Shown one piece after another: positions 1 through 64,000 of a stretch of 64,000 nucleotides of DNA. The stretch spans positions 1 through 64,000 of the forward strand of contig CANPUE010000004.1 in NCBI GenBank assembly GCA_947577185.1, in the 5' to 3' direction. Position 1 is the first letter of the stretch, and every line of letters starts with the position of its first letter. The notes below the pieces were generated by a model. It worked only from the letters and a program-made list of their open reading frames with translations. It searched no databases and was not told the origin of the DNA. The DNA comes from an uncultured Lachnospiraceae bacterium (GTDB taxonomy: Bacteria > Bacillota > Clostridia > Lachnospirales > Lachnospiraceae). The position numbers were made by a program, and so were the translations under genes.

Positions 1-47
1 AAACGGTTTTCAAGACCGCCTCGTTATGACCACTTCGATACCTCTCC
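1..47 (-). tRNA. tRNA-Ser (UGA), 3' part outside the window
   Basis: Read on the minus strand, positions 47 to 1 give the 5' half of a bacterial class II serine tRNA: acceptor strand GGAGAGG, a D-arm, and an anticodon stem-loop whose loop CTTGAAA carries UGA at positions 12-10. The variable arm, T-arm and 3' end lie left of position 1. A strong promoter sits about 40 bases upstream. The anticodon identity is secure; the gene is incomplete only because of the window edge. Confidence 0.93.
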
Positions 48-88
48 ATGTTCGCTTTGTCTGACTCGTCTCGGCCAGCGCAAGGACT

Positions 89-117
89 ATTCTAGCAAAA
101 AAGGATATTTGTGTCAA
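89..117 (-). promoter_or_regulatory. sigma-A promoter of tRNA-Ser
   Basis: On the minus strand there is TTGACA (117-112), a 17-base spacer and TAGAAT (94-89). Transcription would start near position 82, about 35 bases before the tRNA 5' end, so the primary transcript would need 5' trimming. The near-consensus hexamers fit a stable-RNA promoter. Confidence 0.75.
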
Positions 118-189
118 CATCTTTTTTAAAAAATTTCTAAAATTTTTTACAGTTTTTTCAAAAAGCGCCAAAACCCCGCTAAAATACTG

Positions 190-906
190 CTATTTTAAAA
201 AGGCGACGGCGATCTTCAAGTCCTCAGGCGTTGTGATTTTAATATTCTCATAAGAGCCTTTTACCAGTTTGACCGGATGCTTTAGCAGTGTTTCAACCAC
301 CATGGCATCATCCGTAATCTGTATCCCCTGCTCTTTCAAACGCTCCTCTTCCAAAAGCAGGCGCTCATAAGCCTTCTTTGCAAGCGAAATCGAAAAAACC
401 TGCGGGGTCTGTATCTGCCAGAGTGTTTCTCTGTTCGGTGTCTGCAGGGCAAACTGTTCCTGATCGACCAGTTTGATCGTATCCTTGACAGGCATACCGG
501 CCACACAGGCATGATGTACTTTCACCGCCTCATAAGTCCGTGCCAGAATCTCCTCTGTCACAAATGGCCGCGCCCCGTCGTGAATGAATACATATCCATC
601 CCCTGAGACCTCCTGCAGGCTGTTTGCCACGGAATGATATCGCTCCCTGCCTCCCGTTACGATCCTTTTTACTTTTGTAAACTGAAATTTTTCCACAATT
701 TCGCGGCGGCAGTACGCCTCTTCTCCGGGCGCCGCCGTCAAAATGATCTCCTGTATAAGCGCGCTGTCCTGAAATGTTTTCAGCGCATAATAAAGGACCG
801 GTTTGTCATGCAGCAGCAGATACTGTTTCTGCACATCACTGCGCATCCTTTTTCCCTGCCCCGCTGCAAGCACTACGGCCACTGTTTTTTCTGTCTGTCT
901 CATCAT
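190..906 (-). CDS. ispD: 2-C-methyl-D-erythritol 4-phosphate cytidylyltransferase
   Basis: Transfers CMP from CTP to methylerythritol phosphate in the MEP route to isoprenoid precursors; cytosolic. The 238-residue protein has the family's usual length. It shows the N-terminal nucleotide-binding motif [11 protein letters not shown] with a downstream KQY (about residues 10-30), the HDGARPF motif near residue 110 and the MPVKDTIK segment near 138. The ATG at 906 overlaps the tsaD stop in an ATGA arrangement and is preceded by GGAGAAAG, so the two genes are probably translationally coupled. It is the last gene of the minus-strand run from about 6.1 kb. A weak hairpin near 160-180 followed by U-rich RNA may end the transcript. 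Confidence 0.93.
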
Positions 907-1928
907 CTTTCTCCAAGCCGCAGATTGGGCACGGCATTCAGATCATACCCATGACGCACGCCCCTGCAATATTCATAATAACCCGCCACGCCGATCATCG
1001 CGGCATTATCCGTGCAGAAAACAGGCGACGGATGATAAAATGCGATCTTTTGCTCAGCGCAGGCTTTCGCAAGGGCTTCCCGCAGGGAAGTATTGGACGC
1101 AACCCCTCCTGCAATGGCAAATTTATCGAGTCCATATTCTTTCACGGCCTGCATGGAATGCTCCACAAGCACATCCACCACCGCCTTCTGGAAAGAAGCG
1201 GCGACATCAGCCTGGCAGATCGGAATCCCTTTCATTTCACAGGAATTGAGATAATTTAAGACCGCCGATTTGAGACCGCTGAAGCTGAAATCATAAACCG
1301 CATCCGCCACTTTGGCCCGTGGAAAAGAAATGGCCTGTGCATTTCCCTGTCTTGAAACCTTATCGATCTTGGGGCCTCCGGGATAACCAAGTCCAATCGC
1401 TCTGGCTACTTTGTCAAAAGCTTCCCCGGCTGCATCGTCTCTTGTCCGTCCGAGGATTTCGTATTCCCCGTAGTCCTTTACTTTGACCAGATGCGAATGT
1501 CCCCCGGACACTACCAGACAGATAAACGGCGGCTGTAATTCTTTGTTTTCAATGTAATTCGCGCAGATATGTCCTTCGATATGATGAACTCCCACCAGCG
1601 GAATGCCGGACGCGAAGCTGATCGCTTTCGCCGCCGAAACGCCGACTAACAGAGCGCCGACCAGCCCCGGTCCATAGGTCACGGCGACCGCCGATATATC
1701 CTGTAACGCAGCGCCGGCCTCCTCAAGCGCTTCCCGGATCACCTGATTTATCTTTTCAATGTGTTTCCTGGAAGCGATTTCCGGCACAACACCGCCGTAC
1801 TGCGTATGCAGCGCAATCTGCGAAGAGATAATATTAGACAATACCTCTCTGCCGTTTTTTACAACGGAGGCGGCCGTCTCGTCACAGGAGCTCTCGACCG
1901 CCAAAATCAACACATCTTCTTTTTCCAT
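903..1928 (-). CDS. tsaD: tRNA N6-threonylcarbamoyladenosine synthase subunit TsaD
   Basis: Catalytic subunit that transfers the threonylcarbamoyl group to A37 of ANN-reading tRNAs, working with TsaB and TsaE, both encoded just upstream. The Kae1/Gcp signature is clear: [15 protein letters not shown] at the start, the metal-binding region [13 protein letters not shown], the VSGGHSHLV motif and the CTDNAAMIG motif near the C-terminus. The start at 1928 (MEKEDV) is chosen because GGGAGTAAG precedes it and because the 341-residue product matches the family; the 17 extra upstream codons are not family-like. The stop overlaps the ispD start. Confidence 0.95.
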
Positions 1929-2008
1929 CTTACTCCCACGCCTTTCTCTGAGTCTGCCAGTTCTGATCTGACATATCATTCACCGCACCGTCCAGACGGC
2001 GCACCGGT

Positions 2009-2575
2009 TCACTGATCGATATCCCAGCCAAGAATCTTCCAGTGTTTGTCTTCATCTCTGCGCAGGATGAACACAACCTGGCTTTGCAGCATGCCTGTGC
2101 CCTGCCGGATGTTATATATGCAGTAAAGTCTCGCACATTCACTGCCGTCTTCCACAAACTCCTCCACGTCAGTGCTGGCCGGCAGCTGACAGGAACTAAA
2201 GGATCGGTCATTTGCCTTCATTTCTTCAATGTCCTGTTTCAAATCTTTTAAATATTCATCCTGCGGCTTATTGGCGATCAGTTCGGCATCGTAGACGCCC
2301 TGTATCTTCACAGCCAGCTGGTTCAGCTCTTCCTCCGAATACTTTTCATTATAAAAGCATTGGGTCACTTCGTTGAAATATTTGATGACTTCTTTCGGAG
2401 ACGGCGGATAGTTTTTGTCCAGATCGCGCATCAGCACCGCCTGTACCCTCGTTGATTCCACGACTTCCTCCTGCGCTTTTTCGTTTCTGTTTGACAGATA
2501 AAAATAATAACCGACAACCAGGACCGCCAGAATTACTCCAATTATCACAATCTTGATCCCACCAGATTTTTTCAT
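2009..2575 (-). CDS. Single-pass membrane protein of unknown function (DUF6715-like)
   Basis: A 188-residue protein with a short basic N-terminus, one hydrophobic helix (about residues 6-27, IKIVIIGVILAVLVVGYYFY) and an extracytoplasmic domain containing YPPSPKEVIKYFNE and a C-terminal KHWKILGWDID. This layout matches a Lachnospiraceae family of unknown function that I associate with DUF6715. The start at 2575 is preceded by a G-rich ribosome-binding site; starting at 2614 would run into the end of the RNase Z gene. Its neighbours are tsaD and rnz. No function can be assigned. Confidence 0.7.
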   Translation of the reverse strand: MKKSGGIKIVIIGVILAVLVVGYYFYLSNRNEKAQEEVVESTRVQAVLMRDLDKNYPPSPKEVIKYFNEVTQCFYNEKYSEEELNQLAVKIQGVYDAELIANKPQDEYLKDLKQDIEEMKANDRSFSSCQLPASTDVEEFVEDGSECARLYCIYNIRQGTGMLQSQVVFILRRDEDKHWKILGWDIDQ

Positions 2576-2597
2576 CACAATCCCCCCATCCTTAAAT

Positions 2598-3521
2598 TCA
2601 TCTTGCAGCGTCATCCTCTGTATATAATAAGTCTACACTCATTCCATCCTTTCCTGCAATAGAATTTGGAAAAATTTTCCGAACATCGTGCATATAATCT
2701 TCCGCTCTCACAAGGGATGGGCTGTAATGGGTCAGCCACATTTCTTTCACCTGCGCCTCTTTTGCCATTCTGGCCGCCTCGTAAAAAGTCATATGTCTGT
2801 ATTCTTTTGCCTTCTGCTGCTTTTCCGGCTCCCCGTACATCCCCTCGCAGATAAACAGGTCAGCCTCCTTTGCATTTCGGACAATGCTGTCAGTGGGCCT
2901 TGTATCCGTACAATACGTAAGCTTGATTCCTTTTCTGGGCGGTCCAAGCACCATATCCGGTGTATATACACCCTCCTGTGTCTCGATCGTCTCCCCTTTT
3001 TGCAGACGGTTCCAGTATTTTCTGTCAATCCCATGTGCCTGCGCCTGTCCCACATCAAATCTGCCGATCCTGTCCACGACGATGTTATAGCCGTAGCAGA
3101 CGACATTGTGTCTGACTCTGAAAGCTTCTATCCGAAACCCTTCAAAGGAAATCGTCTCCTCCGGCTCCGCCAGTTCCAGGCATTCGATCGGAAACGGCAG
3201 TTCCGGCGCAATGACGCGCAGTGCCGCCACGACTTTTGTCAGTCCTTTTGGCCCAATCAAAAGAAGCGGCTGAGTCCGCTCCGCATTTCCCATAGTCAAA
3301 AGCATGCCCGGCAGTCCGCTGATATGATCTGCATGAAAATGTGTAAAGCAGATAATATCGATCGGTTTTGGACTCCATCCCTTTTCCTTCATGGCGATCT
3401 GCGTACCCTCGCCGCAATCGATCAATATACTTTTTCCGTTATAACGCGCCATCAGGGAGGTGAGCCAGCGGTATGGCAGCGGCATCATCCCTCCCGTCCC
3501 AAGCAGACAAATGTCTAACAT
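2598..3521 (-). CDS. rnz: Ribonuclease Z (tRNA 3' endonuclease)
   Basis: Removes the 3' trailer from tRNA precursors. It is a metallo-beta-lactamase-fold protein with the zinc motif THFHADHISGLPG (about residues 61-73), YCTDTRPTD around the middle-to-late region, a late MTFYEAA segment and the C-terminal LTHYSPS histidine motif. At 307 residues from the start at 3521 it matches the short bacterial RNase Z form. That start has GGAGGTCAATT before it; the longer upstream reading (to 3710) has no family similarity and overlaps the region of the next gene. It is co-oriented with the t6A genes. Confidence 0.93.
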   Translation of the reverse strand: MLDICLLGTGGMMPLPYRWLTSLMARYNGKSILIDCGEGTQIAMKEKGWSPKPIDIICFTHFHADHISGLPGMLLTMGNAERTQPLLLIGPKGLTKVVAALRVIAPELPFPIECLELAEPEETISFEGFRIEAFRVRHNVVCYGYNIVVDRIGRFDVGQAQAHGIDRKYWNRLQKGETIETQEGVYTPDMVLGPPRKGIKLTYCTDTRPTDSIVRNAKEADLFICEGMYGEPEKQQKAKEYRHMTFYEAARMAKEAQVKEMWLTHYSPSLVRAEDYMHDVRKIFPNSIAGKDGMSVDLLYTEDDAAR

Positions 3522-3579
3522 AATTGACCTCCATATGAACACGGCCTGCAGGTTTGTTCCGGCTTTTCCTGCCAGGCAG

Positions 3580-3828
3580 TTACAGTAATTCCATCCGCTG
3601 CCTGGTCTCAGCCGGAATCCCAAACCCGGCGGTGATCTTTGCATAGCATTCTTCACACAGATCAAACTCCTGCGACTCCCCGTCCCGGTCACTGAAATAA
3701 CCGAAATCATGGGAAAAAGTAATGCACTCTTCTTTTAAAATTCCATTTTCTACCAATAATTCTTTTTTACAGCAATTGCATAAAACAGCAGACAGTTTAT
3801 TTTCTTTCCTGCAAAGATAAGTCCTCAT
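3580..3828 (-). CDS. Small Cys-rich protein, probable zinc ribbon
   Basis: An 82-residue protein with two Cys pairs, CNCC near residue 17 and CEEC near residue 58, about 40 residues apart. That spacing would suit one zinc-binding site. Between them lies acidic/aromatic sequence (FSHDFGYFSDRDGE). A CxxC-type pair of this kind in a very small protein suggests a structural zinc ribbon. It lies between rnz and tsaB-rimI on the same strand. I do not recognise a named family and assign no function. Confidence 0.6.
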   Translation of the reverse strand: MRTYLCRKENKLSAVLCNCCKKELLVENGILKEECITFSHDFGYFSDRDGESQEFDLCEECYAKITAGFGIPAETRQRMELL

Positions 3829-3924
3829 TTTACCCTCCTGTACCTACATAAACTACATCTTGTGTCTTCTCCATTATAACAACTCGAAATATGTAAAAAC
3901 AGTGGTAAATATTCGGTACGATTC

Positions 3925-5088
3925 CTATCTCTTCCACATAATCAGCGCATCTTCCTTCGGCTTTTCATAAAAGCCCGGCCGAACTCCCTCTGAATGAAAG
4001 CCCAGTTTCTCATATACATGAATCGCCGCCGAATTACTCACTCTTACTTCCAGCGTGAACGCCGCAAGCCCGATCCTGCGCCCGTCTTCTATAAGATATT
4101 GCAGCATTTTTGTTCCAATGCCTGCGCCGCGCACTTTTTGTTCTATCACGACATTCGTGATATTACCCTCTCCCGCAGCCATCAGCATACCGCAGCTGCC
4201 GACTACCCTGCCTCCAAGCTCAGCCACATAATACCTTGCATTTTTGTTGGAAAGCATCTCTGTGAAAGCGTCTAACGACCACGGCATGGAAAACGTCTCT
4301 TCCTCAATACGGCTGATGCACTCCACATCTTTGTGTTCCATCGGCCTGATCAGGAGTTCCGGCTCCTGCGCTTCCTGTTCCCGCGCCTCTTTCCGTTCAC
4401 GTTCCGCCTGGGAAAGCCTTAAATATTCCGGGACATGATCCTCTCCACGCACTGACTTGCCCTGCGCATAATAAATGCTTCCCAATACACCGATACACGC
4501 CGCACGCTGCCTGTTCATATGGGCGGGCGCAAGCGTATAAGGTACTTTCATGATCTCTTTCATCCTGCCCTGGAAAACAGGCACCCCGTCCCCCAGAAAG
4601 ATCACTTCTCTGCCAATCTCATTCAATGCCTGGGCGATCTCGTCAAATGCAGCGGCACACTGTCGCTTTATAATATTCAGACAATATGTATTCTCACCCG
4701 GCACAAACTCGTAAATTCCCGTATACACCTGGCTTCTTCTGGCATCCATGATGGGACAGACGATCTTATCCGTTCCATACAGGTTATAGGCGAGTCCGTC
4801 CACGGTAGGAACCGGCACAATCGGTTTCTCCATGGCAAATGCCAGCCCCTTGGCTGTCGCACTGCCGATCCGCAGCCCGGTAAAAGAACCCGGCCCCGCC
4901 GCTACCGCTACCGCATCGACCTCTTTCAAATCGAGTTCGATCATGTTGCTGATCTCATCAAGCATCGGCAAAAGTGTCTGGGAATGCGTCTTTTTGTATT
5001 GAATTGTATATTCCGCAACGAGCAGGTCATCTTCCACAACTGCCACGGAAGCTGTCAGTCCGGAACTATCCAGCGCTATCAGTTTCAT
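3925..5088 (-). CDS. TsaB-RimI fusion (t6A subunit plus protein N-alpha-acetyltransferase)
   Basis: One 387-residue reading frame carries two proteins that are separate in most bacteria. Residues 1 to about 230 are TsaB, an ASKHA-fold partner of TsaD (IALDSSGLTASVAV start; AGPGSFTGLRIG near residue 64). A charged linker rich in Glu, Arg and Ala (about 230-248) follows. Residues about 250-387 are a GNAT acetyltransferase of the RimI type with the acetyl-CoA loop VRGAGIGTKML. RimI acetylates ribosomal protein S18 in enterobacteria; the target here is not known. The start at 5088 has GGGAGGATGAGTT before it. tsaE lies 46 bases upstream on the same strand. Confidence 0.92.
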   Translation of the reverse strand: MKLIALDSSGLTASVAVVEDDLLVAEYTIQYKKTHSQTLLPMLDEISNMIELDLKEVDAVAVAAGPGSFTGLRIGSATAKGLAFAMEKPIVPVPTVDGLAYNLYGTDKIVCPIMDARRSQVYTGIYEFVPGENTYCLNIIKRQCAAAFDEIAQALNEIGREVIFLGDGVPVFQGRMKEIMKVPYTLAPAHMNRQRAACIGVLGSIYYAQGKSVRGEDHVPEYLRLSQAERERKEAREQEAQEPELLIRPMEHKDVECISRIEEETFSMPWSLDAFTEMLSNKNARYYVAELGGRVVGSCGMLMAAGEGNITNVVIEQKVRGAGIGTKMLQYLIEDGRRIGLAAFTLEVRVSNSAAIHVYEKLGFHSEGVRPGFYEKPKEDALIMWKR

Positions 5089-5134
5089 AACTCATCCTCC
5101 CTATCGCCATACCGCCGTTTTGCGGCAACACAAA

Positions 5135-5575
5135 TCAATTCCGGGAAAAACTTTCTATTTCTATTGTCCGAAAATCAAATCCTGCCGCCATATCCTTTGA
5201 AATGGTAATCCGGATCGTATCCTCCGGAAGCAGTTCTTCTATCAGTTCTGCCCATTCGATCAGACAGACTCCCTCTCCATAAAAGCAGTCCTCATATCCG
5301 ATCTCTTCCATTTCCTTAATGTCACCGATCCGGTAAACATCAAAATGGTAAAACGGCAGTCTTCCTTCTTCATAAATCTGCATAATGGTAAAGGTAGGGC
5401 TGTTTACAGGTTCCGTGATCCCGAGTCCTGCCGCAAATCCCTGTGCGAATATGGTCTTCCCCACGCCCAGATCTCCGGTCAGAGAATAGATCCGGCCCGC
5501 TTCTGCCTCCTGAGCGATCGTCCTGCCAAGTTCCCATGTTTCCTGCGCATTGTTGGTATGAATCGTCTGTTTCAT
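5135..5575 (-). CDS. tsaE: tRNA t6A biosynthesis ATPase TsaE
   Basis: ATPase that drives turnover of the TsaB-TsaD complex. It has a Walker A motif (TGDLGVGKTIFAQGF, about residues 33-47), the family motif NSPTFTIMQIYE, FYHFDVYRI and the LIEWAE motif. The start at 5575 (MKQTIHTN) is chosen because GGAGGG lies 10-11 bases upstream; the ATG at 5593 would itself contain that ribosome-binding site. The product of 146 residues is normal. It heads a run with tsaB-rimI, rnz and tsaD, so three t6A components are encoded together; tsaC is not in the window. Confidence 0.93.
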   Translation of the reverse strand: MKQTIHTNNAQETWELGRTIAQEAEAGRIYSLTGDLGVGKTIFAQGFAAGLGITEPVNSPTFTIMQIYEEGRLPFYHFDVYRIGDIKEMEEIGYEDCFYGEGVCLIEWAELIEELLPEDTIRITISKDMAAGFDFRTIEIESFSRN

Positions 5576-5624
5576 CCCGGTAACCCTCCGCATGTCATTT
5601 TATCATTCTATGACAAATATAATC

Positions 5625-6104
5625 TCATCCCCTGATCTTTACCTTCTTTGCCGGCATGTGGGTGGAGATCATCTCAATCACTTTGTACTTATTCTCCCCG
5701 ATATCCTTCTTTGGAAAGATACAGGCATTGGCACGGGATGTATAGACAACAATGCTGCTGCCGGTGGAAACCGCTTTATACATATCTTCCCATTTCTGAC
5801 TGTCCACTGCGCCATCCTGAGACACTTCGATCCCTTCTTCGTCAAGTTTATAGTGCAGAGGTTTCTTAAACGCAGGATTCGTTATCATCTGCTGTCTGGA
5901 GCGTAAAAAAAGACTCCATGGCTGGTATACAAGCATGATCAGCCCTGCGATCAGAAAAATAATCTGTCTGTCCGAATAAAAAGCCACAAGCAGCAACGCA
6001 CCCGCCACTGTTCCCAACAGGCCTGAGAAACTGCTGTAGGTATGATGCATCATGTAGTCATACAAAATACCTGGTTTCATCGTTACATCGAATTCTATTT
6101 CCAT
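5625..6104 (-). CDS. YcxB-like membrane protein
   Basis: A 159-residue protein with an N-terminal beta-rich segment (MEIEFDVTMKPGILYDYMM), two closely spaced transmembrane helices (about residues 28-45 and 48-66), the YxLDEEGIEVS segment and a cytoplasmic tail with WEDMYKAV and IFPKKDI. This is the layout of YcxB-family proteins, which have no established function. It lies upstream of tsaE on the same strand and may share its transcript. Family placement is fairly sure; function is unknown. Confidence 0.7.
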   Translation of the reverse strand: MEIEFDVTMKPGILYDYMMHHTYSSFSGLLGTVAGALLLVAFYSDRQIIFLIAGLIMLVYQPWSLFLRSRQQMITNPAFKKPLHYKLDEEGIEVSQDGAVDSQKWEDMYKAVSTGSSIVVYTSRANACIFPKKDIGENKYKVIEMISTHMPAKKVKIRG

Positions 6105-6136
6105 AGGACCCGCCTTTCTTCCCGCTCCCTCTAACG

Positions 6137-6165
6137 GAAAAGCACCTACAGTGCAGGCGCTTTTC
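6137..6165. terminator. Hairpin downstream of the ABC exporter operon
   Basis: GAAAAGC (6137-6143) pairs with GCTTTTC (6159-6165), with a further CCT/AGG pair inside. It lies between the end of the exporter permease gene and the YcxB-like gene. T-runs are short on both sides, so it may be a weak terminator or only an mRNA stem. The rest of 6105-6307 shows no other feature. Confidence 0.4.
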
Positions 6166-6307
6166 TACTTTTCTTTCTCATTATACTGATTTTTCTTCCG
6201 TATTGCAAACAGTTTATCATTTTTCATTTTATTTGTTTCACTGCATTTTGGTTCACTTATTTCGATGCTTTTTTCCGACACCGCTTTCCCTTTTGTAATC
6301 CGCAGCT

Positions 6308-7528
6308 TTATTCGTGGCGCAATGCTTCGATCGGACTTAAACGCGCAGCTTTTCTGGCCGGGTAGATTCCAAAAAAGATGCCGACCGCAGAAGAAAACAA
6401 GGTTGCACCGATAATCGTAGAAACCTGTGTCCTGGCAGTTACGCCGACGATAGAACAGACAAGATTGCCTGCCAGAATGCCGAACACGATACCGATCATA
6501 CCGCCAAGCATTGTGATAATGCCTGCTTCTGCGAGAAACTGCAGCAATATGGATCCTGTTCTGGCGCCCAGCGCCTTTCTGATCCCGATCTCCCTCGTCC
6601 GCTCCGTCACGGATACCAGCATAATATTCATAACGCCGATACCGCCGACCAATAATGAAATAGCGGCAACAAGTGAGATAAACACTGTGACAACACCCAA
6701 AATGCTGTCAAACTGTGAGGACATATCCGTAATGCTCTGTACGAGGATCTGCCCCTCCCCCCGTACATCATATTTGTTTTCCAACAGGTTGACCGCACTC
6801 TGCGCCACCTCCGTACAATATTCCGTAGATTCTGCAAAGACGGCAATGTCGCTGAATTCTTCGATATAAAAATAATAATCATTCCCCAAAACGGCGATCG
6901 GCATCTCGATGTTAATCGTCATATTGGTTCCGCTGTTGACAATGCTCGTCGCACTGTCCTCCCTGATCCCCACGATGGTAAGTTCCTGTGAGATCCCATA
7001 CAGGGTCAGATCAAAGGTCATCCCCACCACGTCTGTCGTTCCGAACATACTCACCGCGCTGCTCTCGGGAATGACACATACGCGGCTTCCGCCGTCCGAC
7101 TCGGACGCTGAAAAATACCTTCCCTTTATGACCGGGCCGCCGTTTCCGGAATAATACTGTAATCCTTCTGTTCCTGCTGTCGCCCTGGCTTCAAAATTTC
7201 CTTTTGGCCCTTCTGCGCTTCCCCAGCCTCCCATGATCGGCGTCACGCCCTTGACATGTTCTATCTTATCCTGGATCAGGTCAAAGTCTTCCTGTGAAAA
7301 CCGCATTGTCGTCGTATCCAGCGTTGTGTCCAGCATCAATTCTATCAGGCCGCTTCCTATGCTTTCCAGTTCGTCATTGATCTGTCCTCTCACACCGTTT
7401 CCAATCGACATGATCATGATAACAGAGGCAATACCGATAATGATACCCAGCATCGTAAGAACGGAACGGCCTTTATTGCTCTTGATATTCATCAGGGCAA
7501 TCTTTATATATTCCCATACCTGTGCCAT
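6308..7528 (-). CDS. MacB-type ABC transporter permease
   Basis: Membrane subunit of a MacB/FtsX-family exporter. The 406-residue protein has an N-terminal transmembrane helix (about residues 22-43, GRSVLTMLGIIIGIASVIMIMSI), a long extracytoplasmic MacB periplasmic-core domain (about 45-270), and three C-terminal helices separated by the conserved ERTREIGIRKALGAR cytoplasmic loop. It ends with YPARKAARLSPIEALRHE, a hallmark of the family. With the adaptor and ATPase genes directly upstream it completes an export system for peptides or lipophilic compounds; the substrate cannot be read from the sequence. Confidence 0.92.
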   Translation of the reverse strand: MAQVWEYIKIALMNIKSNKGRSVLTMLGIIIGIASVIMIMSIGNGVRGQINDELESIGSGLIELMLDTTLDTTTMRFSQEDFDLIQDKIEHVKGVTPIMGGWGSAEGPKGNFEARATAGTEGLQYYSGNGGPVIKGRYFSASESDGGSRVCVIPESSAVSMFGTTDVVGMTFDLTLYGISQELTIVGIREDSATSIVNSGTNMTINIEMPIAVLGNDYYFYIEEFSDIAVFAESTEYCTEVAQSAVNLLENKYDVRGEGQILVQSITDMSSQFDSILGVVTVFISLVAAISLLVGGIGVMNIMLVSVTERTREIGIRKALGARTGSILLQFLAEAGIITMLGGMIGIVFGILAGNLVCSIVGVTARTQVSTIIGATLFSSAVGIFFGIYPARKAARLSPIEALRHE

Positions 7529-7557
7529 GAGTCTGCTCCTTATCCTTCCTGTTAAAC

Positions 7558-9000
7558 TTACTGTGCCGGTATTTCAGTGACCGCCATACCCTCTGTCAGA
7601 TCGGCGCTGATATTACTCACAACAGATTCGCCTTCTTCCAGCCCTTCTCTGATCTCACAGTAAGTATCAGAAGAAATTCCTGTCACCACATCTTTTCTCG
7701 TCAGAATGCCGTCTTTCACCGCATATACAAAATCCCCGTTTTTATCACTGTTAATCACTTCAATCGGGACTACGACTGCCTGCGGCGCAAATGCAGTATG
7801 TACGGCCACTTTCGCCTCTACACCCAGAAAGATGCCGGAATCCGGGTTTTCGATTTCGATATCCACGCCTACCACAGCCGCACCGCTCGCGTTTGTCGTA
7901 GCCATACCGTTTATTTTGGACACCCTGCCCTGATAAGTCTTTCCTGCAATCTTAATGTCAGCCTGCTGCCCCACCGCTATTTTTTCCAGATCATATTTGG
8001 AGATGGAAATTTCTACTTTCACTTTCTCGGTGCTCTCTAACAGAAGCATCTGTGTTCCGACCGCAGGCGATGCGCCTTCCACCACAGACAGCTGCGTGAT
8101 AACACCGTCAAATTCCGCGCTCACACCGTTTTCCACCTCTTCAATCGCCGCCAGCGTCTCGGCCGCATTGATATTTTCGATCTGTGTGTTGGCGGCCAGC
8201 TGGCTTTCACTCCCTCTGTCTAAGGCCGTGCTCTCTGATGCGCTCTTCTGGGATTTCATTTCCGCCTTATATTCTTTATATCCGGCAATGATCTCCTGAT
8301 ACTCATTTACTTCCTTCTGCCATGCCTCAATCTCCTTGTTGTGCTGCTGTTCATATGTATTCAGCTGGATCAGTTTCTGCAAATTCATATACTCTTCGGA
8401 GTCCGGTCTGTCCGACCAGTCAAGAAGGGAAATCTGCAGCAGCGTACCCTCATACGCCAGTGCATTCTGCTTATCGGCAATCTTTTTATTTAATTCTCTG
8501 ACATAGTTCTCGCTGTCCGCAATCTGCTGTTCGAGCACATCCAGATTCACATTGGCTTCCCCAAGTTCTCCGAGTGATTTCCTGTTTTTGCTGATAGAAC
8601 TTTCGTATCCGCCCTCATTGGACTGTATCTTCAGCTGGATAAGCTGTTTTTCATCTGCCAGTGCATCCTTGTCATAAGAATATAGAAGCTGTCCTTTCTT
8701 CACGATATCTCCTGCCGCGACATTCACCTCGCCGATCTTCACCGCCACATCGGAAAAATAGGCTCTGGATTCCTCTGTCTTCACCGTCCCGCTCGTGCTT
8801 AAAAGCTGTTCCACATCTTCTCTGATGACAGGCGTCGTATATACAGGAAACGGCGCATTGCCCGCCATAATCGAATTAACCGCGATCCCGCCGACCATCA
8901 CTGTCGCAATTCCGCCCAAAATGCATCTCCTGATGATCTTTTTCTTCTTCGCCCTGTCCATCGGCATCTTTTCTTTTTTTTCTGCTTTTTCTTTTTTCAT
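7558..9000 (-). CDS. HlyD/MFP-family efflux adaptor subunit
   Basis: Extracytoplasmic adaptor of the MacB-type exporter. It has a very basic Lys-rich N-terminus, a signal-anchor helix (about residues 26-46), a lipoyl-like half motif (VAAGDIVKKGQLLYSYD), a long helical hairpin rich in Glu/Gln/Lys (about 100-260), a second lipoyl half (VSAEFDGVITQLSVVEGASPAVG) and C-terminal beta-barrel regions. I chose the ATG at 9000 with AAAGGA 12 bases upstream; the ATG at 9012 is also possible and would add four residues. Upstream codons to 9126 overlap the ATPase gene and are not family-like. Confidence 0.88.
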   Translation of the reverse strand: MKKEKAEKKEKMPMDRAKKKKIIRRCILGGIATVMVGGIAVNSIMAGNAPFPVYTTPVIREDVEQLLSTSGTVKTEESRAYFSDVAVKIGEVNVAAGDIVKKGQLLYSYDKDALADEKQLIQLKIQSNEGGYESSISKNRKSLGELGEANVNLDVLEQQIADSENYVRELNKKIADKQNALAYEGTLLQISLLDWSDRPDSEEYMNLQKLIQLNTYEQQHNKEIEAWQKEVNEYQEIIAGYKEYKAEMKSQKSASESTALDRGSESQLAANTQIENINAAETLAAIEEVENGVSAEFDGVITQLSVVEGASPAVGTQMLLLESTEKVKVEISISKYDLEKIAVGQQADIKIAGKTYQGRVSKINGMATTNASGAAVVGVDIEIENPDSGIFLGVEAKVAVHTAFAPQAVVVPIEVINSDKNGDFVYAVKDGILTRKDVVTGISSDTYCEIREGLEEGESVVSNISADLTEGMAVTEIPAQ

Positions 9001-9040
9001 TTTAACTTGCATTCCTTTCCCAGTCTGCGATATTTGAATC

Positions 9041-9730
9041 CTAACAGCATTCTTGCGAATCCTGTACGATCTTTCCATCAATGATCTTAATGATGCGTCT
9101 GGCCTGCGCCGCGATCTCATTGTCATGCGTGATCAGAATGACTGTCCTGCCTTCCTCATGAAGCGTCTGCAGGATTCCCATGATCTCCCTGCTGGATGCG
9201 GAATCCAGATTTCCGGTCGGCTCGTCTGCCAGAATAATCGGAGGCGCCTGCGCAATCGCCCTTGCGATCGCGACGCGCTGCTGCTGACCGCCGGACATCT
9301 CAGACGGTTTATGGGTCTTTCTTTTCCCCAATCCTACCTTCTCAAGCGCGGTATCGGCAAGACGAAGTCTCTCCCGTTTGCCGACTCCCCGGTAGATCAG
9401 CGGCAATTCTACATTTTCCAGCGCCGTAAGCCCGGCGATCAGGTTAAAGCCCTGAAAGATAAAGCCGATCTCTTTGTTTCTCACATCTGACAGTTCATTA
9501 TCACTCATGTTGGATACATCCTGGTCATGCAGATAATAGCTGCCACTCGTAGGCACATCCAGGCAGCCCAGCATGTTCATCAGCGTAGACTTACCGGAAC
9601 CGGACTGCCCGATAATCGCCACAAACTCATTCTCATGGATCGTCAGACTGATATGATCCAGCGCTTTCACTTCATTTTCGCCGGGATTATATATTTTACA
9701 CATATCGTGAATCTCTACCAATGCACTCAT
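9041..9730 (-). CDS. MacB-type ABC transporter ATPase
   Basis: ATP-binding subunit of the exporter. It has Walker A (GQSGSGKST), the LolD/MacB-type signature MSGGQQQRVAIARAIAQ, and Walker B ILADEPTGNLD followed by the switch histidine in LITHDNEIAAQA. At 229 residues it has the normal size. The second ATG (9730) is preferred because the ribosome-binding site AAGGGGGG lies seven bases before it; for the ATG at 9736 the spacing would be too short. First gene of a three-gene minus-strand operon. Confidence 0.93.
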   Translation of the reverse strand: MSALVEIHDMCKIYNPGENEVKALDHISLTIHENEFVAIIGQSGSGKSTLMNMLGCLDVPTSGSYYLHDQDVSNMSDNELSDVRNKEIGFIFQGFNLIAGLTALENVELPLIYRGVGKRERLRLADTALEKVGLGKRKTHKPSEMSGGQQQRVAIARAIAQAPPIILADEPTGNLDSASSREIMGILQTLHEEGRTVILITHDNEIAAQARRIIKIIDGKIVQDSQECC

Positions 9731-9888
9731 ATTCATTCCCCCCTTATCCTGGACTATCTTTATCCATTATATAATATATAACGTTTTTATCCCATGAAAT
9801 GTCTTCAAAAAATTTCTTAAATTTTTCCAAATATTTCCTGACAGAAGTCTTTCCGGAACATACCGCACTGCCTGTTCTGAAAAGACGG

Positions 9889-9958
9889 ATTGTACACATA
9901 TCTAAATATAGTACCGGAATCTTAAAATAATTCACAGGTAATCTTAACGTAATCTTAA
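9889..9958 (-). promoter_or_regulatory. Possible response-regulator-activated promoter of the exporter operon
   Basis: Three identical boxes AATCTTAA (plus strand) lie at 9918-9925, 9940-9947 and 9951-9958, so their spacings are 22 and 11 bases, which is two helical turns and one. On the minus strand they sit just upstream of where a -35 would lie (9912-9917, poor match) for a -10 TACAAT at 9894-9889. Phased direct repeats abutting a weak -35 are typical of OmpR/PhoB-type activation. The assignment to the exporter operon, with about a 150-base leader, is inference. The remainder of 9731-9888 is A+T-rich leader without a gene. Confidence 0.5.
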
Positions 9959-9964
9959 AATGCC
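9945..9964 (+). repeat. 20-bp direct repeat, left copy
   Basis: taacgtaatcttaaaatgcc occurs here and again, without mismatch, at 10829-10848 in the same orientation. The two copies flank the broken toxin gene and the small RNA. They could be a target duplication or attachment-like remnant of an inserted segment, or two copies of a regulator site, since each holds one AATCTTAA box. Confidence 0.8.
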
Positions 9965-10054
9965 TGTGCTAAAATATTTTCAAGTTTTGTCTTCATTTGT
10001 ATTTGTTTTCGTGGTATTATTTAATCGAAAAAGGAGAACTGATTATTAAAATGG

Positions 10055-10183
10055 AAAAACTACAGGTGAATTAATAAAAGCCGCCCGAAATTTCAGAATT
10101 TCATGCCGAAAGAAAAGAATCTGTAAAGAGAATAGAAGATAACCGCCACAGCACACAGGAGATCATCATGAAAGGAACTGATA
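10055..10183 (+). pseudogene. Possible remnant of a small upstream gene (HTH-like start)
   Basis: A ribosome-binding site AAAGGAG (about 10030-10036) precedes an ATG that reads only seven codons before a stop. One extra A in the A-run would instead give MEKTTGELIKAAR, which resembles the start of XRE-type helix-turn-helix regulators. After that no frame is long: another frame reads EFHAERKESVKRIEDNRH up to the next gene. This looks like decayed coding sequence, possibly an antitoxin or regulator of the following toxin gene. The evidence is thin. Confidence 0.25.
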
Positions 10184-10552
10184 ATGGAAATAATTGGATA
10201 TATTTCTCAAGACGTTATTAAAACGCTGAATTTGAAAATCAGTCCCAATACGCCAGTATTTATAGGCCGATCAAACATAGAACACATTAAATCCCGACAT
10301 CCTTTTGAGTACGATCAATACTATCGGGATATCGGGCTTATAATAAATTCTCCTGACTATGTTGGACTAAATCCCAAAGATGATTCCATCCTCTTTGTAA
10401 AGCTATACAAAATAAATGATGAATAGATCCGTGTGGCAGTTAAAATTACCTCTGGCGGCAGATGCTTTGCAAAAACACTGCACTCTTTAAGCACATGCAA
10501 CGCTGAGAGATACATTAAAAAAGGCACATTAAAAAGGCTTGACACAAGCTGA
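10184..10552 (+). pseudogene. PBECR-like (Barnase/EndoU/RelE-type) nuclease toxin gene with an in-frame stop
   Basis: The frame opens with MEIIGYISQDVIKTLNLKIS and reaches a TAG at 10424-10426 after 80 codons. The same frame then continues without a break for 41 more codons (IRVAVKITSGGRCFAKTLHS and on) to a TGA at 10550-10552. The joined product would be about 122 residues, the size of the small phage-type PBECR RNase domains, whose typical core (H-I-x-S-R-H, then D-S-I-x-x-V-K, then a strand R-V-A-V) spans the stop. A TGG to TAG change (Trp lost) explains it most simply. Such domains are toxins or effectors in phages and mobile elements. I infer an inactivated gene; a sequencing error or suppression cannot be excluded. 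Confidence 0.6.
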
Positions 10553-10566
10553 TTATATTGTATAAT
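10539..10566 (+). promoter_or_regulatory. Near-consensus promoter inside the end of the broken toxin gene
   Basis: TTGACA (10539-10544), 16-base spacer, TATAAT (10561-10566). Both hexamers are perfect. It overlaps the last codons of the toxin remnant and fires toward the structured RNA that follows; a start near 10573 is expected. Confidence 0.8.
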
Positions 10567-10572
10567 TAAGTT

Positions 10573-10708
10573 ACTAAATGAGTAAGCTATATTGAATGAA
10601 ATCTGAGGACGGAACAGGCGGCCGTCACCCATTGTTAGGAGATGTGGATTGTCACCCACCTATTTCATTCAAACTATCAGGCAGGTAACTCCGGTTATCT
10701 GCCTTTTT
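10573..10708 (+). ncRNA. Candidate structured small RNA of about 135 nt
   Basis: Between the consensus promoter and a strong intrinsic terminator lies a short transcript with a perfect 10-bp closing helix (10593-10602 with 10662-10671). The enclosed part contains two GTCACCCA copies in G+C-rich sequence unlike the A+T-rich surroundings. A 30-codon frame (10596-10688, starting MKSEDGTGG) exists inside but has no ribosome-binding site and ends within the terminator stem, so I favour a noncoding RNA. It could be an antitoxin RNA of the adjacent broken toxin or an independent regulator. No known family is recognised. Confidence 0.55.
10680..10708 (+). terminator. Intrinsic terminator of the small RNA
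   Basis: GGCAGGTAAC (10680-10689), loop TCCG, GTTATCTGCC (10694-10703), then five T. Ten base pairs with one G-U wobble, a UNCG-type loop and a T-run make it a confident terminator on the plus strand. Confidence 0.88.
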
Positions 10709-10828
10709 CATTATTTTAGTATAAAGTTATCCATATATCGCATGAAAATACATATAGTAACACAAAGGTCGGAAAGACTGCTGCCACACTTTTATATAAA
10801 ACAGATTTTTTTTAAAAGTATCATATAA

Positions 10829-10848
10829 TAACGTAATCTTAAAATGCC
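10829..10848 (+). repeat. 20-bp direct repeat, right copy
   Basis: Exact copy of the 9945-9964 repeat, same orientation, 884 bases downstream. The bases on either side differ between copies, so the match is exactly 20. The stretch 10709-10828 between the small RNA and this copy is A+T-rich with no gene seen. Confidence 0.8.
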
Positions 10849-10876
10849 GCATGAAAATCATTCTTTTAACGGACAG

Positions 10877-10907
10877 ACAGGGTGAACACCAAAGGTGTTC
10901 ACCCTGT
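10877..10907 (-). terminator. Strong hairpin at the 3' end of the GH2 gene
   Basis: ACAGGGTGAACACC (10877-10890) pairs perfectly over 14 bp with GGTGTTCACCCTGT (10894-10907) around an AAA loop. It begins 22 bases beyond the GH2 stop. The minus-strand tail (CCGTTAAAAG) has no real T-run, so it may act as a terminator helped by other factors or as a 3' stabiliser. Confidence 0.55.
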
Positions 10908-10928
10908 CCGTTCTTTCCTGTATCTGTT

Positions 10929-13412
10929 TTATACTTCCCCTGTTTTTATTACGATCTTTTTCGGCTGACAGCCCTGTGCCTCAAACCTGACGGTGATGTC
11001 CCCCGGTGTTACCCCCGCACGAATCACTGCCATCGCATATCCCTGCCAGGTTTTCCATGTCGTATCGTCATAGCTGCCGACTGCTCTCGGGTCCGCACTG
11101 CCGAATCCCTGCAGTGTTCCTGCGCCTTCCACGCTTACGGTAATCTCCTTTTCCAGATTCAGATTCTCAACACCGTTTTTGTCCGCTAAGCTCACAGTGA
11201 CAAACGCAAGATCCTCTCCGTCTGCTTTGAGCGTTTCTCCTTCCCATACAACCTCAAGTTCCACGTCACTGTCAGCTGTCTTTAGCTGGAAACGCCCGGT
11301 TTCCGCACCCTGCACATAGCTTACCGCCAGAAGTTCGCCCGGCTCATAAGTCATCTCATAGGATGCTGTAAAACCATTTGCTTCCCCGGCAGGCTTTCTT
11401 CCCAGAGAACGGCCGTTTAAGAACAGTTCTACCTCTTCCGCCTCACTGTATACATCCACATTCGCCGGTTTTCCTTCATATCCCGGCCATGTCCAGCTTG
11501 CGATATTATCTTTCAGCATCCATGCGGTCTGTGAATGCTGCATCCCATAGCGGTCCACACGTTCCACCGCAATATAGGGTTCCGTGCGCAGTCCATAGAC
11601 GATCTCCCGCAGATAGCTGATCGGCCTGCGGTATCCGATAATATCGATATCTCCGATATATGCCGTCCTGTCGGGATATACGCCGTTAAAATTCTGCGTG
11701 CCGTCGTAATAGAAAATACCGCATCCTGCTTCTCCCAGATAATCGTATCCGGTCCATGTAAAGTCGCCAAGTACATGATCATTGTTTTTCACAATATCCC
11801 ACAGCCGCACAATATCCGCAGGAAATGTCTCTGTTCCCAGAACGGTCTTATTCGGATGAAGCTCTTTCTCCAAAACATGCCGTCCTGTCAGGTAATTCAG
11901 CCCGGTAATATCTGACGCCAAACATGCTTCCTCGATCGTCTCCGTCATCAGCGGGTGGCAGGCAAAAGCGTCTGCTATGGGCCCTACCATCAGAGCCATC
12001 ATGCTGTTTAACAGACTCGCGCCTTCCTCGCGCTCCGTTTTTGCCCCGCCTGCTGTCATTCCGGTCTGCTGCGCGCTCATAATATCCTGGATCACTTTGC
12101 CCATCTTAGGCCCCAGTACCAGCATTCCATTGACCGCATTCGTCGTATAGCGGTATGGATCCAGCGCATGAATCCGATTGCAGAGCGCACGATTGATCTG
12201 CGCGCCTCTGGCGGTTCCCATATCCGGGATTTCATTGCCGGTAGAATATAAGATCACGCTTGGATGATTATAATCTTTCTTTACCATTCTCTCTGTTTCC
12301 GCATCCATACGATCCAGGAAATGCAGAGCAAAATCATTGGCATTTTTATGGTTTGTCCACATGTCGCACAATTCATCCATGACAAGCATTCCCATCCTGT
12401 CACATGCATCCAGCATCGCTTTGCTCATTGGGTGGTGTGCACTTCGTATGCTGTTAAAACCGGCTTCCTTCATCTGGCGGCAGCGTCTCTCTTCTGCCTT
12501 TTCCAGCGTTGCAGCTCCGATCATGCCGTTATCATGGTGAATACAGGTCCCGCGCAGTTTCACCTGCTGCCCGTTTATGCGGAGGCCATGCTGTGCATCC
12601 AGTTCCAGCCTGCGTATCCCGAAGTGCTCCCGCGTCTCATCTAAAAGCTCCTCTCCCGCATAAAGCCTGACGATACAGTCATATAACTGCGGCGTGTCCG
12701 GGCTCCACAGTGCGGGTTTCTTCAGCGCAATCTTCTGGCAGACCTCTTCCTGCGCCTCCTGGAACATCGTCACGCTGATGCTGTCCTTCCCTGCCGTCTG
12801 TCCCGCAAAGGATATTACCGTCTCTACCGTGATCTTTTCCTTTTTTCTGGTGAGGTTCTTTATGTCTGTGCGCACTTCCACGACCGCACTGTCCGCAGAA
12901 ATCTCTGGTGTCGTGATGCGCACACCGTCAGCCGGGATATGAATCCTCGCACCGACGAGCAGATTGACATTCCGGTAGATGCCGCTTCCCGAATACCAGC
13001 GGCTGTTTTTCTCTGCCGCATTATCTGCAATCACGCGTATTTCATTTTCTGTCCCATAATTTAAATATTTGTCCAATACAACGTAAAAATTTGAATACCC
13101 GTACAGGTTGCTCTGCGCGAGTTCTCCATTGATGTAGACCATAGCTGTGGCATAAACACCCTCAAATTCCAGAATAACTGTCTTTTCCTGCCATTCCTGC
13201 GGCACATCGATCTTTTTCAGATAAGTATATAACCCGCCGGGCCAATACCCGGTCTGTGTCCCGTTTGCAGTATCAGGCGTTCTCTCTTCATGCACCATGG
13301 CGTCATGCGGCAGATCGACCGTTTCAAACTGGGGGCCCCCCATGAAGGAAGACATCAGGGAAGCGCTTCCCTTTGCAAACTGCCAGTTACGATTTAATTT
13401 CTCCCGAATCAT
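10929..13412 (-). CDS. Glycoside hydrolase family 2 (beta-galactosidase-type)
   Basis: Hydrolyses beta-linked sugars (galactosides, or possibly glucuronides or mannosides). The 827-residue protein has the GH2 order: an N-terminal sugar-binding jelly roll (DLPHDAMVHE; SRWYSGSGIYRNV near residue 145), an immunoglobulin-like domain, and a TIM barrel with the acid/base motif YSTGNEIPD (about residue 385) and a nucleophile in GTETFPA. C-terminal Ig-like/Big domains follow (about 640-827). No signal peptide, so cytoplasmic. RBS GAGAGGAG precedes 13412. Divergent from the AraC regulator and linked to a sugar symporter and GH3 gene, it belongs to a glycoside-use locus. The exact substrate is not readable. 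Confidence 0.9.
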   Translation of the reverse strand: MIREKLNRNWQFAKGSASLMSSFMGGPQFETVDLPHDAMVHEERTPDTANGTQTGYWPGGLYTYLKKIDVPQEWQEKTVILEFEGVYATAMVYINGELAQSNLYGYSNFYVVLDKYLNYGTENEIRVIADNAAEKNSRWYSGSGIYRNVNLLVGARIHIPADGVRITTPEISADSAVVEVRTDIKNLTRKKEKITVETVISFAGQTAGKDSISVTMFQEAQEEVCQKIALKKPALWSPDTPQLYDCIVRLYAGEELLDETREHFGIRRLELDAQHGLRINGQQVKLRGTCIHHDNGMIGAATLEKAEERRCRQMKEAGFNSIRSAHHPMSKAMLDACDRMGMLVMDELCDMWTNHKNANDFALHFLDRMDAETERMVKKDYNHPSVILYSTGNEIPDMGTARGAQINRALCNRIHALDPYRYTTNAVNGMLVLGPKMGKVIQDIMSAQQTGMTAGGAKTEREEGASLLNSMMALMVGPIADAFACHPLMTETIEEACLASDITGLNYLTGRHVLEKELHPNKTVLGTETFPADIVRLWDIVKNNDHVLGDFTWTGYDYLGEAGCGIFYYDGTQNFNGVYPDRTAYIGDIDIIGYRRPISYLREIVYGLRTEPYIAVERVDRYGMQHSQTAWMLKDNIASWTWPGYEGKPANVDVYSEAEEVELFLNGRSLGRKPAGEANGFTASYEMTYEPGELLAVSYVQGAETGRFQLKTADSDVELEVVWEGETLKADGEDLAFVTVSLADKNGVENLNLEKEITVSVEGAGTLQGFGSADPRAVGSYDDTTWKTWQGYAMAVIRAGVTPGDITVRFEAQGCQPKKIVIKTGEV

Positions 13413-13524
13413 TCTTTTTCTCCTCTCTGTTGTTTCAATCTTTATTTTCTTTTATGGGCATTCGTGATATACTATAGAAGTATCTTAATTTAATAATGAT
13501 TATAAATACAGCATGTCAGACACG

Positions 13525-13573
13525 CAATAGCAGAAACCAACTATTGGATACCCTGCTGTATCCATATTCAACC
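13525..13573. promoter_or_regulatory. Candidate operator between GH2 and the AraC regulator
   Basis: Two inverted repeats lie in the divergent intergenic region: CAATAG (13525-13530) with CTATTG (13541-13546), and TGGATAC (13545-13551) with GTATCCA (13558-13564). The second continues into gctgtatccatattcaacc (13555-13573), which recurs with one mismatch at 16301-16319 upstream of the symporter gene. The shared element suggests a common binding site, probably for the AraC-family regulator. Confidence 0.45.
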
Positions 13574-13598
13574 AGTGTGTAAAAGAAGAAAATTCCCC

Positions 13599-14747
13599 AT
13601 GAACAATCGAAATGATCTGAATTCCCCGGAGTTCATAACCGGTGAGGGCACTGCCGCCGATCACAGAAGTCCGGAGCAGTTCTTTTCCCCGAAAATGCTG
13701 CAGTCTATATGCAGTGTCTCGAATCCTCTGACCATCAGCCGGGATCTGTCACTTTATAGTATCCAGACGCCTTTTATGATCATGTTAGAGACCTGCCGGG
13801 AAGCGGAAGGGATCTGTAATATCTTCCAGTTTACGCAGCATTCCTATCATTCCGCACAGCTGCAGAAAACGGTCGTTGACTTTACGGCAGAGCGGCCTCT
13901 GCACCGCCATTCCTGTATCGAAATCATGTATGTTCTCCAGGGCAGTGTCACCAATCGTGTTGAGAATCACATTTTCACCTATACGGCCGGTGACTGCTGT
14001 ATCATGAACAAAAATATCCGCCACTCGGAAAATTTCACCGGGGATTTTCAGGCTGTCTTTCTCATGCTCAGAGATGATTTCATCGCACAGCTTCTTTCCG
14101 AGTACTATGAAATGACTTCCATCAATCGGGAATCAAACGACGCCAATCTCGTCCTGCAATTATTTCAGGACAGCAAAAACCAGTCTCTGCAGTTTGATAA
14201 AGTGTACCTCGACTGTTTTCCTGTCATTCCGGCTGAAGAAATTTTAGAGATCACATCCCCGCTGTTTAATTCGATCCTGCAGGAAATTGTTCATTTACAG
14301 CCTGGTTCCCTCTTCTATATCAAAGGCGCTTTCTCCAGACTTTTGCAGATCATGACGGATCCGGAGCTGTTCAGCGTGAACCGTATCCACTCTGAATCCG
14401 ATAATCAGGAGTATCTGTTCAGCAAGATCACCCATATCATGAAGACAAGCCACGGACGCTGCACACGGGAGGAATTGTCGTCACAGTTACACTACAATGG
14501 GGAGTATCTGAACCGGATCATCAAAAAGTATACCGGCAGGACGCTCCTCGAATACGGCCAGTCCTTCTACCTCGATGAAGCAAGAATCCTGCTCTCCAGC
14601 ACAGATAAGAGCATCACCTCTATTATCGAGGAACTGGGATTTTCCAACCGAAGCCATTTTTACCGCCTCTTTGCCAAAGCGTACGGCCAGACGCCTCTCG
14701 ATTACCGCAGGCAGTTCCGTGCCGTTTCCTCAGAAGAAAAAGGCTGA
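13599..14747 (+). CDS. AraC-family transcriptional regulator
   Basis: A two-domain regulator of 382 residues. The N-terminal cupin-like sensing domain (about residues 95-180) contains the conserved HRHSCIEIMYVLQGSV and TAGDCCIMN segments. The C-terminal double helix-turn-helix (about 285-375) ends with SSTDKSITSIIEELGFSNRSHFYRLFAKAYGQTPLDYR, a strong family signature. It is divergent from GH2 and convergent with the symporter gene, so it most likely controls sugar-use genes here. A GTG at 13575 in frame is an alternative start; neither start has a strong ribosome-binding site. Confidence 0.9.
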   Translation: MNNRNDLNSPEFITGEGTAADHRSPEQFFSPKMLQSICSVSNPLTISRDLSLYSIQTPFMIMLETCREAEGICNIFQFTQHSYHSAQLQKTVVDFTAERPLHRHSCIEIMYVLQGSVTNRVENHIFTYTAGDCCIMNKNIRHSENFTGDFQAVFLMLRDDFIAQLLSEYYEMTSINRESNDANLVLQLFQDSKNQSLQFDKVYLDCFPVIPAEEILEITSPLFNSILQEIVHLQPGSLFYIKGAFSRLLQIMTDPELFSVNRIHSESDNQEYLFSKITHIMKTSHGRCTREELSSQLHYNGEYLNRIIKKYTGRTLLEYGQSFYLDEARILLSSTDKSITSIIEELGFSNRSHFYRLFAKAYGQTPLDYRRQFRAVSSEEKG

Positions 14748-14777
14748 TGCGCCATTCGCGCACCAGCTCTTTTTTTT
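14743..14777 (+). terminator. Intrinsic terminator of the AraC gene
   Basis: GCTGATGCGC (14743-14752), loop CATTC, GCGCACCAGC (14758-14767), then TCTTTTTTTT. The left arm covers the stop codon of the regulator gene. It separates the convergent regulator and symporter genes. Confidence 0.85.
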
Positions 14778-14797
14778 AACCAGTCTTTTATTTTTTC

Positions 14798-16180
14798 CTA
14801 TGCTTTTTGACCATGCTGTGCATCCCAGTCAGCATTTGCTTTTTCCACTTTCAGGAAATACATAATGAGCGTGATGAGTAAGATAGAGATCATCGGGAAC
14901 CACAGGTACATAAAGTTGAGCATGTTGATCGTCTTCGCCGACTGCTCCGCCGCGTTCGGCACGTATCCGCTCGCCGCCAGAAGCATACCGGAAATCGCTG
15001 ATCCAAGTCCGCCGCCCACTTTGATTCCAAGAGACGAACAGGAGAACATTGCGCCTTCAATATGTTTACCTTTCGTGCGCACCGTATACTCGGAAGCCGC
15101 AGAGATCAGGGCATTGATATCACCTGTTACCGGGCTCGTACACAGACCTGAAAGTGCAGAACAGATCAGCATCATCGGGATGATTCCAAGATATCCTCCG
15201 ATAATAAATCCAACACGGAACAGGGCCGCCATCATATAACCATAAAGATTTACCTTATACATTCCTTTGAACTTCTTTACCAGCATCGGTGTAAACGCAA
15301 GGCCGATGACCATCGGAAGCATCTGTGCCATCGAGAACGTTCCAAGCATTGCCGGATTGCCGATCACGTAGGTCATATAATAGATACCGATTCCGGTAAT
15401 CCCTGTCTGAATGTACATCAGGATATAAAACGCCGCGATCATCAGGAAATATTTATTGGCAATCAGAAGCTTAAAGGATTCTGCAAAAGAGATCTTCTCC
15501 TGTGGGGCTGATTCCTTCCCCCCCCTCCCCGTTTCTTCCGCCAGTTCTTCTTCCGATAACTCTTTGACCGAGAAAACAGAGATCGTATTGACAACCAGAG
15601 AGATCAGCGCATAGATGATCGCTACAGTTCTCCAGCCTGCCGCTCCGCCGCCGAATTTTGTGACAAGGCCAACTGTGATGGACGCTACAGTCAGGTTCGT
15701 CGCAAGGGAGAACATAAAGCGGATGGAACCCATCTGCACACGTTCATTTCCGTTTTTGGTGATCAGTGACGTCAATGATGCATAGGCAATATTGTTCGCT
15801 GTATAGAATACCGCATTCAACAGCGTATAAGTAATAAAGAAATATGCATACTTGGCCGTATCTCCCCAGCTCTGCGGAATCGCAAAAATTGCTACCAGCA
15901 TGACGCAGTTGCCCAGTTCGGCCCAAAGCATCCAGGGACGCGCTTTTCCCAGTTTCGTACGTGTCTTATCAATTAGATTCCCAAAAAATACATCCGTGAT
16001 CCCATCTGCAAATTTGGAGAACATGATCAGCGTACCTACAATCCCCGCGTTCAGTCCGACCGTATCTGTCAGATAGATCAGAACAAAACTGGTCAGCAGA
16101 GCGTAAATACAGTTCGCCGCAAGATCTCCCGATCCATAACCGACTTTGTTATACCATTTCAAATATCTCTTGTCTTCCAT
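14798..16180 (-). CDS. GPH-family sugar:cation symporter (MelB-like)
   Basis: A 460-residue membrane transporter with about twelve hydrophobic helices. The N-terminal LKWYNKVGYGSGDLAANCIY and the DxxFGNLIDKTRTKLGKARPWML loop between helices 2 and 3 are typical of the glycoside-pentoside-hexuronide:cation symporters, as is the central charged loop (EELAEETGRGGKE). It imports a sugar or glycoside driven by Na+ or H+. The gene follows GH3 on the same strand with a 147-base gap that contains a candidate operator, so it may have its own promoter as well. Confidence 0.9.
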   Translation of the reverse strand: MEDKRYLKWYNKVGYGSGDLAANCIYALLTSFVLIYLTDTVGLNAGIVGTLIMFSKFADGITDVFFGNLIDKTRTKLGKARPWMLWAELGNCVMLVAIFAIPQSWGDTAKYAYFFITYTLLNAVFYTANNIAYASLTSLITKNGNERVQMGSIRFMFSLATNLTVASITVGLVTKFGGGAAGWRTVAIIYALISLVVNTISVFSVKELSEEELAEETGRGGKESAPQEKISFAESFKLLIANKYFLMIAAFYILMYIQTGITGIGIYYMTYVIGNPAMLGTFSMAQMLPMVIGLAFTPMLVKKFKGMYKVNLYGYMMAALFRVGFIIGGYLGIIPMMLICSALSGLCTSPVTGDINALISAASEYTVRTKGKHIEGAMFSCSSLGIKVGGGLGSAISGMLLAASGYVPNAAEQSAKTINMLNFMYLWFPMISILLITLIMYFLKVEKANADWDAQHGQKA

Positions 16181-16300
16181 TTTGTAGCTCCTTTCTCCAC
16201 TACCATACTTTTATAAAATATTCACGAACACTTTATAAAAATATTATATATTCTCAATCCCTTTAAACATATAACGGAATCCAACCGATCACAGCGATCG

Positions 16301-16319
16301 GCTGTATCCAAATTCAACC
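16301..16319. promoter_or_regulatory. Second copy of the putative AraC-regulator element
   Basis: gctgtatccaaattcaacc differs in one base from 13555-13573. It is in the GH3-symporter gap, next to an inverted repeat CCGATC-acagc-GATCGG (about 16285-16301). The remaining gap shows A+T-rich promoter-like sequence (minus strand, 16200-16260). Confidence 0.4.
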
Positions 16320-16327
16320 TTTACCGG

Positions 16328-18409
16328 TTACAGATTGACCACTGTCTTAACAAGATCTTCCTGCGCCGCACTGGAACCGACATAAATGGAATATTCCATG
16401 TTTTCCAGCTGCCACTCACGGTAAACCGGATTGTACCATTTCAGTTTTTCAACCGGCGTTACAATCTCTGCTTCCTTCTCTTCTCCCGCTTTCAGGCTGA
16501 CGCGCGTGAATCCGCGAAGCTGCTTCACCGGTCTGTCCACTGCAGAATTTTCAAAACCGACATAGAGCTGTACTACCTCGTCCCCATCTACGCTTCCCGT
16601 ATTCTTTACTTTCGCTGTCACTTTCAGGACATCTCCGTCTACGCTTGCTTTCGGGTCAGTGATTTCAAAGGTTGTGTAACTTAATCCAAAGCCGTACGGC
16701 ACCAGAGGTTTCACACCGTTTTTCTCCAGACGGGTGTATCCATGATAATATTCATAATACTGATCCGTCGCTTCCCAGTCTACATGCGGAAGGTCTTCTT
16801 CTGCATAAGGAACGACATACGGAAGTTTTCCGGAAGGATTGACATCTCCATATATGATCTCAGCCAGTGCCGTGCCGCCTTCCATTCCGGGATAATATGC
16901 CATGATCACAGAATTTACACAATCGTACCATTCTGTCATCATGATCATGTTGCCGCCTACCAGAACGACCGTTGACATGCTGTTCACCGGACCAGCCTGT
17001 CTGATCAGTTCTATGTCTTCCGGGTGGAGTCCCAGACTCTTCTTGCGGTCGCCGCCCATAGAACCTGTATAGTTCTCTACTTCGCTCTCTGAAACAAATT
17101 CTCCCTCATCATCATGATCATATCCTACGACGAAGATCACTGCATCCGCCTCTGCCGCAAGTTTCTTCGCGCTCTCGATATCAGCGCCGTCATGGAACAT
17201 CACTTCACAGCCGGGATTTGCCTTCTCAATGCCTTCTTTTGGCGTCACAACATATGGCGGACGCACCCAGCTTGAGCCGTGGTCACCGATAACCGCCGTA
17301 TCCGCAAGTTTGCCGATCAGTGCGATCTTCTTAACCTCGCTCTTTTTTAACGGAAGCACATTCTCATTCTTGATCAGGGTAATTCCCTTCTCTGCCGCCT
17401 CTTTCGCCACGGCAATGTGCTCTGCGCATCCTACTACGGACATATCATATTCTTTGTGATCTTTGTCAAACGCAAGGATCGTCCGCACGATGCGGAGTGC
17501 CGCCTCATCAATATGTGCTTCCGGCACAAAACCATCCTGCACCGCTTTCACGAGATGTTCCCCAAAGAACTGCGTCCACATCATCTCCATATCCTGACCG
17601 CCATTGGCTGCTTCCACTGTATCCCTGACGCCCCAGCAGAAATCTGACATGACAAACCCGTCAAAATCCCATTCTTTCTTCAATACCTGTCGTAACAGAT
17701 AGTTATGATGTCCGCAGTGTACGCCGTTATAGCGGTTATAAGAGCTCATGATGCTCGCGGCGCCCGCATCCACACAGTCTTTAAAATGCGGCAGATATAC
17801 TTCCTGCTCTGTCCGCTGATCACAGGTCACACTGCATTTGAAACGTGCGTTTTCCATATCGTTAAACGCGTAATGTTTCACACAGGCCATAATATCTTCT
17901 TCCTGAACGCCCCTGACCAGCGCGGCGCCCATCTGTCCAACCTGATAGGTCTCCTCCCCGTAAGTCTCCTGACTGCGTCCCCAGCCCGGGTTATAAGGAA
18001 GATTGATGCACACGCCGGCAAAAAGATTGCCTCCATAAGCCCGCACCTCTTTGCCGATGCAGCGCCCGATCTTCTCTTCCAGCGCCGTGTCAAAAGACGC
18101 GCCTCTTGCCATGGAAACCGGAAAACAGGTCGACTTCCAGCTCCCGCATACAACACCGCGCGGGCCGTCCGCAAACAGCATCGGCGGCAGATTAAATTCT
18201 TCCAGACCGCCTGCCGCATAAGGTGTCACATTGTAATGATTGTCTTCGCTGTTCATCTCCTCAGCCATTTTCTTCATGGTCTCCGGCGTCATCCTGATCA
18301 TATCCATGTTGCCGCTCATCAGCCACACCTTCTGCTCCAATGTCAGCTGATCCACGATTTTGCGCGCCTCATCCGTCATGGAAAGACGATATTCCTTCGT
18401 TGCTCTCAT
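16328..18409 (-). CDS. Glycoside hydrolase family 3 (beta-glucosidase/xylosidase type)
   Basis: Releases terminal beta-linked glucose or xylose from oligosaccharides. The 693-residue protein shows the GH3 N-terminal barrel with FADGPRGV, the KHYAFNDMENAR motif and the nucleophile region GFVMSDFCWGVRDT (about residue 250). The alpha/beta sandwich (about 340-560, with VVGYDHDDEGE) and a C-terminal fibronectin-III-like domain (about 600-690, PVKQLRGFTRV) follow. No signal peptide, so cytoplasmic. The start at 18409 has AAAGGAG eight bases upstream; the longer frame to 18466 runs toward the operator. It is expressed from a promoter bearing a LacI-type operator. Confidence 0.93.
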   Translation of the reverse strand: MRATKEYRLSMTDEARKIVDQLTLEQKVWLMSGNMDMIRMTPETMKKMAEEMNSEDNHYNVTPYAAGGLEEFNLPPMLFADGPRGVVCGSWKSTCFPVSMARGASFDTALEEKIGRCIGKEVRAYGGNLFAGVCINLPYNPGWGRSQETYGEETYQVGQMGAALVRGVQEEDIMACVKHYAFNDMENARFKCSVTCDQRTEQEVYLPHFKDCVDAGAASIMSSYNRYNGVHCGHHNYLLRQVLKKEWDFDGFVMSDFCWGVRDTVEAANGGQDMEMMWTQFFGEHLVKAVQDGFVPEAHIDEAALRIVRTILAFDKDHKEYDMSVVGCAEHIAVAKEAAEKGITLIKNENVLPLKKSEVKKIALIGKLADTAVIGDHGSSWVRPPYVVTPKEGIEKANPGCEVMFHDGADIESAKKLAAEADAVIFVVGYDHDDEGEFVSESEVENYTGSMGGDRKKSLGLHPEDIELIRQAGPVNSMSTVVLVGGNMIMMTEWYDCVNSVIMAYYPGMEGGTALAEIIYGDVNPSGKLPYVVPYAEEDLPHVDWEATDQYYEYYHGYTRLEKNGVKPLVPYGFGLSYTTFEITDPKASVDGDVLKVTAKVKNTGSVDGDEVVQLYVGFENSAVDRPVKQLRGFTRVSLKAGEEKEAEIVTPVEKLKWYNPVYREWQLENMEYSIYVGSSAAQEDLVKTVVNL

Positions 18410-18474
18410 AATTCCTGCTCCTTTCTGAACCGATCCGGCTGTCTGCCGGATCATGTTGGCAATCACTCTGCGTC

Positions 18475-18498
18475 ATTACCGTGTACGTTAACGGTAAT
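18475..18498 (-). promoter_or_regulatory. LacI-type operator over the GH3 transcription start
   Basis: ATTACCGT (18475-18482) and ACGGTAAT (18491-18498) form an 8-bp inverted repeat around an 8-base centre containing CGTTA-like bases. It lies four bases downstream of the -10 element, the classic place for a repressor block. The neighbouring LacI-family gene is the likely source of the repressor. Confidence 0.65.
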
Positions 18499-18501
18499 TT
18501 C

Positions 18502-18537
18502 ATTATAAAAGCAGATTGGCAAAAATGTCAATCTGCT
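18502..18537 (-). promoter_or_regulatory. GH3 promoter overlapping a terminator-like hairpin
   Basis: On the minus strand TTGACA (18531-18526), an 18-base spacer and TATAAT (18507-18502) form a near-consensus promoter. The same DNA holds AGCAGATTG (minus, 18537-18529) and its partner CAATCTGCT (18518-18510) followed by TTTTAT, a hairpin that could end the upstream LacI transcript. One short segment may thus serve both as terminator and promoter. Confidence 0.65.
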
Positions 18538-18611
18538 TCTTGTGTAGGCACTGTTTTTCGGCATAATGTACAACAAACTCTGTCTCCGTGAACCGTTTGC
18601 GCTCCTGCCGC

Positions 18612-19643
18612 CTAGATATTTTGTGCAATATGTATACTCAGATTCGTATAGCACATCCGTTCTTCCGGAACTGTCCCATACGCAAGATATTGGAAAAGAA
18701 TCTCCAGCGGCAGCTGTCCCTGTTTTTCCGGTTCCTGACACACCGTAGCGGAAATGATTCCCTGTCTGATCATCTCTTCCTGTCCTTTCACAAGATCGTT
18801 TGTGATGATCCGCACCTGGTGTCTGCTGTCTGCTGCCGCAATCACGCGGCAGATTTCATAGTCTCTGGGGTTTACCACATAGACGATATTCACATCGGGA
18901 AACTTCCGAAACATTTCCCGCACAGAGTTCTCATTCTGTTCCCTGCTCCGCTTAATAGAACGGATATCCAAAATCTTCATTTCCGGATACCTTTCTTCCG
19001 CTTCCAGGAAGAACCCTTTCGCACGTTCTCTATAGCTGGAAATCATTTCAAACCCTTCCGAATAGATACAGACCTGCGCCCGCTCTCCTCCGGCAAGCGC
19101 ACTGAGACCTGCCGCCAGTCTCCCCGCCTTCCGGTAATCACAGCCCACATAGGCAAGAAATTCCCGCCCCGGAATATAAGTATTGTAAAATACGACCGGG
19201 ATTTTCATCTGCTCCGCTGCCTCCAGATAACTCTTTACTTTAGACGAATCGATTCCCATCAAAATAATGCCGTCCTGCTGCGAAAGCATGTTACAGTACT
19301 TCTCTCTCTCAAAGAAAAGCGTATCTTCATCTCCGGTGATCTGATAAAAGTTCACCTGGACGCCGTACTGCGCCAGTTCTTTTGCCTTCCTGTGCGCGGC
19401 ATCCGTAATATCATGAAAAAAAGGATGGTTCTTTGCATCCGGCAGGAAAAAACTGATTTTCAGCTTTTTCTTCATCACTGCAAGTCCCTGTGCCGCCTGG
19501 TTTGGACGGTAATTAAGTTCCTGCATGACCGCTTCTATCCGCTGTCTTGTCTGTTCGTTGACCATTCCCCTGTTATGCAGTACACGGTCAACCGTTCCGA
19601 TCGATACCCCCGCCTTTTGGGCAATCTCTTTGATCGTCGCCAT
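18612..19643 (-). CDS. LacI-family transcriptional regulator
   Basis: DNA-binding regulator of 343 residues. The N-terminal helix-turn-helix (ATIKEIAQKAGVSIGTVDRVLHNRG, with the hinge region NYRPNQAAQGLA) is followed by a periplasmic-binding-protein-like effector domain (about 65-343). The GTVDRVLHNR variant is the type often found with a sugar-binding core of the ribose-binding fold. AAGGAG lies eight bases before the ATG at 19643. It is encoded directly upstream of GH3, in the same direction, and probably represses GH3 and the symporter until a sugar binds. Confidence 0.92.
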   Translation of the reverse strand: MATIKEIAQKAGVSIGTVDRVLHNRGMVNEQTRQRIEAVMQELNYRPNQAAQGLAVMKKKLKISFFLPDAKNHPFFHDITDAAHRKAKELAQYGVQVNFYQITGDEDTLFFEREKYCNMLSQQDGIILMGIDSSKVKSYLEAAEQMKIPVVFYNTYIPGREFLAYVGCDYRKAGRLAAGLSALAGGERAQVCIYSEGFEMISSYRERAKGFFLEAEERYPEMKILDIRSIKRSREQNENSVREMFRKFPDVNIVYVVNPRDYEICRVIAAADSRHQVRIITNDLVKGQEEMIRQGIISATVCQEPEKQGQLPLEILFQYLAYGTVPEERMCYTNLSIHIAQNI

Positions 19644-19775
19644 GCTGTCAGCTCCTTATCGTGTGTTTCGCCTGCTTTTGAGAAGAAATCTGTTTTTCAT
19701 CCGCCGGCATAACTATCATATCACGAAACAAACGTTTTATCCACACCGTTTCTTCCTCCGGCCCGCAGACCTCCC

Positions 19776-21773
19776 TCACCTGTTTACGATCCGGTAATAA
19801 GTCCTGGCTGTAGCCGCATAGCTGACGCAGTAAACTACCAAAAATACCGCACATACCGCCCCTGCACACCCCGTGATCAGACGGCCGTTGAATAAGTCGA
19901 TCGCTCCCAGCAGTCTCTTTACCATGAACATGCCCGCAAACGTATGCGCGAGTGCACTGGCAAAAGGCAGTCCAAAGACCAGAAAGATCTGTCTTCGTAT
20001 CGTGCTCTTAATCTCCTCTTCACTCATACCGACTTTCTTCATGATGTGGAAACTGCTCTGATCCTCATATCCTTCCGAAACCTGCTTATAGTACATGATG
20101 ATGAGCAGACACAGGAAGAAAATCAGTCCAAAAATCATACCGATGAATAAGAGGCCGCCGTACATGGAGTAGAGGCTGTCACGGGAATCCATACCGTTTC
20201 TGTCAGACCGAAAGCCATCCTGCTTCTCTGACCATGTCATAAATGCTTCCACAAACCGGATCTCCGCCTCCTTTTCGCCCTGCAGAACAAGGCCGATTCT
20301 CCGGCTCCCGCTGTTTAGAAACGCATCAATATCCTCTACACCGTTTTGCTCTGCCCATGTACTTACAAGTTCCTCTATGACCGTTTCGTCGCGGACGATC
20401 AGAATATAGTCGTTTCCGATTTCATTTTCTCTTGCTTTAGGATAGGGAAAAAGCTCTTCCGATTCCTTTTTTACGTCTTTCCGGACTCCCATAAAGTCCA
20501 GCGTGGTATACCCGAAATCGGCGCCTCTGGTATGGATAATCACTTCCTGTTCCGACAGTTCTTCCGCCTCTCCTGTCAATGCATGATAAGCCTCCTGCGT
20601 GAGAATCGTCGCTCTGCAGTCTTTCACTCCCGGCTCCCCGCTTCCAGTCAGACCGAAGGAAGACTGCGCGATCGAGCATTCCAGACCGATATAATCATAG
20701 GTATCCATGCGCTCTATTTCTACATGGTGCTCCGTCTGCAGACGTTTCAGTTCTTCCGAAGCCGCATTCAGCGCCGGAGCATCCTGCGTAAAGTTGACCG
20801 TCACATCATAGGGATACTGATATTTGGCCGCATCCTCCAGTCCCAGACTCACGGAGAGCGTGCAGATAAACGTAATGAGCACCATCGTGGAAAAAATACA
20901 GATATTGACGAGTCCCGCCGCGTTCTTCTTCATCCGGTAGTACATCCCGGAAACTGTGACGAAATTACGAGCCCTGTAATAAAACTTTTTCTGTTTCCTA
21001 AAACATTTCAGGAAGAAGATACTCCCGGAGGTAAACAGAAAATAAGTGCCGGCTATGACCAAAAACACCGCCAGGAAAAAGTTAATAAAGATCATATCGT
21101 CCATTTTGGAGGTGATGGCTGCCAGGTATCCATAGCCAAGCACTGCCGCGCCGACTAACGTCCAGACGATGAGCAGCCTGGGTTCCTTCTCCCCCTTTTT
21201 GCCGCCTGTGAGCAGTTGCGTTGGGCGCGCTTTTCCCATCTCATAAATCTGAAATGCAAACTGCATGAAAAAGATCACCACAAAAGCAAGCAGCGTTTCC
21301 CTAAAAGCATCCCATGTAAACATAAATTCCACATTCACGGGAAGGCGGCTCATTTTCAGCAGCAGAAGGAAAAATAATCTGGAAAGTACCGTTCCCAGAA
21401 TGATCCCGCCGGCCATAACGACAACATAGAGAATCACGTTTTCTATCAACAGCATAATACCGATGTGTTTCTTTTCCAGACCGAGCAGATTATAGAGGCC
21501 GATCTCTTTTTTCCGTCTTTTGCTGATAAAACTGCCCGCATATAATAAAAACGAGATCAATATGCACCACAGCAGCGACCTTCCAATCATCATCATAATC
21601 TGTGCATACACGGCATGCGGCAGTGTCATCATCACGTCATTGTGCAGAATGGAAGAAAATACAAAGTACGTAAACGTGGAAAAAACCGCGGCAAGCAGAT
21701 ACGGGTAATATACCATCCCGTTCGCTATAATTCCCTGCACCGCCATCTGCGGCAAAAGTCTCCATTTTTTCAT
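19776..21773 (-). CDS. BceB-type ABC transporter permease (peptide resistance)
   Basis: A 665-residue FtsX-family permease with about ten helices and a large extracytoplasmic domain between helices 7 and 8 (about residues 310-530), the layout of BceB/YtsD proteins that detect and detoxify cell-wall-active peptides such as bacitracin. Cytoplasmic ISKRRKKEIGLYNLLGLEKKHI near residue 88 and KVGMSEEEIKSTIRRQI near 580 are typical loops. The start overlaps the ATPase stop (ATGA). With the ATPase, histidine kinase and response regulator it forms a sensing and resistance module. The exact peptide is unknown. Confidence 0.9.
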   Translation of the reverse strand: MKKWRLLPQMAVQGIIANGMVYYPYLLAAVFSTFTYFVFSSILHNDVMMTLPHAVYAQIMMMIGRSLLWCILISFLLYAGSFISKRRKKEIGLYNLLGLEKKHIGIMLLIENVILYVVVMAGGIILGTVLSRLFFLLLLKMSRLPVNVEFMFTWDAFRETLLAFVVIFFMQFAFQIYEMGKARPTQLLTGGKKGEKEPRLLIVWTLVGAAVLGYGYLAAITSKMDDMIFINFFLAVFLVIAGTYFLFTSGSIFFLKCFRKQKKFYYRARNFVTVSGMYYRMKKNAAGLVNICIFSTMVLITFICTLSVSLGLEDAAKYQYPYDVTVNFTQDAPALNAASEELKRLQTEHHVEIERMDTYDYIGLECSIAQSSFGLTGSGEPGVKDCRATILTQEAYHALTGEAEELSEQEVIIHTRGADFGYTTLDFMGVRKDVKKESEELFPYPKARENEIGNDYILIVRDETVIEELVSTWAEQNGVEDIDAFLNSGSRRIGLVLQGEKEAEIRFVEAFMTWSEKQDGFRSDRNGMDSRDSLYSMYGGLLFIGMIFGLIFFLCLLIIMYYKQVSEGYEDQSSFHIMKKVGMSEEEIKSTIRRQIFLVFGLPFASALAHTFAGMFMVKRLLGAIDLFNGRLITGCAGAVCAVFLVVYCVSYAATARTYYRIVNR

Positions 21774-22543
21774 CTTTCCTGTGCGCCTCCTTTTTCCGTC
21801 TGCAAAACCGTAAGGGTGTCGGAAATCATTTTATACATTGTGTCATGTCCCTGATTCCCCTTGAAGATCTGATGGAACACGCAGCCGTCCTTGATAAAGA
21901 GAACACGCCTGGCATAGCTGGCCGCCTGAATGCTGTGCGTGACCATCAGGATCGTCTGTCCTTCGGCATTGACTTCCTCAAAAAGTTTTAACAGTTTGCC
22001 GGAAGCCCTTGAATCCAGCGCGCCTGTCGGCTCATCCGCCAGAATCAGATCCGGCTGTGTAATCAACGCCCGGCAGACAGCCGCACGCTGCTTCTGCCCG
22101 CCCGATACCTCATAAGGATATTTTTCCAGGATATCGTTGATCAGAAGCCGTGCAGCCAACGGCCTGATCCTTCTGTCCATTTCCTCATATCTTTCGCCGG
22201 ACAGCACCAGCGGCAGAAAAATATTGTCCTTGAGAGAAAGCGTATCCAACAAATTAAAATCCTGAAATACAAATCCAAGATGTTCTCTGCGGAAAGCACA
22301 AAGCTCCTTCTGCCTGATCTCTCCCAGATTTCTCCCGCGCAGGAGCACCTGTCCGCTGCTTGGCTTATCCAATGATGCAAGAATATTTAAAAGCGTCGTT
22401 TTGCCGGAACCAGATTCTCCCATGATCGCCACATATTCCCCTTCTTCCACGGAAAAATTCACATCACTTAAAGCCTGCACTTTTACGGAACCAAAACGGG
22501 TTGTATAAACCTTTTTGACATTTTTTACTTCTAAGACCGCCAT
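21770..22543 (-). CDS. BceA-type ABC transporter ATPase
   Basis: A 257-residue ATPase: Walker A GESGSGKTT, Q-loop VFQDFNLLDTLSLKDNI, signature VSGGQKQRAAVCRALI, Walker B ILADEPTGALD and the switch histidine in VTHSIQAASYA. It partners the BceB-type permease, whose gene it overlaps by four bases. The start at 22543 (MAVLEVKNVKKVY) has AAGGAG upstream; the longer frame to 22633 crosses the probable regulator boxes and is not family-like. Confidence 0.93.
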   Translation of the reverse strand: MAVLEVKNVKKVYTTRFGSVKVQALSDVNFSVEEGEYVAIMGESGSGKTTLLNILASLDKPSSGQVLLRGRNLGEIRQKELCAFRREHLGFVFQDFNLLDTLSLKDNIFLPLVLSGERYEEMDRRIRPLAARLLINDILEKYPYEVSGGQKQRAAVCRALITQPDLILADEPTGALDSRASGKLLKLFEEVNAEGQTILMVTHSIQAASYARRVLFIKDGCVFHQIFKGNQGHDTMYKMISDTLTVLQTEKGGAQER

Positions 22544-22641
22544 TGTTTTATCTCTCCTTCTTTTTCTGTAATTTCCCTGCGATTGCAATAAATCCTTTTG
22601 TATAAGATAAAACAAAAGGAAATGCACAGCCATTGATTTGG

Positions 22642-22670
22642 CTTACATTTCCCTTTTATAAACTTACATT
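22642..22670 (-). promoter_or_regulatory. Candidate response-regulator boxes before the BceAB genes
   Basis: CTTACATT occurs at 22642-22649 and 22663-22670 (plus strand), a centre spacing of 21 bases, two helical turns. The pair lies in the 131-base gap between the kinase gene and the ATPase gene. BceR-type regulators bind repeats at this place to activate the transporter genes, so I infer such a role. Confidence 0.45.
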
Positions 22671-22674
22671 CCTG

Positions 22675-23697
22675 TCACATTGCATCCTGAACAAATCCCA
22701 AAATCACTTTCGTGCCTTCTCCGACCTGCGATTCAACGCGGATCGTATGGGAAAGCTTATCCATGATCTGTCTGCACAGATACAGGCCGATTCCAGTCGA
22801 GCGCTTATCAAAACGTCCGTTATATCCCGTAAATCCCCTGTCAAAGATCCGGGGCAGATCTTCCTTTCGGATTCCGATCCCGTCATCCTCGATCACGAGG
22901 AAAGAAGCCTCTCCACTCGTCACTCTGCCCTCTCTGTCAAGCCCGTATATCCTGATCTCACCGTTTGCCGTATACTTCAGAGCATTTGATAACACCTGTT
23001 CTATTACAAAACCAATCCATTTTTCATCTGTCACTGCATGAATCGAGAATGTGTCCATCGTAAAAGAAAGGCCGCTGCCGATAAAAAGGATCGCATATTT
23101 CTTCACGGCCTGTTTTAACATGGCATAGATGTCCTGCTCCTGAAACAGCAGATCAGCGCTGAGGCTGTCCAGTCTGGCATAATGCAGTGCCATCTCCGCG
23201 TACTGCTCGATCTTGAACAGTTCCTCCAGTTCCCGCTTTTCACTGCCGTTTTGTAAAAGCAGGCGCAGAGCGGCGATCGGCGTCTTGATCTGATGCGTCC
23301 ACATCGTATAATAATCTGCCATATCCTGCTTTTTCGCATCCGACTCCGACACAATCCTGCGTTGTTCTTCCTCCGTCCGGCACACCATCTCCTGATAGAG
23401 CCGCTCGATATAGGAGGCACTCTCCGGCAGGTCCGCCGCCCTGTCTGCGCTTTTTTGCACTGCGCCCAACAGCTGGATGCACCGCCTGCGGTATCTGATA
23501 TAATCTCCCACTCCATACAACAGGAAAAAAAACGCTGCCAGTACTGCCGCATAGGAGATCGTCCTCATATATTCGTCATAATCGTAGATTCCCGCAATTC
23601 CCAGGTAAATCAGGATGATCACACTATAAATAACAATTGCTTTTATATGTTCCTTTATATAGGCGGCCAGGATCCTGCTTTCTTTTTTCTCCATCAT
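22675..23697 (-). CDS. BceS-type intramembrane-sensing histidine kinase
   Basis: A 340-residue kinase with two helices near the N-terminus (about residues 14-60) joined by a short loop, so it has almost no sensing domain. Phosphoacceptor region MWTHQIKTPIAALRLLLQ, N box EQVLSNALKYT, and G boxes DDGIGIRKEDLPRIF and STGIGLYLC are intact. Such kinases take their signal from the partner ABC transporter. The ATG at 23697 overlaps the stop of the response regulator (ATGA); the next codon is also ATG. Confidence 0.92.
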   Translation of the reverse strand: MMEKKESRILAAYIKEHIKAIVIYSVIILIYLGIAGIYDYDEYMRTISYAAVLAAFFFLLYGVGDYIRYRRRCIQLLGAVQKSADRAADLPESASYIERLYQEMVCRTEEEQRRIVSESDAKKQDMADYYTMWTHQIKTPIAALRLLLQNGSEKRELEELFKIEQYAEMALHYARLDSLSADLLFQEQDIYAMLKQAVKKYAILFIGSGLSFTMDTFSIHAVTDEKWIGFVIEQVLSNALKYTANGEIRIYGLDREGRVTSGEASFLVIEDDGIGIRKEDLPRIFDRGFTGYNGRFDKRSTGIGLYLCRQIMDKLSHTIRVESQVGEGTKVILGFVQDAM

Positions 23698-24374
23698 TCC
23701 TCCGGACATAACTGATACCCGATTCCCTTTTTCGTCAGTATAAAATCTTTCAAACCGCCCTCTTCCAGCGCCTTCCGCAGACGGTTGACATTGACTGTCA
23801 GCGTATTGTCATCTACAAAACACTCGTTATCCCAAAGACGTTTCATGATATCATCCCGGCTTACCGTACCGCCGGCGTTCTCGAATAAGATCTGTAAGAT
23901 CCGAAACTCGTTTTTGGACAATTCGATTTTCTTGCCCGCATACAAAAGCGACATGTCGGCCAGATTCAAAATGACATCCCGGTATGCCAGCGCCGACTGC
24001 TGCCCCTGGAAAGCATATGTCCTGCGCAGAATCGCCTGTATCTTGGCCAGAAGCACATCCAGATCAAACGGTTTGGCTATGAAATCATCCCCGCCCATAT
24101 TGACAGCCATTACGATATTCATATTGTCGGAAGCGGAAGAGATAAAAATAACCGGTACGCTGGAACTTTTGCGGATCTCACCGCACCAGTAATAGCCGTT
24201 ATAAAAAGGCAGTCCGATGTCCAATAGAATCAGATGCGGCGCGGTTTTCACAACATCCGACATGACATCCGTGAAATCCGCCGCCGTCACTACCTCATAT
24301 CCCCATTTTTCCAAATGTTTCCCGACCTCTTTTGCGATGATTGGATCATCCTCAACAATCAAGATACGATACAT
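23694..24374 (-). CDS. OmpR/PhoB-family response regulator (BceR-type)
   Basis: A 226-residue regulator with receiver domain (EDDP acidic pocket; phosphoacceptor Asp in LILLDIGLPFYNGYYWC, about residue 52; switch Lys in FIAKPFD) and a C-terminal winged helix (about 130-220, LSKNEFRILQILFENAGGTVSRDDIMKRLW). It is the first gene of the four-gene module and overlaps the kinase gene. It most likely activates the BceAB genes through the boxes at 22642-22670. Confidence 0.93.
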   Translation of the reverse strand: MYRILIVEDDPIIAKEVGKHLEKWGYEVVTAADFTDVMSDVVKTAPHLILLDIGLPFYNGYYWCGEIRKSSSVPVIFISSASDNMNIVMAVNMGGDDFIAKPFDLDVLLAKIQAILRRTYAFQGQQSALAYRDVILNLADMSLLYAGKKIELSKNEFRILQILFENAGGTVSRDDIMKRLWDNECFVDDNTLTVNVNRLRKALEEGGLKDFILTKKGIGYQLCPEE

Positions 24375-24421
24375 GTTCCATCCTCCAAACGCTCCTCATT
24401 CCGGCTCAATATCTCTGCCTT

Positions 24422-25177
24422 TTAAGCCTGAGAGGCTCTTCTTACTTTTTTCGCACCGCTTTCTTTCAAAATCGGGCTTAATGATTTATACACGATCAAT
24501 GTGATAACCGATACACTTGTGCCTTTGATCAGATTTAACGGCGCCACCGCAAAGCATACAAAGCTGGTGATATCCGTGATGGCTCCATTGATCTCCGTTC
24601 CCATGCCGATCAGCGCCTCGATCGGCATACCGTACAGCTGCGCGAATTTCGGCAGAAGATACACTGCATTAAACGCGGTTCCGAACAGCGTCATACAAAG
24701 GGTGCCTGCCACACAGCCAAACACTGCCGTCTTCTTCGTCTTATGGAACAGGTAGATAATGGAGGCCGGAAGCAGGAAGCTGCAGCCAACCGCGAAATTA
24801 GCCAGCTCTCCTACAAAAGCCGTTGACGTCGATTTCAAAAACAGTTTTAAAATAATTTTACAAAATTCAATCATAACACCCGCTACCGGTCCGAAAGCAA
24901 ATGTACCGACCAGCGCCGGCAGTTCGCTGAAGTCCAGCTTATAAAAGCCGGGGGCAAAGGGCATCGGCAGCTCAAATAACATCAGGATCGCTGAGATCGC
25001 TGAAAACATACCGATCATCGCAATCTTTCTCGTGCTTAAAATCCGCTCCGTCTCACCGCTTCGTTTCATTGCCGCTTTCTCCGCCGCATACGCAGTCAGA
25101 AACAGCGCTGCCACCACAGCCAGAAACTCCAATAAAAAAATTACATTCTCCTGAATTGCTTCGATCAATCCGTTCAT
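24422..25177 (-). CDS. ribU: Riboflavin ECF transporter substrate-binding subunit
   Basis: Membrane S-component that captures riboflavin for an energy-coupling-factor transporter. The 251-residue protein has an extra N-terminal helix (about 12-32), then about six helices with the RibU hallmarks FELPMPFAPGFYKLDFSELPALVGTFAFGPVAGV and FLKSTSTAFVGELANF. Assignment is supported strongly by the FMN riboswitch and terminator immediately upstream. The shared ECF ATPase and EcfT subunits are not in the window. Confidence 0.94.
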   Translation of the reverse strand: MNGLIEAIQENVIFLLEFLAVVAALFLTAYAAEKAAMKRSGETERILSTRKIAMIGMFSAISAILMLFELPMPFAPGFYKLDFSELPALVGTFAFGPVAGVMIEFCKIILKLFLKSTSTAFVGELANFAVGCSFLLPASIIYLFHKTKKTAVFGCVAGTLCMTLFGTAFNAVYLLPKFAQLYGMPIEALIGMGTEINGAITDITSFVCFAVAPLNLIKGTSVSVITLIVYKSLSPILKESGAKKVRRASQA

Positions 25178-25206
25178 TTTGATGTGTCTCCTCTCTGATA
25201 AAAAAA

Positions 25207-25280
25207 TTTTTTTACATGCAAATTTTTACATGTGAATGTAAATTTTTACATGTGAATGCAAATTTTTACATGTGAATGCA
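25207..25280. repeat. 20-bp tandem repeat in the ribU leader
   Basis: The unit aatttttacatgtgaatgca occurs at 25221-25240 (one mismatch), 25241-25260 and 25261-25280, with a degenerate copy before 25221. Each unit carries the palindrome ACATGT, and neighbouring units can pair TTTACAT with ATGTAAA. It lies between the riboswitch terminator and the ribU start, so it would be transcribed only on read-through. Confidence 0.85.
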
Positions 25281-25296
25281 AAAAGGAAGTCTTCGC

Positions 25297-25331
25297 AAAA
25301 AAACCCCGGATCTGAAAACCTCGATCCGGGG
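25297..25331 (-). terminator. Riboswitch-controlled intrinsic terminator
   Basis: On the minus strand CCCCGGATC (25331-25323) pairs with GATCCGGGG (25312-25304), followed by seven T (25303-25297). It sits about 75 bases beyond the FMN riboswitch and before ribU, so it is the likely expression platform. Confidence 0.9.
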
Positions 25332-25404
25332 AGCATTCGCACACATCCATGAAAGACACAGACAATCAAAATCAACTGCCCATGCCCTATGAATCCGCAT
25401 GATA

Positions 25405-25578
25405 CTTCTTCTTTCATCCAGACTTTACTGTTGGTTACGGATTCTGACCGTATCGGCCGAACGCCTCGTGTGACAGGATCCTTCCATCACATAACCGCAA
25501 AGACGCTCAGTTCGTGGACTCATCCGGCATATGCCGATATCACCACCAGTAGGGAATTTCACCCGACCCCGAAGAACT
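25405..25578 (-). promoter_or_regulatory. FMN riboswitch (RFN element)
   Basis: Read on the minus strand from 25578, the conserved RFN core is plain: TTCGGGGTCGGGTGAAATTC, then CCTACTGGTGGT, and at the far end AACAGTAAAGTCTGGATG near 25430-25410. Between them are the expected variable helices. FMN binding should favour the terminator that follows and reduce ribU expression. The small frame of 63 codons over this region (25226-25417) is an artefact of the leader. The rest of 25578-25688 shows nothing. Confidence 0.95.
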
Positions 25579-25688
25579 TACCTTTATGTATATGAATTAG
25601 AATACCATGCAGATACCGTAAAATCAAGGGGGTTCTGTAATTTATTTCACTGGCTCTCATCTTGTAAAATCAGAAGGTTTATGATAGT

Positions 25689-26513
25689 ATGGAGATACGA
25701 AAACGAAAGGGAAAGCATGTGGGAAGATTGATAGTAACGGAACAGCAATATCAGGAAGATTTACAGCGTTTAAGAGGTTTACGACCAATCGATGATGATT
25801 TCATGCGTTGTCTTTTTAAAGACAATATTCCACTGGCTGAATTTGTGTTGCGCATTATCACAGATAAACCAGATTTAATTATTACTGATTGTGAAACACA
25901 GAAGGATATGAAAAGACTGGCTGGGGCACGTTCTATCTGTTTGGACGCATATGGAACAGATTCAGTTGGAAAAAAATACGATTTGGAAGTCCAGAGGCAG
26001 GACAAGGGCGCAGACCCACACAGGGCAAGGTATCATTCAAGTGTAATGGATATAGAGAATCTCCATTCAGGTCAGGAATTTAAAGAATTGCCAGACACAT
26101 ATACAATCTTTATCATTGAAAAAGATTTTTATGGTCAGGGTAAAGCAGTTTATCCGATTGAGCGAATCAACCTTGCAACGGGTAAATCTTTTGAAGATGG
26201 GGAGCATATTCTTTATGTGAATGGTGAATATCGTGGAGAATCCGATATAGGAAAACTCATGCACGATTTTAACTGTACCCAAGCGGCTGATATGAATTTT
26301 GAACTGATGGCAGAACGAACAAGATATTTGAAGGAAAACCCGAAAGGAGTTCAAGAAATGTGTAAAATGATGGAGGATATGAGAAAAGAATCTTTGAAAG
26401 AGGCTGCTAAAAGAATGTTGGCAGATGGAATGTTGACACTTGAAAAAATTGCGGAATATGCAGGACTTCCTCTTGACGAAGTGAAAAAATTGAAAGCAGA
26501 ACGGACAGCATAA
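25689..26513 (+). CDS. PD-(D/E)XK nuclease-family putative transposase (Rpn/PF12784-like)
   Basis: A 274-residue protein of the Rpn/PDDEXK putative-transposase family: conserved IDDDFMRCLFKDN near residue 36, ARSICLDAYGTDSVGKKYDLEVQRQDKG (nuclease core with Asp and E-x-Q), RARYHSSVMDIENLHSGQEFKELP, and a C-terminal helical tail (QEMCKMMEDMRKESLKEAAKRML). Members are single-strand nucleases linked to recombination and mobile DNA. An in-frame GTG at 25719 with AAAGGG upstream is a good alternative start. The gene is A+T-richer than ribU and tex and ends at a clear terminator. Whether it is active or mobile is not shown. Confidence 0.82.
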   Translation: MEIRKRKGKHVGRLIVTEQQYQEDLQRLRGLRPIDDDFMRCLFKDNIPLAEFVLRIITDKPDLIITDCETQKDMKRLAGARSICLDAYGTDSVGKKYDLEVQRQDKGADPHRARYHSSVMDIENLHSGQEFKELPDTYTIFIIEKDFYGQGKAVYPIERINLATGKSFEDGEHILYVNGEYRGESDIGKLMHDFNCTQAADMNFELMAERTRYLKENPKGVQEMCKMMEDMRKESLKEAAKRMLADGMLTLEKIAEYAGLPLDEVKKLKAERTA

Positions 26514-26524
26514 AGCAAAACCGT

Positions 26525-26564
26525 AGGCCGGGAATCTAAAAACAGGTTCCTGGCCTTATTTTTT
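26525..26564 (+). terminator. Intrinsic terminator after the nuclease-family gene
   Basis: AGGCC-GGGAA (26525-26534) pairs with the TTCC-TGGCCT arm ending at 26556, followed by TATTTTTT. Twelve bases downstream of the stop codon. Confidence 0.75.
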
Positions 26565-26619
26565 GCCCTGAAATGTAAATATTCTGTGAACTTGATTAAA
26601 AAGTCCTTTACAAAACGTC

Positions 26620-26669
26620 ACTGGGCTTGCTGGGAAATCTCAAATTTCCGGCTGCGGTCATGGCCCAGT
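26620..26669. other. Nested inverted repeat between the nuclease-family and NACHT genes
   Basis: ACTGGGC (26620-26626) pairs with GCCCAGT (26663-26669); inside, GGAAAT (26633-26638) pairs with ATTTCC (26644-26649). There is no T-run on the minus side, where the NACHT gene ends 19 bases earlier. It may be a terminator-like stem, an element end or a short structured RNA. Confidence 0.4.
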
Positions 26670-26688
26670 CTGTTAAGTTTTTCAAAAA

Positions 26689-28794
26689 CTACAGAAACAG
26701 TTCATTCCTTTCTATTTTTTCTAATTCACTATCCTTTTTTATGTTAAGGTATGTAAAATCTGCCTTTTTTAATTCCGGAAGCACCTTTTGAATATCAGAT
26801 TGATACCAGATTGAGGCGTTTAAATTCGCGCCTCTTAAATCTGCCTGAATTAAATTTGAATTTAACAAAACTGCGTTTGATAAATCTGCAAAGACAAGTT
26901 TCGCTGATTGAAAATTGATATTTCTGAGATTGCATCCGCTTAAATTGGCCATTGTCATATCCGCCCCTTCCAGGCTGCTTTCAAAATCATAATCTAAATC
27001 CAGTCGGTCATCATTAGATTCAATGAAATAGGGCGATTTCGAATAATGCAAATAGATCTGTCTGAAATCTACCCCGTTTAGAGATGCCTCCCGTAAATCA
27101 GTATCAATCAGGATTGCCCCCGTCATATCAGCTCCCCGCAAATCCGCCCCTTTCAAAGCAGTCCAGCTTAACGATGCCATTCTCAAATTTGCTTCACGCA
27201 AATCAATTCCTTTCAAATCTGCGCCTTCCAGTTGTGCCGCTTCTAAATCGGCACCGCGAAAAACAGTATTTTCCGTATCGATATTGCGAAATCCGCATTT
27301 TCTTAAATTTACATTTAAAAAACGTATGTTTCGGAAACGAGCCCCAAAAAAGTCAGCTTCCTGTAAATGAGACATGACGAAATTTACATAGGCCAAACGC
27401 GAACCGGTAAAATCCGCTTTATCAAAAATACATCCCTCGAACCTACAATTTATTATGTTCATTCCAGAAAGATCAACTTCAGATAAAATGAGATACCTGA
27501 AATCTTTTGATTCTAATCTCATATGATTTTTCTGTAATATTTCCCGCAAATTATCAAAACTTTTTTCTTTTAGAAATAATTTCAGCATATCATATCCGCT
27601 GAAACCATTTGAAAAAATAAGCTTACGAAATTCTTCCTCTTTGAATGCTTTCCTGCACAAAAAAAATTCTAATATACTTTTATGTGCAAATTTGTAAAGT
27701 CCATTCGCATTTCTGTTAAGCAAAGACCGTGATTTCGCTTCTATACTCCGCAGATTAATATGATATTCTCTGCATAGATTCAAAATCTCTGCAACATCTA
27801 TATAGATCGTTTTATTCAGGTACATATACTCGGCTATTTTTTCTGAAAAAACATATAGCAGATTGTCGTCCAGTACTTCCCTTTCTATCCATTTTTTTAC
27901 CAATTGATCGTATATTTCATAAACAGTATCGTACTTTTTTTCACTATGATCAATCAAGTCATCCAAATACGATAACAGCATCGGCCTAACGACCAATTTG
28001 GGACAATTTGCTATTAAATTTTGGGCACGCTCAAACTTTTCTTTTTGAAAAAAATAGATATATTTCTTTTCCAAATATTTTAAAATTTCACGATCATTAA
28101 ACGGTGAAATATAATATTTTTCAAATTCTATATTCTTTTTTCCAACACCAAATTTTATATTTCCAGTGATCTTAGGCTCTTTTTCACGATTTGGGAAAAA
28201 CTGCGTTCTGCAAGTCACTACGATCTTATAAAACAATTCTGTTTCATTACAAAGATCCTGCATACGCTTTTTATAGTCTTCCATTGCACAGGAATCTTCG
28301 TCAAAGCTGTCCAATAATAATATCGTTTTCCGCTTATGTTTGATATTTCTAATATTCTCACATGTTTTGCTGTCTGATAAAGGCAGTAAAACGATACGAT
28401 ACTTCTTAAATAGTTTTCTTTTATATCGAAAATATAATTTTAACAAAAAAGTGGTTTTCCCCATTCCGGAATCTGCCAGTATGATAAAGTATTGTGACTC
28501 TGAATTTTTAAATGCTTTCATGAAAAAGAGAATTAATGGAAAACTGGTATCGTGATCAATGTTTTCCTGATCACATGGATCGATATTAACTGCCCTTGTA
28601 GGAACAAAATATCTCATGGAGCGCCTGGTCTGTCTGTCCAATCCAAATGTTTTTAAGCAATGATATCTGTTCCTCAGACGGATCAACAGATTAATGATTA
28701 CACCAAATATAACAACTATAACACTTAATGCTGCGTCAATATCAGAAATATTTGTCCAGATCCAGGAAGAAAAATTTTGAAGCCGCTCTATCAT
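26689..28794 (-). CDS. Membrane-anchored NACHT-type NTPase with C-terminal pentapeptide repeats
   Basis: A 701-residue STAND protein. Order: one transmembrane helix (about residues 22-40), NTPase domain with Walker A ADSGMGKT (107-114), Walker B ILLLDSFDE (158-166, the D-x-x-D-E form of NACHT proteins) and sensor VVTCRTQFF (192-200), then helical and winged-helix parts with the NACHT-associated FAHKSILEFFLCRKAF (369-384). Pentapeptide repeats (A(D/N)LxG) fill about 439-579 and 608-663, split by a nonrepeat insertion with YFIESNDDRLDLDYD. Bacterial NACHT proteins include anti-phage sensors, so a defence role is inferred, not shown. ATGs at 28809 and 28794 are both usable. The gene is markedly A+T-rich, a sign of transfer. 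Confidence 0.85.
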   Translation of the reverse strand: MIERLQNFSSWIWTNISDIDAALSVIVVIFGVIINLLIRLRNRYHCLKTFGLDRQTRRSMRYFVPTRAVNIDPCDQENIDHDTSFPLILFFMKAFKNSESQYFIILADSGMGKTTFLLKLYFRYKRKLFKKYRIVLLPLSDSKTCENIRNIKHKRKTILLLDSFDEDSCAMEDYKKRMQDLCNETELFYKIVVTCRTQFFPNREKEPKITGNIKFGVGKKNIEFEKYYISPFNDREILKYLEKKYIYFFQKEKFERAQNLIANCPKLVVRPMLLSYLDDLIDHSEKKYDTVYEIYDQLVKKWIEREVLDDNLLYVFSEKIAEYMYLNKTIYIDVAEILNLCREYHINLRSIEAKSRSLLNRNANGLYKFAHKSILEFFLCRKAFKEEEFRKLIFSNGFSGYDMLKLFLKEKSFDNLREILQKNHMRLESKDFRYLILSEVDLSGMNIINCRFEGCIFDKADFTGSRLAYVNFVMSHLQEADFFGARFRNIRFLNVNLRKCGFRNIDTENTVFRGADLEAAQLEGADLKGIDLREANLRMASLSWTALKGADLRGADMTGAILIDTDLREASLNGVDFRQIYLHYSKSPYFIESNDDRLDLDYDFESSLEGADMTMANLSGCNLRNINFQSAKLVFADLSNAVLLNSNLIQADLRGANLNASIWYQSDIQKVLPELKKADFTYLNIKKDSELEKIERNELFL

Positions 28795-28843
28795 AATTAC
28801 CCCTTCCATATGATTCACCTTCCATATGATACATTTGATAAAA

Positions 28844-28872
28844 ATTATAATCGTACTGTCTGCATATTTCAA
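28844..28872 (-). promoter_or_regulatory. Promoter of the NACHT gene
   Basis: Minus strand TTGAAA (28872-28867), 17-base spacer, TATAAT (28849-28844). A start near 28837 rules out translation from the most upstream ATG (28875) and leaves a leader of about 30-45 bases. The gene appears to be its own transcription unit. The stretch 28873-29013 before tex shows no other feature. Confidence 0.75.
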
Positions 28873-29013
28873 CACGAAGCGCCATTATAAATCGAAAAAA
28901 TAAGCCCATCATCAATCCCGTTTCTATGACTGATAATGGACTTAATTTCAGATGTTACAATATAAAATATTACGTTTTCAGAGACAGAAATTCCACCCGT
29001 CCCCATAAACTGA

Positions 29014-31395
29014 CTATTGCTGTTTTTCTTTCCCGATCTTCATGGTCAGTGCGATCCTCTTCTTCGCCGTATCAACCGAGAGAACCTGCACATCCACGAC
29101 ATCACCGACACTGACTGCCTCTAACGGATGTTTGATAAACTTGTCCGTCATCTGCGAAATGTGCACCAGACCATCCTGGTGAACGCCGATATCGACAAAA
29201 GCTCCGAAATCGATCACATTGCGGACCGTTCCCTTTAAGACCATTCCGGGTTTGAGGTCTTTCATATCCAGCACATCGCTGCGCAGGATCGGCGCCGGCA
29301 TATCATCACGCGGATCTCTTGCAGGTTTTTCCAATTCCTTTAAAATATCCGTCAGCGTGATCTCACCGATACCGAGTTCCTCCGCCAGTTTCTTCTTATC
29401 TTTTATCTTCTTCTCAAGACTGCCTGTCATGACTGCTGACGGCGCAGAGTCACGCGCACTGTTTTTTACCGGCGTCTCTTTCTCTTCTTCCAGAACAGCA
29501 CCGCCCATCGCTGCCGCCAGTGCCCTTCCCATTGCCGTATTCGTATTGCGGATCACGATCCCTTTGGGTTTTTTCGCCGGCTTTTCTTTGACCGCTGCGG
29601 CTTTCTTTCCGCTCGCCTTTTCCGCGGCAGCCTTTTTCTGGGCCTCTTTGACATCCGCCATCGTGAGCCCCATCTTATCTAAAAGCTGTTCGGCTGCCTC
29701 ATAGGATTCCGGATGCACGCTCGTTGCGTCTAACGGGTTGTCTCCATCCTGTATCCGCATGAATCCTGCACACTGTTCAAAAGCCTTGGGGCCAAGTTTC
29801 GCCACTTTCAAAAGCTGTTTTCTGTTTGTAAAACGCCCGTTATTTTCCCTGTAATCCACGATATTTCTGGCGATCACCTTCGTCACGCCGGATACATACT
29901 CCAGAAGGGAGGCCGAAGCGGTATTCAGATCTACACCGACCTTGTTAACACTGTCCTCAACCACGCCGTTTAAGGCATCGCTCAGTTTTTTCTGGTTCAT
30001 GTCATGCTGGTACTGCCCGACACCGATCGATTTGGGATCGATCTTTACGAGTTCTGCCAGCGGATCCTGCAGTCTTCTCGCAATGGAAGCCGCGCTCCGC
30101 TGCCCCACATCAAAATTCGGAAACTCTTCCGTTGCCAGTTTGCTTGCGGAATAGACGGAAGCGCCCGCCTCATTGACGATCACATACTGTACCGGTGTAT
30201 CCAGTTCTTTTAACAGTTCCACGATGACCTGCTCGGATTCTCTCGAAGCCGTACCGTTGCCGACAGAGATCAGGGAAACATTATATTTTTTGATCAGTTT
30301 CTTTAATTCTTTCTTTGCCTCTTCCACCTTGTTCTGCGGCGCTGTCGGATAGATCACCTTTGTGTCCAGAACCTTTCCGGTCGCATCCACAACCGCCAGC
30401 TTACAGCCTGTCCGGAACGCCGGATCCCATCCGAGCACGACCCTGCCCGCAATCGGCGGCTGCAATAACAGCTGTTCCAGATTTTTTCCAAATACGGCGA
30501 TCGCGCCGTCCTCTGCTTTCTCCGTCAGCTCGTTGCGGATTTCCCGCTCGATCGCGGGCGCAATCAGTCTCGCATAACTGTCTGCGATCACTTCCTCCAG
30601 AACAGGGGCAGTGACCGGGTTGTCCTTTGTGATCACCTTCGTGCGCAGGTATTGTAAGATACGTTCCTCCGGTGCGGCGATCTTGACGGCCAGAAATTTC
30701 TCACTCTCGCCCCGGTTCAATGCCAGTATTCTGTGGCCCGCCGCTTTGCTCACAGGCTCCTCATAATCGTAATACATCTCATAAACACTCTCTGCCTTCT
30801 CATCTTTGGCAGTGCTGATGAGTTTTCCTTCCTGTGTGGTGATCTCACGGATATAAATACGATAATCCGCTTCATCGGATATCATTTCCGCAATGATATC
30901 TTTCGCGCCCTGAATTGCCTCCGCAACTGTGCCTACCGCTTTGGCCGCATCTTCATCCTCGCGCAGGTACTTCGCTGCCTCCTCCTCAATCGGTACTGTC
31001 ATATCCTGTGCCAGAATCGTATCTGCCAGGCCGTCCAGCCCTTTTTCTTTGGCCACGCTCGCCCTTGTCTTTCTTTTTGGACGGTAAGGACGGTACAGAT
31101 CGTCCACGACCACCATGGTTTCCGCCTGTATGATCCGCTCTTTGAGCTCTTCCGTCAATTTGCCCTGTTCCTCAATGCTCTTTAGCACCTGGTCTTTTTT
31201 CTCTTCCAGATTACGCAGGTAAGTCAGTCTGTCATATAAGTCACGAAGCTGCTCGTCGTTTAAAGAGCCGGTAGCTTCTTTCCGGTATCTGGAGATAAAA
31301 GGAATGGTATTTCCCTCATCTATCAGTTTCACAGCAGCCTCTACCTGCCATTTTTCCACATTCAGTTCTTCTTTCAGTTTTAATATAATGTCCAT
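29014..31395 (-). CDS. tex: Tex-family S1 RNA-binding protein
   Basis: RNA-binding protein tied to transcription and RNA stability. The 793-residue protein has the Tex N-terminal helical region (ISRYRKEATGSLNDEQLRDLYDRL), a YqgF-like RNase H-fold domain (VLGWDPAFRTGCKLAVVD, about residue 331), helix-hairpin-helix segments (LNTASASLLEYVSGV; ~500-570), and a C-terminal S1 domain (about 715-790, VLKGTVRNVIDFGAFVDIG). A Lys/Ala/Pro-rich linker of about 90 residues (about 590-690) makes it longer than many Tex proteins. Single gene. Confidence 0.94.
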   Translation of the reverse strand: MDIILKLKEELNVEKWQVEAAVKLIDEGNTIPFISRYRKEATGSLNDEQLRDLYDRLTYLRNLEEKKDQVLKSIEEQGKLTEELKERIIQAETMVVVDDLYRPYRPKRKTRASVAKEKGLDGLADTILAQDMTVPIEEEAAKYLREDEDAAKAVGTVAEAIQGAKDIIAEMISDEADYRIYIREITTQEGKLISTAKDEKAESVYEMYYDYEEPVSKAAGHRILALNRGESEKFLAVKIAAPEERILQYLRTKVITKDNPVTAPVLEEVIADSYARLIAPAIEREIRNELTEKAEDGAIAVFGKNLEQLLLQPPIAGRVVLGWDPAFRTGCKLAVVDATGKVLDTKVIYPTAPQNKVEEAKKELKKLIKKYNVSLISVGNGTASRESEQVIVELLKELDTPVQYVIVNEAGASVYSASKLATEEFPNFDVGQRSAASIARRLQDPLAELVKIDPKSIGVGQYQHDMNQKKLSDALNGVVEDSVNKVGVDLNTASASLLEYVSGVTKVIARNIVDYRENNGRFTNRKQLLKVAKLGPKAFEQCAGFMRIQDGDNPLDATSVHPESYEAAEQLLDKMGLTMADVKEAQKKAAAEKASGKKAAAVKEKPAKKPKGIVIRNTNTAMGRALAAAMGGAVLEEEKETPVKNSARDSAPSAVMTGSLEKKIKDKKKLAEELGIGEITLTDILKELEKPARDPRDDMPAPILRSDVLDMKDLKPGMVLKGTVRNVIDFGAFVDIGVHQDGLVHISQMTDKFIKHPLEAVSVGDVVDVQVLSVDTAKKRIALTMKIGKEKQQ

Positions 31396-31530
31396 ATCAA
31401 TAACCTGTTCCCTTCTTAGCTCATTCTTTCTAAGTATAAATCATAAGTGAAAAGAATTCCAGAGCAAATTAGCACAATTTATTTTCACAAATTATTTATC
31501 AAAAGGGGCATAAATAAGAATATTTTCTCC

Positions 31531-31558
31531 TTGTAATTGTCCGAAAAAAGCGTACAAT
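31531..31558 (+). promoter_or_regulatory. Candidate promoter of the chemoreceptor gene
   Basis: TTGTAA (31531-31536), 16-base spacer, TACAAT (31553-31558), about 170 bases before the chemoreceptor start. Elsewhere in 31396-31729 I see A+T-rich leader only. A sigma-28-type site was not evident. Confidence 0.45.
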
Positions 31559-31729
31559 AGTATGTAGAAGCAGTAGATAATTATGAAACTATTTTCTCAA
31601 TTCATGAAATCTGTTCAAAAAGAACTGTCATAATCTCGATTACATTATATTTTTCTGTTTTGCCCGGCTTTCTTGTTTCCGAATGCAGTTTCGCAATTAC
31701 CTGACTCATAAAACGAAGGAGGGGGATCA

Positions 31730-33775
31730 ATGGGCAGACAGACAAAACAAACTGATGCATCACATCCGAAAAAACGAATCACAGACGAAATTTTACAGCA
31801 AATTGGCAGGAGTGTCCTGCTGGTATTCATAATTGTAGCGATTCTGGCTATTTTTATGGTATGGTGGGCAATCATGTCCTCAAAGCAGACGGAACTGACA
31901 CTGGGGTCCGAATCCGCGGTCAACAAGCTGAACGGCTTTTTTGACGGCTACATCCAGATGGTAGAAGAACTTTCCGTCAATCCGGAAATACACTATGTAT
32001 TAGCGGAGACCAAACCTGGAGATGATATTTTACAAACTGAAAAAATGGATACTGTCTATCAGAATCTGGTCGCTATTGCCGGTACAGATACAACCAATAT
32101 CATGGCTGTCTGGATCTCCGATCTGGATGCAAGCATACTGACACAGTCCGACGGCTTCACTTCTGAGGATGGCTGGGACATCACAGGACGCGCCTGGTAT
32201 CCCTGTATAGCAGGCGGCAGCCCGATCCTGACAGAGCCTTATATAGATTCCTCGTCAGGCCGGACGATCATAAGCGTTGCGGCTCCTGTTTATGACAGGA
32301 CTACCGGGGAAGCGCTCGGCGCAGTCGGCATCGATATTTCCCTGACGCATCTTATGGAAATAATGGGGCAATATAAAGTAGGCAGTAACGGATACATCTT
32401 CCTGCTGTCCCCCAACGGAACTATGGTATATCATCCGCAGACAGAATTTATCCAACAGAATATTGCCGACATCAATATTTCACGAAATGTCATCGACGCT
32501 GTCACCACACCGTCCGGGCAGTCCGAATTCCTGAAATATAAGGCAAACGGCGTAACCAAATACGGCGTTGTCAGCCACAGCGAAGACACAGGATTTTTTG
32601 TCATAAGTAATCTTCCTTTTCTGGAATATTATTCAATGCTCTTTATTATGCTGGCGGCTCTGCTCATCGTATTCGTCGCAGGCCTTCTGATGATCGTCAT
32701 GAGCATTCGAAAGAGCGCGAAAAGCCTGACAAAACCTATTCTGGAGCTGAATCAGACGGCACAGCTGATCGCTGACGGAGATCTGAACGTAACACTGGAG
32801 ATCACAGCTGAGGATGAAATCGGAGAATTGGGAGAATCGATTCAAAGGACCATCACCAGACTGAAGGAATATATCATATACATTGATGAAACCGCGGAAG
32901 TGCTGGGAGAGATCGCGGAAGGCAGACTCCACATTGAATTGAAACACGATTATGTAGGGGAATTCCAGAAGATCAAAACAGCACTGCTCAATATTTCTTC
33001 TTCTATGATAGAAGTCATGGAAGGGATCAGTGAAACTTCCGAGCAGGTTTCCATCGGTGCGACCGAACTCGCAAATGCCTCAGAAATGTTGGCTGACGGT
33101 GCACAGGCACAGGCTTCTTCCGTAGAAGAACTTGTTGCGACCGCTGCCTCCGTCACCGAGCAGGTAGAGGAAAACCGCAAGGGCGCAGCCCGTTCGGCAC
33201 AGGCAACTGATACCGTCACCGAGATGATAAATGAAAACCAGAAAAAGATGACTATCATGATGAACGCCATGAATGAGATACAGGAGACTTCACAGCAGGT
33301 TGTCGGCATTATTCAGACCATAGAAGAAATCGCTTCCCAGACAAACCTGCTGTCACTGAATGCCTCAATCGAAGCCGCACGTGCAGGTGAAGTCGGAAAG
33401 GGCTTTGCGGTAGTGGCTGATGAGATCGGCAAACTGGCTTCCGAAAGTTCCAAGGCTGCCAGCATGACCCGTGATCTGATCGGCGTCTCCATGGATGAAA
33501 TCAGAAAGGGTAACAACATTGCAGTCGATGTCATGGCTTCCCTCGAAGAATCCGTCAAAGCGGTTGATCATGTAAACGAAATGATCAAACAGACTTCTGA
33601 AAATGCATCTGTGCAGGCAGAGAGTATGGAACAGATCCGCATCGGTATCGAAGAAATCTCCCGTACAGTGCAGGATACTTCCGCAACCTCGCAGGAAACT
33701 TCCGCAACCTCAGAAGAACTTGCGGCTCAGGCCAGCAATTTGAACGATATGGTGCAAAAGTTTACATTAAACTAA
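31730..33775 (+). CDS. Methyl-accepting chemotaxis protein (dCache sensor)
   Basis: A 681-residue transmembrane chemoreceptor. TM1 is at about 28-48, an extracytoplasmic double-Cache domain at 50-300 ([34 protein letters not shown] is the typical core), TM2 at 301-327, HAMP at about 328-385, and a long signalling coiled coil to the end with the hairpin tip [18 protein letters not shown] (about 537-554). No C-terminal CheR-docking pentapeptide is seen. RBS AAGGAGGGGG precedes 31730. The ligand is unknown; no other chemotaxis or flagellar gene is in the window. Confidence 0.93.
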
Positions 33776-33930
33776 CGCCTTTTGAATCAGTCGGAAGGGA
33801 ATAGACTTTGTGTGCTGTCTATGTTATACTGTTTCTACGATTAGTTTTTCACAGCCGAATCGATTCGGCCTGCGAATATGGTATCCTGCGGCAGCAAATG
33901 CCGCGGACAGAAAGAAAGGCATGACTTTTT

Positions 33931-34593
33931 ATGGACTTTGAACAAAATACGCAGCCGGAAGCAGACGATAAGCAGCCCGGAACACAAAATCAAAACAATG
34001 CCGGACAAACGCCGCACCCGAATGCCAGGCCCCAGTCCGGCCCAGCCGGCCCCGGCGGTAATCCGTATCAAAACCAGCATAACAGCAATAATAACAGCGG
34101 TTATGGTTACAACAATTCCTATAACAATGGTTACAACAATAGTTACAACAATGGTCGTAACTATGGCAATAACGGCGGCTACGGTTATAATAACAATGGT
34201 TATCCTTATTATAACCGCAATGCCTACCAGCTTCCCTATGCAGAACCGGGAAGCAGTCTGGCCAATGCTTCCATGGTTTTAGGAATCATTTCCATTGTTT
34301 CATGCTTTACCTTCACGGTTTACCCGGCCTTTATCCTGGGAAGCATTGCGATCGTACTTGCACTGCTTTCAAAGGGTACGCGCCAGAAACTTTTTTCAAA
34401 AGCAAAGACCGGCATCCTGTGTGCAGTCATCGGTCTTTCCGTCAATACCGTATTAGTAACTTCCTGCATGTATCTTTTTTTCACGAATCCGGAAGTGCGC
34501 AGGGATATCAACAGAACCGTTGAGAGACAATATGGCGTATCTTTCGACGAACTCATGGATGATATCATCAAAAATAACGGTTATCCATATTAA
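33931..34593 (+). CDS. Asn/Tyr/Gly-rich DUF4190-like membrane protein
   Basis: A 220-residue protein in three parts: a hydrophilic N-terminus rich in Gln, Pro and Asn (1-45), a low-complexity stretch of about 50 residues (about 46-96) built from NNSYNNGYNN-type units, and a membrane part with a hydrophobic hairpin and a further helix (about 111-149 and 160-185; ASMVLGIISIVSCF, LSKGTRQKLFSKAKTGI) as in DUF4190 proteins. A short tail follows (VSFDELMDDIIKNNGYPY). The repetitive Asn codons are AAT/AAC mixed, so protein-level selection rather than simple slippage is likely. Function unknown; 12 bases separate it from the next gene. Confidence 0.75.
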   Translation: MDFEQNTQPEADDKQPGTQNQNNAGQTPHPNARPQSGPAGPGGNPYQNQHNSNNNSGYGYNNSYNNGYNNSYNNGRNYGNNGGYGYNNNGYPYYNRNAYQLPYAEPGSSLANASMVLGIISIVSCFTFTVYPAFILGSIAIVLALLSKGTRQKLFSKAKTGILCAVIGLSVNTVLVTSCMYLFFTNPEVRRDINRTVERQYGVSFDELMDDIIKNNGYPY

Positions 34594-34605
34594 GGAGGCG
34601 ATCAA

Positions 34606-35097
34606 ATGAGTGGAATCAATGGAGTGAACGCCTATGCAGGCGCAGTCAGTTATCCGATGCCGCCGGAGGATCCCGGAAAACATATTATCCGTAATCCCGG
34701 CGAGTCAACCGAAAAACAGGCAGGACGAAAATCTTCTCCTGCAGAATGTGAAACCTGTAAGAACCGCCAGTATCAGGACGGTTCCGACGAGATGGTATCT
34801 TTTAAAGCCGCAGCCCACATCTCTCCCGATGCAGCTGCATCCAGAGTCAGAAGCCATGAGCAGGAGCATGTATCCAATGCTTATAAGGACGCGGCAAAAA
34901 ACAACGGGAAAGTGATGTCCTGTAATGTGGCCATTCACACTTCAGTATGTCCGGAGTGCGGCCGTACTTTTGTTTCTGGCGGAACAACCTCCACACAGAT
35001 CAAATATTTTAATGAAGAAAACCCCTATCAGAAAGAAATGAAATCTTCCGATGCCGCAAACAAGTATCTTGGCATGAATGTGGACATTGCCTGCTAG
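34606..35097 (+). CDS. SprA-like putative metallopeptidase
   Basis: A 163-residue protein with the pattern of the SprA-related family: AECETCKNRQYQDGSDEMVSFKAA (residues 47-70; Cys 48 and 51), then VRSHEQEHV with the zinc-peptidase HExxH motif at 84-88. A second Cys pair CPEC (115-118) sits in a zinc-ribbon-like GRTFVSGGTT segment. No signal peptide. RBS AAGGAGG precedes 34606. It lies between two membrane-protein genes on the same strand. Peptidase activity is inferred from the motif only; the substrate is not known. Confidence 0.75.
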   Translation: MSGINGVNAYAGAVSYPMPPEDPGKHIIRNPGESTEKQAGRKSSPAECETCKNRQYQDGSDEMVSFKAAAHISPDAAASRVRSHEQEHVSNAYKDAAKNNGKVMSCNVAIHTSVCPECGRTFVSGGTTSTQIKYFNEENPYQKEMKSSDAANKYLGMNVDIAC

Positions 35098-35117
35098 GGA
35101 TTGAATGGAGTTTACTT

Positions 35118-35876
35118 ATGGAGAACCTGAATCAATATAAATCATCGGCGCAGCTGAAGGCGCTTGCCAAGGAGCATCTGTTTGGCAAATACGGCACAGT
35201 CATCGGCGCATCCGTTACAGTTTCCATATTGACCGGATTTATCACACTATCCTGTACCGGTTTCATAAATGTGGCAACCTGGACCGGCGTCATTGTGCAC
35301 TTTCTGATCTCATTCGTCCTCTCTGTGCTGACAGGGGTATTTCATTCGGGAATCAATTATATGTACTTGAAGGTCTCCTGCGGCAGACCGGTGACGGTAA
35401 GCGATATCTTTTATGGTTTTAAGCTGTACCCTGAAAAAGCGCTGCAGATCCAGTTGTATCTTTCTCTGTGGATGTATCTGAGCATGCTGCCGATGACACT
35501 GCTTTCTCATCTGCTGCTGCTTGCTCCATACAACGCCATGTATATGTTATATTATTCGCTGGCCGCTATTTTATTTGGCGTGGTAACGACAATGGTTTCT
35601 CTGATCTATTCACAGACCTTTTTCTTACTGCATGACTTTCCCGACCGTTCGGTGAAGGAATTGCTCGCCACCAGCAAAAGCCTGATGAAAGGCAGCAAGG
35701 GCAGACTCTTTTATCTCATTGTAAGTTTCCTCCCTCTGATGCTTTTAGGCATGTTATCCTGCGGAATCGCCTATCTGTGGCTGGCACCTTATATGAATAC
35801 AACATCCGCAGAATTTTTTCTTGACCTGATCAAAACGAAACAGCCTCTATCACAGACAAAAGCGCCGGAATCTTAA
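35118..35876 (+). CDS. DUF975-like integral membrane protein
   Basis: A 252-residue protein with about five or six transmembrane helices. The N-terminal LKALAKEHLFGKYGTVIGASV and C-terminal SVKELLATSKSLMKGSKGRLFYLIVSFLP segments are typical of DUF975 proteins of Clostridia. GGCATGAATG-type spacing and ATGGAG start fit translation from 35118. It is the last gene of the plus-strand run that begins with the Asn-rich protein and overlaps the end of convergent prfB by four bases. No function is known. Confidence 0.78.
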   Translation: MENLNQYKSSAQLKALAKEHLFGKYGTVIGASVTVSILTGFITLSCTGFINVATWTGVIVHFLISFVLSVLTGVFHSGINYMYLKVSCGRPVTVSDIFYGFKLYPEKALQIQLYLSLWMYLSMLPMTLLSHLLLLAPYNAMYMLYYSLAAILFGVVTTMVSLIYSQTFFLLHDFPDRSVKELLATSKSLMKGSKGRLFYLIVSFLPLMLLGMLSCGIAYLWLAPYMNTTSAEFFLDLIKTKQPLSQTKAPES

Positions 35877-36983
35877 TTTCCGACGCTTTTCCATTTCAGA
35901 TAAGCATTGATAAACGGGTCCAGCGCCCCATCCATCACCGCATCTACATTCCCGGACTCTTCACTGGTCCTGTGGTCTTTTACCATCGTGTAGGGCTGCA
36001 TGACGTAGGAACGGATCTGGTTCCCCCAGCCGATCTCTTTGACATCACCACGGATATCGGAGAGTTTCTCGGCATTTTCTTCCTGTTTCAGCATATAAAG
36101 CTTTGCCTTTAACATCTGCATTGCCTTATCCTTATTCATGTGCTGGCTGCGCTCATTCTGGCAGGTCACAACGATGCCGGTCGGGAAATGCGTAATGCGG
36201 ATCGCAGAGGATGTCTTATTGATATGCTGCCCTCCGGCGCCGCTGCTCCTGTAGGTGTCTACCCGGATATCCTCATCCCTGATCTCCACATCCAGATCTT
36301 CTTCAATATCCGGCATAACATCCAGCGATACGAAAGAGGTCTGTCTCTTCCCCTGTGCATTAAAGGGCGAGATACGGACAAGCCTGTGCACGCCTTTCTC
36401 GGATTTCAGATAACCATAGGCATTTTCGCCGTTGATCTGGAACGTCACGGACTTGATACCTGCTTCATCGCCGTCCAGATAATCCAGCACTTCAATCGAA
36501 AAGCCTTTCCGCTCAGCCCATCGCGTATACATACGGTACAGCATGCTGCACCAGTCACAGCTCTCCGTACCGCCCGCGCCTGCATTCAGACGCAGAATCG
36601 CATTGCTCCTGTCATATTCTCCCGAAAGCAGCGTGCTGATCCGGATCGCCTCAAAACCTGTCTTGAAAGCTTCCAGCTCTTCGCTGATATCGGGAATGAT
36701 CGCGGGATCATTGTCCTCATAGCCCAGTTCGATCAGCGTCATGATATCCTCATACTGCTGTCCGAGGTCTTTCATCGTGTCAACGATATCTTTGAGGTTT
36801 TTCACTTCCCGCATTTTCTGATTGGACTTCTCAGGGTCATCCCAGAATCCCGGCGCCTGCATCTCCATCTCCAGTTCTTCGATTCGCTTCTCCTTATTAG
36901 CTAAGTCAAAGTGAATCCCTCACTTCCGCTAATGGACTTTCATAACTTTGAAGTTCAGACTTCATATTATCTAACTCGACCAC
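35873..36983 (-). CDS. prfB: Peptide chain release factor 2, with programmed +1 frameshift
   Basis: Terminates translation at UGA and UAA. The body (from MEMQAPGFWDD) shows the stop-recognition tripeptide region ISPFNAQGKRQTSF, the catalytic GGQ in SSGAGGQHINKTSSAIRITH, and the C-terminal region KDHRTSEESGNVDAVMDG. The true gene starts upstream: GTG at 36983 opens a 25-codon frame VVELDNMKSELQSYESPLAE that reaches CTT TGA C at 36911-36905. A +1 shift there joins the long frame, giving a 369-residue protein of normal size. RBS AAGGTG precedes the GTG. An annotation that starts at 36868 loses the N-terminus. Confidence 0.95.
36905..36920 (-). promoter_or_regulatory. prfB programmed frameshift signal
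   Basis: Minus strand AGGGATTCACTTTGAC: the internal Shine-Dalgarno-like AGGGA, the slippery CTT and the in-frame stop TGA followed by C, the standard RF2 autoregulatory arrangement. When RF2 is scarce ribosomes pause at the stop and shift +1. Confidence 0.92.
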
Positions 36984-37051
36984 AACGTCACCTTCTTTCT
37001 ATATTTTTATTTCTATGATCAGCGCCCGGCAGAATCACCGCGGGTGATTTA

Positions 37052-39616
37052 TTAGCGTCGGCCGCAGCACTGCTTGTATTTCTTTCCGGAACCGCACGGA
37101 CACGGGTCATTCGGATAGACCTTGGCTTCCACACGTTTCACGGGACCTTTCGGTGCGGAATCATCTTTGTTTGTTCCCGTCACCTTTGCCACCTGTTCTC
37201 TTTCCACTTTCTGTTCAATCCGGACATGGAACAGCAGACGCACTGTCTCTTCTTTGATGTTCTGTGTCATCTCGTCAAACATCTCATACCCGTTCATCTT
37301 GTATTCCACAAGCGGGTCTCTCTGTCCGTATGCCTGTAAGCCGACGCCCTGTCGAAGCTGATCCATGTCATCAATGTGATCCATCCACTTTCTGTCGATC
37401 ACCTTTAATAAAATAACACGTTCGATCTCACGGATCGCTTCCGGTTCCGGAAATTCCGCTTCTTTTGCTTCATACAGCTTGACTGCTTCCTCCTTCAGCT
37501 GTTGTTTCAGGCTGTTCTTTTTGGGCTTCAGGACCCGTTCAGCCGTGACCGCCTGCAGGGGAATCGTCGGCAGAAGCAGTGTATTGAGTTCGTTATAATC
37601 CCATTCTGCGGAATCACTGTCGTCACCGATGCAGATGTCGATACAGTTCTCCACGATATCTGTGATCATCTTATAGATCGCATCCCGCATGCTTTCTCCA
37701 TTCAGCACGCGCCGGCGCTCTTCATAGATGATCTCTCTCTGCTCGTTCATTACCTGATCGTATTCAAGCAGGTTCTTTCTGATTCCGAAGTTATTGCTCT
37801 CGATCTTCTTCTGTGCGGTTTCTATCGCCCTTGTCAGCGCTTTGTGCTCAATCTCCTGCCCTTCCGGTATGCCGAGCGCATTGAACATAGAGATCATCCG
37901 CTCGGATCCGAACAGTCTCATCAGATCGTCTTCGAGAGAGATGTAGAATTTGGATTCACCCATGTCCCCCTGCCGTCCGGAACGTCCACGCAGCTGGTTA
38001 TCGATACGCCTCGACTCATGCCGCTCGGTTCCGATGATCTTTAAACCGCCGGCCGCTCTGGCCTCCTCGTCAAGCTTGATATCCGTACCACGGCCCGCCA
38101 TGTTGGTCGCGATCGTAACCGCACCGTGAATACCGGCGTCCGCGACAATCTCCGCCTCCAGTTCGTGGAATTTAGCGTTTAATACTTTGTGCTCGACGCC
38201 TCTTTTTTTCAAAAGGGCGCTCAGTTCTTCCGACGCTTCGATCGTGATCGTGCCGACCAGCACAGGTTGTCCTTTTGCATGTGCCTCCAGAATCGAATCT
38301 ATGATCGCACTTAGTTTTTCCTTTCGCGTCTTATATACGGCATCCTGTCTGTCCATTCTGGCGATCGGCCTGTTTGTCGGGATCTCCACGACATCCATAC
38401 CATAGATATCACGAAATTCCTTTTCTTCCGTCAGCGCCGTACCGGTCATTCCCGCTTTTTTCTCAAATTTATTAAAGAAATTCTGAAAGGTGATCGTCGC
38501 TAATGTCTTGCTCTCTCTTTTGACCTTCACATGCTCTTTGGCTTCGATCGCCTGATGCAGGCCGTCCGAATAACGGCGGCCGGGCATGATACGTCCGGTA
38601 AATTCATCTACAATCAGCACCTGATCGTCTTTTACCACATAGTCCTGATCGCGGAACATCAGATTGTGTGCCCGCAGCGCCAGGATGATATTGTGCTGGA
38701 TCTCCAGATTTTCCGGATCTGCCAGGTTTTCGATCTGGAAAAAGCGTTCCACTTTGGCGATCCCCTGTAACGTCAGATTTACAACCTTGTCCTTTTCATT
38801 GACGATAAAGTCCCCGGTCTCTTCCCGCTCGATTCCCATGATCGCGTCCATCTTGGACAGCGCTTCCATATCCTCACCGCGGGTAAGCTGTCTGGCCAGA
38901 ATGTCACAGGCTTCATACAGTTTTGTGGATTTGCCGCTCTGACCCGAAATGATGAGCGGCGTTCTCGCCTCATCAATGAGAACGGAATCGACCTCATCAA
39001 TGATCGCATAGTGCAGGTCTCGGAGCACCAGCTGCTCCTTATAGATAACCATATTGTCACGCAGATAATCAAATCCGAGTTCATTGTTCGTCACATAAGT
39101 GATATCACATTTGTAGGCTTCCCGGCGTTCTTCGGATTTCATGCTGTTAAGCACAACGCCGACCGACAAGCCCAGAAATTCGTGAACCTGTCCCATCCAT
39201 TCCGCATCACGCTTCGCCAGATAGTCGTTGACCGTGACAACATGCACGCCTTTGCCTTCCAGCGCATTTAAATAGGCAGGCAAGAGACACGTCTGCGTCT
39301 TACCTTCACCGGTCTTCATCTCCGCGATACGCCCCTGATGAAGAATAATGCCGCCGATCAGCTGAACACGATAATGTTCTGTCTTGAGAATACGCCTCGC
39401 CGCTTCCCGTACCACTGCATAGGCTTCCGGAAGCAGGTCATCCAATGTTTCTCCCTCTTCCAGTCTTTTCTTAAATTCCTTCGTCCTGTCTTTTAACTGC
39501 TCGTCATTAAGAGCCATCATAGAATCACGGAGGGATTCGATTTTATTCACCAAAGCGTCGATCCGTCTGATCTCTCTCTCACTATGTGTACCAAAAATTT
39601 TCTGTACTACGCTCAT
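37052..39616 (-). CDS. secA: Preprotein translocase ATPase SecA
   Basis: Motor that drives secretory proteins through SecYEG. The 854-residue protein has Walker A KTGEGKTQ (about residue 100), the DEAD-like [21 protein letters not shown], the conserved [13 protein letters not shown] and [11 protein letters not shown] motifs, and a C-terminal zinc tail [18 protein letters not shown] chose the ATG at 39616 ([15 protein letters not shown]), which matches the family N-terminus; the ATG at 39628 has GGGAG too close. A short hairpin AATCACC-gcg-GGTGATT lies just after the stop codon. Upstream 39617-39782 shows no gene. Confidence 0.96.
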
Positions 39617-39782
39617 TTTTATAACCATGCTCCCATCTGCACATAAAGGTGCGCACCATATAACATAGTATTGTAACAGATTTGGAGTATAAATTCAACT
39701 GTTCCTGTATTTCTGCTCATATTCTGCCGCATATTCTTCTTCACGCTCTGCCAGTCGGCACCATACCCCGCGCCGTCATCTC

Positions 39783-42314
39783 TCACTCCATAGCAGCCAC
39801 CCAGTCTATCTCATCTGCCCCGCACGGCGTGAAGTTTTCCATGTGCCCGGTAATAACCTGTACTTCACCGACAGCGGCGGCCAGATCTTCATAGACTTTT
39901 TGCATCTCCTCATTGCCCTCTACATAATTCATTTCCCGCGGCAGTTCAAAAATAAGCGCATATTCATGTCCGTCCCGCTCATAGAGTCCATATGCCCTGT
40001 CAATCGTCTCCCCGAACATCTGGTAAGGCGAGTCGGGTGAAAACCCGTAGTAGTCCTTATCAATGTAGTGCATATAGAACAATACGCCGCCGACACCTGC
40101 CTGTGCATTGCTCTCCTCACACACCACCAGCGTATCACCGTTATTGCCCGTGCCAGACGCATAGGCGATTTCGAGCACAATATGATCGGTCCACTCCTGC
40201 GGCAGTATGATCTGCAGGCCATTGGCAAAATACAGCGTATTGCTGACAGAAAAATCAGTTTCCGGCGCCAGGTTCCAGAAGCTTTCGCGTACCGGACGGC
40301 TCTGCCAGGGCTGCACATCACCTGCCGTTCCCGTCACGGTGAAGGTATCGATAATCACAGGCAGGCGGGCGCCGGCACCCTCAGTTGCTTCCTCAGGGTA
40401 GGCGTAAAATACTGCCCATACATCCCCTTCGTTTTCGATCAGGCGTACTCTTGAAATACGATCCCCCTGCTGCGCTGTCATTTCCAGTTTTCCCTCGATC
40501 TGATCGTCAACACGCATGCCATAAGAAGCGGCCAGGTCAGCCTGCACCTGCTCCAGACTCTGGCTCTCAAACTGTTCTACACGAAACAGAATCTGCTCGT
40601 TAAAGAGATATGACCACGAGTCAGGCGCATACAGGCTCCAGTCATCAGGCACATAAATCGAATAGCCGCCTCCCACAAAGAGGGTCGCCAGTTCTTCCTC
40701 AATCTCTCCTTCCATACTGTAAGATAGCATTCGAAAATCCGCACCGGCGTCCGGATTTCCTTCCCCCTGTACAGGCATTCCCATCTCCTGCAGCTGTTGT
40801 TCCAGATCCTGATTGAACGTCTCATTCCCCGGCAGACAGTCGTTTTCCATCAGCCAGGCGACAAAAGAAAGCGTGTCTCCCTCGTGTCTGAAAATTAAAA
40901 ACCTGCTGTTCGCATAGTCTGGCGTCACCCATCCCTCTTCATTGATGGACATGCCGCCTGAAAGCACTACATTTTCCGGTGAACCAGCCAGAAATTTATG
41001 ATTGAGCTGATAAACCTGTAACGCCATCCCGTGAAAATCCTCATAGGTATAGCACTGAGACAGAGATTCAATCTGCCAGTCCCAGTAGTCCGCCTCCGTT
41101 TCATCCGCCTGTGCGTCAGCAAACCATTCTGCGACAAGTTCCTCAGCCTTGTATAACACCTCAGGCGGCACATCGACATTATCCGACACGATACCTGACA
41201 CCATGGGTCTGATGTCCGTATCCCCGGCTTCCTCTCCATCTCCTCCGACAGAGCAGCCTACAAGCACACTCAGGATCACTGTCAGCACAGCCGCCCCGAA
41301 TAAGATGACAACGCCGTTTTTCCCTTTTGTCTTGCGCAGAATGTTGCGGAACCGTTTCTGCATAATCTGTTTTCCCCCGTAAAACTGCGTCGTCAGGGCA
41401 CTTCTTCCTCTGGATCTTTTGTGCAGCATGGACAACAGAGTCTCCGTATATGCCTTCCTGTCTGCATAATCAGTTCCCTGCATGACTCTTTCATCGCAGG
41501 ACAATTCCATATCCAAAACGGCCTCTTTATGCATGATCCAGATGATTGGATTAAACCAGTGAACTGCATTCGCCGCCACAAAGAGCAGTTTCCACCAGAC
41601 ATCATGCCGCTGCAAATGCACCAGTTCATGTTTTAGTATGAAATACAGTTCTTCCGGTCTGTATGCCGGCTCTGGCATCACCAGTACCGGCCGGATCAGT
41701 CCCATGATCATAGGGCTTGCCGCTTCCCTGCATTCCACAATACGTACTTTACTCCTGATTCGCAGCTCATGCCGCAAAGAAACGGTCTGCTGCAGAAGAA
41801 AGCGGTCCTCCACAGGTGTTCCCTTTCTCAGGATCCGTCTTTTGAAATGCAGATATCCTCCGATATGTACGACGAGTAAAATGCCCGCACCCAAAAGCCA
41901 GATTCCTTCTATTACCATGAGCGGGGTAAGCTTCCCCGGCATCTCCCCTGACGGTAGTGTAATCGGTTTCGCAGCCTGTCCGGGTATTTCCAGCACGAAC
42001 CTCATTCCGGCTGTTTCCGCCTGTTCCTGTCCGGAACCATCTGTATCGTCCGGCCGTTTCTGTTCTGCCTCCCACCCGGTCTCCACAGCTGTCTCCGCGT
42101 TCTTTCCCACCATGTACCGCACATCTTCCGCATCAAAAGGAATGACCAGACGCAGCGCCAAAAAGATCCAGATCAGGTATTTCCACTTCACCGCATATCT
42201 TTTATGAAAAAGCGGTGCACAAATGAGCAGGATCCCGATGATAACGCTTACGGCCACGGAAACGCCCATAACAGAGAGAAACATTCTCTCTATCATCTGT
42301 CCTGCTGCTGTCAT
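39783..42314 (-). CDS. BlaR1/MecR1-type M56 metallopeptidase sensor
   Basis: An 843-residue membrane protein. Four N-terminal helices with the M56 zinc-peptidase motif HELVHLQRHD (about residues 228-237) are followed by SCDERVMQG, the usual BlaR1 ends of the peptidase domain. A further helix lies near residue 335-352. The C-terminal 480 residues carry extracytoplasmic domains I do not recognise; no penicillin-binding SxxK with matching SxN/KTG motifs was found, so beta-lactam sensing is not supported. It overlaps the BlaI-type gene (ATGA). Ligand binding outside probably activates cleavage of that repressor. Confidence 0.88.
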   Translation of the reverse strand: MTAAGQMIERMFLSVMGVSVAVSVIIGILLICAPLFHKRYAVKWKYLIWIFLALRLVIPFDAEDVRYMVGKNAETAVETGWEAEQKRPDDTDGSGQEQAETAGMRFVLEIPGQAAKPITLPSGEMPGKLTPLMVIEGIWLLGAGILLVVHIGGYLHFKRRILRKGTPVEDRFLLQQTVSLRHELRIRSKVRIVECREAASPMIMGLIRPVLVMPEPAYRPEELYFILKHELVHLQRHDVWWKLLFVAANAVHWFNPIIWIMHKEAVLDMELSCDERVMQGTDYADRKAYTETLLSMLHKRSRGRSALTTQFYGGKQIMQKRFRNILRKTKGKNGVVILFGAAVLTVILSVLVGCSVGGDGEEAGDTDIRPMVSGIVSDNVDVPPEVLYKAEELVAEWFADAQADETEADYWDWQIESLSQCYTYEDFHGMALQVYQLNHKFLAGSPENVVLSGGMSINEEGWVTPDYANSRFLIFRHEGDTLSFVAWLMENDCLPGNETFNQDLEQQLQEMGMPVQGEGNPDAGADFRMLSYSMEGEIEEELATLFVGGGYSIYVPDDWSLYAPDSWSYLFNEQILFRVEQFESQSLEQVQADLAASYGMRVDDQIEGKLEMTAQQGDRISRVRLIENEGDVWAVFYAYPEEATEGAGARLPVIIDTFTVTGTAGDVQPWQSRPVRESFWNLAPETDFSVSNTLYFANGLQIILPQEWTDHIVLEIAYASGTGNNGDTLVVCEESNAQAGVGGVLFYMHYIDKDYYGFSPDSPYQMFGETIDRAYGLYERDGHEYALIFELPREMNYVEGNEEMQKVYEDLAAAVGEVQVITGHMENFTPCGADEIDWVAAME

Positions 42315-42718
42315 TTTCCTCCCTCCTCTTTTTCATTCTCCCTTTCCAGTTCATCCAGATAATCCCTCAGCTGTGAAAGATCTGATTCTTCCAGCATTTT
42401 ATGACTGTAAAGGGAGGCGACCATGTTCTGAATGGAATTGTTATATATCTTTTCAAGAAACTGTTTCCCTGCCCTGGTCTTATAATCCTCCTCTGCTATA
42501 ACAGCAGTATACAGGTTGGTTCCCATAGAACGGTCACAGACGACGAATCCTTTGTCCGCCAGCCTGGAAAGAGACGTCATCAGGGTAGACAGCTGCCACT
42601 TTCTTTTGCCCTGCAACTGTTTTAAGATATAGTTGGACGTCACAGGCGGCCCGTTATCCCACAGGACCTGCATGATTTCCAGTTCCGCCTCCCCCAGTTT
42701 TTTTAACAGATTACACAT
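42311..42718 (-). CDS. BlaI/MecI/CopY-type repressor
   Basis: A 135-residue winged-helix repressor: LGEAELEIMQVLWDNGPPVTSNYILKQL, then WQLSTLMTSLSRLADKGFVVCDR (recognition helix and wing), then a C-terminal dimerisation part with the region cleaved in the family. It is encoded with and before the M56 sensor gene, a standard pair. Its own promoter contains an inverted repeat of the kind this family binds, so autorepression is likely. Confidence 0.92.
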   Translation of the reverse strand: MCNLLKKLGEAELEIMQVLWDNGPPVTSNYILKQLQGKRKWQLSTLMTSLSRLADKGFVVCDRSMGTNLYTAVIAEEDYKTRAGKQFLEKIYNNSIQNMVASLYSHKMLEESDLSQLRDYLDELERENEKEEGGK

Positions 42719-42774
42719 GGTATCTCTCCTCTCTTTAAAATTGCAGTGTTGTTTGTTATGCGATTGTATAATAA

Positions 42775-42803
42775 ATTATACGTATGTATAATCGGATTGT
42801 CAA
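42775..42803 (-). promoter_or_regulatory. Promoter and operator of the BlaI/BlaR1-type pair
   Basis: Minus strand TTGACA (42803-42798), 17-base spacer, TATAAT (42780-42775). The spacer and -10 contain the inverted repeat ATTATAC-GTAT-GTATAAT (42775-42792), which includes the TAC/GTA half-sites of BlaI operators. Repressor binding there would hide the -10. Confidence 0.78.
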
Positions 42804-42864
42804 CGTAATTTTCTGTTTCGGAATGATCTTCCGGAAAAAAAGCGAAACAAATCACATTCTGAAT

Positions 42865-42893
42865 TTGATTTTTTGTGATAGAAGTGATACTAT
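42865..42893 (+). promoter_or_regulatory. Candidate promoter of ptb-buk
   Basis: TTGATT (42865-42870), 17-base spacer, TACTAT (42888-42893). It leaves a leader of about 145 bases before ptb, in which I see no riboswitch-like structure. The divergent repressor promoter lies 60 bases to the left. Confidence 0.5.
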
Positions 42894-43045
42894 TTTTATG
42901 TATCGTTAACGACATTAGAAATTTTTCTTTCGGTCTTGCCAAAGCTTCCATAACATATGGTTTTAACCGGAACCGGAAGCAGAAATTTGTTATGTCGTTT
43001 ACTATAATATCACGTGAAGGTAAATACTTCGAAATGGAGGAGAAA

Positions 43046-43966
43046 ATGAGCAAGAGTTTTGATGATTTATTATCGAAAGTATCCGAGTGCAGCGTCAAAA
43101 AGGTCGCTGTTGCCGTTGCACAGGACAGCGCCGTACTGGAGGCTGTAAAAGCTGCCAAAGAACGCAATATCGCGGAGGCGATCTTAGTTGGTGACGAAGA
43201 CAAGATCAGGGAAGTGGCAGCTTCCGAAAACATGGATCTAAGCGGCTATGAGATCATTGACGAGAAAGACAACTATACTGCAGCTTTAAAAGCAGTGGAA
43301 CTCGTTCATACCGGAAAGGCCGATATGTATATGAAAGGCCTGATCGACACGAAATCTTTCTTAAAGAGCGTACTGGACAAAGAAGTAGGACTGCGTACCG
43401 GACAGACGCTGTCTCATGTCTGCGTATTTGAAATAGAGGGCGTTGACCATCTTTTGTTCTTATCTGACGTAGCTTTCTTAACCTACCCCAGCCTGGAGGA
43501 GAAAGTACATATCATTGAAAATACAGTGAAGGTATGTCATGCATGCGGCATTCCAAATCCCAAGGTTGCTCCCCTTGCGGCTGTGGAAGTTGTCAATCCG
43601 AAAATGCCTGTCACGGTTGAGGCGCAGGAACTCACAAAAATGTGTGAAGAGGGCAAGATCACAGGCTGTGTTGTTGACGGCCCGCTTTCCTTAGACCTCG
43701 CGATCGACCCGGAAGCAGCCAAACACAAAGGGGCTGAGGACAGAAAGATCGTGGGAGATGCAGATGTCCTTCTTTTCCCTGACATCCATGCAGGAAACCT
43801 TGTATACAAGTGTCTCGTGCATACGGCAAAAGTGAAAAACGGCAATATCCTGACCGGAACAAAAGCGCCTGTTATCCTGACTTCCCGTTCCGACGATTTC
43901 GAGACAAAAGTAAACTCCATCGCACTTGGCGCCGTTGTAGCCGAAGCGATGAAGAACCAGTCATAA
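43046..43966 (+). CDS. ptb: Phosphate butyryltransferase
   Basis: Converts butyryl-CoA and phosphate to butyryl-phosphate and CoA. The 306-residue protein belongs to the phosphotransacetylase/phosphotransbutyrylase family (MYMKGLIDTKSFLKSVLDKEVGLRTGQTLSHVCVFE, FLSDVAFLTYPSLEEKVHII, and late HAGNLVYKCLVH). The butyryl rather than acetyl role is inferred from its short length and from buk 83 bases downstream. The start at 43046 has GGAGG five bases upstream; longer frames to 42875 cover the leader. Together with buk it yields butyrate and ATP. Confidence 0.93.
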   Translation: MSKSFDDLLSKVSECSVKKVAVAVAQDSAVLEAVKAAKERNIAEAILVGDEDKIREVAASENMDLSGYEIIDEKDNYTAALKAVELVHTGKADMYMKGLIDTKSFLKSVLDKEVGLRTGQTLSHVCVFEIEGVDHLLFLSDVAFLTYPSLEEKVHIIENTVKVCHACGIPNPKVAPLAAVEVVNPKMPVTVEAQELTKMCEEGKITGCVVDGPLSLDLAIDPEAAKHKGAEDRKIVGDADVLLFPDIHAGNLVYKCLVHTAKVKNGNILTGTKAPVILTSRSDDFETKVNSIALGAVVAEAMKNQS

Positions 43967-44049
43967 CGACTCGCAGGAAGCCCCGCTGCAGGCAGCGGGA
44001 AACAAAACTGTCAATTTAACCATTATCATAAAAGAAAGGCGGCACAGAC

Positions 44050-45117
44050 ATGGCTGTAAAAAGTTTAATTATCAATCCGGGTTCCACTTCTACAAAGATC
44101 GGCGTTTTTGAAGACGAAACTTTATTATTCGAAGAGACACTCAGGCATTCCACGGAAGAGATCGCACAGTACGCTTCTATCGTAGATCAGAAAGATTTCC
44201 GAAAGGATATCATCGTCAATCTGTTAAAAGAAAAAGAGTTTGACATTCACTCCCTGAATATGGTAGTGGGCCGCGGCGGTATGTTAAAACCGATTCCGGG
44301 CGGCACTTATGAAGTAAGCGACGCGCTCCTGGCTGATTTGAAGGTCGGTGTACAGGGACAGCACGCCTCCAATCTGGGCGGTATCCTTGCAAAAGAGATC
44401 GGAGATTCGATCGGCGTTCCTTCTTACATCGTGGATCCCGTCGTTGTAGATGAACTGGAGCCTGTTTCCAGATATTCAGGCGTACCGGAACTTCCCAGAA
44501 CAAGCGTATTCCACGCTCTGAACCAGAAAGCGGTAGCAAAGCGTTACGCGAAGGAAGCCGGAAAAGCTTATGATACCTTAAATCTGGTCGTAGTTCATAT
44601 GGGCGGCGGCGTATCGGTCGGCGCGCACAAACAGGGCCGCGTAGTCGATGTATTCAACGCACTTGACGGTGACGGCGCTTTCTCTCCCGAAAGAGCAGGC
44701 GCAGTACAGAGCGGCGCTTTGATCAAAATGTGTTTCTCCGGCAAATACAGTGAGAAAGAAGTATATAAGAAATTCGTGGGCAATGGCGGTTTCAACGCTT
44801 ACTGCGGCACGAATGATATGCGTGATGTGGAAAAAATGGTACAGGACGGCGATGCCAAAGCCGCCGAAGTACGTGAAGCATTCATCACACAGGTAGCAAA
44901 AGACATCGGCGCCATGGCCTGCGTCCTGAAAGGAAAAGTAGACCAGATCATCGTTACAGGCGGTATCGCTTATGACAAAGTTGTGGTTGCCGGATTAAAA
45001 GAAAGAGCGGAATGGATTGCTCCCATGACGGTATATCCGGGTGAGGATGAGCTGTTAGCGCTCGTTCAGGGCGGTCTGCGCGTATTAAACGGAGAAGAAA
45101 AAGCTATGGTATATTAA
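44050..45117 (+). CDS. buk: Butyrate kinase
   Basis: Transfers phosphate from butyryl-phosphate to ADP, making butyrate and ATP. The ASKHA fold is clear: [18 protein letters not shown] at the start, [39 protein letters not shown], and [11 protein letters not shown] near the C-terminus. The 355 residues match the family. RBS AAAGAAAGGCGG lies before 44050. It follows ptb in the same direction, the standard terminal butyrate route. Confidence 0.95.
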
Positions 45118-45138
45118 ACCGGCCCGCAGGAGGAAAAC

Positions 45139-45711
45139 ATGCTGCCCACACGTAAAGAAGCCGAAATAATTCTGGAAGAAGCCTGGAAATGTAATCCCGG
45201 ACCATGGAAGGAGCACAGCCTGGTCACTGCACAATGTGCAGAAAAAATTGCTTCAGCCTGTCCTGATCTGGATCCTGAAAAAGCTTATATTCTGGGCCTC
45301 ATGCATGATATCGGCCGCAAATTCGGTACCAGGCACCTTGGCCATGTGTACGACGGCTGGCGCTATATGCTGCGCTCAGGATATGAGGAAGCCGCCAGAG
45401 TATGCCTGACACACTCTTTTTGTGAGGGAACTCTGGATTGTTACATCGGTAATTTTGATATCACAGAGTCGGAAACTGCACAGTTGGATACCGCACTCCG
45501 GGAGACCGTTTTCGATGATTACGACAGGCTGATTCAGCTATGCGACGCCCTTGCGACAGCGCAGGGCCCCGTCAAAATGGAAGAGCGCATGCTGGATGTC
45601 AAACGCAGATATGGTTCTTACCCGCAGTCTAAATGGGATAAAAATCTGGAATTGAAAGCCTGTTTTGAAAAAAAGACCGGGAAAGATATTTATACCCTGA
45701 TTTCGAATTGA
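45139..45711 (+). CDS. HD-domain phosphohydrolase family protein
   Basis: A 190-residue protein with the metal-binding HD motif LGLMHDIGRKFG (about residue 53) preceded by a conserved H (HSLVTAQCAEKIA) and followed by LTHSFCEGTLD. It starts 21 bases after buk with GGAGGA in front, so it may be part of that operon. HD proteins hydrolyse phosphate esters or nucleotides; the substrate here is not readable. Confidence 0.8.
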   Translation: MLPTRKEAEIILEEAWKCNPGPWKEHSLVTAQCAEKIASACPDLDPEKAYILGLMHDIGRKFGTRHLGHVYDGWRYMLRSGYEEAARVCLTHSFCEGTLDCYIGNFDITESETAQLDTALRETVFDDYDRLIQLCDALATAQGPVKMEERMLDVKRRYGSYPQSKWDKNLELKACFEKKTGKDIYTLISN

Positions 45712-45738
45712 CACAATCTTAAAAACCATGTAAAAATA

Positions 45739-45785
45739 AACACCGGGAAATGACAGCTGATACAAAGCGGTTCCCCGGTGTTTTT
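45739..45785 (+). terminator. Intrinsic terminator of the ptb-buk-HD operon
   Basis: AACACCGGG (45739-45747) pairs with CCCGGTGTT (45774-45782) and is followed by a T-run. A long loop lies inside. It is 27 bases after the HD gene stop. Confidence 0.75.
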
Positions 45786-45871
45786 GTTTTATTCATTTTT
45801 TCGCTGCTATTCTGTCCTCAGTCCCCCATCATATGAGCAGAATGTTTTCACGAAACGGTCGGATTGCAATA

Positions 45872-45906
45872 CAAAATCCCCGCCGGAAAAACGAAACCGG
45901 CAGGGG
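45872..45906 (-). terminator. Terminator of the His/Cys-rich secreted protein gene
   Basis: Minus strand CCCCTGCCGG (45906-45897) pairs with CCGGCGGGG (45886-45878), followed by ATTTTG. It lies six bases beyond the stop codon at 45913. Confidence 0.7.
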
Positions 45907-45912
45907 ACTTTA

Positions 45913-46197
45913 TTAATGGCAATGCCGTCTGCCTCCGCAGCCATAACCGTAATTCGACCTGGCAGGAACACAGGAACCGTCGCAGTAGCCATTGGCATGG
46001 TCGTAACCACAGTAATTGTGACCGTCGTGGTAGTGAATACCTTCCTCGACGCAGTCCTCTACCGTACATACCGGGCAGCTGGTATCGACTGTCTGTACCC
46101 GTCTGCTATGATGTCCGTGTGCAGAAACGGGCATTACAAAAAGCGTGGATACCAGTGCTGCAGTCATTGCCGCAGCAAACAGTTTTTTAAGACGCAT
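45913..46197 (-). CDS. Small secreted His/Cys-rich protein
   Basis: A 94-residue protein with a signal peptide (MRLKKLFAAAMTAALVSTLF, cleavage after VSA near residue 26) and a mature part rich in His, Cys, Gly and Tyr: HGHH at its start, CPVC, EEGIHYHDGHNYCGYDHANGYCDGSC and a GCGGRRHCH end. Seven or more Cys and many His suggest metal binding or disulfide bonding outside the cell. The start at 46197 is set by AAAGGGGGTG eight bases upstream. I do not recognise a named family. The mature part resembles in composition the 48.4-48.9 kb protein. Confidence 0.7.
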   Translation of the reverse strand: MRLKKLFAAAMTAALVSTLFVMPVSAHGHHSRRVQTVDTSCPVCTVEDCVEEGIHYHDGHNYCGYDHANGYCDGSCVPARSNYGYGCGGRRHCH

Positions 46198-46409
46198 GGC
46201 GCACACCCCCTTTCCGAAATACCTCATGTTAGAGTCAGTATAGCATACGCCGGCAGTTTCCGCAAGGAAGCGGAATGACATTTCACAAGATCGGAGCGTT
46301 TCTCTGTTACTGGAACGGAGGGAACCGTAACGTTTCTCACACGCTTCCATCACAATACAATCTATGATACAATCAATTTATCAGGGAGACAAAAAGGAGG
46401 AAGGAACCA

Positions 46410-46838
46410 ATGACTGACGTACGGTTTTATGAAAGTGCAGAAGACAGCCTGCTCGAATTTGCCGTGATCCTGTCCAAAAGTCAGGGGCAGTTTGTTTTTT
46501 GCAAACACAGAGAGCGGGATACCTGGGAAGTACCGGGAGGACACCGGGAACCCGGAGAGCTTATCCTGGATACGGCGAAACGGGAATTATATGAAGAAAC
46601 GGGTGCTTTGGAATTTGACATAAAGCCGATCTGTATCTATTCCGTTACCTCACCGGATCGTTTTGGAGGCAGAGAATCATTTGGCATGTTATATTATGCA
46701 GAGATAAAGCGTTTTGAAACAGCGTTACACAATGAAATCGAAAAGATAAAGATAACCTCCGAGCTGCCCAAAAGATGGACCTACCCCGCGATTCAGCCCA
46801 TTCTGATGGAAGAAGCCAAAAAACGGGGTTATATCTAA
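46410..46838 (+). CDS. NUDIX hydrolase
   Basis: A 142-residue hydrolase with a full Nudix box GGHREPGELILDTAKRELYEETG (about residues 46-68), matching G-x5-E-x7-R-E-x2-E-E-x-G. The N-terminal part (VILSKSQGQFVFCKHRERDTWEVPGG) is typical of members that act on nucleoside diphosphate derivatives. RBS AAAAGGAGG precedes 46410. The substrate cannot be told. The gene stands alone and ends two bases before a convergent gene. Confidence 0.9.
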   Translation: MTDVRFYESAEDSLLEFAVILSKSQGQFVFCKHRERDTWEVPGGHREPGELILDTAKRELYEETGALEFDIKPICIYSVTSPDRFGGRESFGMLYYAEIKRFETALHNEIEKIKITSELPKRWTYPAIQPILMEEAKKRGYI

Positions 46839-46839
46839 C

Positions 46840-47400
46840 CTACATCGGTTTCAGATTCTGATTGAGCCTGTCTACCATCCACGCGATCCGCTTTTCCCGT
46901 CCTGCGTCCGTCTTTGCATCGAAATACGCTTTCGTATAGGTTTTCTTTACCGATAAAGACATGGCCGCAAAGTTCGTACTGGCAGGCTCACATCCTTCGA
47001 GCAGGGATGACACAAAGGCAATCTGCTCTTCTGTAACCGCAGCAGGTTTCGGCGCATCCCACTGGCCGTTCTTTTTGGCTTCTTCTATCTTCTCTCTTCC
47101 AAAATCAGTCATAAGTCCCTGTTCTTCCAGACGTTTAACCAGTTCTTTATTTTTCTCAGACCACTTGCTCCTGTCCCTGCGCCTGGAAAAATACTTTTTA
47201 TAGGTCTTATCATCGATACTCTGCATCTGCCCGTCGATCCAGCCAAAGCAGAGCGCTTCCTCAAGCGCCTCCTCTGCTTTTATTGTTTTGGGCCCGCCGG
47301 CTTTTCCAAACAGAAGCCAGATGCCGTCACTGGACAGGCAGTGTTCGGAAAGCCATTTTCTAAATTCTGCTCTGTCGGCAAATTTCACACTATCGTTCAT
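46840..47400 (-). CDS. YdeI/OmpD-associated family protein
   Basis: A 186-residue protein: the N-terminal FRKWLSEHCLSSDGIWLLFGK and EEALEEALCFGWIDGQMQSIDDKTYKKYFSRRRDRSKWSEKNKELVKRLEEQGLM segments and the C-terminal ARYFDAKTDAGREKRIAWMVDRLNQN-like end are typical of the bacteriocin-protection YdeI/OmpD-associated family. Function is poorly known. I prefer the ATG at 47400 (GAGGGG six bases upstream); the ATG at 47424 is also possible. Confidence 0.8.
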   Translation of the reverse strand: MNDSVKFADRAEFRKWLSEHCLSSDGIWLLFGKAGGPKTIKAEEALEEALCFGWIDGQMQSIDDKTYKKYFSRRRDRSKWSEKNKELVKRLEEQGLMTDFGREKIEEAKKNGQWDAPKPAAVTEEQIAFVSSLLEGCEPASTNFAAMSLSVKKTYTKAYFDAKTDAGREKRIAWMVDRLNQNLKPM

Positions 47401-47484
47401 ACCGTACCCCTCGCTTTTTATCATATCCCTTTTTCAGAATTGTGTATCTGTTTTTCGTTCCATTTTCCTGTGATCTTTATTTTC

Positions 47485-48273
47485 TTATTCCTTTCTGAAG
47501 ATATCAAGCGTGTGATTGGAATAACCGATCATATCCTGTCTTTCACAGACTGCAAGGTGATATTTCAGATATAATTCGTACATTTTATCGTCCATTTGAT
47601 CCACGGTTTCTCTCATATGATTCGTGTAACCGTCTGAAGCAACAAAGTGAAGCTGTGTAACAGGAAACGCAGAACGCAGTTTGTCAATATCTTCTTTTCG
47701 ATGCAGTTCGAAAAGATCCCATGGGTTTGAGAAAGTATCAAATGTTTCTGTGTTGATCATACATTTTTCAATGATGTTAAAGATTTCCCCACGGGCAAAG
47801 CCAAACGATAAAATACTCGCATCTCCCATACAGTATGCAGCAAAAACAATGCCCCCCTTCTTTGTCACTCGCACTGCCTCCGATAAGGCTTTCAGCTTAT
47901 CTTCGGTTGTAAATAAATGGTACATTGGACCGAGCAACAGCGTAATGTCATAAGTATTGCTCTCAAAGGCAGACAAATCCATCGCATTGCCCTGTGTGAC
48001 CGTAACGGGTTCCCCCTCAATGGTGTTTTTCCTGAAAATTTCGATATTATGCTCGACAAGTTCAACTGCATCCACATGAGTGCCTTTTCGCGCCAAAGCG
48101 TGACTATACCGGCCTGTTGCCGCACCGATCTCTATAACCCGCATACCCGGTTTGAGATACTTTTCCACATATTTCATAGTGGTAATGTACTCCACCATTC
48201 CATGTCTGGAAGTGAGACGCCCCTCCTCATCGTATCTCTCATAATAATCTGTTAAATAGTCTATTGTTTCCAT
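47485..48273 (-). CDS. Class I SAM-dependent methyltransferase
   Basis: A 262-residue enzyme with the SAM-binding motif VIEIGAATGRYSHALA (about residues 62-77), the acidic residue in VDAVELVEHN, and DITLLLGPMYHLF, followed by VTKKGGIVFAAYC. The start at 48273 has GGGAGG upstream; the longer frame to 48381 is not family-like. Single gene on this strand. The methyl acceptor is unknown; small-molecule acceptors are common in this subgroup. Confidence 0.85.
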   Translation of the reverse strand: METIDYLTDYYERYDEEGRLTSRHGMVEYITTMKYVEKYLKPGMRVIEIGAATGRYSHALARKGTHVDAVELVEHNIEIFRKNTIEGEPVTVTQGNAMDLSAFESNTYDITLLLGPMYHLFTTEDKLKALSEAVRVTKKGGIVFAAYCMGDASILSFGFARGEIFNIIEKCMINTETFDTFSNPWDLFELHRKEDIDKLRSAFPVTQLHFVASDGYTNHMRETVDQMDDKMYELYLKYHLAVCERQDMIGYSNHTLDIFRKE

Positions 48274-48368
48274 CGCAAAGCCTCCCAAAAAATACGAACG
48301 TGTCAGGCAGTCCGGCGCACACTGCCGCGGCGCTGGTGTACAGCGGTGAAAAATCGAAATACAACGGA

Positions 48369-48405
48369 AGACATACTTCAAATAAACCGTTTGAAATATG
48401 TCCTC
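48369..48405 (-). terminator. Hairpin downstream of the repeat-rich secreted protein gene
   Basis: Near-palindrome: minus strand ACATATTTCAAA (from about 48401) pairs with TTTGAAGTATGT, with CGGT near the loop, followed by GTTGTATTTCGATTTTT. It suits a terminator for the gene ending at 48433 and lies before the methyltransferase gene. Confidence 0.45.
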
Positions 48406-48432
48406 CGTATCTGCATAATTTACAAATGAATC

Positions 48433-48933
48433 TTATCTGCCGCCTCTGCCCCGGCCGCATCCTCTTCCCTGGCCGCCCTGACCCTGACCGGTTCCGTAAT
48501 TATCACAGACGCCGTCTCCATCTGCATCCGCATAGTATCTGCCGCGTCCGCCCCGGCCGTATCCTCTTCCCTGGCCGCCCTGACCCTGACCGGTTCCGTA
48601 GTTATCACAGATGCCGTCTCCATCTGCATCCACAAAGCCTCCGCCGCACCAGTGAAGCGTCTCGCAGTTATCACAAATCCCGTCACCGTCCTCGTCCGCA
48701 AAATTGCCGGCGTCTACACCCGGACAGGTGCCATGGATCACGCCGCAGTTATCGCACAGACCGTCTGCATCTGCATCGATATAGTAACAGCCGGCGTCTG
48801 CATAGTCACAGACACCGTCTCCATCCGCATCCACGAAATTACGTCCGACACCGGGACCCGCCGCAAATGCGGTCGTTGATCCGGCCAAAAAAATCAGTGC
48901 AGTTGTGACAGCTCCTAAAAATGTTTTTCTCAT
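48433..48933 (-). CDS. Secreted Asp/Gly/Cys-rich repeat protein (EF-hand-like loops)
   Basis: A 166-residue protein with a signal peptide (MRKTFLGAVTTALIFLAG, cleavage after AFA near residue 24). The mature part has five or more loops of the type DADGDGVCDY/DADGDGICDN, each with Asp at positions 1, 3, 5 and 9 as in calcium-binding EF-hand or dockerin loops, but each also contains Cys, and several are followed by Cys-Gly or Tyr-Gly. The C-terminal half is two near-identical 34-residue units (GTGQGQGGQGRG). Surface or extracellular calcium-binding role is inferred. No named family is recognised. Confidence 0.72.
   Translation of the reverse strand: MRKTFLGAVTTALIFLAGSTTAFAAGPGVGRNFVDADGDGVCDYADAGCYYIDADADGLCDNCGVIHGTCPGVDAGNFADEDGDGICDNCETLHWCGGGFVDADGDGICDNYGTGQGQGGQGRGYGRGGRGRYYADADGDGVCDNYGTGQGQGGQGRGCGRGRGGR
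48441..48644 (-). repeat. 102-bp tandem duplication inside the secreted repeat protein gene
   Basis: The stretch beginning cctcttccctggccgccctg is at 48461 and again at 48563, an offset of exactly 102 bases (34 codons), with only a few changes between copies. It keeps the reading frame, so the protein was lengthened by duplication. Confidence 0.85.
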
Positions 48934-49038
48934 GAAATTCCCTCCTTTATGTTGATTCCCTTATCCAATAACCACCCGGATTATGGCAAAATCAATACAA
49001 AGCTGCCTCCAGTACGCATAACACGGGAGTGGATATTT

Positions 49039-50220
49039 TTAATGATGGAACAGTCTGATTCCCGTAAAGCACATCGCCATTCCGTACTTATTACAGGTCT
49101 CGATCACATTGTCATCCCTGACGGAACCGCCCGGCTGTGCCACATACTGCACGCCGCTCTTATGGGCTCGCTCAATGTTATCTCCGAACGGGAAAAAGGC
49201 ATCCGACCCGAGCGATACGCCGCTCATCTGATCAAGCCATGCTCTCTTTTCCTCTCTCGTAAAGCGTTCCGGTTTTACTTTAAATGTTTTCTGCCATACG
49301 CCTTCTGCAAGGACATCCATATCATCCTCACCGATATACAGGTCTATCGCGTTGTCTCTGTCCGCACGGCCGATTCCGTCTGCAAACTGCAGCCCCAAAA
49401 CGTTCGGAGACTGCCTCAAAAACCAGTTGTCCGCCTTGGAACCTGCCAGTCTGGTGCAGTGAATCCTCGACTGCTGTCCCGCACCGATTCCAATCGCCTG
49501 CCCGTCTTTGACATAACAGACGGAATTAGACTGTGTATATTTGAGCGTTATCATTGCGATCGCCAGATCTCTCTTTGCCGATTCGGGGATCTCCTTTTTC
49601 TCCGTCACCACTTCTGCAAAGAAATCTTCATCAATCTTCAATTCATTCCTGCCCTGCTCAAAGCTGATACCGTATACCTGTTTTACCTCGGTCGGAGCGG
49701 GCACGTAAGATGCATCGATCTCAATCACATTATAGGCGCCCTTTTTCTTTGCCTTTAAAATCTCCAGTGCCTCCGGTTCATAGCCCGGTGCAATAACACC
49801 GTCGGAAACCTCTCTTTTAATGATCTTCGCTGTCGCGGCATCACATACGTCCGAAAGGGAGATAAAATCTCCAAAAGATGACATCCTGTCCGCACCGCGC
49901 GCTCTCGCATAGGCATTGGCAAGCGGTGTGAACTCCATATCCAGATCGTCAACCCAGTAAATTTTTTTCTCAACATCCGACAGCGGAAGTCCGACCGCCG
50001 CTCCCGCCGGAGAGACATGCTTAAAAGAAGCTGCCGCCGGAAGCCCTGTCGCTGCCTTTAACTCTTTCACAAGCTGCCATCCGTTAAAAGCGTCGAGAAA
50101 ATTAATATATCCCGGCCTGCCGTTTAAAACCCTGATCGGCAGTTCACTGCCGTCCGCCATAAATATTCTGGATGGTTTCTGATTCGGATTACAGCCATAT
50201 TTTAATTCTAATTCATTCAT
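49039..50220 (-). CDS. AICAR transformylase (formyltransferase part of PurH, separate protein)
   Basis: Formylates AICAR with 10-formyl-THF in purine synthesis. The 393-residue protein corresponds to the AICARFT half of PurH only (LKYGCNPNQKPSRIF start, AASFKHVSPAGAAVG, SFGDFISLSDVCDAATAKIIKREVSDGVIAPGYEPEALEIL, GIGAGQQSRIHCTRLA, SDAFFPFGDNIERA, VAQPGGSVRDD). The IMP cyclohydrolase domain of PurH is missing and is replaced by the separate gene 79 bases upstream. This split is known in several Clostridia. Confidence 0.93.
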   Translation of the reverse strand: MNELELKYGCNPNQKPSRIFMADGSELPIRVLNGRPGYINFLDAFNGWQLVKELKAATGLPAAASFKHVSPAGAAVGLPLSDVEKKIYWVDDLDMEFTPLANAYARARGADRMSSFGDFISLSDVCDAATAKIIKREVSDGVIAPGYEPEALEILKAKKKGAYNVIEIDASYVPAPTEVKQVYGISFEQGRNELKIDEDFFAEVVTEKKEIPESAKRDLAIAMITLKYTQSNSVCYVKDGQAIGIGAGQQSRIHCTRLAGSKADNWFLRQSPNVLGLQFADGIGRADRDNAIDLYIGEDDMDVLAEGVWQKTFKVKPERFTREEKRAWLDQMSGVSLGSDAFFPFGDNIERAHKSGVQYVAQPGGSVRDDNVIETCNKYGMAMCFTGIRLFHH

Positions 50221-50299
50221 CAGTAGACCTGCTCCTTTCGCAATTACCTGTCCTGTTTCCTCTTATCTGTCCCGGTCTTGTTTTTTCCGCGCAAAACGG

Positions 50300-51016
50300 T
50301 TACGCGCCATGCTTATTGACGATGCGCGTCTCATATTTTCCGGTCCCGATCTCAATGTACCGCACGAAGAGGGAAACTTTGTTTTCCTCATTCAGATGAT
50401 CCCAGATCATATTCGTGAAACTGTCGATATCGCCTTCGATGCCGACCAGCGCCGGCTCTCCCTCAAAGCTGGGGAGCGGATTGCCGTCTCCCATGTAGGT
50501 ATGGATAAAATGTCCTTCTCCATCCGCCGGATTTTCGTAAGTAAATGTATAGCGGTGGCAGGAATCGGGATTTCCGTTATTGCTCTTTAAGATAGACATC
50601 GCATAATTGCAGGAATCCTTTTCTATCTGCATGATCCCGGAAATCCTCGGTGTATAGTTTGGGGCATCCGGTTCAAACGTCCTCGTCCTGAGCGCCTGCT
50701 CAAAAGTCTGCTGTTTCTCCATTAGTTCATAGATGGTATCGGTCTGATCGCCGTTGGTAACGATCGTCTGATTGCCAAGCACTCTCACGGGCGCGTAGAT
50801 CACCAGACTTGGGTCTGTCAATTTCTCCGGGTCATACGCCTGCGTCCGAATCCCCTCTCCGTCAGTCACAAAAATACGGTTCCTGCTGTTTTCGCTTCTG
50901 CCCATGATAAAATAAGCGGTAACCGCATATTTTCCGTCGGCAGATCTTCCGATCACGATCCCGCGCCCGGGATATGAGTTCGATGACAGTTCTTTCGCCA
51001 ATGATAATCGATCCAT
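50300..51016 (-). CDS. IMP cyclohydrolase (PurO type)
   Basis: Closes FAICAR to IMP, the last step to the purine ring. The 238-residue protein belongs to the archaeal-type IMP cyclohydrolase family (PYPGRGIVIGRSADGKYAVTAYFIMGRSENSRNR and NYTPRISGIM, CNYAMSILKSNN, HFIHTYMGDGNPLPSF). It is not related to the PurH N-terminal domain. With the separate AICAR transformylase directly downstream it supplies both PurH activities. RBS AAGGAG precedes the ATG at 51016. Confidence 0.9.
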   Translation of the reverse strand: MDRLSLAKELSSNSYPGRGIVIGRSADGKYAVTAYFIMGRSENSRNRIFVTDGEGIRTQAYDPEKLTDPSLVIYAPVRVLGNQTIVTNGDQTDTIYELMEKQQTFEQALRTRTFEPDAPNYTPRISGIMQIEKDSCNYAMSILKSNNGNPDSCHRYTFTYENPADGEGHFIHTYMGDGNPLPSFEGEPALVGIEGDIDSFTNMIWDHLNEENKVSLFVRYIEIGTGKYETRIVNKHGA

Positions 51017-51077
51017 TTTTGGTTTCTCCTTATTGATTCAGTTATTCGGCTTGCTTCCCATGGCCTTTCGCATTTTC

Positions 51078-51338
51078 CTCATGGCCTTTCGCATTGCGCT
51101 TCGCTTCATGCTCGCCATTCGGCTTGCTTCCTCTGGTCATTCGCATTTTTCCTCATGGCCATTCGCATTGCGCTTCGCTTCATGCTCGCCATTCGGCTTG
51201 CTTCCTCTGGTCATTCGCATTTTTCCTCATGGCCATTCGCATTGCGCTTCGCTTCATGCTCGCCATTCGGCTTGCTTCCTCTGGTCATTCGCATTTTCCT
51301 CATGGCCATTCGCATTGCGCTTCGCTTCATGCTCATGG
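51078..51338. repeat. 74-bp tandem repeat, about 3.5 copies
   Basis: A unit starting ctcatggccattcgcattgc recurs at 51078 (one base differs), 51152, 51226 and 51299: spacings 74, 74 and 73. Copies are almost identical. The period is not a multiple of three, so plus-strand frames over it differ between copies and are not genes. It is between guaB and the IMP cyclohydrolase gene, inside a likely transcript. Confidence 0.9.
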
Positions 51339-51350
51339 TTGATATTCGCC

Positions 51351-51461
51351 AAATGGAAACAATTCTTGTTTCCATTTACGCATCTGTGTCAAATATGGCA
51401 TTACAAATAAATTTGTATGCCATATTTGGTACAGATGCTTGCGGGAACATGCTGTTCCCGC
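51351..51461. other. Three consecutive long hairpins after guaB
   Basis: Hairpin 1: AAATGGAAACAA (51351-51362) with TTGTTTCCATTT (51366-51377). Hairpin 2: GCATCTGT (51380-51387) with ACAGATGC (51431-51438), enclosing an almost perfect AAATATGGCAT/ATGCCATATTT stem. Hairpin 3: GCGGGAACA (51441-51449) with TGTTCCCGC (51453-51461). None has a T-run on the minus side. They lie 9-119 bases beyond the guaB stop and before the tandem repeat. Confidence 0.8.
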
Positions 51462-51469
51462 ATGGCTCA

Positions 51470-53520
<2,051 letters not shown>

Positions 53521-53803
53521 AATCTGTTTTTTCCTCCATCTGCCTGTATATTCCCCCCGTGATCGTCCGCCGCGCGGACCATGCATCATGATATACATGT
53601 ATGATATATGAGATATCATATAACAATTTGGGCAAAGTTGCAAGAACCTAAAAAAATTTTTGGGATAAACCTCTGTCAGAGTAACAGGGCAGGATCTGTC
53701 ATTGTGAGCCAGCCGGCTGTGTGATATCTCTTCGATATGCCAGTATTTACAAATCAGGCGTTGATAAAGGGAAACAGAAATCAGATTTACCTGTCTGCTC
53801 ACA

Positions 53804-53840
53804 AAAAGTTCAAGCCGCAAAAACATAACGTTTCTGCGGC
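53804..53840 (-). terminator. Terminator after the IlvD/Edd dehydratase gene
   Basis: Minus strand GCCGCAGAAAC (53840-53830) pairs with GTTTTTGCGGC (53824-53814), followed by TTGAACTTTTT. It follows the stop codon at 53847 closely. The rest of 53521-53803 holds only a promoter candidate and A+T-rich palindromic sequence near 53580-53620. Confidence 0.7.
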
Positions 53841-53846
53841 TTTGCG

Positions 53847-55601
53847 TCATTTGTGATCATATTCCAGATACGCACCCTTCATCGGGCTTGCTGCCAGTTC
53901 GCTAAAGAGACGCAGTACGCCTTTTTGGTATTTAAACGCTCTGGGCTTCCAGTTCTTTCTTCTTTCGGCCAGTACCGCCTCTACCTCTTCGGGTGTCTTC
54001 TTCTCTCCGGCGATTCCTATAATATTGAGTTTCCTGCCCATGACATCGATCTCGATCAGATCCCCTTCTTCTACCAGTGCAATCGGCCCTCCGTCAATCG
54101 CTTCCGGACTGCAGTGTCCGATCACCGGTCCTGTGGATGCCCCGGAAAAACGTCCGTCTGTGATCAATGCAATGCTCCGGCCAAGTTCTTTGTCACTGCT
54201 GATCGCTTCCGAAGTATAGAACATTTCCGGCATACCGGATGCCCGCGGGCCTTCGTAGCGGATAAATACCGCATCGCCTTTCTCCACACGGTGTTTCAAT
54301 ACCGCATCAAGACATTCCTCTTCGCTGTCGAACGGTCTTGCACGCAGTACGGCCTGATACATTTCCTTCGGACATGCCGTGTGTTTGATGATCGCCCCCT
54401 CCGGCGCAAGATTTCCCTTCAAAACTGCGATACTGCCGTCTGTTCCAAGCGCTTTGTCATAAGGACGGATAATGTCTTCCCTTGTCAGTTCCACATGGTA
54501 ACGGCTGTTAAAATCCTGAAGCCATTTCTCACAGCGCTCATAGAAGCCGTTTTCTTTCAGTTCTTTAAGATTTTCGCCCAGCGTCTTTCCGGTGACTGTC
54601 ATCACATCCAGGTGAAGATGATCTTTGATCTCTTCCATGATCGCCGGAACGCCTCCCGCATAGTAGAATACTTCCGCCGGCCATCTACCCGCCGGACGCA
54701 CATCCAGAAGGTAGCGCGCGCCTCTGTGCAGTCTGTCAAAAGTATCGCCTGTGATCTCGATGCCAAATTCATGCGCGATTGCCGGTATGTGCAGCAGGCA
54801 GTTCGTACTGCCTGAAACAGCCGCATGTACGAGGATCGCATTTTCAAAACTTTCTTTTGTGATGATATCGCTCGGACGCATCCCCGGTGTCGTAGCAAGC
54901 TTAACCGCCTGCTGTCCCGCCTGATAAGCGAACGTGCGCAGATCCGGGCTCGTGGCCGGCATGAGTGCACTGCCGGGAAGGGCCAGCCCCAGCGCTTCCG
55001 CCATGATCTGCATCGTAGAAGCCGTGCCGATAAAAGAGCAGGCGCCGCAGCTCGGGCAGGCGTTGCACTTCGCCCAATTCAGCTTCTCCTCATCGATCTC
55101 ACCCCTCTGATATTTGGCGCTGTACATGCCAAGCTGCTCCAGCGTGAGCATTTCCGGTCCCGCATTCATCGTACCGCCGGGTACGACAACCGACGGAACA
55201 TTCACTCTCGCAAGCCCCATCAGATTCGCGGGCATTCCCTTATCACAGCTTGCCAGATAGACGCCGCCGTCAAATGGCGTTGCATTTCCATGTATTTCGA
55301 TCATGTTGGCAATCATTTCCCGGCTTGCAAGGCTGAAATTGATCCCATCCGTTCCCTGACTCTCTCCGTCGCAGATGTCCGTGGCAAAGTATCGTGCCCC
55401 ATAACCGCCTGCTGCCTCCACGCCTTTTCTCACTTCTTCCACCAGAATATCCAAATGACCGCTGCCCGGGTGGCTGTCGCCAAACGTGCTCTCGATCATG
55501 ATCTGCGGTTTCGACAGATCTTCCGGCTTCCATCCGGTCCCGATCCTGAGCGGATCCAGTTCCGGAGCCAGTTGTCTCATTTTTTGACTGATCAGTTCCA
55601 T
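53847..55601 (-). CDS. IlvD/Edd-family dehydratase, probably of a sugar acid
   Basis: An Fe-S dehydratase of 584 residues. Cluster and active-site signatures: LASCDKGMPANLMG, ACPSCGACSFIGTASTMQIMAEALGLALPGSAL, and the late TDGRFSGASTGPVIGHCSPEA. This family includes dihydroxy-acid dehydratase (branched-chain amino acids) and aldonic-acid dehydratases. The neighbouring GntP permease and FadR-type regulator favour a sugar-acid substrate, giving a 2-keto-3-deoxy acid, but this is inferred. No other ilv gene is nearby. RBS AGGAGGTTG precedes 55601. Confidence 0.88.
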   Translation of the reverse strand: MELISQKMRQLAPELDPLRIGTGWKPEDLSKPQIMIESTFGDSHPGSGHLDILVEEVRKGVEAAGGYGARYFATDICDGESQGTDGINFSLASREMIANMIEIHGNATPFDGGVYLASCDKGMPANLMGLARVNVPSVVVPGGTMNAGPEMLTLEQLGMYSAKYQRGEIDEEKLNWAKCNACPSCGACSFIGTASTMQIMAEALGLALPGSALMPATSPDLRTFAYQAGQQAVKLATTPGMRPSDIITKESFENAILVHAAVSGSTNCLLHIPAIAHEFGIEITGDTFDRLHRGARYLLDVRPAGRWPAEVFYYAGGVPAIMEEIKDHLHLDVMTVTGKTLGENLKELKENGFYERCEKWLQDFNSRYHVELTREDIIRPYDKALGTDGSIAVLKGNLAPEGAIIKHTACPKEMYQAVLRARPFDSEEECLDAVLKHRVEKGDAVFIRYEGPRASGMPEMFYTSEAISSDKELGRSIALITDGRFSGASTGPVIGHCSPEAIDGGPIALVEEGDLIEIDVMGRKLNIIGIAGEKKTPEEVEAVLAERRKNWKPRAFKYQKGVLRLFSELAASPMKGAYLEYDHK

Positions 55602-55671
55602 AGATACAACCTCCTGTTTTCCCTGTTCCTGCTGAAATGCTGCTTATAATTAATAACCTGATAATCACAAT

Positions 55672-57027
55672 TTACACAAAAAACGATATGATAAGCGCTA
55701 CCGCAAATCCCACGACGCCGACCAGAGTCTCCATGATCGTCCATGTTTTCAGCGTCGTCTTTTCATCCAGTCCGACCAGAGACTTTACAAGCCAGAAACC
55801 GGAATCATTGAAATGCGAACATACCGTCGCACCGCCTGCCACTGCCGCTGTCACGCAGGCAAGATACATGGGGGAATAATCCGCGATCCCCGGCATCGCC
55901 GCAATAATACCTGCCGCCATCGTCATTGCCACTGTTGCGGACCCTACACAGATCCTGACCATAGCCGCCACCAGGAACGCAACCAGTACCATCGGAAGGT
56001 TTGCCGATGCCACCGCGTTGCCGATCACATCTCCGAGTCCCGAATATTGAAGCATGTAACGCAGCACGCCGCCGCAGGCTGTTACAAGGAGAATCAGGCC
56101 TGTCGGTTCAAGTGATTTCGTCATGACCTTTTCCAGTTCAGCTAACGTATAGCCATGTTTTGTCCCCAGCAGGAACATTGCCGCCAGAGTGGCAAGAAGC
56201 AACGCCATAAACGGCTGGCCTAAAAAGCTTAATACGGGTTCTACACCGGACAGCGCCGGGATCACCCCTGCCAGAGATTTCAAGACAATGAGCACGAGCG
56301 GGATCAGAATGATGCCGACCACCGTTCCAAAGCCCGGAAGTTTTGATTCGTCAAAGTCTTCCTGATTCGCAACATGCTCCGGAACCGGAACATCATATTT
56401 CCTGCCGCAGACAGCGCCCCAGATGGGTCCTGCCACAATCATTGCGCAGACACCGCAAAAAACGCCCACCAGAATAACCCAGCCAAGATCAACATTCAGC
56501 ATGGTTGCAACCAGTACCGGCCCCGGTGTCGGCGGTATATACGCATGCCCGACCGCAAGACCGGCAAGCAGCGGAACCGCATAAAACAGTGATGATCTTC
56601 TTGTTCTCTTTGCAAGGGAAAATGCCAGCGGGATCAGGATGATCAGTCCTGCATCGAAAAAGACAGGCATCGCGATGACAAGTCCCGTGATGCCGAGCGC
56701 CCACGCCGCCTTTTTATCCCCAAACCGCTTCACCATCGTGACTGCAAGCGTCTGTGCACCGCCTGAGGCTTCCAATATGGCCCCGAACATGGAGCCGAGT
56801 CCTACTAAAAGCGCGATTCCCTGCAGTGTATTGCCAATTCCATCATTAACTGCCGTTACAATATCCCCAAAGGACATCCCCGCGATCAGTCCGATCGTAA
56901 CTGCCCCGATCAGGATCGAAAGCATTGCATGAATCTTAAATTTAATGATTAACAGTAAAAGTATCGCAAGTCCTATCAATGCCGCTATGATAAGTCTTGT
57001 AGAGTCGAGAGCTGCCGTTTCTCCCAT
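55672..57027 (-). CDS. GntP-family permease (gluconate/sugar-acid uptake)
   Basis: A 451-residue transporter with about twelve hydrophobic segments. The GntP family signatures are visible: FGAILEASGGAQTLAVTMV, MPVFFDAGLIILIPLAFSLAKRTRRS, HAYIPPTPGPVLVATMLNVDLGWV and SHFNDSGFWLVKSLVGL. It imports gluconate or a related acid with protons. The start at 57027 has GAAGGAGG eight bases upstream; the two earlier in-frame ATGs lie within that site. It probably forms a unit with the dehydratase gene 70 bases downstream. Confidence 0.93.
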   Translation of the reverse strand: MGETAALDSTRLIIAALIGLAILLLLIIKFKIHAMLSILIGAVTIGLIAGMSFGDIVTAVNDGIGNTLQGIALLVGLGSMFGAILEASGGAQTLAVTMVKRFGDKKAAWALGITGLVIAMPVFFDAGLIILIPLAFSLAKRTRRSSLFYAVPLLAGLAVGHAYIPPTPGPVLVATMLNVDLGWVILVGVFCGVCAMIVAGPIWGAVCGRKYDVPVPEHVANQEDFDESKLPGFGTVVGIILIPLVLIVLKSLAGVIPALSGVEPVLSFLGQPFMALLLATLAAMFLLGTKHGYTLAELEKVMTKSLEPTGLILLVTACGGVLRYMLQYSGLGDVIGNAVASANLPMVLVAFLVAAMVRICVGSATVAMTMAAGIIAAMPGIADYSPMYLACVTAAVAGGATVCSHFNDSGFWLVKSLVGLDEKTTLKTWTIMETLVGVVGFAVALIISFFV

Positions 57028-57058
57028 TATCATATCCTCCTTCAACATTTTTTGAATT

Positions 57059-57138
57059 CGTCATATACGTATGACGTCCGATGTATGCTGATTAATTATA
57101 CTATTTTGTGCATTTTGTTTCAATACATCTGATGTATT
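57059..57138 (-). promoter_or_regulatory. Promoter and two candidate operators before the GntP gene
   Basis: Minus strand TTGAAA (57123-57118), 17-base spacer, TATAAT (57100-57095). Downstream of the start lies the perfect palindrome CGTCATA-TACG-TATGACG (57059-57076). Upstream, over the -35 edge, is AATACATC-t-GATGTATT (57122-57138). A third half-like CCGATGTATG occurs at 57078-57087. They fit binding by the adjacent FadR-type regulator. Confidence 0.65.
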
Positions 57139-57237
57139 TCCCGAACTTTCTCCAAATAGCACAAAAAATGGAGGTTTTCTTTTGAAATATCATGTTTTTA
57201 TTGTGCAGTTTAACTATATCAGGCATTTTCTCAACGG

Positions 57238-57987
57238 TCAGCTTTGGCTTGCGCCGTCATTTTCAGGATCTCTCTCATTCCCTTTTCGTATGATCTCTTC
57301 TTTCATCTTGATTAACATCTGACGATTGTAGGTCAGATGCATGATCATAGCGCACCTTGCTCCGACAGAATCCCCTTTGTCGATTGCTTCCTGAACGGCC
57401 CGGTGCGTCTGGATCGTCTCTTCCATCAGCTTACGGTGCGTCAGATTGACGAAAGTCGCCACTGCAGTCTGAATAATGGGAAGAAGCTGTTCCACGACAC
57501 GGTTCCTGCTGCACCGCGCAATGCAGGTATGAAATTCCACGTCCATTTTCGTGTGGTCTTTTCCGGCCAGATACAGCTCTTCTGTCTTATCACAGAGTCT
57601 CTTCAGTTCTTCTTTTTCTTCCGGCGATGCATACTCGCTCGCAAGAGCGGCAATTTCCGGCTCCAGCATCAGGCGCACCTCGAAAAGTTCCAGCGCAAGC
57701 TTATATTTATCCGTAAATTTTTCCAGTCCCAGCGGATCGTTTTCCGCACCGCTTGTACTGACCACATATGTGCCGGACCCTCTGCGCACTTCCAGGATTC
57801 CCTTTGTCGCCAGACTTTTTACCGCTTCCCGTATCGTACTCCTTCCAACGCCGAAGCGCTGTGCAAGCTCGTATTCGTTGGGAATCTTTTCTCCGATGCC
57901 GACAGGCTCCTGCAGAATATAGTTCATCAATTCCTGCTCGATCTGCGGCGCAAGCAGTTTTTGGTTCATTTTTTCTATCTGATACAT
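57238..57987 (-). CDS. FadR/GntR-family transcriptional regulator
   Basis: A 249-residue regulator. The N-terminal winged helix (about 10-75) has IPNEYELAQRFGVGRSTIREAVKSLATKGILEVRRGSGTYVV, a full GntR signature. The C-terminal helical FCD domain (about 90-230) carries the metal-binding residues in MDVEFHTCIARCSRN, RAVQEAIDKGD and H near the end of MIMHLTYNRQML. It probably responds to a sugar acid and controls the GntP-dehydratase genes through the palindromes at 57059-57138. Confidence 0.92.
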   Translation of the reverse strand: MYQIEKMNQKLLAPQIEQELMNYILQEPVGIGEKIPNEYELAQRFGVGRSTIREAVKSLATKGILEVRRGSGTYVVSTSGAENDPLGLEKFTDKYKLALELFEVRLMLEPEIAALASEYASPEEKEELKRLCDKTEELYLAGKDHTKMDVEFHTCIARCSRNRVVEQLLPIIQTAVATFVNLTHRKLMEETIQTHRAVQEAIDKGDSVGARCAMIMHLTYNRQMLIKMKEEIIRKGNERDPENDGASQS

Positions 57988-58256
57988 ATCTGCTCCTTTT
58001 TATGTTTATGTATTTTCCGCATATTTATACACTGTCTGATTCGTCTGTTTTACATAAGACATCATACCATTTTAAGAGGCTGTTTTCAATCATTCCCATC
58101 TTTTCAGATTATATAAAATATATAAAAAAACTTAAAAGTATATAAAACAGCTTTCAGGGGAATTGACAGTGCCGCTTTTAAAACGTATCATAGATTTTGA
58201 TACAAAAAAAGAACCATTCAGATCAGATTCATCAAGGGAAGGAAGTGCTAAAAATT

Positions 58257-59060
58257 ATGTCAACCCAGATGTCTATGCATGGAGAAATCAAAGAACAACA
58301 CCAGAAAATGAAAGATATGACGCTGAAGGGAAAATTCTCTTATTTCTGGTACTATTACAGGATGCATACTCTCGTCATCCTGTTTGTCACAGCGCTGACC
58401 GCTGTATTTATTTACCAGGTCACCCATAATAAAGATTACGCCTTCTACGCTGTGGTAATGAATGCCGATACCAGCCGGATCAATGACGTGGAATGGTGTG
58501 ACGCGTTTGCCGAGTATGCGCAGATCGATACCGACGAGTTTTCGCTTGCTCTGGACACTTCCTTTATGTATTCTTCCACCGATATCAGTCAGTATTCTAT
58601 TTCCAGCATGGAAAAGCTGCTGGTGATGGTACAGACCAGACAAATCGATGTGATCACGGCGGATACAGAAGCTTTTGAAAACTATGCGCAGAACGAACTT
58701 TTCCTGAATCTGGAGACTGCCCTTCCAAAAGACGTTTTGGAAAAGTATAAAGACTACTTATATTATACGGATGCGTCCACTTTCGGCGCCAGTGACGCTG
58801 CGTACGAGGCCGGGACAGAACCGCCGGATCCGGCACAATATGTCATCGATCATCACGACCCTTCTTCTATGGAAAAACCGGTTCCTGTAGGCATTTATCT
58901 CCCGGCGGGAAGCAGGCTGTCGGAAACCGGCTGCTATGAATATCTGGAACTTAATGAAACCACTTATCAGGGCTATCCGTCAGAGGCCGTTCTCGGAATC
59001 CCTGTCACATGCGAACATTTAGATACCGTTCTCCAGTTCCTGTCTTTTCTGGAAGCATAA
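58257..59060 (+). CDS. Membrane-anchored protein of unknown function
   Basis: A 267-residue protein with one transmembrane helix (about residues 38-60, MHTLVILFVTALTAVFIYQ) and an extracytoplasmic domain with TDISQYSISSMEKLLVMVQTRQIDVITADTEAFENYA, where the middle part resembles a ligand-binding-type alpha/beta protein. The start at 58257 (MSTQMSMHG) has AAGGAAG about 14 bases upstream; an earlier in-frame ATG exists at 58197. It stands alone and converges with gatB. I do not recognise a family. Confidence 0.65.
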   Translation: MSTQMSMHGEIKEQHQKMKDMTLKGKFSYFWYYYRMHTLVILFVTALTAVFIYQVTHNKDYAFYAVVMNADTSRINDVEWCDAFAEYAQIDTDEFSLALDTSFMYSSTDISQYSISSMEKLLVMVQTRQIDVITADTEAFENYAQNELFLNLETALPKDVLEKYKDYLYYTDASTFGASDAAYEAGTEPPDPAQYVIDHHDPSSMEKPVPVGIYLPAGSRLSETGCYEYLELNETTYQGYPSEAVLGIPVTCEHLDTVLQFLSFLEA

Positions 59061-59111
59061 CACTTCCGGAAAAGACAGATCTGCCGCAGAAGCCGTTTTT
59101 CGCTCAGCGTC

Positions 59112-60545
59112 TCACAACAGTTCTTTTAAAAGTCTGTTCACCATACCGGGATCTGCCTTACCTTTCATCGCCTTCATGGTCTGTCCGACGAGAAATCCGA
59201 ATGCTTTCTCTTTCCCACTATGATAATCGTTCACAGACTGCGGGTTTGCCGCGATGACTTCCGCTGCGGTCCTGCGCAGAGCCCCCTCATCGTTAACAGT
59301 CTTCAATCCCTTTTCCTCCACATAATGGGCAGGATCAATGTCCTGTTCAAACATCACCTCAAAAACCTCTTTGGCGACCGCGTTATTGACCGCCTTACTC
59401 TCCACAAGCCCGATCAGTTTCGCGAGATTCTCCGGGGAAAAACATAAATCTTCCGCATCCGTTCCTTTCTCTTTCATCAGGCGCATCGTCTCACCCATCA
59501 GCCAGTTAGATACTTTCTTGGGCTGCCCGCAGACAGCAACGGTTTCCTCAAACAAATCCGCCATATGCTTTGAACCCGTGATAATATCGATATCATAATC
59601 GGGAATCCCGTATTCCGTCTTGTAACGCCGCATCTTTTCGGTGCGGAACTCCGGCTGCTTTGCCCGGATCTGTGACAGCATCTCATCGCTGATCACCACA
59701 GGCACAAGGTCAGGATCAGGAAAATAGCGATAATCCTGAGCATCCTCTTTGCTGCGCATCGCATAAGATTCTCCTTTCACGTCGTCCCATCTTCTCGTCT
59801 CCTGGATCACGTTTCCTCCCGCTTCCAAAATCTCGATCTGGCGTGCCGCTTCTCCTTCTATGGCTCTGGAGATGGCCTTAAAGGAATTCAGGTTTTTCAT
59901 CTCGGTTCTGGTGCCAAAATCTGCCGCACCCGCTTCTCTGATAGAAAGGTTGACATCGGCCCGCATAGAGCCTTCCTGCAGTTTGCAGTCCGAGGCACCC
60001 AGATACTGGATGATCAGACGCAGCTTCTCCAGACAGGCGATCACCTCTTCAGCGTTTCGCATATCCGGTTCGGATACAATCTCTATCAAAGGCACACCGG
60101 AACGGTTATAATCCACCAATGAGCAGTCCTCCCACTCGTCATGGATGAGTTTCCCGGCATCCTCCTCCATATGAATCTCATGAATCCCGATCGTCTTAGT
60201 GCCCCCCGCCTCCGTTTCGATCTCCACGCCGCCATTTCGGCAGATCGGCAGATAGAGTTGCGAGATCTGATAGTTCTGTGGATTATCCGGGTAAAAATAA
60301 TTTTTTCTGTCAAATTTGCCGTATCTGGTAATCTCACAATTCGTAGCAAGTCCGACCGCAACCGCATATTCCAGCACCTGTTTGTTTAAGACCGGTAAAG
60401 AACCCGGCATTCCGGTACAGACCGGACAGGTATGTGTATTGGGCGCTCCGCCGAATGCCGTCGAACAGCCGCAGAAAATCTTGGTTTTTGTCGCCAGCTC
60501 CACATGTACTTCCAAACCGATGACTGTTTCATATTCTTTTCCCAT
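59112..60545 (-). CDS. gatB: Asp-tRNA(Asn)/Glu-tRNA(Gln) amidotransferase subunit B
   Basis: Kinase and tRNA-binding subunit of GatCAB, which converts misacylated Asp-tRNA(Asn) or Glu-tRNA(Gln). The 477-residue protein shows VIGLEVHVELATKTKIFCGC, CPVCTGMPGSLPVLN, FDRKNYFYPDNPQNYQISQ and, at the C-terminus, the tail-like YqeY domain (about 330-477). The start at 60545 (MGKEYETVIGLE) has GGAGG five bases upstream. It overlaps the end of gatA by 17 bases. Order on the strand is gatC, gatA, gatB. Confidence 0.95.
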   Translation of the reverse strand: MGKEYETVIGLEVHVELATKTKIFCGCSTAFGGAPNTHTCPVCTGMPGSLPVLNKQVLEYAVAVGLATNCEITRYGKFDRKNYFYPDNPQNYQISQLYLPICRNGGVEIETEAGGTKTIGIHEIHMEEDAGKLIHDEWEDCSLVDYNRSGVPLIEIVSEPDMRNAEEVIACLEKLRLIIQYLGASDCKLQEGSMRADVNLSIREAGAADFGTRTEMKNLNSFKAISRAIEGEAARQIEILEAGGNVIQETRRWDDVKGESYAMRSKEDAQDYRYFPDPDLVPVVISDEMLSQIRAKQPEFRTEKMRRYKTEYGIPDYDIDIITGSKHMADLFEETVAVCGQPKKVSNWLMGETMRLMKEKGTDAEDLCFSPENLAKLIGLVESKAVNNAVAKEVFEVMFEQDIDPAHYVEEKGLKTVNDEGALRRTAAEVIAANPQSVNDYHSGKEKAFGFLVGQTMKAMKGKADPGMVNRLLKELL

Positions 60546-62010
60546 TTTTTCCTCCATTCCCAGGCATCCCAAATTCCCCTCTTGCTTTTTCGTATGCATA
60601 GGCCGTCTGTATCAGTTTCTTTTCCTGAAAACAGTCTGCGATAAACTGTACTCCGATCGGAAGCCCTTCCTTATTTTTTCCGCAGGGAACGCTGATGCCC
60701 GGTGCTCCGGCAAGGTTGACGGCGATTGTATAAATATCTCCCAGATACATCCTGATGGGATCGACAAGGCTCTCTCCGATTCCGGGCGCCGCAGCGGGTG
60801 CCACAGGCCCCAGGATGATATCATATTTTGCAAACGCCTCGTCAAATGCCTTCCTGATCAGTGCCTTCACCTTCAGCGCTTTGAGATAATAGGCATCGTA
60901 ATAACCGGAACTCAATACAAAAGATCCCAGCATGATACGCCGTTTTACTTCCTCTCCAAAGCCTTCGGAGCGGGTTTTTCTGTACATGTTGTGGAGTCCT
61001 TCATAGTCCTTTGTCCTGTAGCCATACTTGATGCCGTCAAAGCGTTCCAGATTGGAACTGGCCTCAGCCGCCGCGATCGTGTAATAAGCCGGTATCGCAT
61101 AATCCACAAGACTTAAATCGAACCATTCCACTATGGCACCTTTTTCTTCCAGCATTTTGGCCGCCTGAAGGACGGCGTCTTTCACTTCCTGATCCAGCCC
61201 CTCCCCAAAATAGTCTCTGGGAATGCCGATTCTCATCCCCGCCGCATCATCGACCAGTGCGGCCATATAATCCGTCTCCTTCACCGACGCAGAAGTGGAA
61301 TCCTTCTCGTCATGTGATACGATCGTCTCCAAAACCGCCGCGCAGTCCGTAACGTCCTTTGCAAGCGGCCCGATCTGATCTAAAGAAGATCCGTAAGCGA
61401 TCAGTCCATAGCGGGATACGGTCCCGTAAGTGGGTTTCATGCCGACCACGCCGCAGAAGGCGGCCGGCTGTCTGATCGATCCCCCGGTGTCGGAGCCAAG
61501 CGCATAGAAGCATTCTCCGGCCGCAACAGCTGCCGCCGATCCGCCGGAGGAACCTCCCGGCACATGGGCCGGGTTCCATGGATTCCTCGTGGCACCAAAC
61601 GCCGATGTCTCTGTGGTCGATCCCATGGCAAACTCATCCATATTAGTCTTTCCAAGCATGACCGCCCCGGCCTTTTGCAGATTCAGGACTGCCTGCGCGG
61701 AATAAGGCGGCACAAAATTACGCAGTATCCTTGAAGCGCAGGTAGTACGCATCCCCTGGGTGCAGATATTGTCTTTCACCGCCATCGGCACGCCGGCGAG
61801 CGGCCCGTTCAGCTTTCCGGCCTCAATCTCCCGCTGGACTTCCTGTGCACGCGCGAGTGCACTTTTTTTATCAATCGTCACATAGCAGTGGAAGCGTTCT
61901 TCTTTCTCCTCAATCTGTGAAAACGATTCCTGTACCGCCTCCACTGCTGTTGTTCTTCCCTGTTTGATCGCTGCAGAAAGCTCTGCCGCAGTCATTGTAA
62001 GCAGACTCAT
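60529..62010 (-). CDS. gatA: Asp-tRNA(Asn)/Glu-tRNA(Gln) amidotransferase subunit A
   Basis: Amidase subunit that supplies ammonia from glutamine. The 493-residue protein has the Ser-cisSer-Lys catalytic motifs: Lys in AVKDNICTQG, and GGSSGGSAAAVAAGECFYALGSDTGGSIRQPAAFCG (about residues 150-185). The start at 62010 (MSLLTMTAAEL) has AAGGAG upstream; the frame to 62109 extends over the gatC end. It lies 46 bases after gatC. Confidence 0.95.
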   Translation of the reverse strand: MSLLTMTAAELSAAIKQGRTTAVEAVQESFSQIEEKEERFHCYVTIDKKSALARAQEVQREIEAGKLNGPLAGVPMAVKDNICTQGMRTTCASRILRNFVPPYSAQAVLNLQKAGAVMLGKTNMDEFAMGSTTETSAFGATRNPWNPAHVPGGSSGGSAAAVAAGECFYALGSDTGGSIRQPAAFCGVVGMKPTYGTVSRYGLIAYGSSLDQIGPLAKDVTDCAAVLETIVSHDEKDSTSASVKETDYMAALVDDAAGMRIGIPRDYFGEGLDQEVKDAVLQAAKMLEEKGAIVEWFDLSLVDYAIPAYYTIAAAEASSNLERFDGIKYGYRTKDYEGLHNMYRKTRSEGFGEEVKRRIMLGSFVLSSGYYDAYYLKALKVKALIRKAFDEAFAKYDIILGPVAPAAAPGIGESLVDPIRMYLGDIYTIAVNLAGAPGISVPCGKNKEGLPIGVQFIADCFQEKKLIQTAYAYEKARGEFGMPGNGGKNGKRI

Positions 62011-62056
62011 CTTTCTCCTTGCTCCTTTCCTGACAGAAGTCTTATCGGTAATCGTT

Positions 62057-62350
62057 CTATACGATCGTCCGCGGAACCATGAACATCCCGTCTTTTTGTT
62101 CCGGTGCATTTGCCAATAACTGTTCTCTTATGTCAGAGTTTGTCACAATATCTTCGCGAAATACATTCTGTACCGGGAACACATGAGACATCGGTTCCAC
62201 ACCATCCGTGTCCAGTTCGTTCAGTTTATCGATATAATCCAGCATGCGCCCCATCTCGCTTTTCGCCCGCTCCCTTTCTTCCTCAGAAAGCTCCAGTTTC
62301 GCCAGAAGTCCTACATAATCGATCGTTTCATCCGTGATCACATTTGCCAT
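62057..62350 (-). CDS. gatC: Asp-tRNA(Asn)/Glu-tRNA(Gln) amidotransferase subunit C
   Basis: Small stabilising subunit of GatCAB. The 97-residue protein has the typical [54 protein letters not shown]. The first gene of gatCAB, 43 bases after the AspRS gene on the same strand. The size fits the family. Confidence 0.93.
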
Positions 62351-62393
62351 ATTGACCCCTTTTCCTTTCTCATGATTTTATTTTACTTCCACG

Positions 62394-64000
62394 TTATCTT
62401 ATCTTAATATGCGCTTCCCTGAGCTGCTGCTCCGTCACATCATTCGGCGCGCCGCACATAAAGTCCTGTGCGGTCCCGCTCATCGGAAAGGCAATGACTT
62501 CTCTGATGTTCTCTTCTCCCCGCAGCAGCATGATCATGCGGTCGATCCCCGGCGCCATCCCCGCATGCGGCGGCGCACCAAACTGGAAAGCATTGTATAG
62601 CGCTCCGAATTTATTTTTCAGCGTCTCCTCATCATATCCGGCGATCGCGAAGGCTTTGACCATAATGTCCATATCGTGGTTACGGACAGCGCCGGAAGAA
62701 AGTTCCACACCATTGCACACAATATCATACTGATAAGCAAGGATTTCCAACGGGTCTTTCGTCTCTAATGCTTCCAGACCGCCCTGCGGCATGGAAAACG
62801 GGTTGTGCGTAAATTCGATCCGCTTCGTCTCCGGACTGTATTCATACATCGGGAAATCATTCACATAGCAGAAGCGGAACGCATTTTTTTCAAGCAGATC
62901 GAGCTTTGTGCCCAGCTCCGTGCGCAGCTGTCCCGCGTAGTACGCCGCCCGCGCTTCCTTATCCGCAATGAAAAAGATCGTATCCCCGGCGGACAATCCG
63001 GCTTTCGCCGCAAGCTCCCCTTTCTTCTCTTCCGGAATAAATTTGTCGATCGGTCCTTTATAGGCCAGATCCTGCTCCACTTCAAGATAACCGAGTCCGC
63101 CCATTCCCATATCTGTCGCGAACTTTAACAGTTTTTCATGGAACCCTTTGGACATCTCCTCATGGACTTTAATCGCCCTGACTGTCCTGTTATGGAAGGG
63201 TTTAAACTCACATTCCTGAAAAAATGCTGTCAAATCAATAATTCTCAGCGGATTCCTCAGATCCGGTTTATCCGTTCCAAACTCCAGCACAGCCTGTTTG
63301 TAACTGATCACAGGATAAGGCGCTTTCGTCACCGCATACCCTTGCGGCGCAAATTTTTCAAATGTTTCCGACAGCACTTCCTCTCCGACCCGAAAGACAT
63401 CCTCCTGTGCCGCAAAGCTCATCTCGAAATCCAGCTGATAAAACTCTCCCGGCGAACGGTCGGCACGCGCGTCCTCATCACGAAAACATGGTGCGATCTG
63501 GAAATACCTGTCAAAGCCCGACACCATCAAGAGCTGTTTGTATTGCTGCGGCGCCTGCGGCAGGGCATAAAATTTTCCCTTATGTTTTCTGGACGGCACG
63601 ATATAGTCTCTTGCACCCTCCGGGGAGGAGGCGCACAGAATCGGCGTCTGAATTTCCAGAAATCCCATCTCCGTCATTTTTTCCCGCAGAAAGCTTATGA
63701 CTTTAGAACGAAAGATAATCGCATCCTTTACTTTTTTGTTCCGCAGATCCAGATAACGATATTTCAGTCTGACCTCTTCTCTCGTCTCTTTCGAAGTCAT
63801 GACCTCAAACGGAAGCTGTCTGTACACTTTGCCGAGTATCTCCACCTTGTGTGCCTCCAGTTCGATCGTTCCGGTCAGAATTTTGGGGTTGTAAGTTTCC
63901 TCATCCCTTTTTTCGATCGCGCCTTCCATCGAAACACACATTTCTTTCGACAAACCGTTTAGCAGAGAGGGATCACGCATGACGACCTGTAAAACGCCGT
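62394..64000 (-). CDS. aspS: Aspartyl-tRNA synthetase, 5' end outside the window
   Basis: Class II synthetase that charges tRNA(Asp). The frame is open to the right edge at 64000, so roughly the first 60 residues (the anticodon-binding OB fold start) are missing; the ATG at 63980 is internal. Visible are the flexible EVRLKYRYLDLRNKK, motif 2 APCFRDEDARADRSPGEFYQLDFEMSF, the GAD insertion and the C-terminal motif 3 FGAPPHAGMAPGIDRMIMLLRGEENIREVIAFPM. The motif 2 loop is SPGEFYQLD rather than the more common QPEFTQLD. The link to gatCAB suggests it may also make Asp-tRNA(Asn), which the sequence does not prove. Confidence 0.94.
   Translation of the reverse strand, partial: GVLQVVMRDPSLLNGLSKEMCVSMEGAIEKRDEETYNPKILTGTIELEAHKVEILGKVYRQLPFEVMTSKETREEVRLKYRYLDLRNKKVKDAIIFRSKVISFLREKMTEMGFLEIQTPILCASSPEGARDYIVPSRKHKGKFYALPQAPQQYKQLLMVSGFDRYFQIAPCFRDEDARADRSPGEFYQLDFEMSFAAQEDVFRVGEEVLSETFEKFAPQGYAVTKAPYPVISYKQAVLEFGTDKPDLRNPLRIIDLTAFFQECEFKPFHNRTVRAIKVHEEMSKGFHEKLLKFATDMGMGGLGYLEVEQDLAYKGPIDKFIPEEKKGELAAKAGLSAGDTIFFIADKEARAAYYAGQLRTELGTKLDLLEKNAFRFCYVNDFPMYEYSPETKRIEFTHNPFSMPQGGLEALETKDPLEILAYQYDIVCNGVELSSGAVRNHDMDIMVKAFAIAGYDEETLKNKFGALYNAFQFGAPPHAGMAPGIDRMIMLLRGEENIREVIAFPMSGTAQDFMCGAPNDVTEQQLREAHIKIR

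Follow-up and report, generated by a model that had tools for sequence, protein, structure and literature searches.

What is a protein for that joins one membrane helix, a STAND-type NTPase and a rod of pentapeptide repeats? The question is posed by a gene on the minus strand of a 64,000-nucleotide stretch of DNA from an uncultured Lachnospiraceae bacterium (contig CANPUE010000004.1; the whole stretch is hereafter the window). In this gut-type bacterium the protein is an accessory relative of the NLR immune receptors that we ourselves possess, and most likely serves inside the cell to raise the alarm when a phage or other invader enters. Its receptor architecture is well supported; a phage trigger and a membrane pore are what we infer beyond it. 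Taken as a whole, the best explanation, which we favour on balance, is a single-protein, membrane-anchored, NLR-like receptor with a proposed membrane effect set off by the invader.

The gene itself is real: its minus-strand frame is open from a GTG at 28875 to the stop at 26689 and carries all of the domains described below. The earlier note, drawn up from the letters alone, had used a longer, upstream start. That start overlaps the −35 box of a promoter-like site at 28872, and one site cannot be both. The ATG at 28794, which has GGAAGGGG, a good ribosome-binding sequence, a few bases upstream and yields a product of 701 residues, is the better-fitting start and is preferred here (Table 1). 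The near-consensus promoter that had been described is present, with 11 of 12 matching positions, but is statistically unremarkable: the region holds six such sites against a mean of 10.7 in its shuffles, fewer than chance, and the match alone is therefore no evidence. The strong A+T richness is borne out, with a GC content of 0.34 in the gene against 0.476 in the window and 0.509 in tex.

Table 1. Features of the gene in window coordinates; residue numbers refer to the 701-residue product.
Feature	Position	Strand	Remark
Promoter-like site, 11/12 matches, spacer 17	28844..28872	-	not statistically special in an A+T-rich stretch
Whole gene, 701 aa: membrane helix, STAND NTPase, winged-helix arm, pentapeptide beta-helix	26689..28794	-	
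Single membrane helix, residues 22-40, basic residues after it	28675..28731	-	C-terminal side predicted cytosolic
NTPase core, residues 96-256 (Walker A 108-114, Walker B 159-166, TCRTQFF 194-200)	28027..28509	-	
Helical and winged-helix-like arm, residues 257-385; invariant P271, Y295, W302, R305, E306, F369, H371	27640..28026	-	
Pentapeptide block 1, residues 423-566, 28 repeat centres	27097..27528	-	
Loop between blocks, residues 567-602, low model confidence, net charge -3	26989..27096	-	
Pentapeptide block 2, residues 603-666, 13 repeat centres	26797..26988	-	

A structure model of the full-length protein (mean pLDDT 83.7, pTM 0.76; for a model of residues 1-425, 89.6 and 0.84) predicts, from N to C terminus, a short helix, the membrane helix, a linker, the NTPase, the arm, a further helix and a pentapeptide beta-helix. 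The translation contains Walker A ADSGMGKT, Walker B LLLDSFDE, TCRTQFF and FAHKSILEFF. GMGK, LD..DE, R196 and the arm residues listed in Table 1 are invariant in a 78-row alignment, which comprises 75 of the 80 best relatives together with the window protein, L004 and L007, and leaves out L043, L056, L066, L081 and L082 for open or broken frames.

The best NTPase profile is nSTAND3 (PF20720; E 3.3e-5, 24.1 bits, below the cut-off of 27.2); nSTAND5 (E 1.4e-4) likewise stays below its curated cut-off, and NACHT (PF05729) reaches E 0.02 and 15.1 bits of the 26.7 set as its cut-off. Among 73 family members at E 0.001, nSTAND3 was matched by 50, nSTAND5 by 20 and NACHT by 15. Fold comparison was performed with the full-length model. 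Among the best 50 of 114 PDB matches at E 0.001, the leading ones were pentapeptide proteins and NLRs, the latter including NLRC4 (E 3.4e-9), NLRP7 (1.0e-7), the NACHT domain of NLRP3 (1.7e-7), NLRP1 (1.1e-6) and a wheat resistosome (3.3e-6). The Foldseek TM-scores are low, 0.2-0.4, owing to length and arrangement, since only parts superpose. By sequence, the NTPase module matched no solved structure below E 0.11, and the weak matches were Rab P-loops. The protein thus combines the hallmarks of the STAND/NACHT class, namely a P-loop, a NACHT-like fold, Walker A and B motifs, a sensor arginine region and a winged-helix arm, and the model supports a NACHT/STAND fold for the NTPase. The reading of a NACHT-type enzyme accordingly holds for fold and motifs and places the NTPase within NACHT/STAND, but the plain NACHT label was rejected because the curated cut-off is missed. 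No PADLOC family matched the window protein at E 0.001 (AriA matched at 0.0028, over the P-loop), and SIR2 was absent among Pfam matches up to E 10.

The relatives of the protein indicate which of its parts are constant. A scan of one genome per species with an alignment query recovered 228 relatives, and the family analysis rests on the best 80. By their record titles, they come from Lachnospiraceae, Bacteroidota, Chlorobi, Spirochaetes, Acidobacteria, Proteobacteria, KSB1 and other taxa. A profile of the whole family matches the Treponema denticola variable protein (E 5.8e-10) and formylglycine-generating enzymes, in each case through the C-terminal part. At a Pfam E-value of 0.001, the C termini of 73 members (the alignment excludes L007, L034, L035, L047 and L080 for eligibility or size) comprised 24 FGE-sulfatase/C-lectin domains, 16 LRR_4, seven pentapeptide, three Lcl_C and one Fib_succ_major. 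For the tree, sensor classes were assigned to 78 members by simple text patterns (FGE 28, other 27, LRR 13, pentapeptide 7, Lcl_C 3), and these differ somewhat from the Pfam counts; L065 at least is a doubtful FGE, and L018, L020 and L022, filed as other, are LRR proteins by eye. A 68-row alignment further excludes L022, L045, L054, L079 and L085.

On a tree built from the NTPase columns only, the five C-terminal labels require 15 changes, against a mean of 40.1 when shuffled. The window protein clusters there with five pentapeptide proteins of Lachnospiraceae. L071, from Bryobacterales, also bears pentapeptides and sits far from this group; the starred branches force two changes. A second tree omits the long-branched L004, L050 and L054 and adds L134. 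A single origin for the eight pentapeptide members, L134 with its long branch included, was rejected (p-AU 2.3e-6); L071 and L134 as one group were not rejected (p 0.295). L004 gives an example of exchange, with 36% identity over residues 17-414 and a different C terminus. Judged from these trees and alignments, the pentapeptide rod has been attached to the chassis at least twice, and the family shows a membrane helix and NTPase that are mostly kept and a C terminus that is swapped.

In some relatives the exchanged end is also rewritten by a retroelement. The last 450 bases of each gene were compared with any near-copy in the locus, and the signature of a diversity-generating retroelement (DGR) was called when at least 90% of mismatches fell on template adenines. 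Such a signature was found at the 3′ end in 11 of 78 loci (two of the 80 had too little flank) and in none of 215 control segments of the same genes; in two examples, 21 of 21 and 20 of 20 mismatches fell on template adenines. Ten of the 11 loci are FGE and one is Lcl_C, and a motif search placed a reverse-transcriptase-like frame near seven of them. None of 13 LRR loci and none of six pentapeptide loci, the latter all relatives of the window gene, carried the signature, some of the contigs being short. This adenine-specific pattern marks the 3′ end as the recognition part. In the pentapeptide clade, too, the end diverges fastest: the window protein and L009 are 68 and 74% identical in the NTPase and arm and 38% in the C-terminal end. 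Between L009 and L010 the end has the highest dN/dS (0.259) and the core the lowest (0.067); the first 56 residues, at 0.173, also evolve faster than the core. No region of this pair exceeds a dN/dS of 1, which indicates relaxed or locally varied selection rather than proven positive selection. In sum, the evidence supports a C terminus that behaves like a recognition module, in keeping with the sensor role suggested for it at the outset: it is swapped among relatives, diverges faster and is diversified in 11 of 78 loci, pentapeptide loci not among them. That the protein is a STAND receptor with a C-terminal sensor appears very probable.

The single transmembrane helix that had been read from the letters was confirmed as well. 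It has a hydropathy of 2.63 and lies within one long helix, residues 19-50, of the structure model. A helix above the hydropathy threshold recurs in 57 of 78 members; of 1560 control segments drawn from the part of these 78 proteins that starts at the P-loop, 11 exceed it. In 54 of the 57 helix-bearing members the flank behind the helix has a more positive net charge than the one before it, and the NTPase and C terminus should therefore be cytosolic. The distance from helix to P-loop is mostly 78-95 residues; it is 69-72 in the window protein (69), L004, L009 and L010, and 110 in L036. With a membrane helix ahead of the P-loop, and a linker and NTPase motifs as in L009-L088, the window protein is a member of the family. 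The public annotation of a relative from Paraburkholderia sabiae begins downstream of an in-frame membrane helix. The 21 members below the threshold, several of them borderline, comprise nine FGE, seven LRR (of 13), three other, one Lcl_C and one pentapeptide protein (L071), so that the helix is dispensable for the family.

A working model can be drawn from these parts. The NTPase and rod would face the cytosol, where the rod or its loop would bind an invader component or a host protein altered by infection, a phage protein being the first guess for the trigger. Binding would free a monomer held by its nucleotide, and NTP would drive oligomerisation into a ring, as is expected from the STAND class. 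The membrane helices, clustered in this way, could depolarise or permeabilise the membrane, a step suggested by their position and by the precedent of Cam1, and the infected cell would be arrested or killed. That the helices act as the effector and are not merely an anchor is a tentative proposal.

The strongest alternative is that the helix is a mere anchor, which keeps the protein where phage DNA enters the cell or next to a partner in the membrane and leaves the killing to a recruited second protein. The 21 members under the helix threshold fit such a role, as does L086, in which a caspase-domain gene lies directly downstream. The neighbours were surveyed with PADLOC for an enrichment of defence genes over the two nearest frames per side, 237 frames of 100-1500 residues in all, chosen with a crude picker. 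Reverse transcriptases led the matches, with 4 of 131 and 5 of 106 frames (among the 25 of 102 and 25 of 118 matching families listed); next in the second set, among the families listed, came two-member families (PDC-S01, DpdF). The counts, which describe near frames, do not by themselves show a general enrichment of defence genes. Pfam matches on 106 neighbours were mainly singletons. Among the families listed, then, no gene recurs near the family except reverse transcriptases, and the window gene sits by itself behind a promoter-like site of its own; both observations weigh against an anchor with a separate killer, which we regard as rather unlikely.

The distribution of the gene is patchy. 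Of 397 genomes in the window's family, 4 match the family profile, as does 1 of 398 in its phylum, the genome of origin counted each time; the two other genomes of the same genus in the set have no match, as befits an accessory rather than a universal housekeeping gene. In the relatives G060 and G250, whose tex genes are 84 and 81% identical, a different gene lies 3′ of tex. The accessory status of the gene is supported, and it is probably mobile. Among plasmids, 3 of 72,556 records match the window module, only one of them closely, and among the viral contigs at least one relative appears in the candidates listed. Carriage as phage cargo was rejected, with no match to two family queries in 50,697 phage records.

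A defence-island setting, which the earlier note had proposed to look for, is seen in single relatives. One of them, on a mobilizable plasmid, follows a BREX-1 operon at a distance of one gene on its 3′ side. Another is L134, on an IMG/VR contig and without a membrane helix by eye (31% identity over 609 aligned columns); an integrase-like gene lies 430 bases from it, and AbiLi (E 3e-96) and AbiLii (E 3e-23) are ∼3 kb away. The BREX, AbiL and caspase neighbours are single cases, and the neighbours of 16 loci inspected are mostly ordinary. Those in the window, judged by eye, are ordinary too: they are tex, a component of an ECF transporter, a two-component system and a nuclease of the Rpn type that only just passes its cut-off. 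A functional pair with this nuclease gene (25689-26513) was considered and rejected, as the genome has seven such matches in six frames; none was seen by eye in the neighbourhoods of the 16 loci.

Ordinary chromosomal neighbours would also suit a STAND protein that regulates or signals in normal physiology, outside defence, and STAND proteins do act as transcriptional regulators too (PMC7159879). We consider this reading improbable: the gene is rare and patchy and is absent from the two other genomes of the genus, relatives exchange their C termini and diversify them with retroelements, and no recognised DNA-binding output domain appears among the Pfam matches. For the membrane-anchored receptor, a putative antiviral role seems somewhat probable. 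Counted against this receptor are the three STAND/NACHT profiles below cut-off, the dN/dS values, none of which exceeds 1, the lack of a PADLOC family, the ordinary window neighbours, the 21 of 78 members that miss the helix threshold, the pentapeptide loci without a DGR signature and the fast-diverging N terminus.

The rod itself is well defined. The Pfam pentapeptide profile matches with E 1.6e-41 and 139.8 bits against a cut-off of 20.2, the rod forms a modelled quadrilateral beta-helix with more than the eight contiguous repeats expected of a pentapeptide protein, and its fold matches HetL, QnrB1 and AlbG. Repeat centres are hydrophobic in 96% of cases in block 1 and 92% in block 2, levels reached by none of 10000 shuffles for each. 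The two blocks that had been described are thus upheld; of the acidic insertion between them, the separating loop stands, although its first residues (from 567) still read as pentapeptides, and the acidity is slight (Table 1). Qnr and MfpA rods are strongly acidic. Here the net charge is only −3.6 per 100 residues, and it is +10 in the relative L011. With a rod so weakly charged and a charge whose sign is not conserved among relatives, the earlier suggestion of a sensor that mimics the shape of DNA was dropped. A gyrase-protecting or DNA-mimicking protein of the Qnr/MfpA type, its NTPase fusion incidental, would account for the presence of Qnr, MfpA and AlbG among the sequence and fold matches, but is very improbable given this charge, Qnr models matched far below cut-off (62.7 of 240 bits) and unrelated C termini on the same switch in relatives.

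Pentapeptide rods on STAND proteins are not confined to this gene. In its own genome (67% complete), all eight pentapeptide stretches at E 1e-6 are confined to three proteins, each of them a STAND/NACHT fusion. Its two NACHT-pentapeptide paralogues likewise join a STAND NTPase to C-terminal pentapeptides; they differ in exceeding the NACHT cut-off and in having a long N-terminal region without an evident membrane helix by eye, and they are not recovered by the family profile, which has one match in this genome. Pentapeptide matches at E 1e-8 occur in 19 of 150 genomes of the window's family, and a STAND-type Walker B lies in frame with pentapeptides in at least four other genomes among 34 loci inspected. 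The combination that had seemed unfamiliar is therefore not unusual as a fusion; what stands out more is the chassis with its membrane anchor. Architectures of this kind are surely listed in domain databases. Among the papers listed from the accessible, mostly non-subscription literature, none has a title or abstract that reports a STAND-pentapeptide receptor with a membrane helix, an absence that is weak evidence. For NTPase-fused pentapeptide rods in general, the receptor reading, if right, would suggest a role in binding ligands in the cytosol rather than in mimicking DNA.

If the membrane-anchored receptor is the right reading, the switch that animals and plants couple to LRRs would also serve bacteria as a one-gene membrane receptor, with detectors that are exchangeable and sometimes hypermutating. 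It would offer a natural experiment on where in a bacterial NLR the invader is read and on whether clustering of single helices suffices to stop a cell. It is possible, as a tentative reading, that the relatives make up a widespread and apparently unnamed family of one-gene bacterial NLRs, in which a pore-forming helix and STAND chassis accept plug-in sensors: LRRs like those of animals and plants, mutated C-lectins as a hypervariable receptor or, in gut Lachnospiraceae, a pentapeptide rod. Sensing, switching and membrane killing would then be united in a single gene.

Several known systems share portions of this design. Avs5, the anti-jumbo-phage protein whose domain nSTAND3 is (PMC12931631), likewise couples an nSTAND3-type STAND NTPase, the best NTPase profile here, to a C-terminal repeat sensor. 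Avs5 begins with a SIR2-like domain, and its repeats are TPR/Sel1-like or otherwise helical; in their place the window protein has a membrane helix and a pentapeptide rod; below the nSTAND3 cut-off and without SIR2, it does not qualify as an Avs5. The bNACHT proteins, NACHT-LRR forms among them, have the same tripartite layout of a central NACHT and a C-terminal sensor (PMC12169576). The effectors named for them are a DNase or no discernible domain, the words 'transmembrane' and 'pentapeptide' do not occur in the available text of that paper, and the window protein misses the NACHT cut-off.

Closest to the diversified relatives are the DGR-diversified CLec-STAND putative antigen sensors of Thiohalocapsa PB-PSB1 and clade 5D (PMC10907252), in which a STAND NTPase bears a diversified FGE/C-lectin end, as in the 11 loci reported here. 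For the NACHT-CLec proteins targeted by DGR 3, topologies related to the membrane are predicted, with cytoplasmic and periplasmic placement; judged by this description, membrane-linked CLec members of the family may already be on record in that work. The pentapeptide and LRR members set the present family apart, as they lack the DGR signature, and neither 'pentapeptide' nor 'leucine' occurs in the paper's available text. For the membrane step, the nearest analogue is Cam1, which has one N-terminal helix, a short linker and a cytosolic ligand domain, and for which a tetrameric pore was predicted and depolarisation measured (PMC10808066). The window protein shares the single N-terminal helix ahead of a cytosolic ligand part; the CARF domain and cyclic-nucleotide signal are Cam1's own, and we claim analogy alone, not homology. 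Against this background the NLR/Avs-like layout is known, and what is new, as read from sequence, is an N-terminal membrane helix combined with a pentapeptide rod as an exchangeable sensor.

Members of the receptor family of the window, which have a common NTPase and an exchanged C-terminus, are apparently targeted by diversity-generating retroelements. Adenine-specific template/variable repeats were found at the 3′ ends of the receptor genes at 11 loci (L036, L044, L046, L051, L060, L061, L073, L075, L079, L080 and L085), and the locus DNA of seven of these also contains reverse-transcriptase-like frames. The C-terminal end at L051 is of the Lcl_C type rather than FGE.

A 65% identical relative in Parablautia muri and the window receptor gene lie in a common neighbourhood, but the exact site differs (see table). 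Beside the window receptor, the Rpn-type nuclease scores barely above its cut-off (52.3 versus 52.1 bits) and is one of about six such genes in this genome. The same genome encodes two further NACHT-pentapeptide proteins, on contig C21 (L001) and at about 122–125 kb of contig C4 (L002), both without an evident membrane helix. Every pentapeptide stretch found in this genome is housed in a STAND protein.

Features at the receptor loci and in their surroundings
Locus	Feature	Position	Remark
Window	Rpn-type recombination-promoting nuclease gene	25689-26513	Convergent with receptor gene
Window	Counterparts (by resemblance) of the L010 genes	16328-19643	7-10 kb from receptor gene
L010, Parablautia muri	LacI-type and beta-glucosidase genes	1628-7163	Adjoin the relative
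L007, Paraburkholderia	In-frame membrane helix and deposited start	7785-8001	Helix upstream of annotated start
L134, IMG/VR contig	Integrase-like, STAND-pentapeptide, FtsZ-like (by eye), AbiLii/AbiLi genes	4136-12638	
L086, Variovorax	Caspase-domain protein gene	12040-13770	Directly 3′ of family member

Annotation probably missed the N-terminus of the Paraburkholderia relative. The tabulated stretch of the IMG/VR contig looks like the cargo region of an integrative element. Finally, the Variovorax caspase-domain protein matches the PADLOC models for caspase (E = 1e-20) and PDC-S65 (E = 3e-44).
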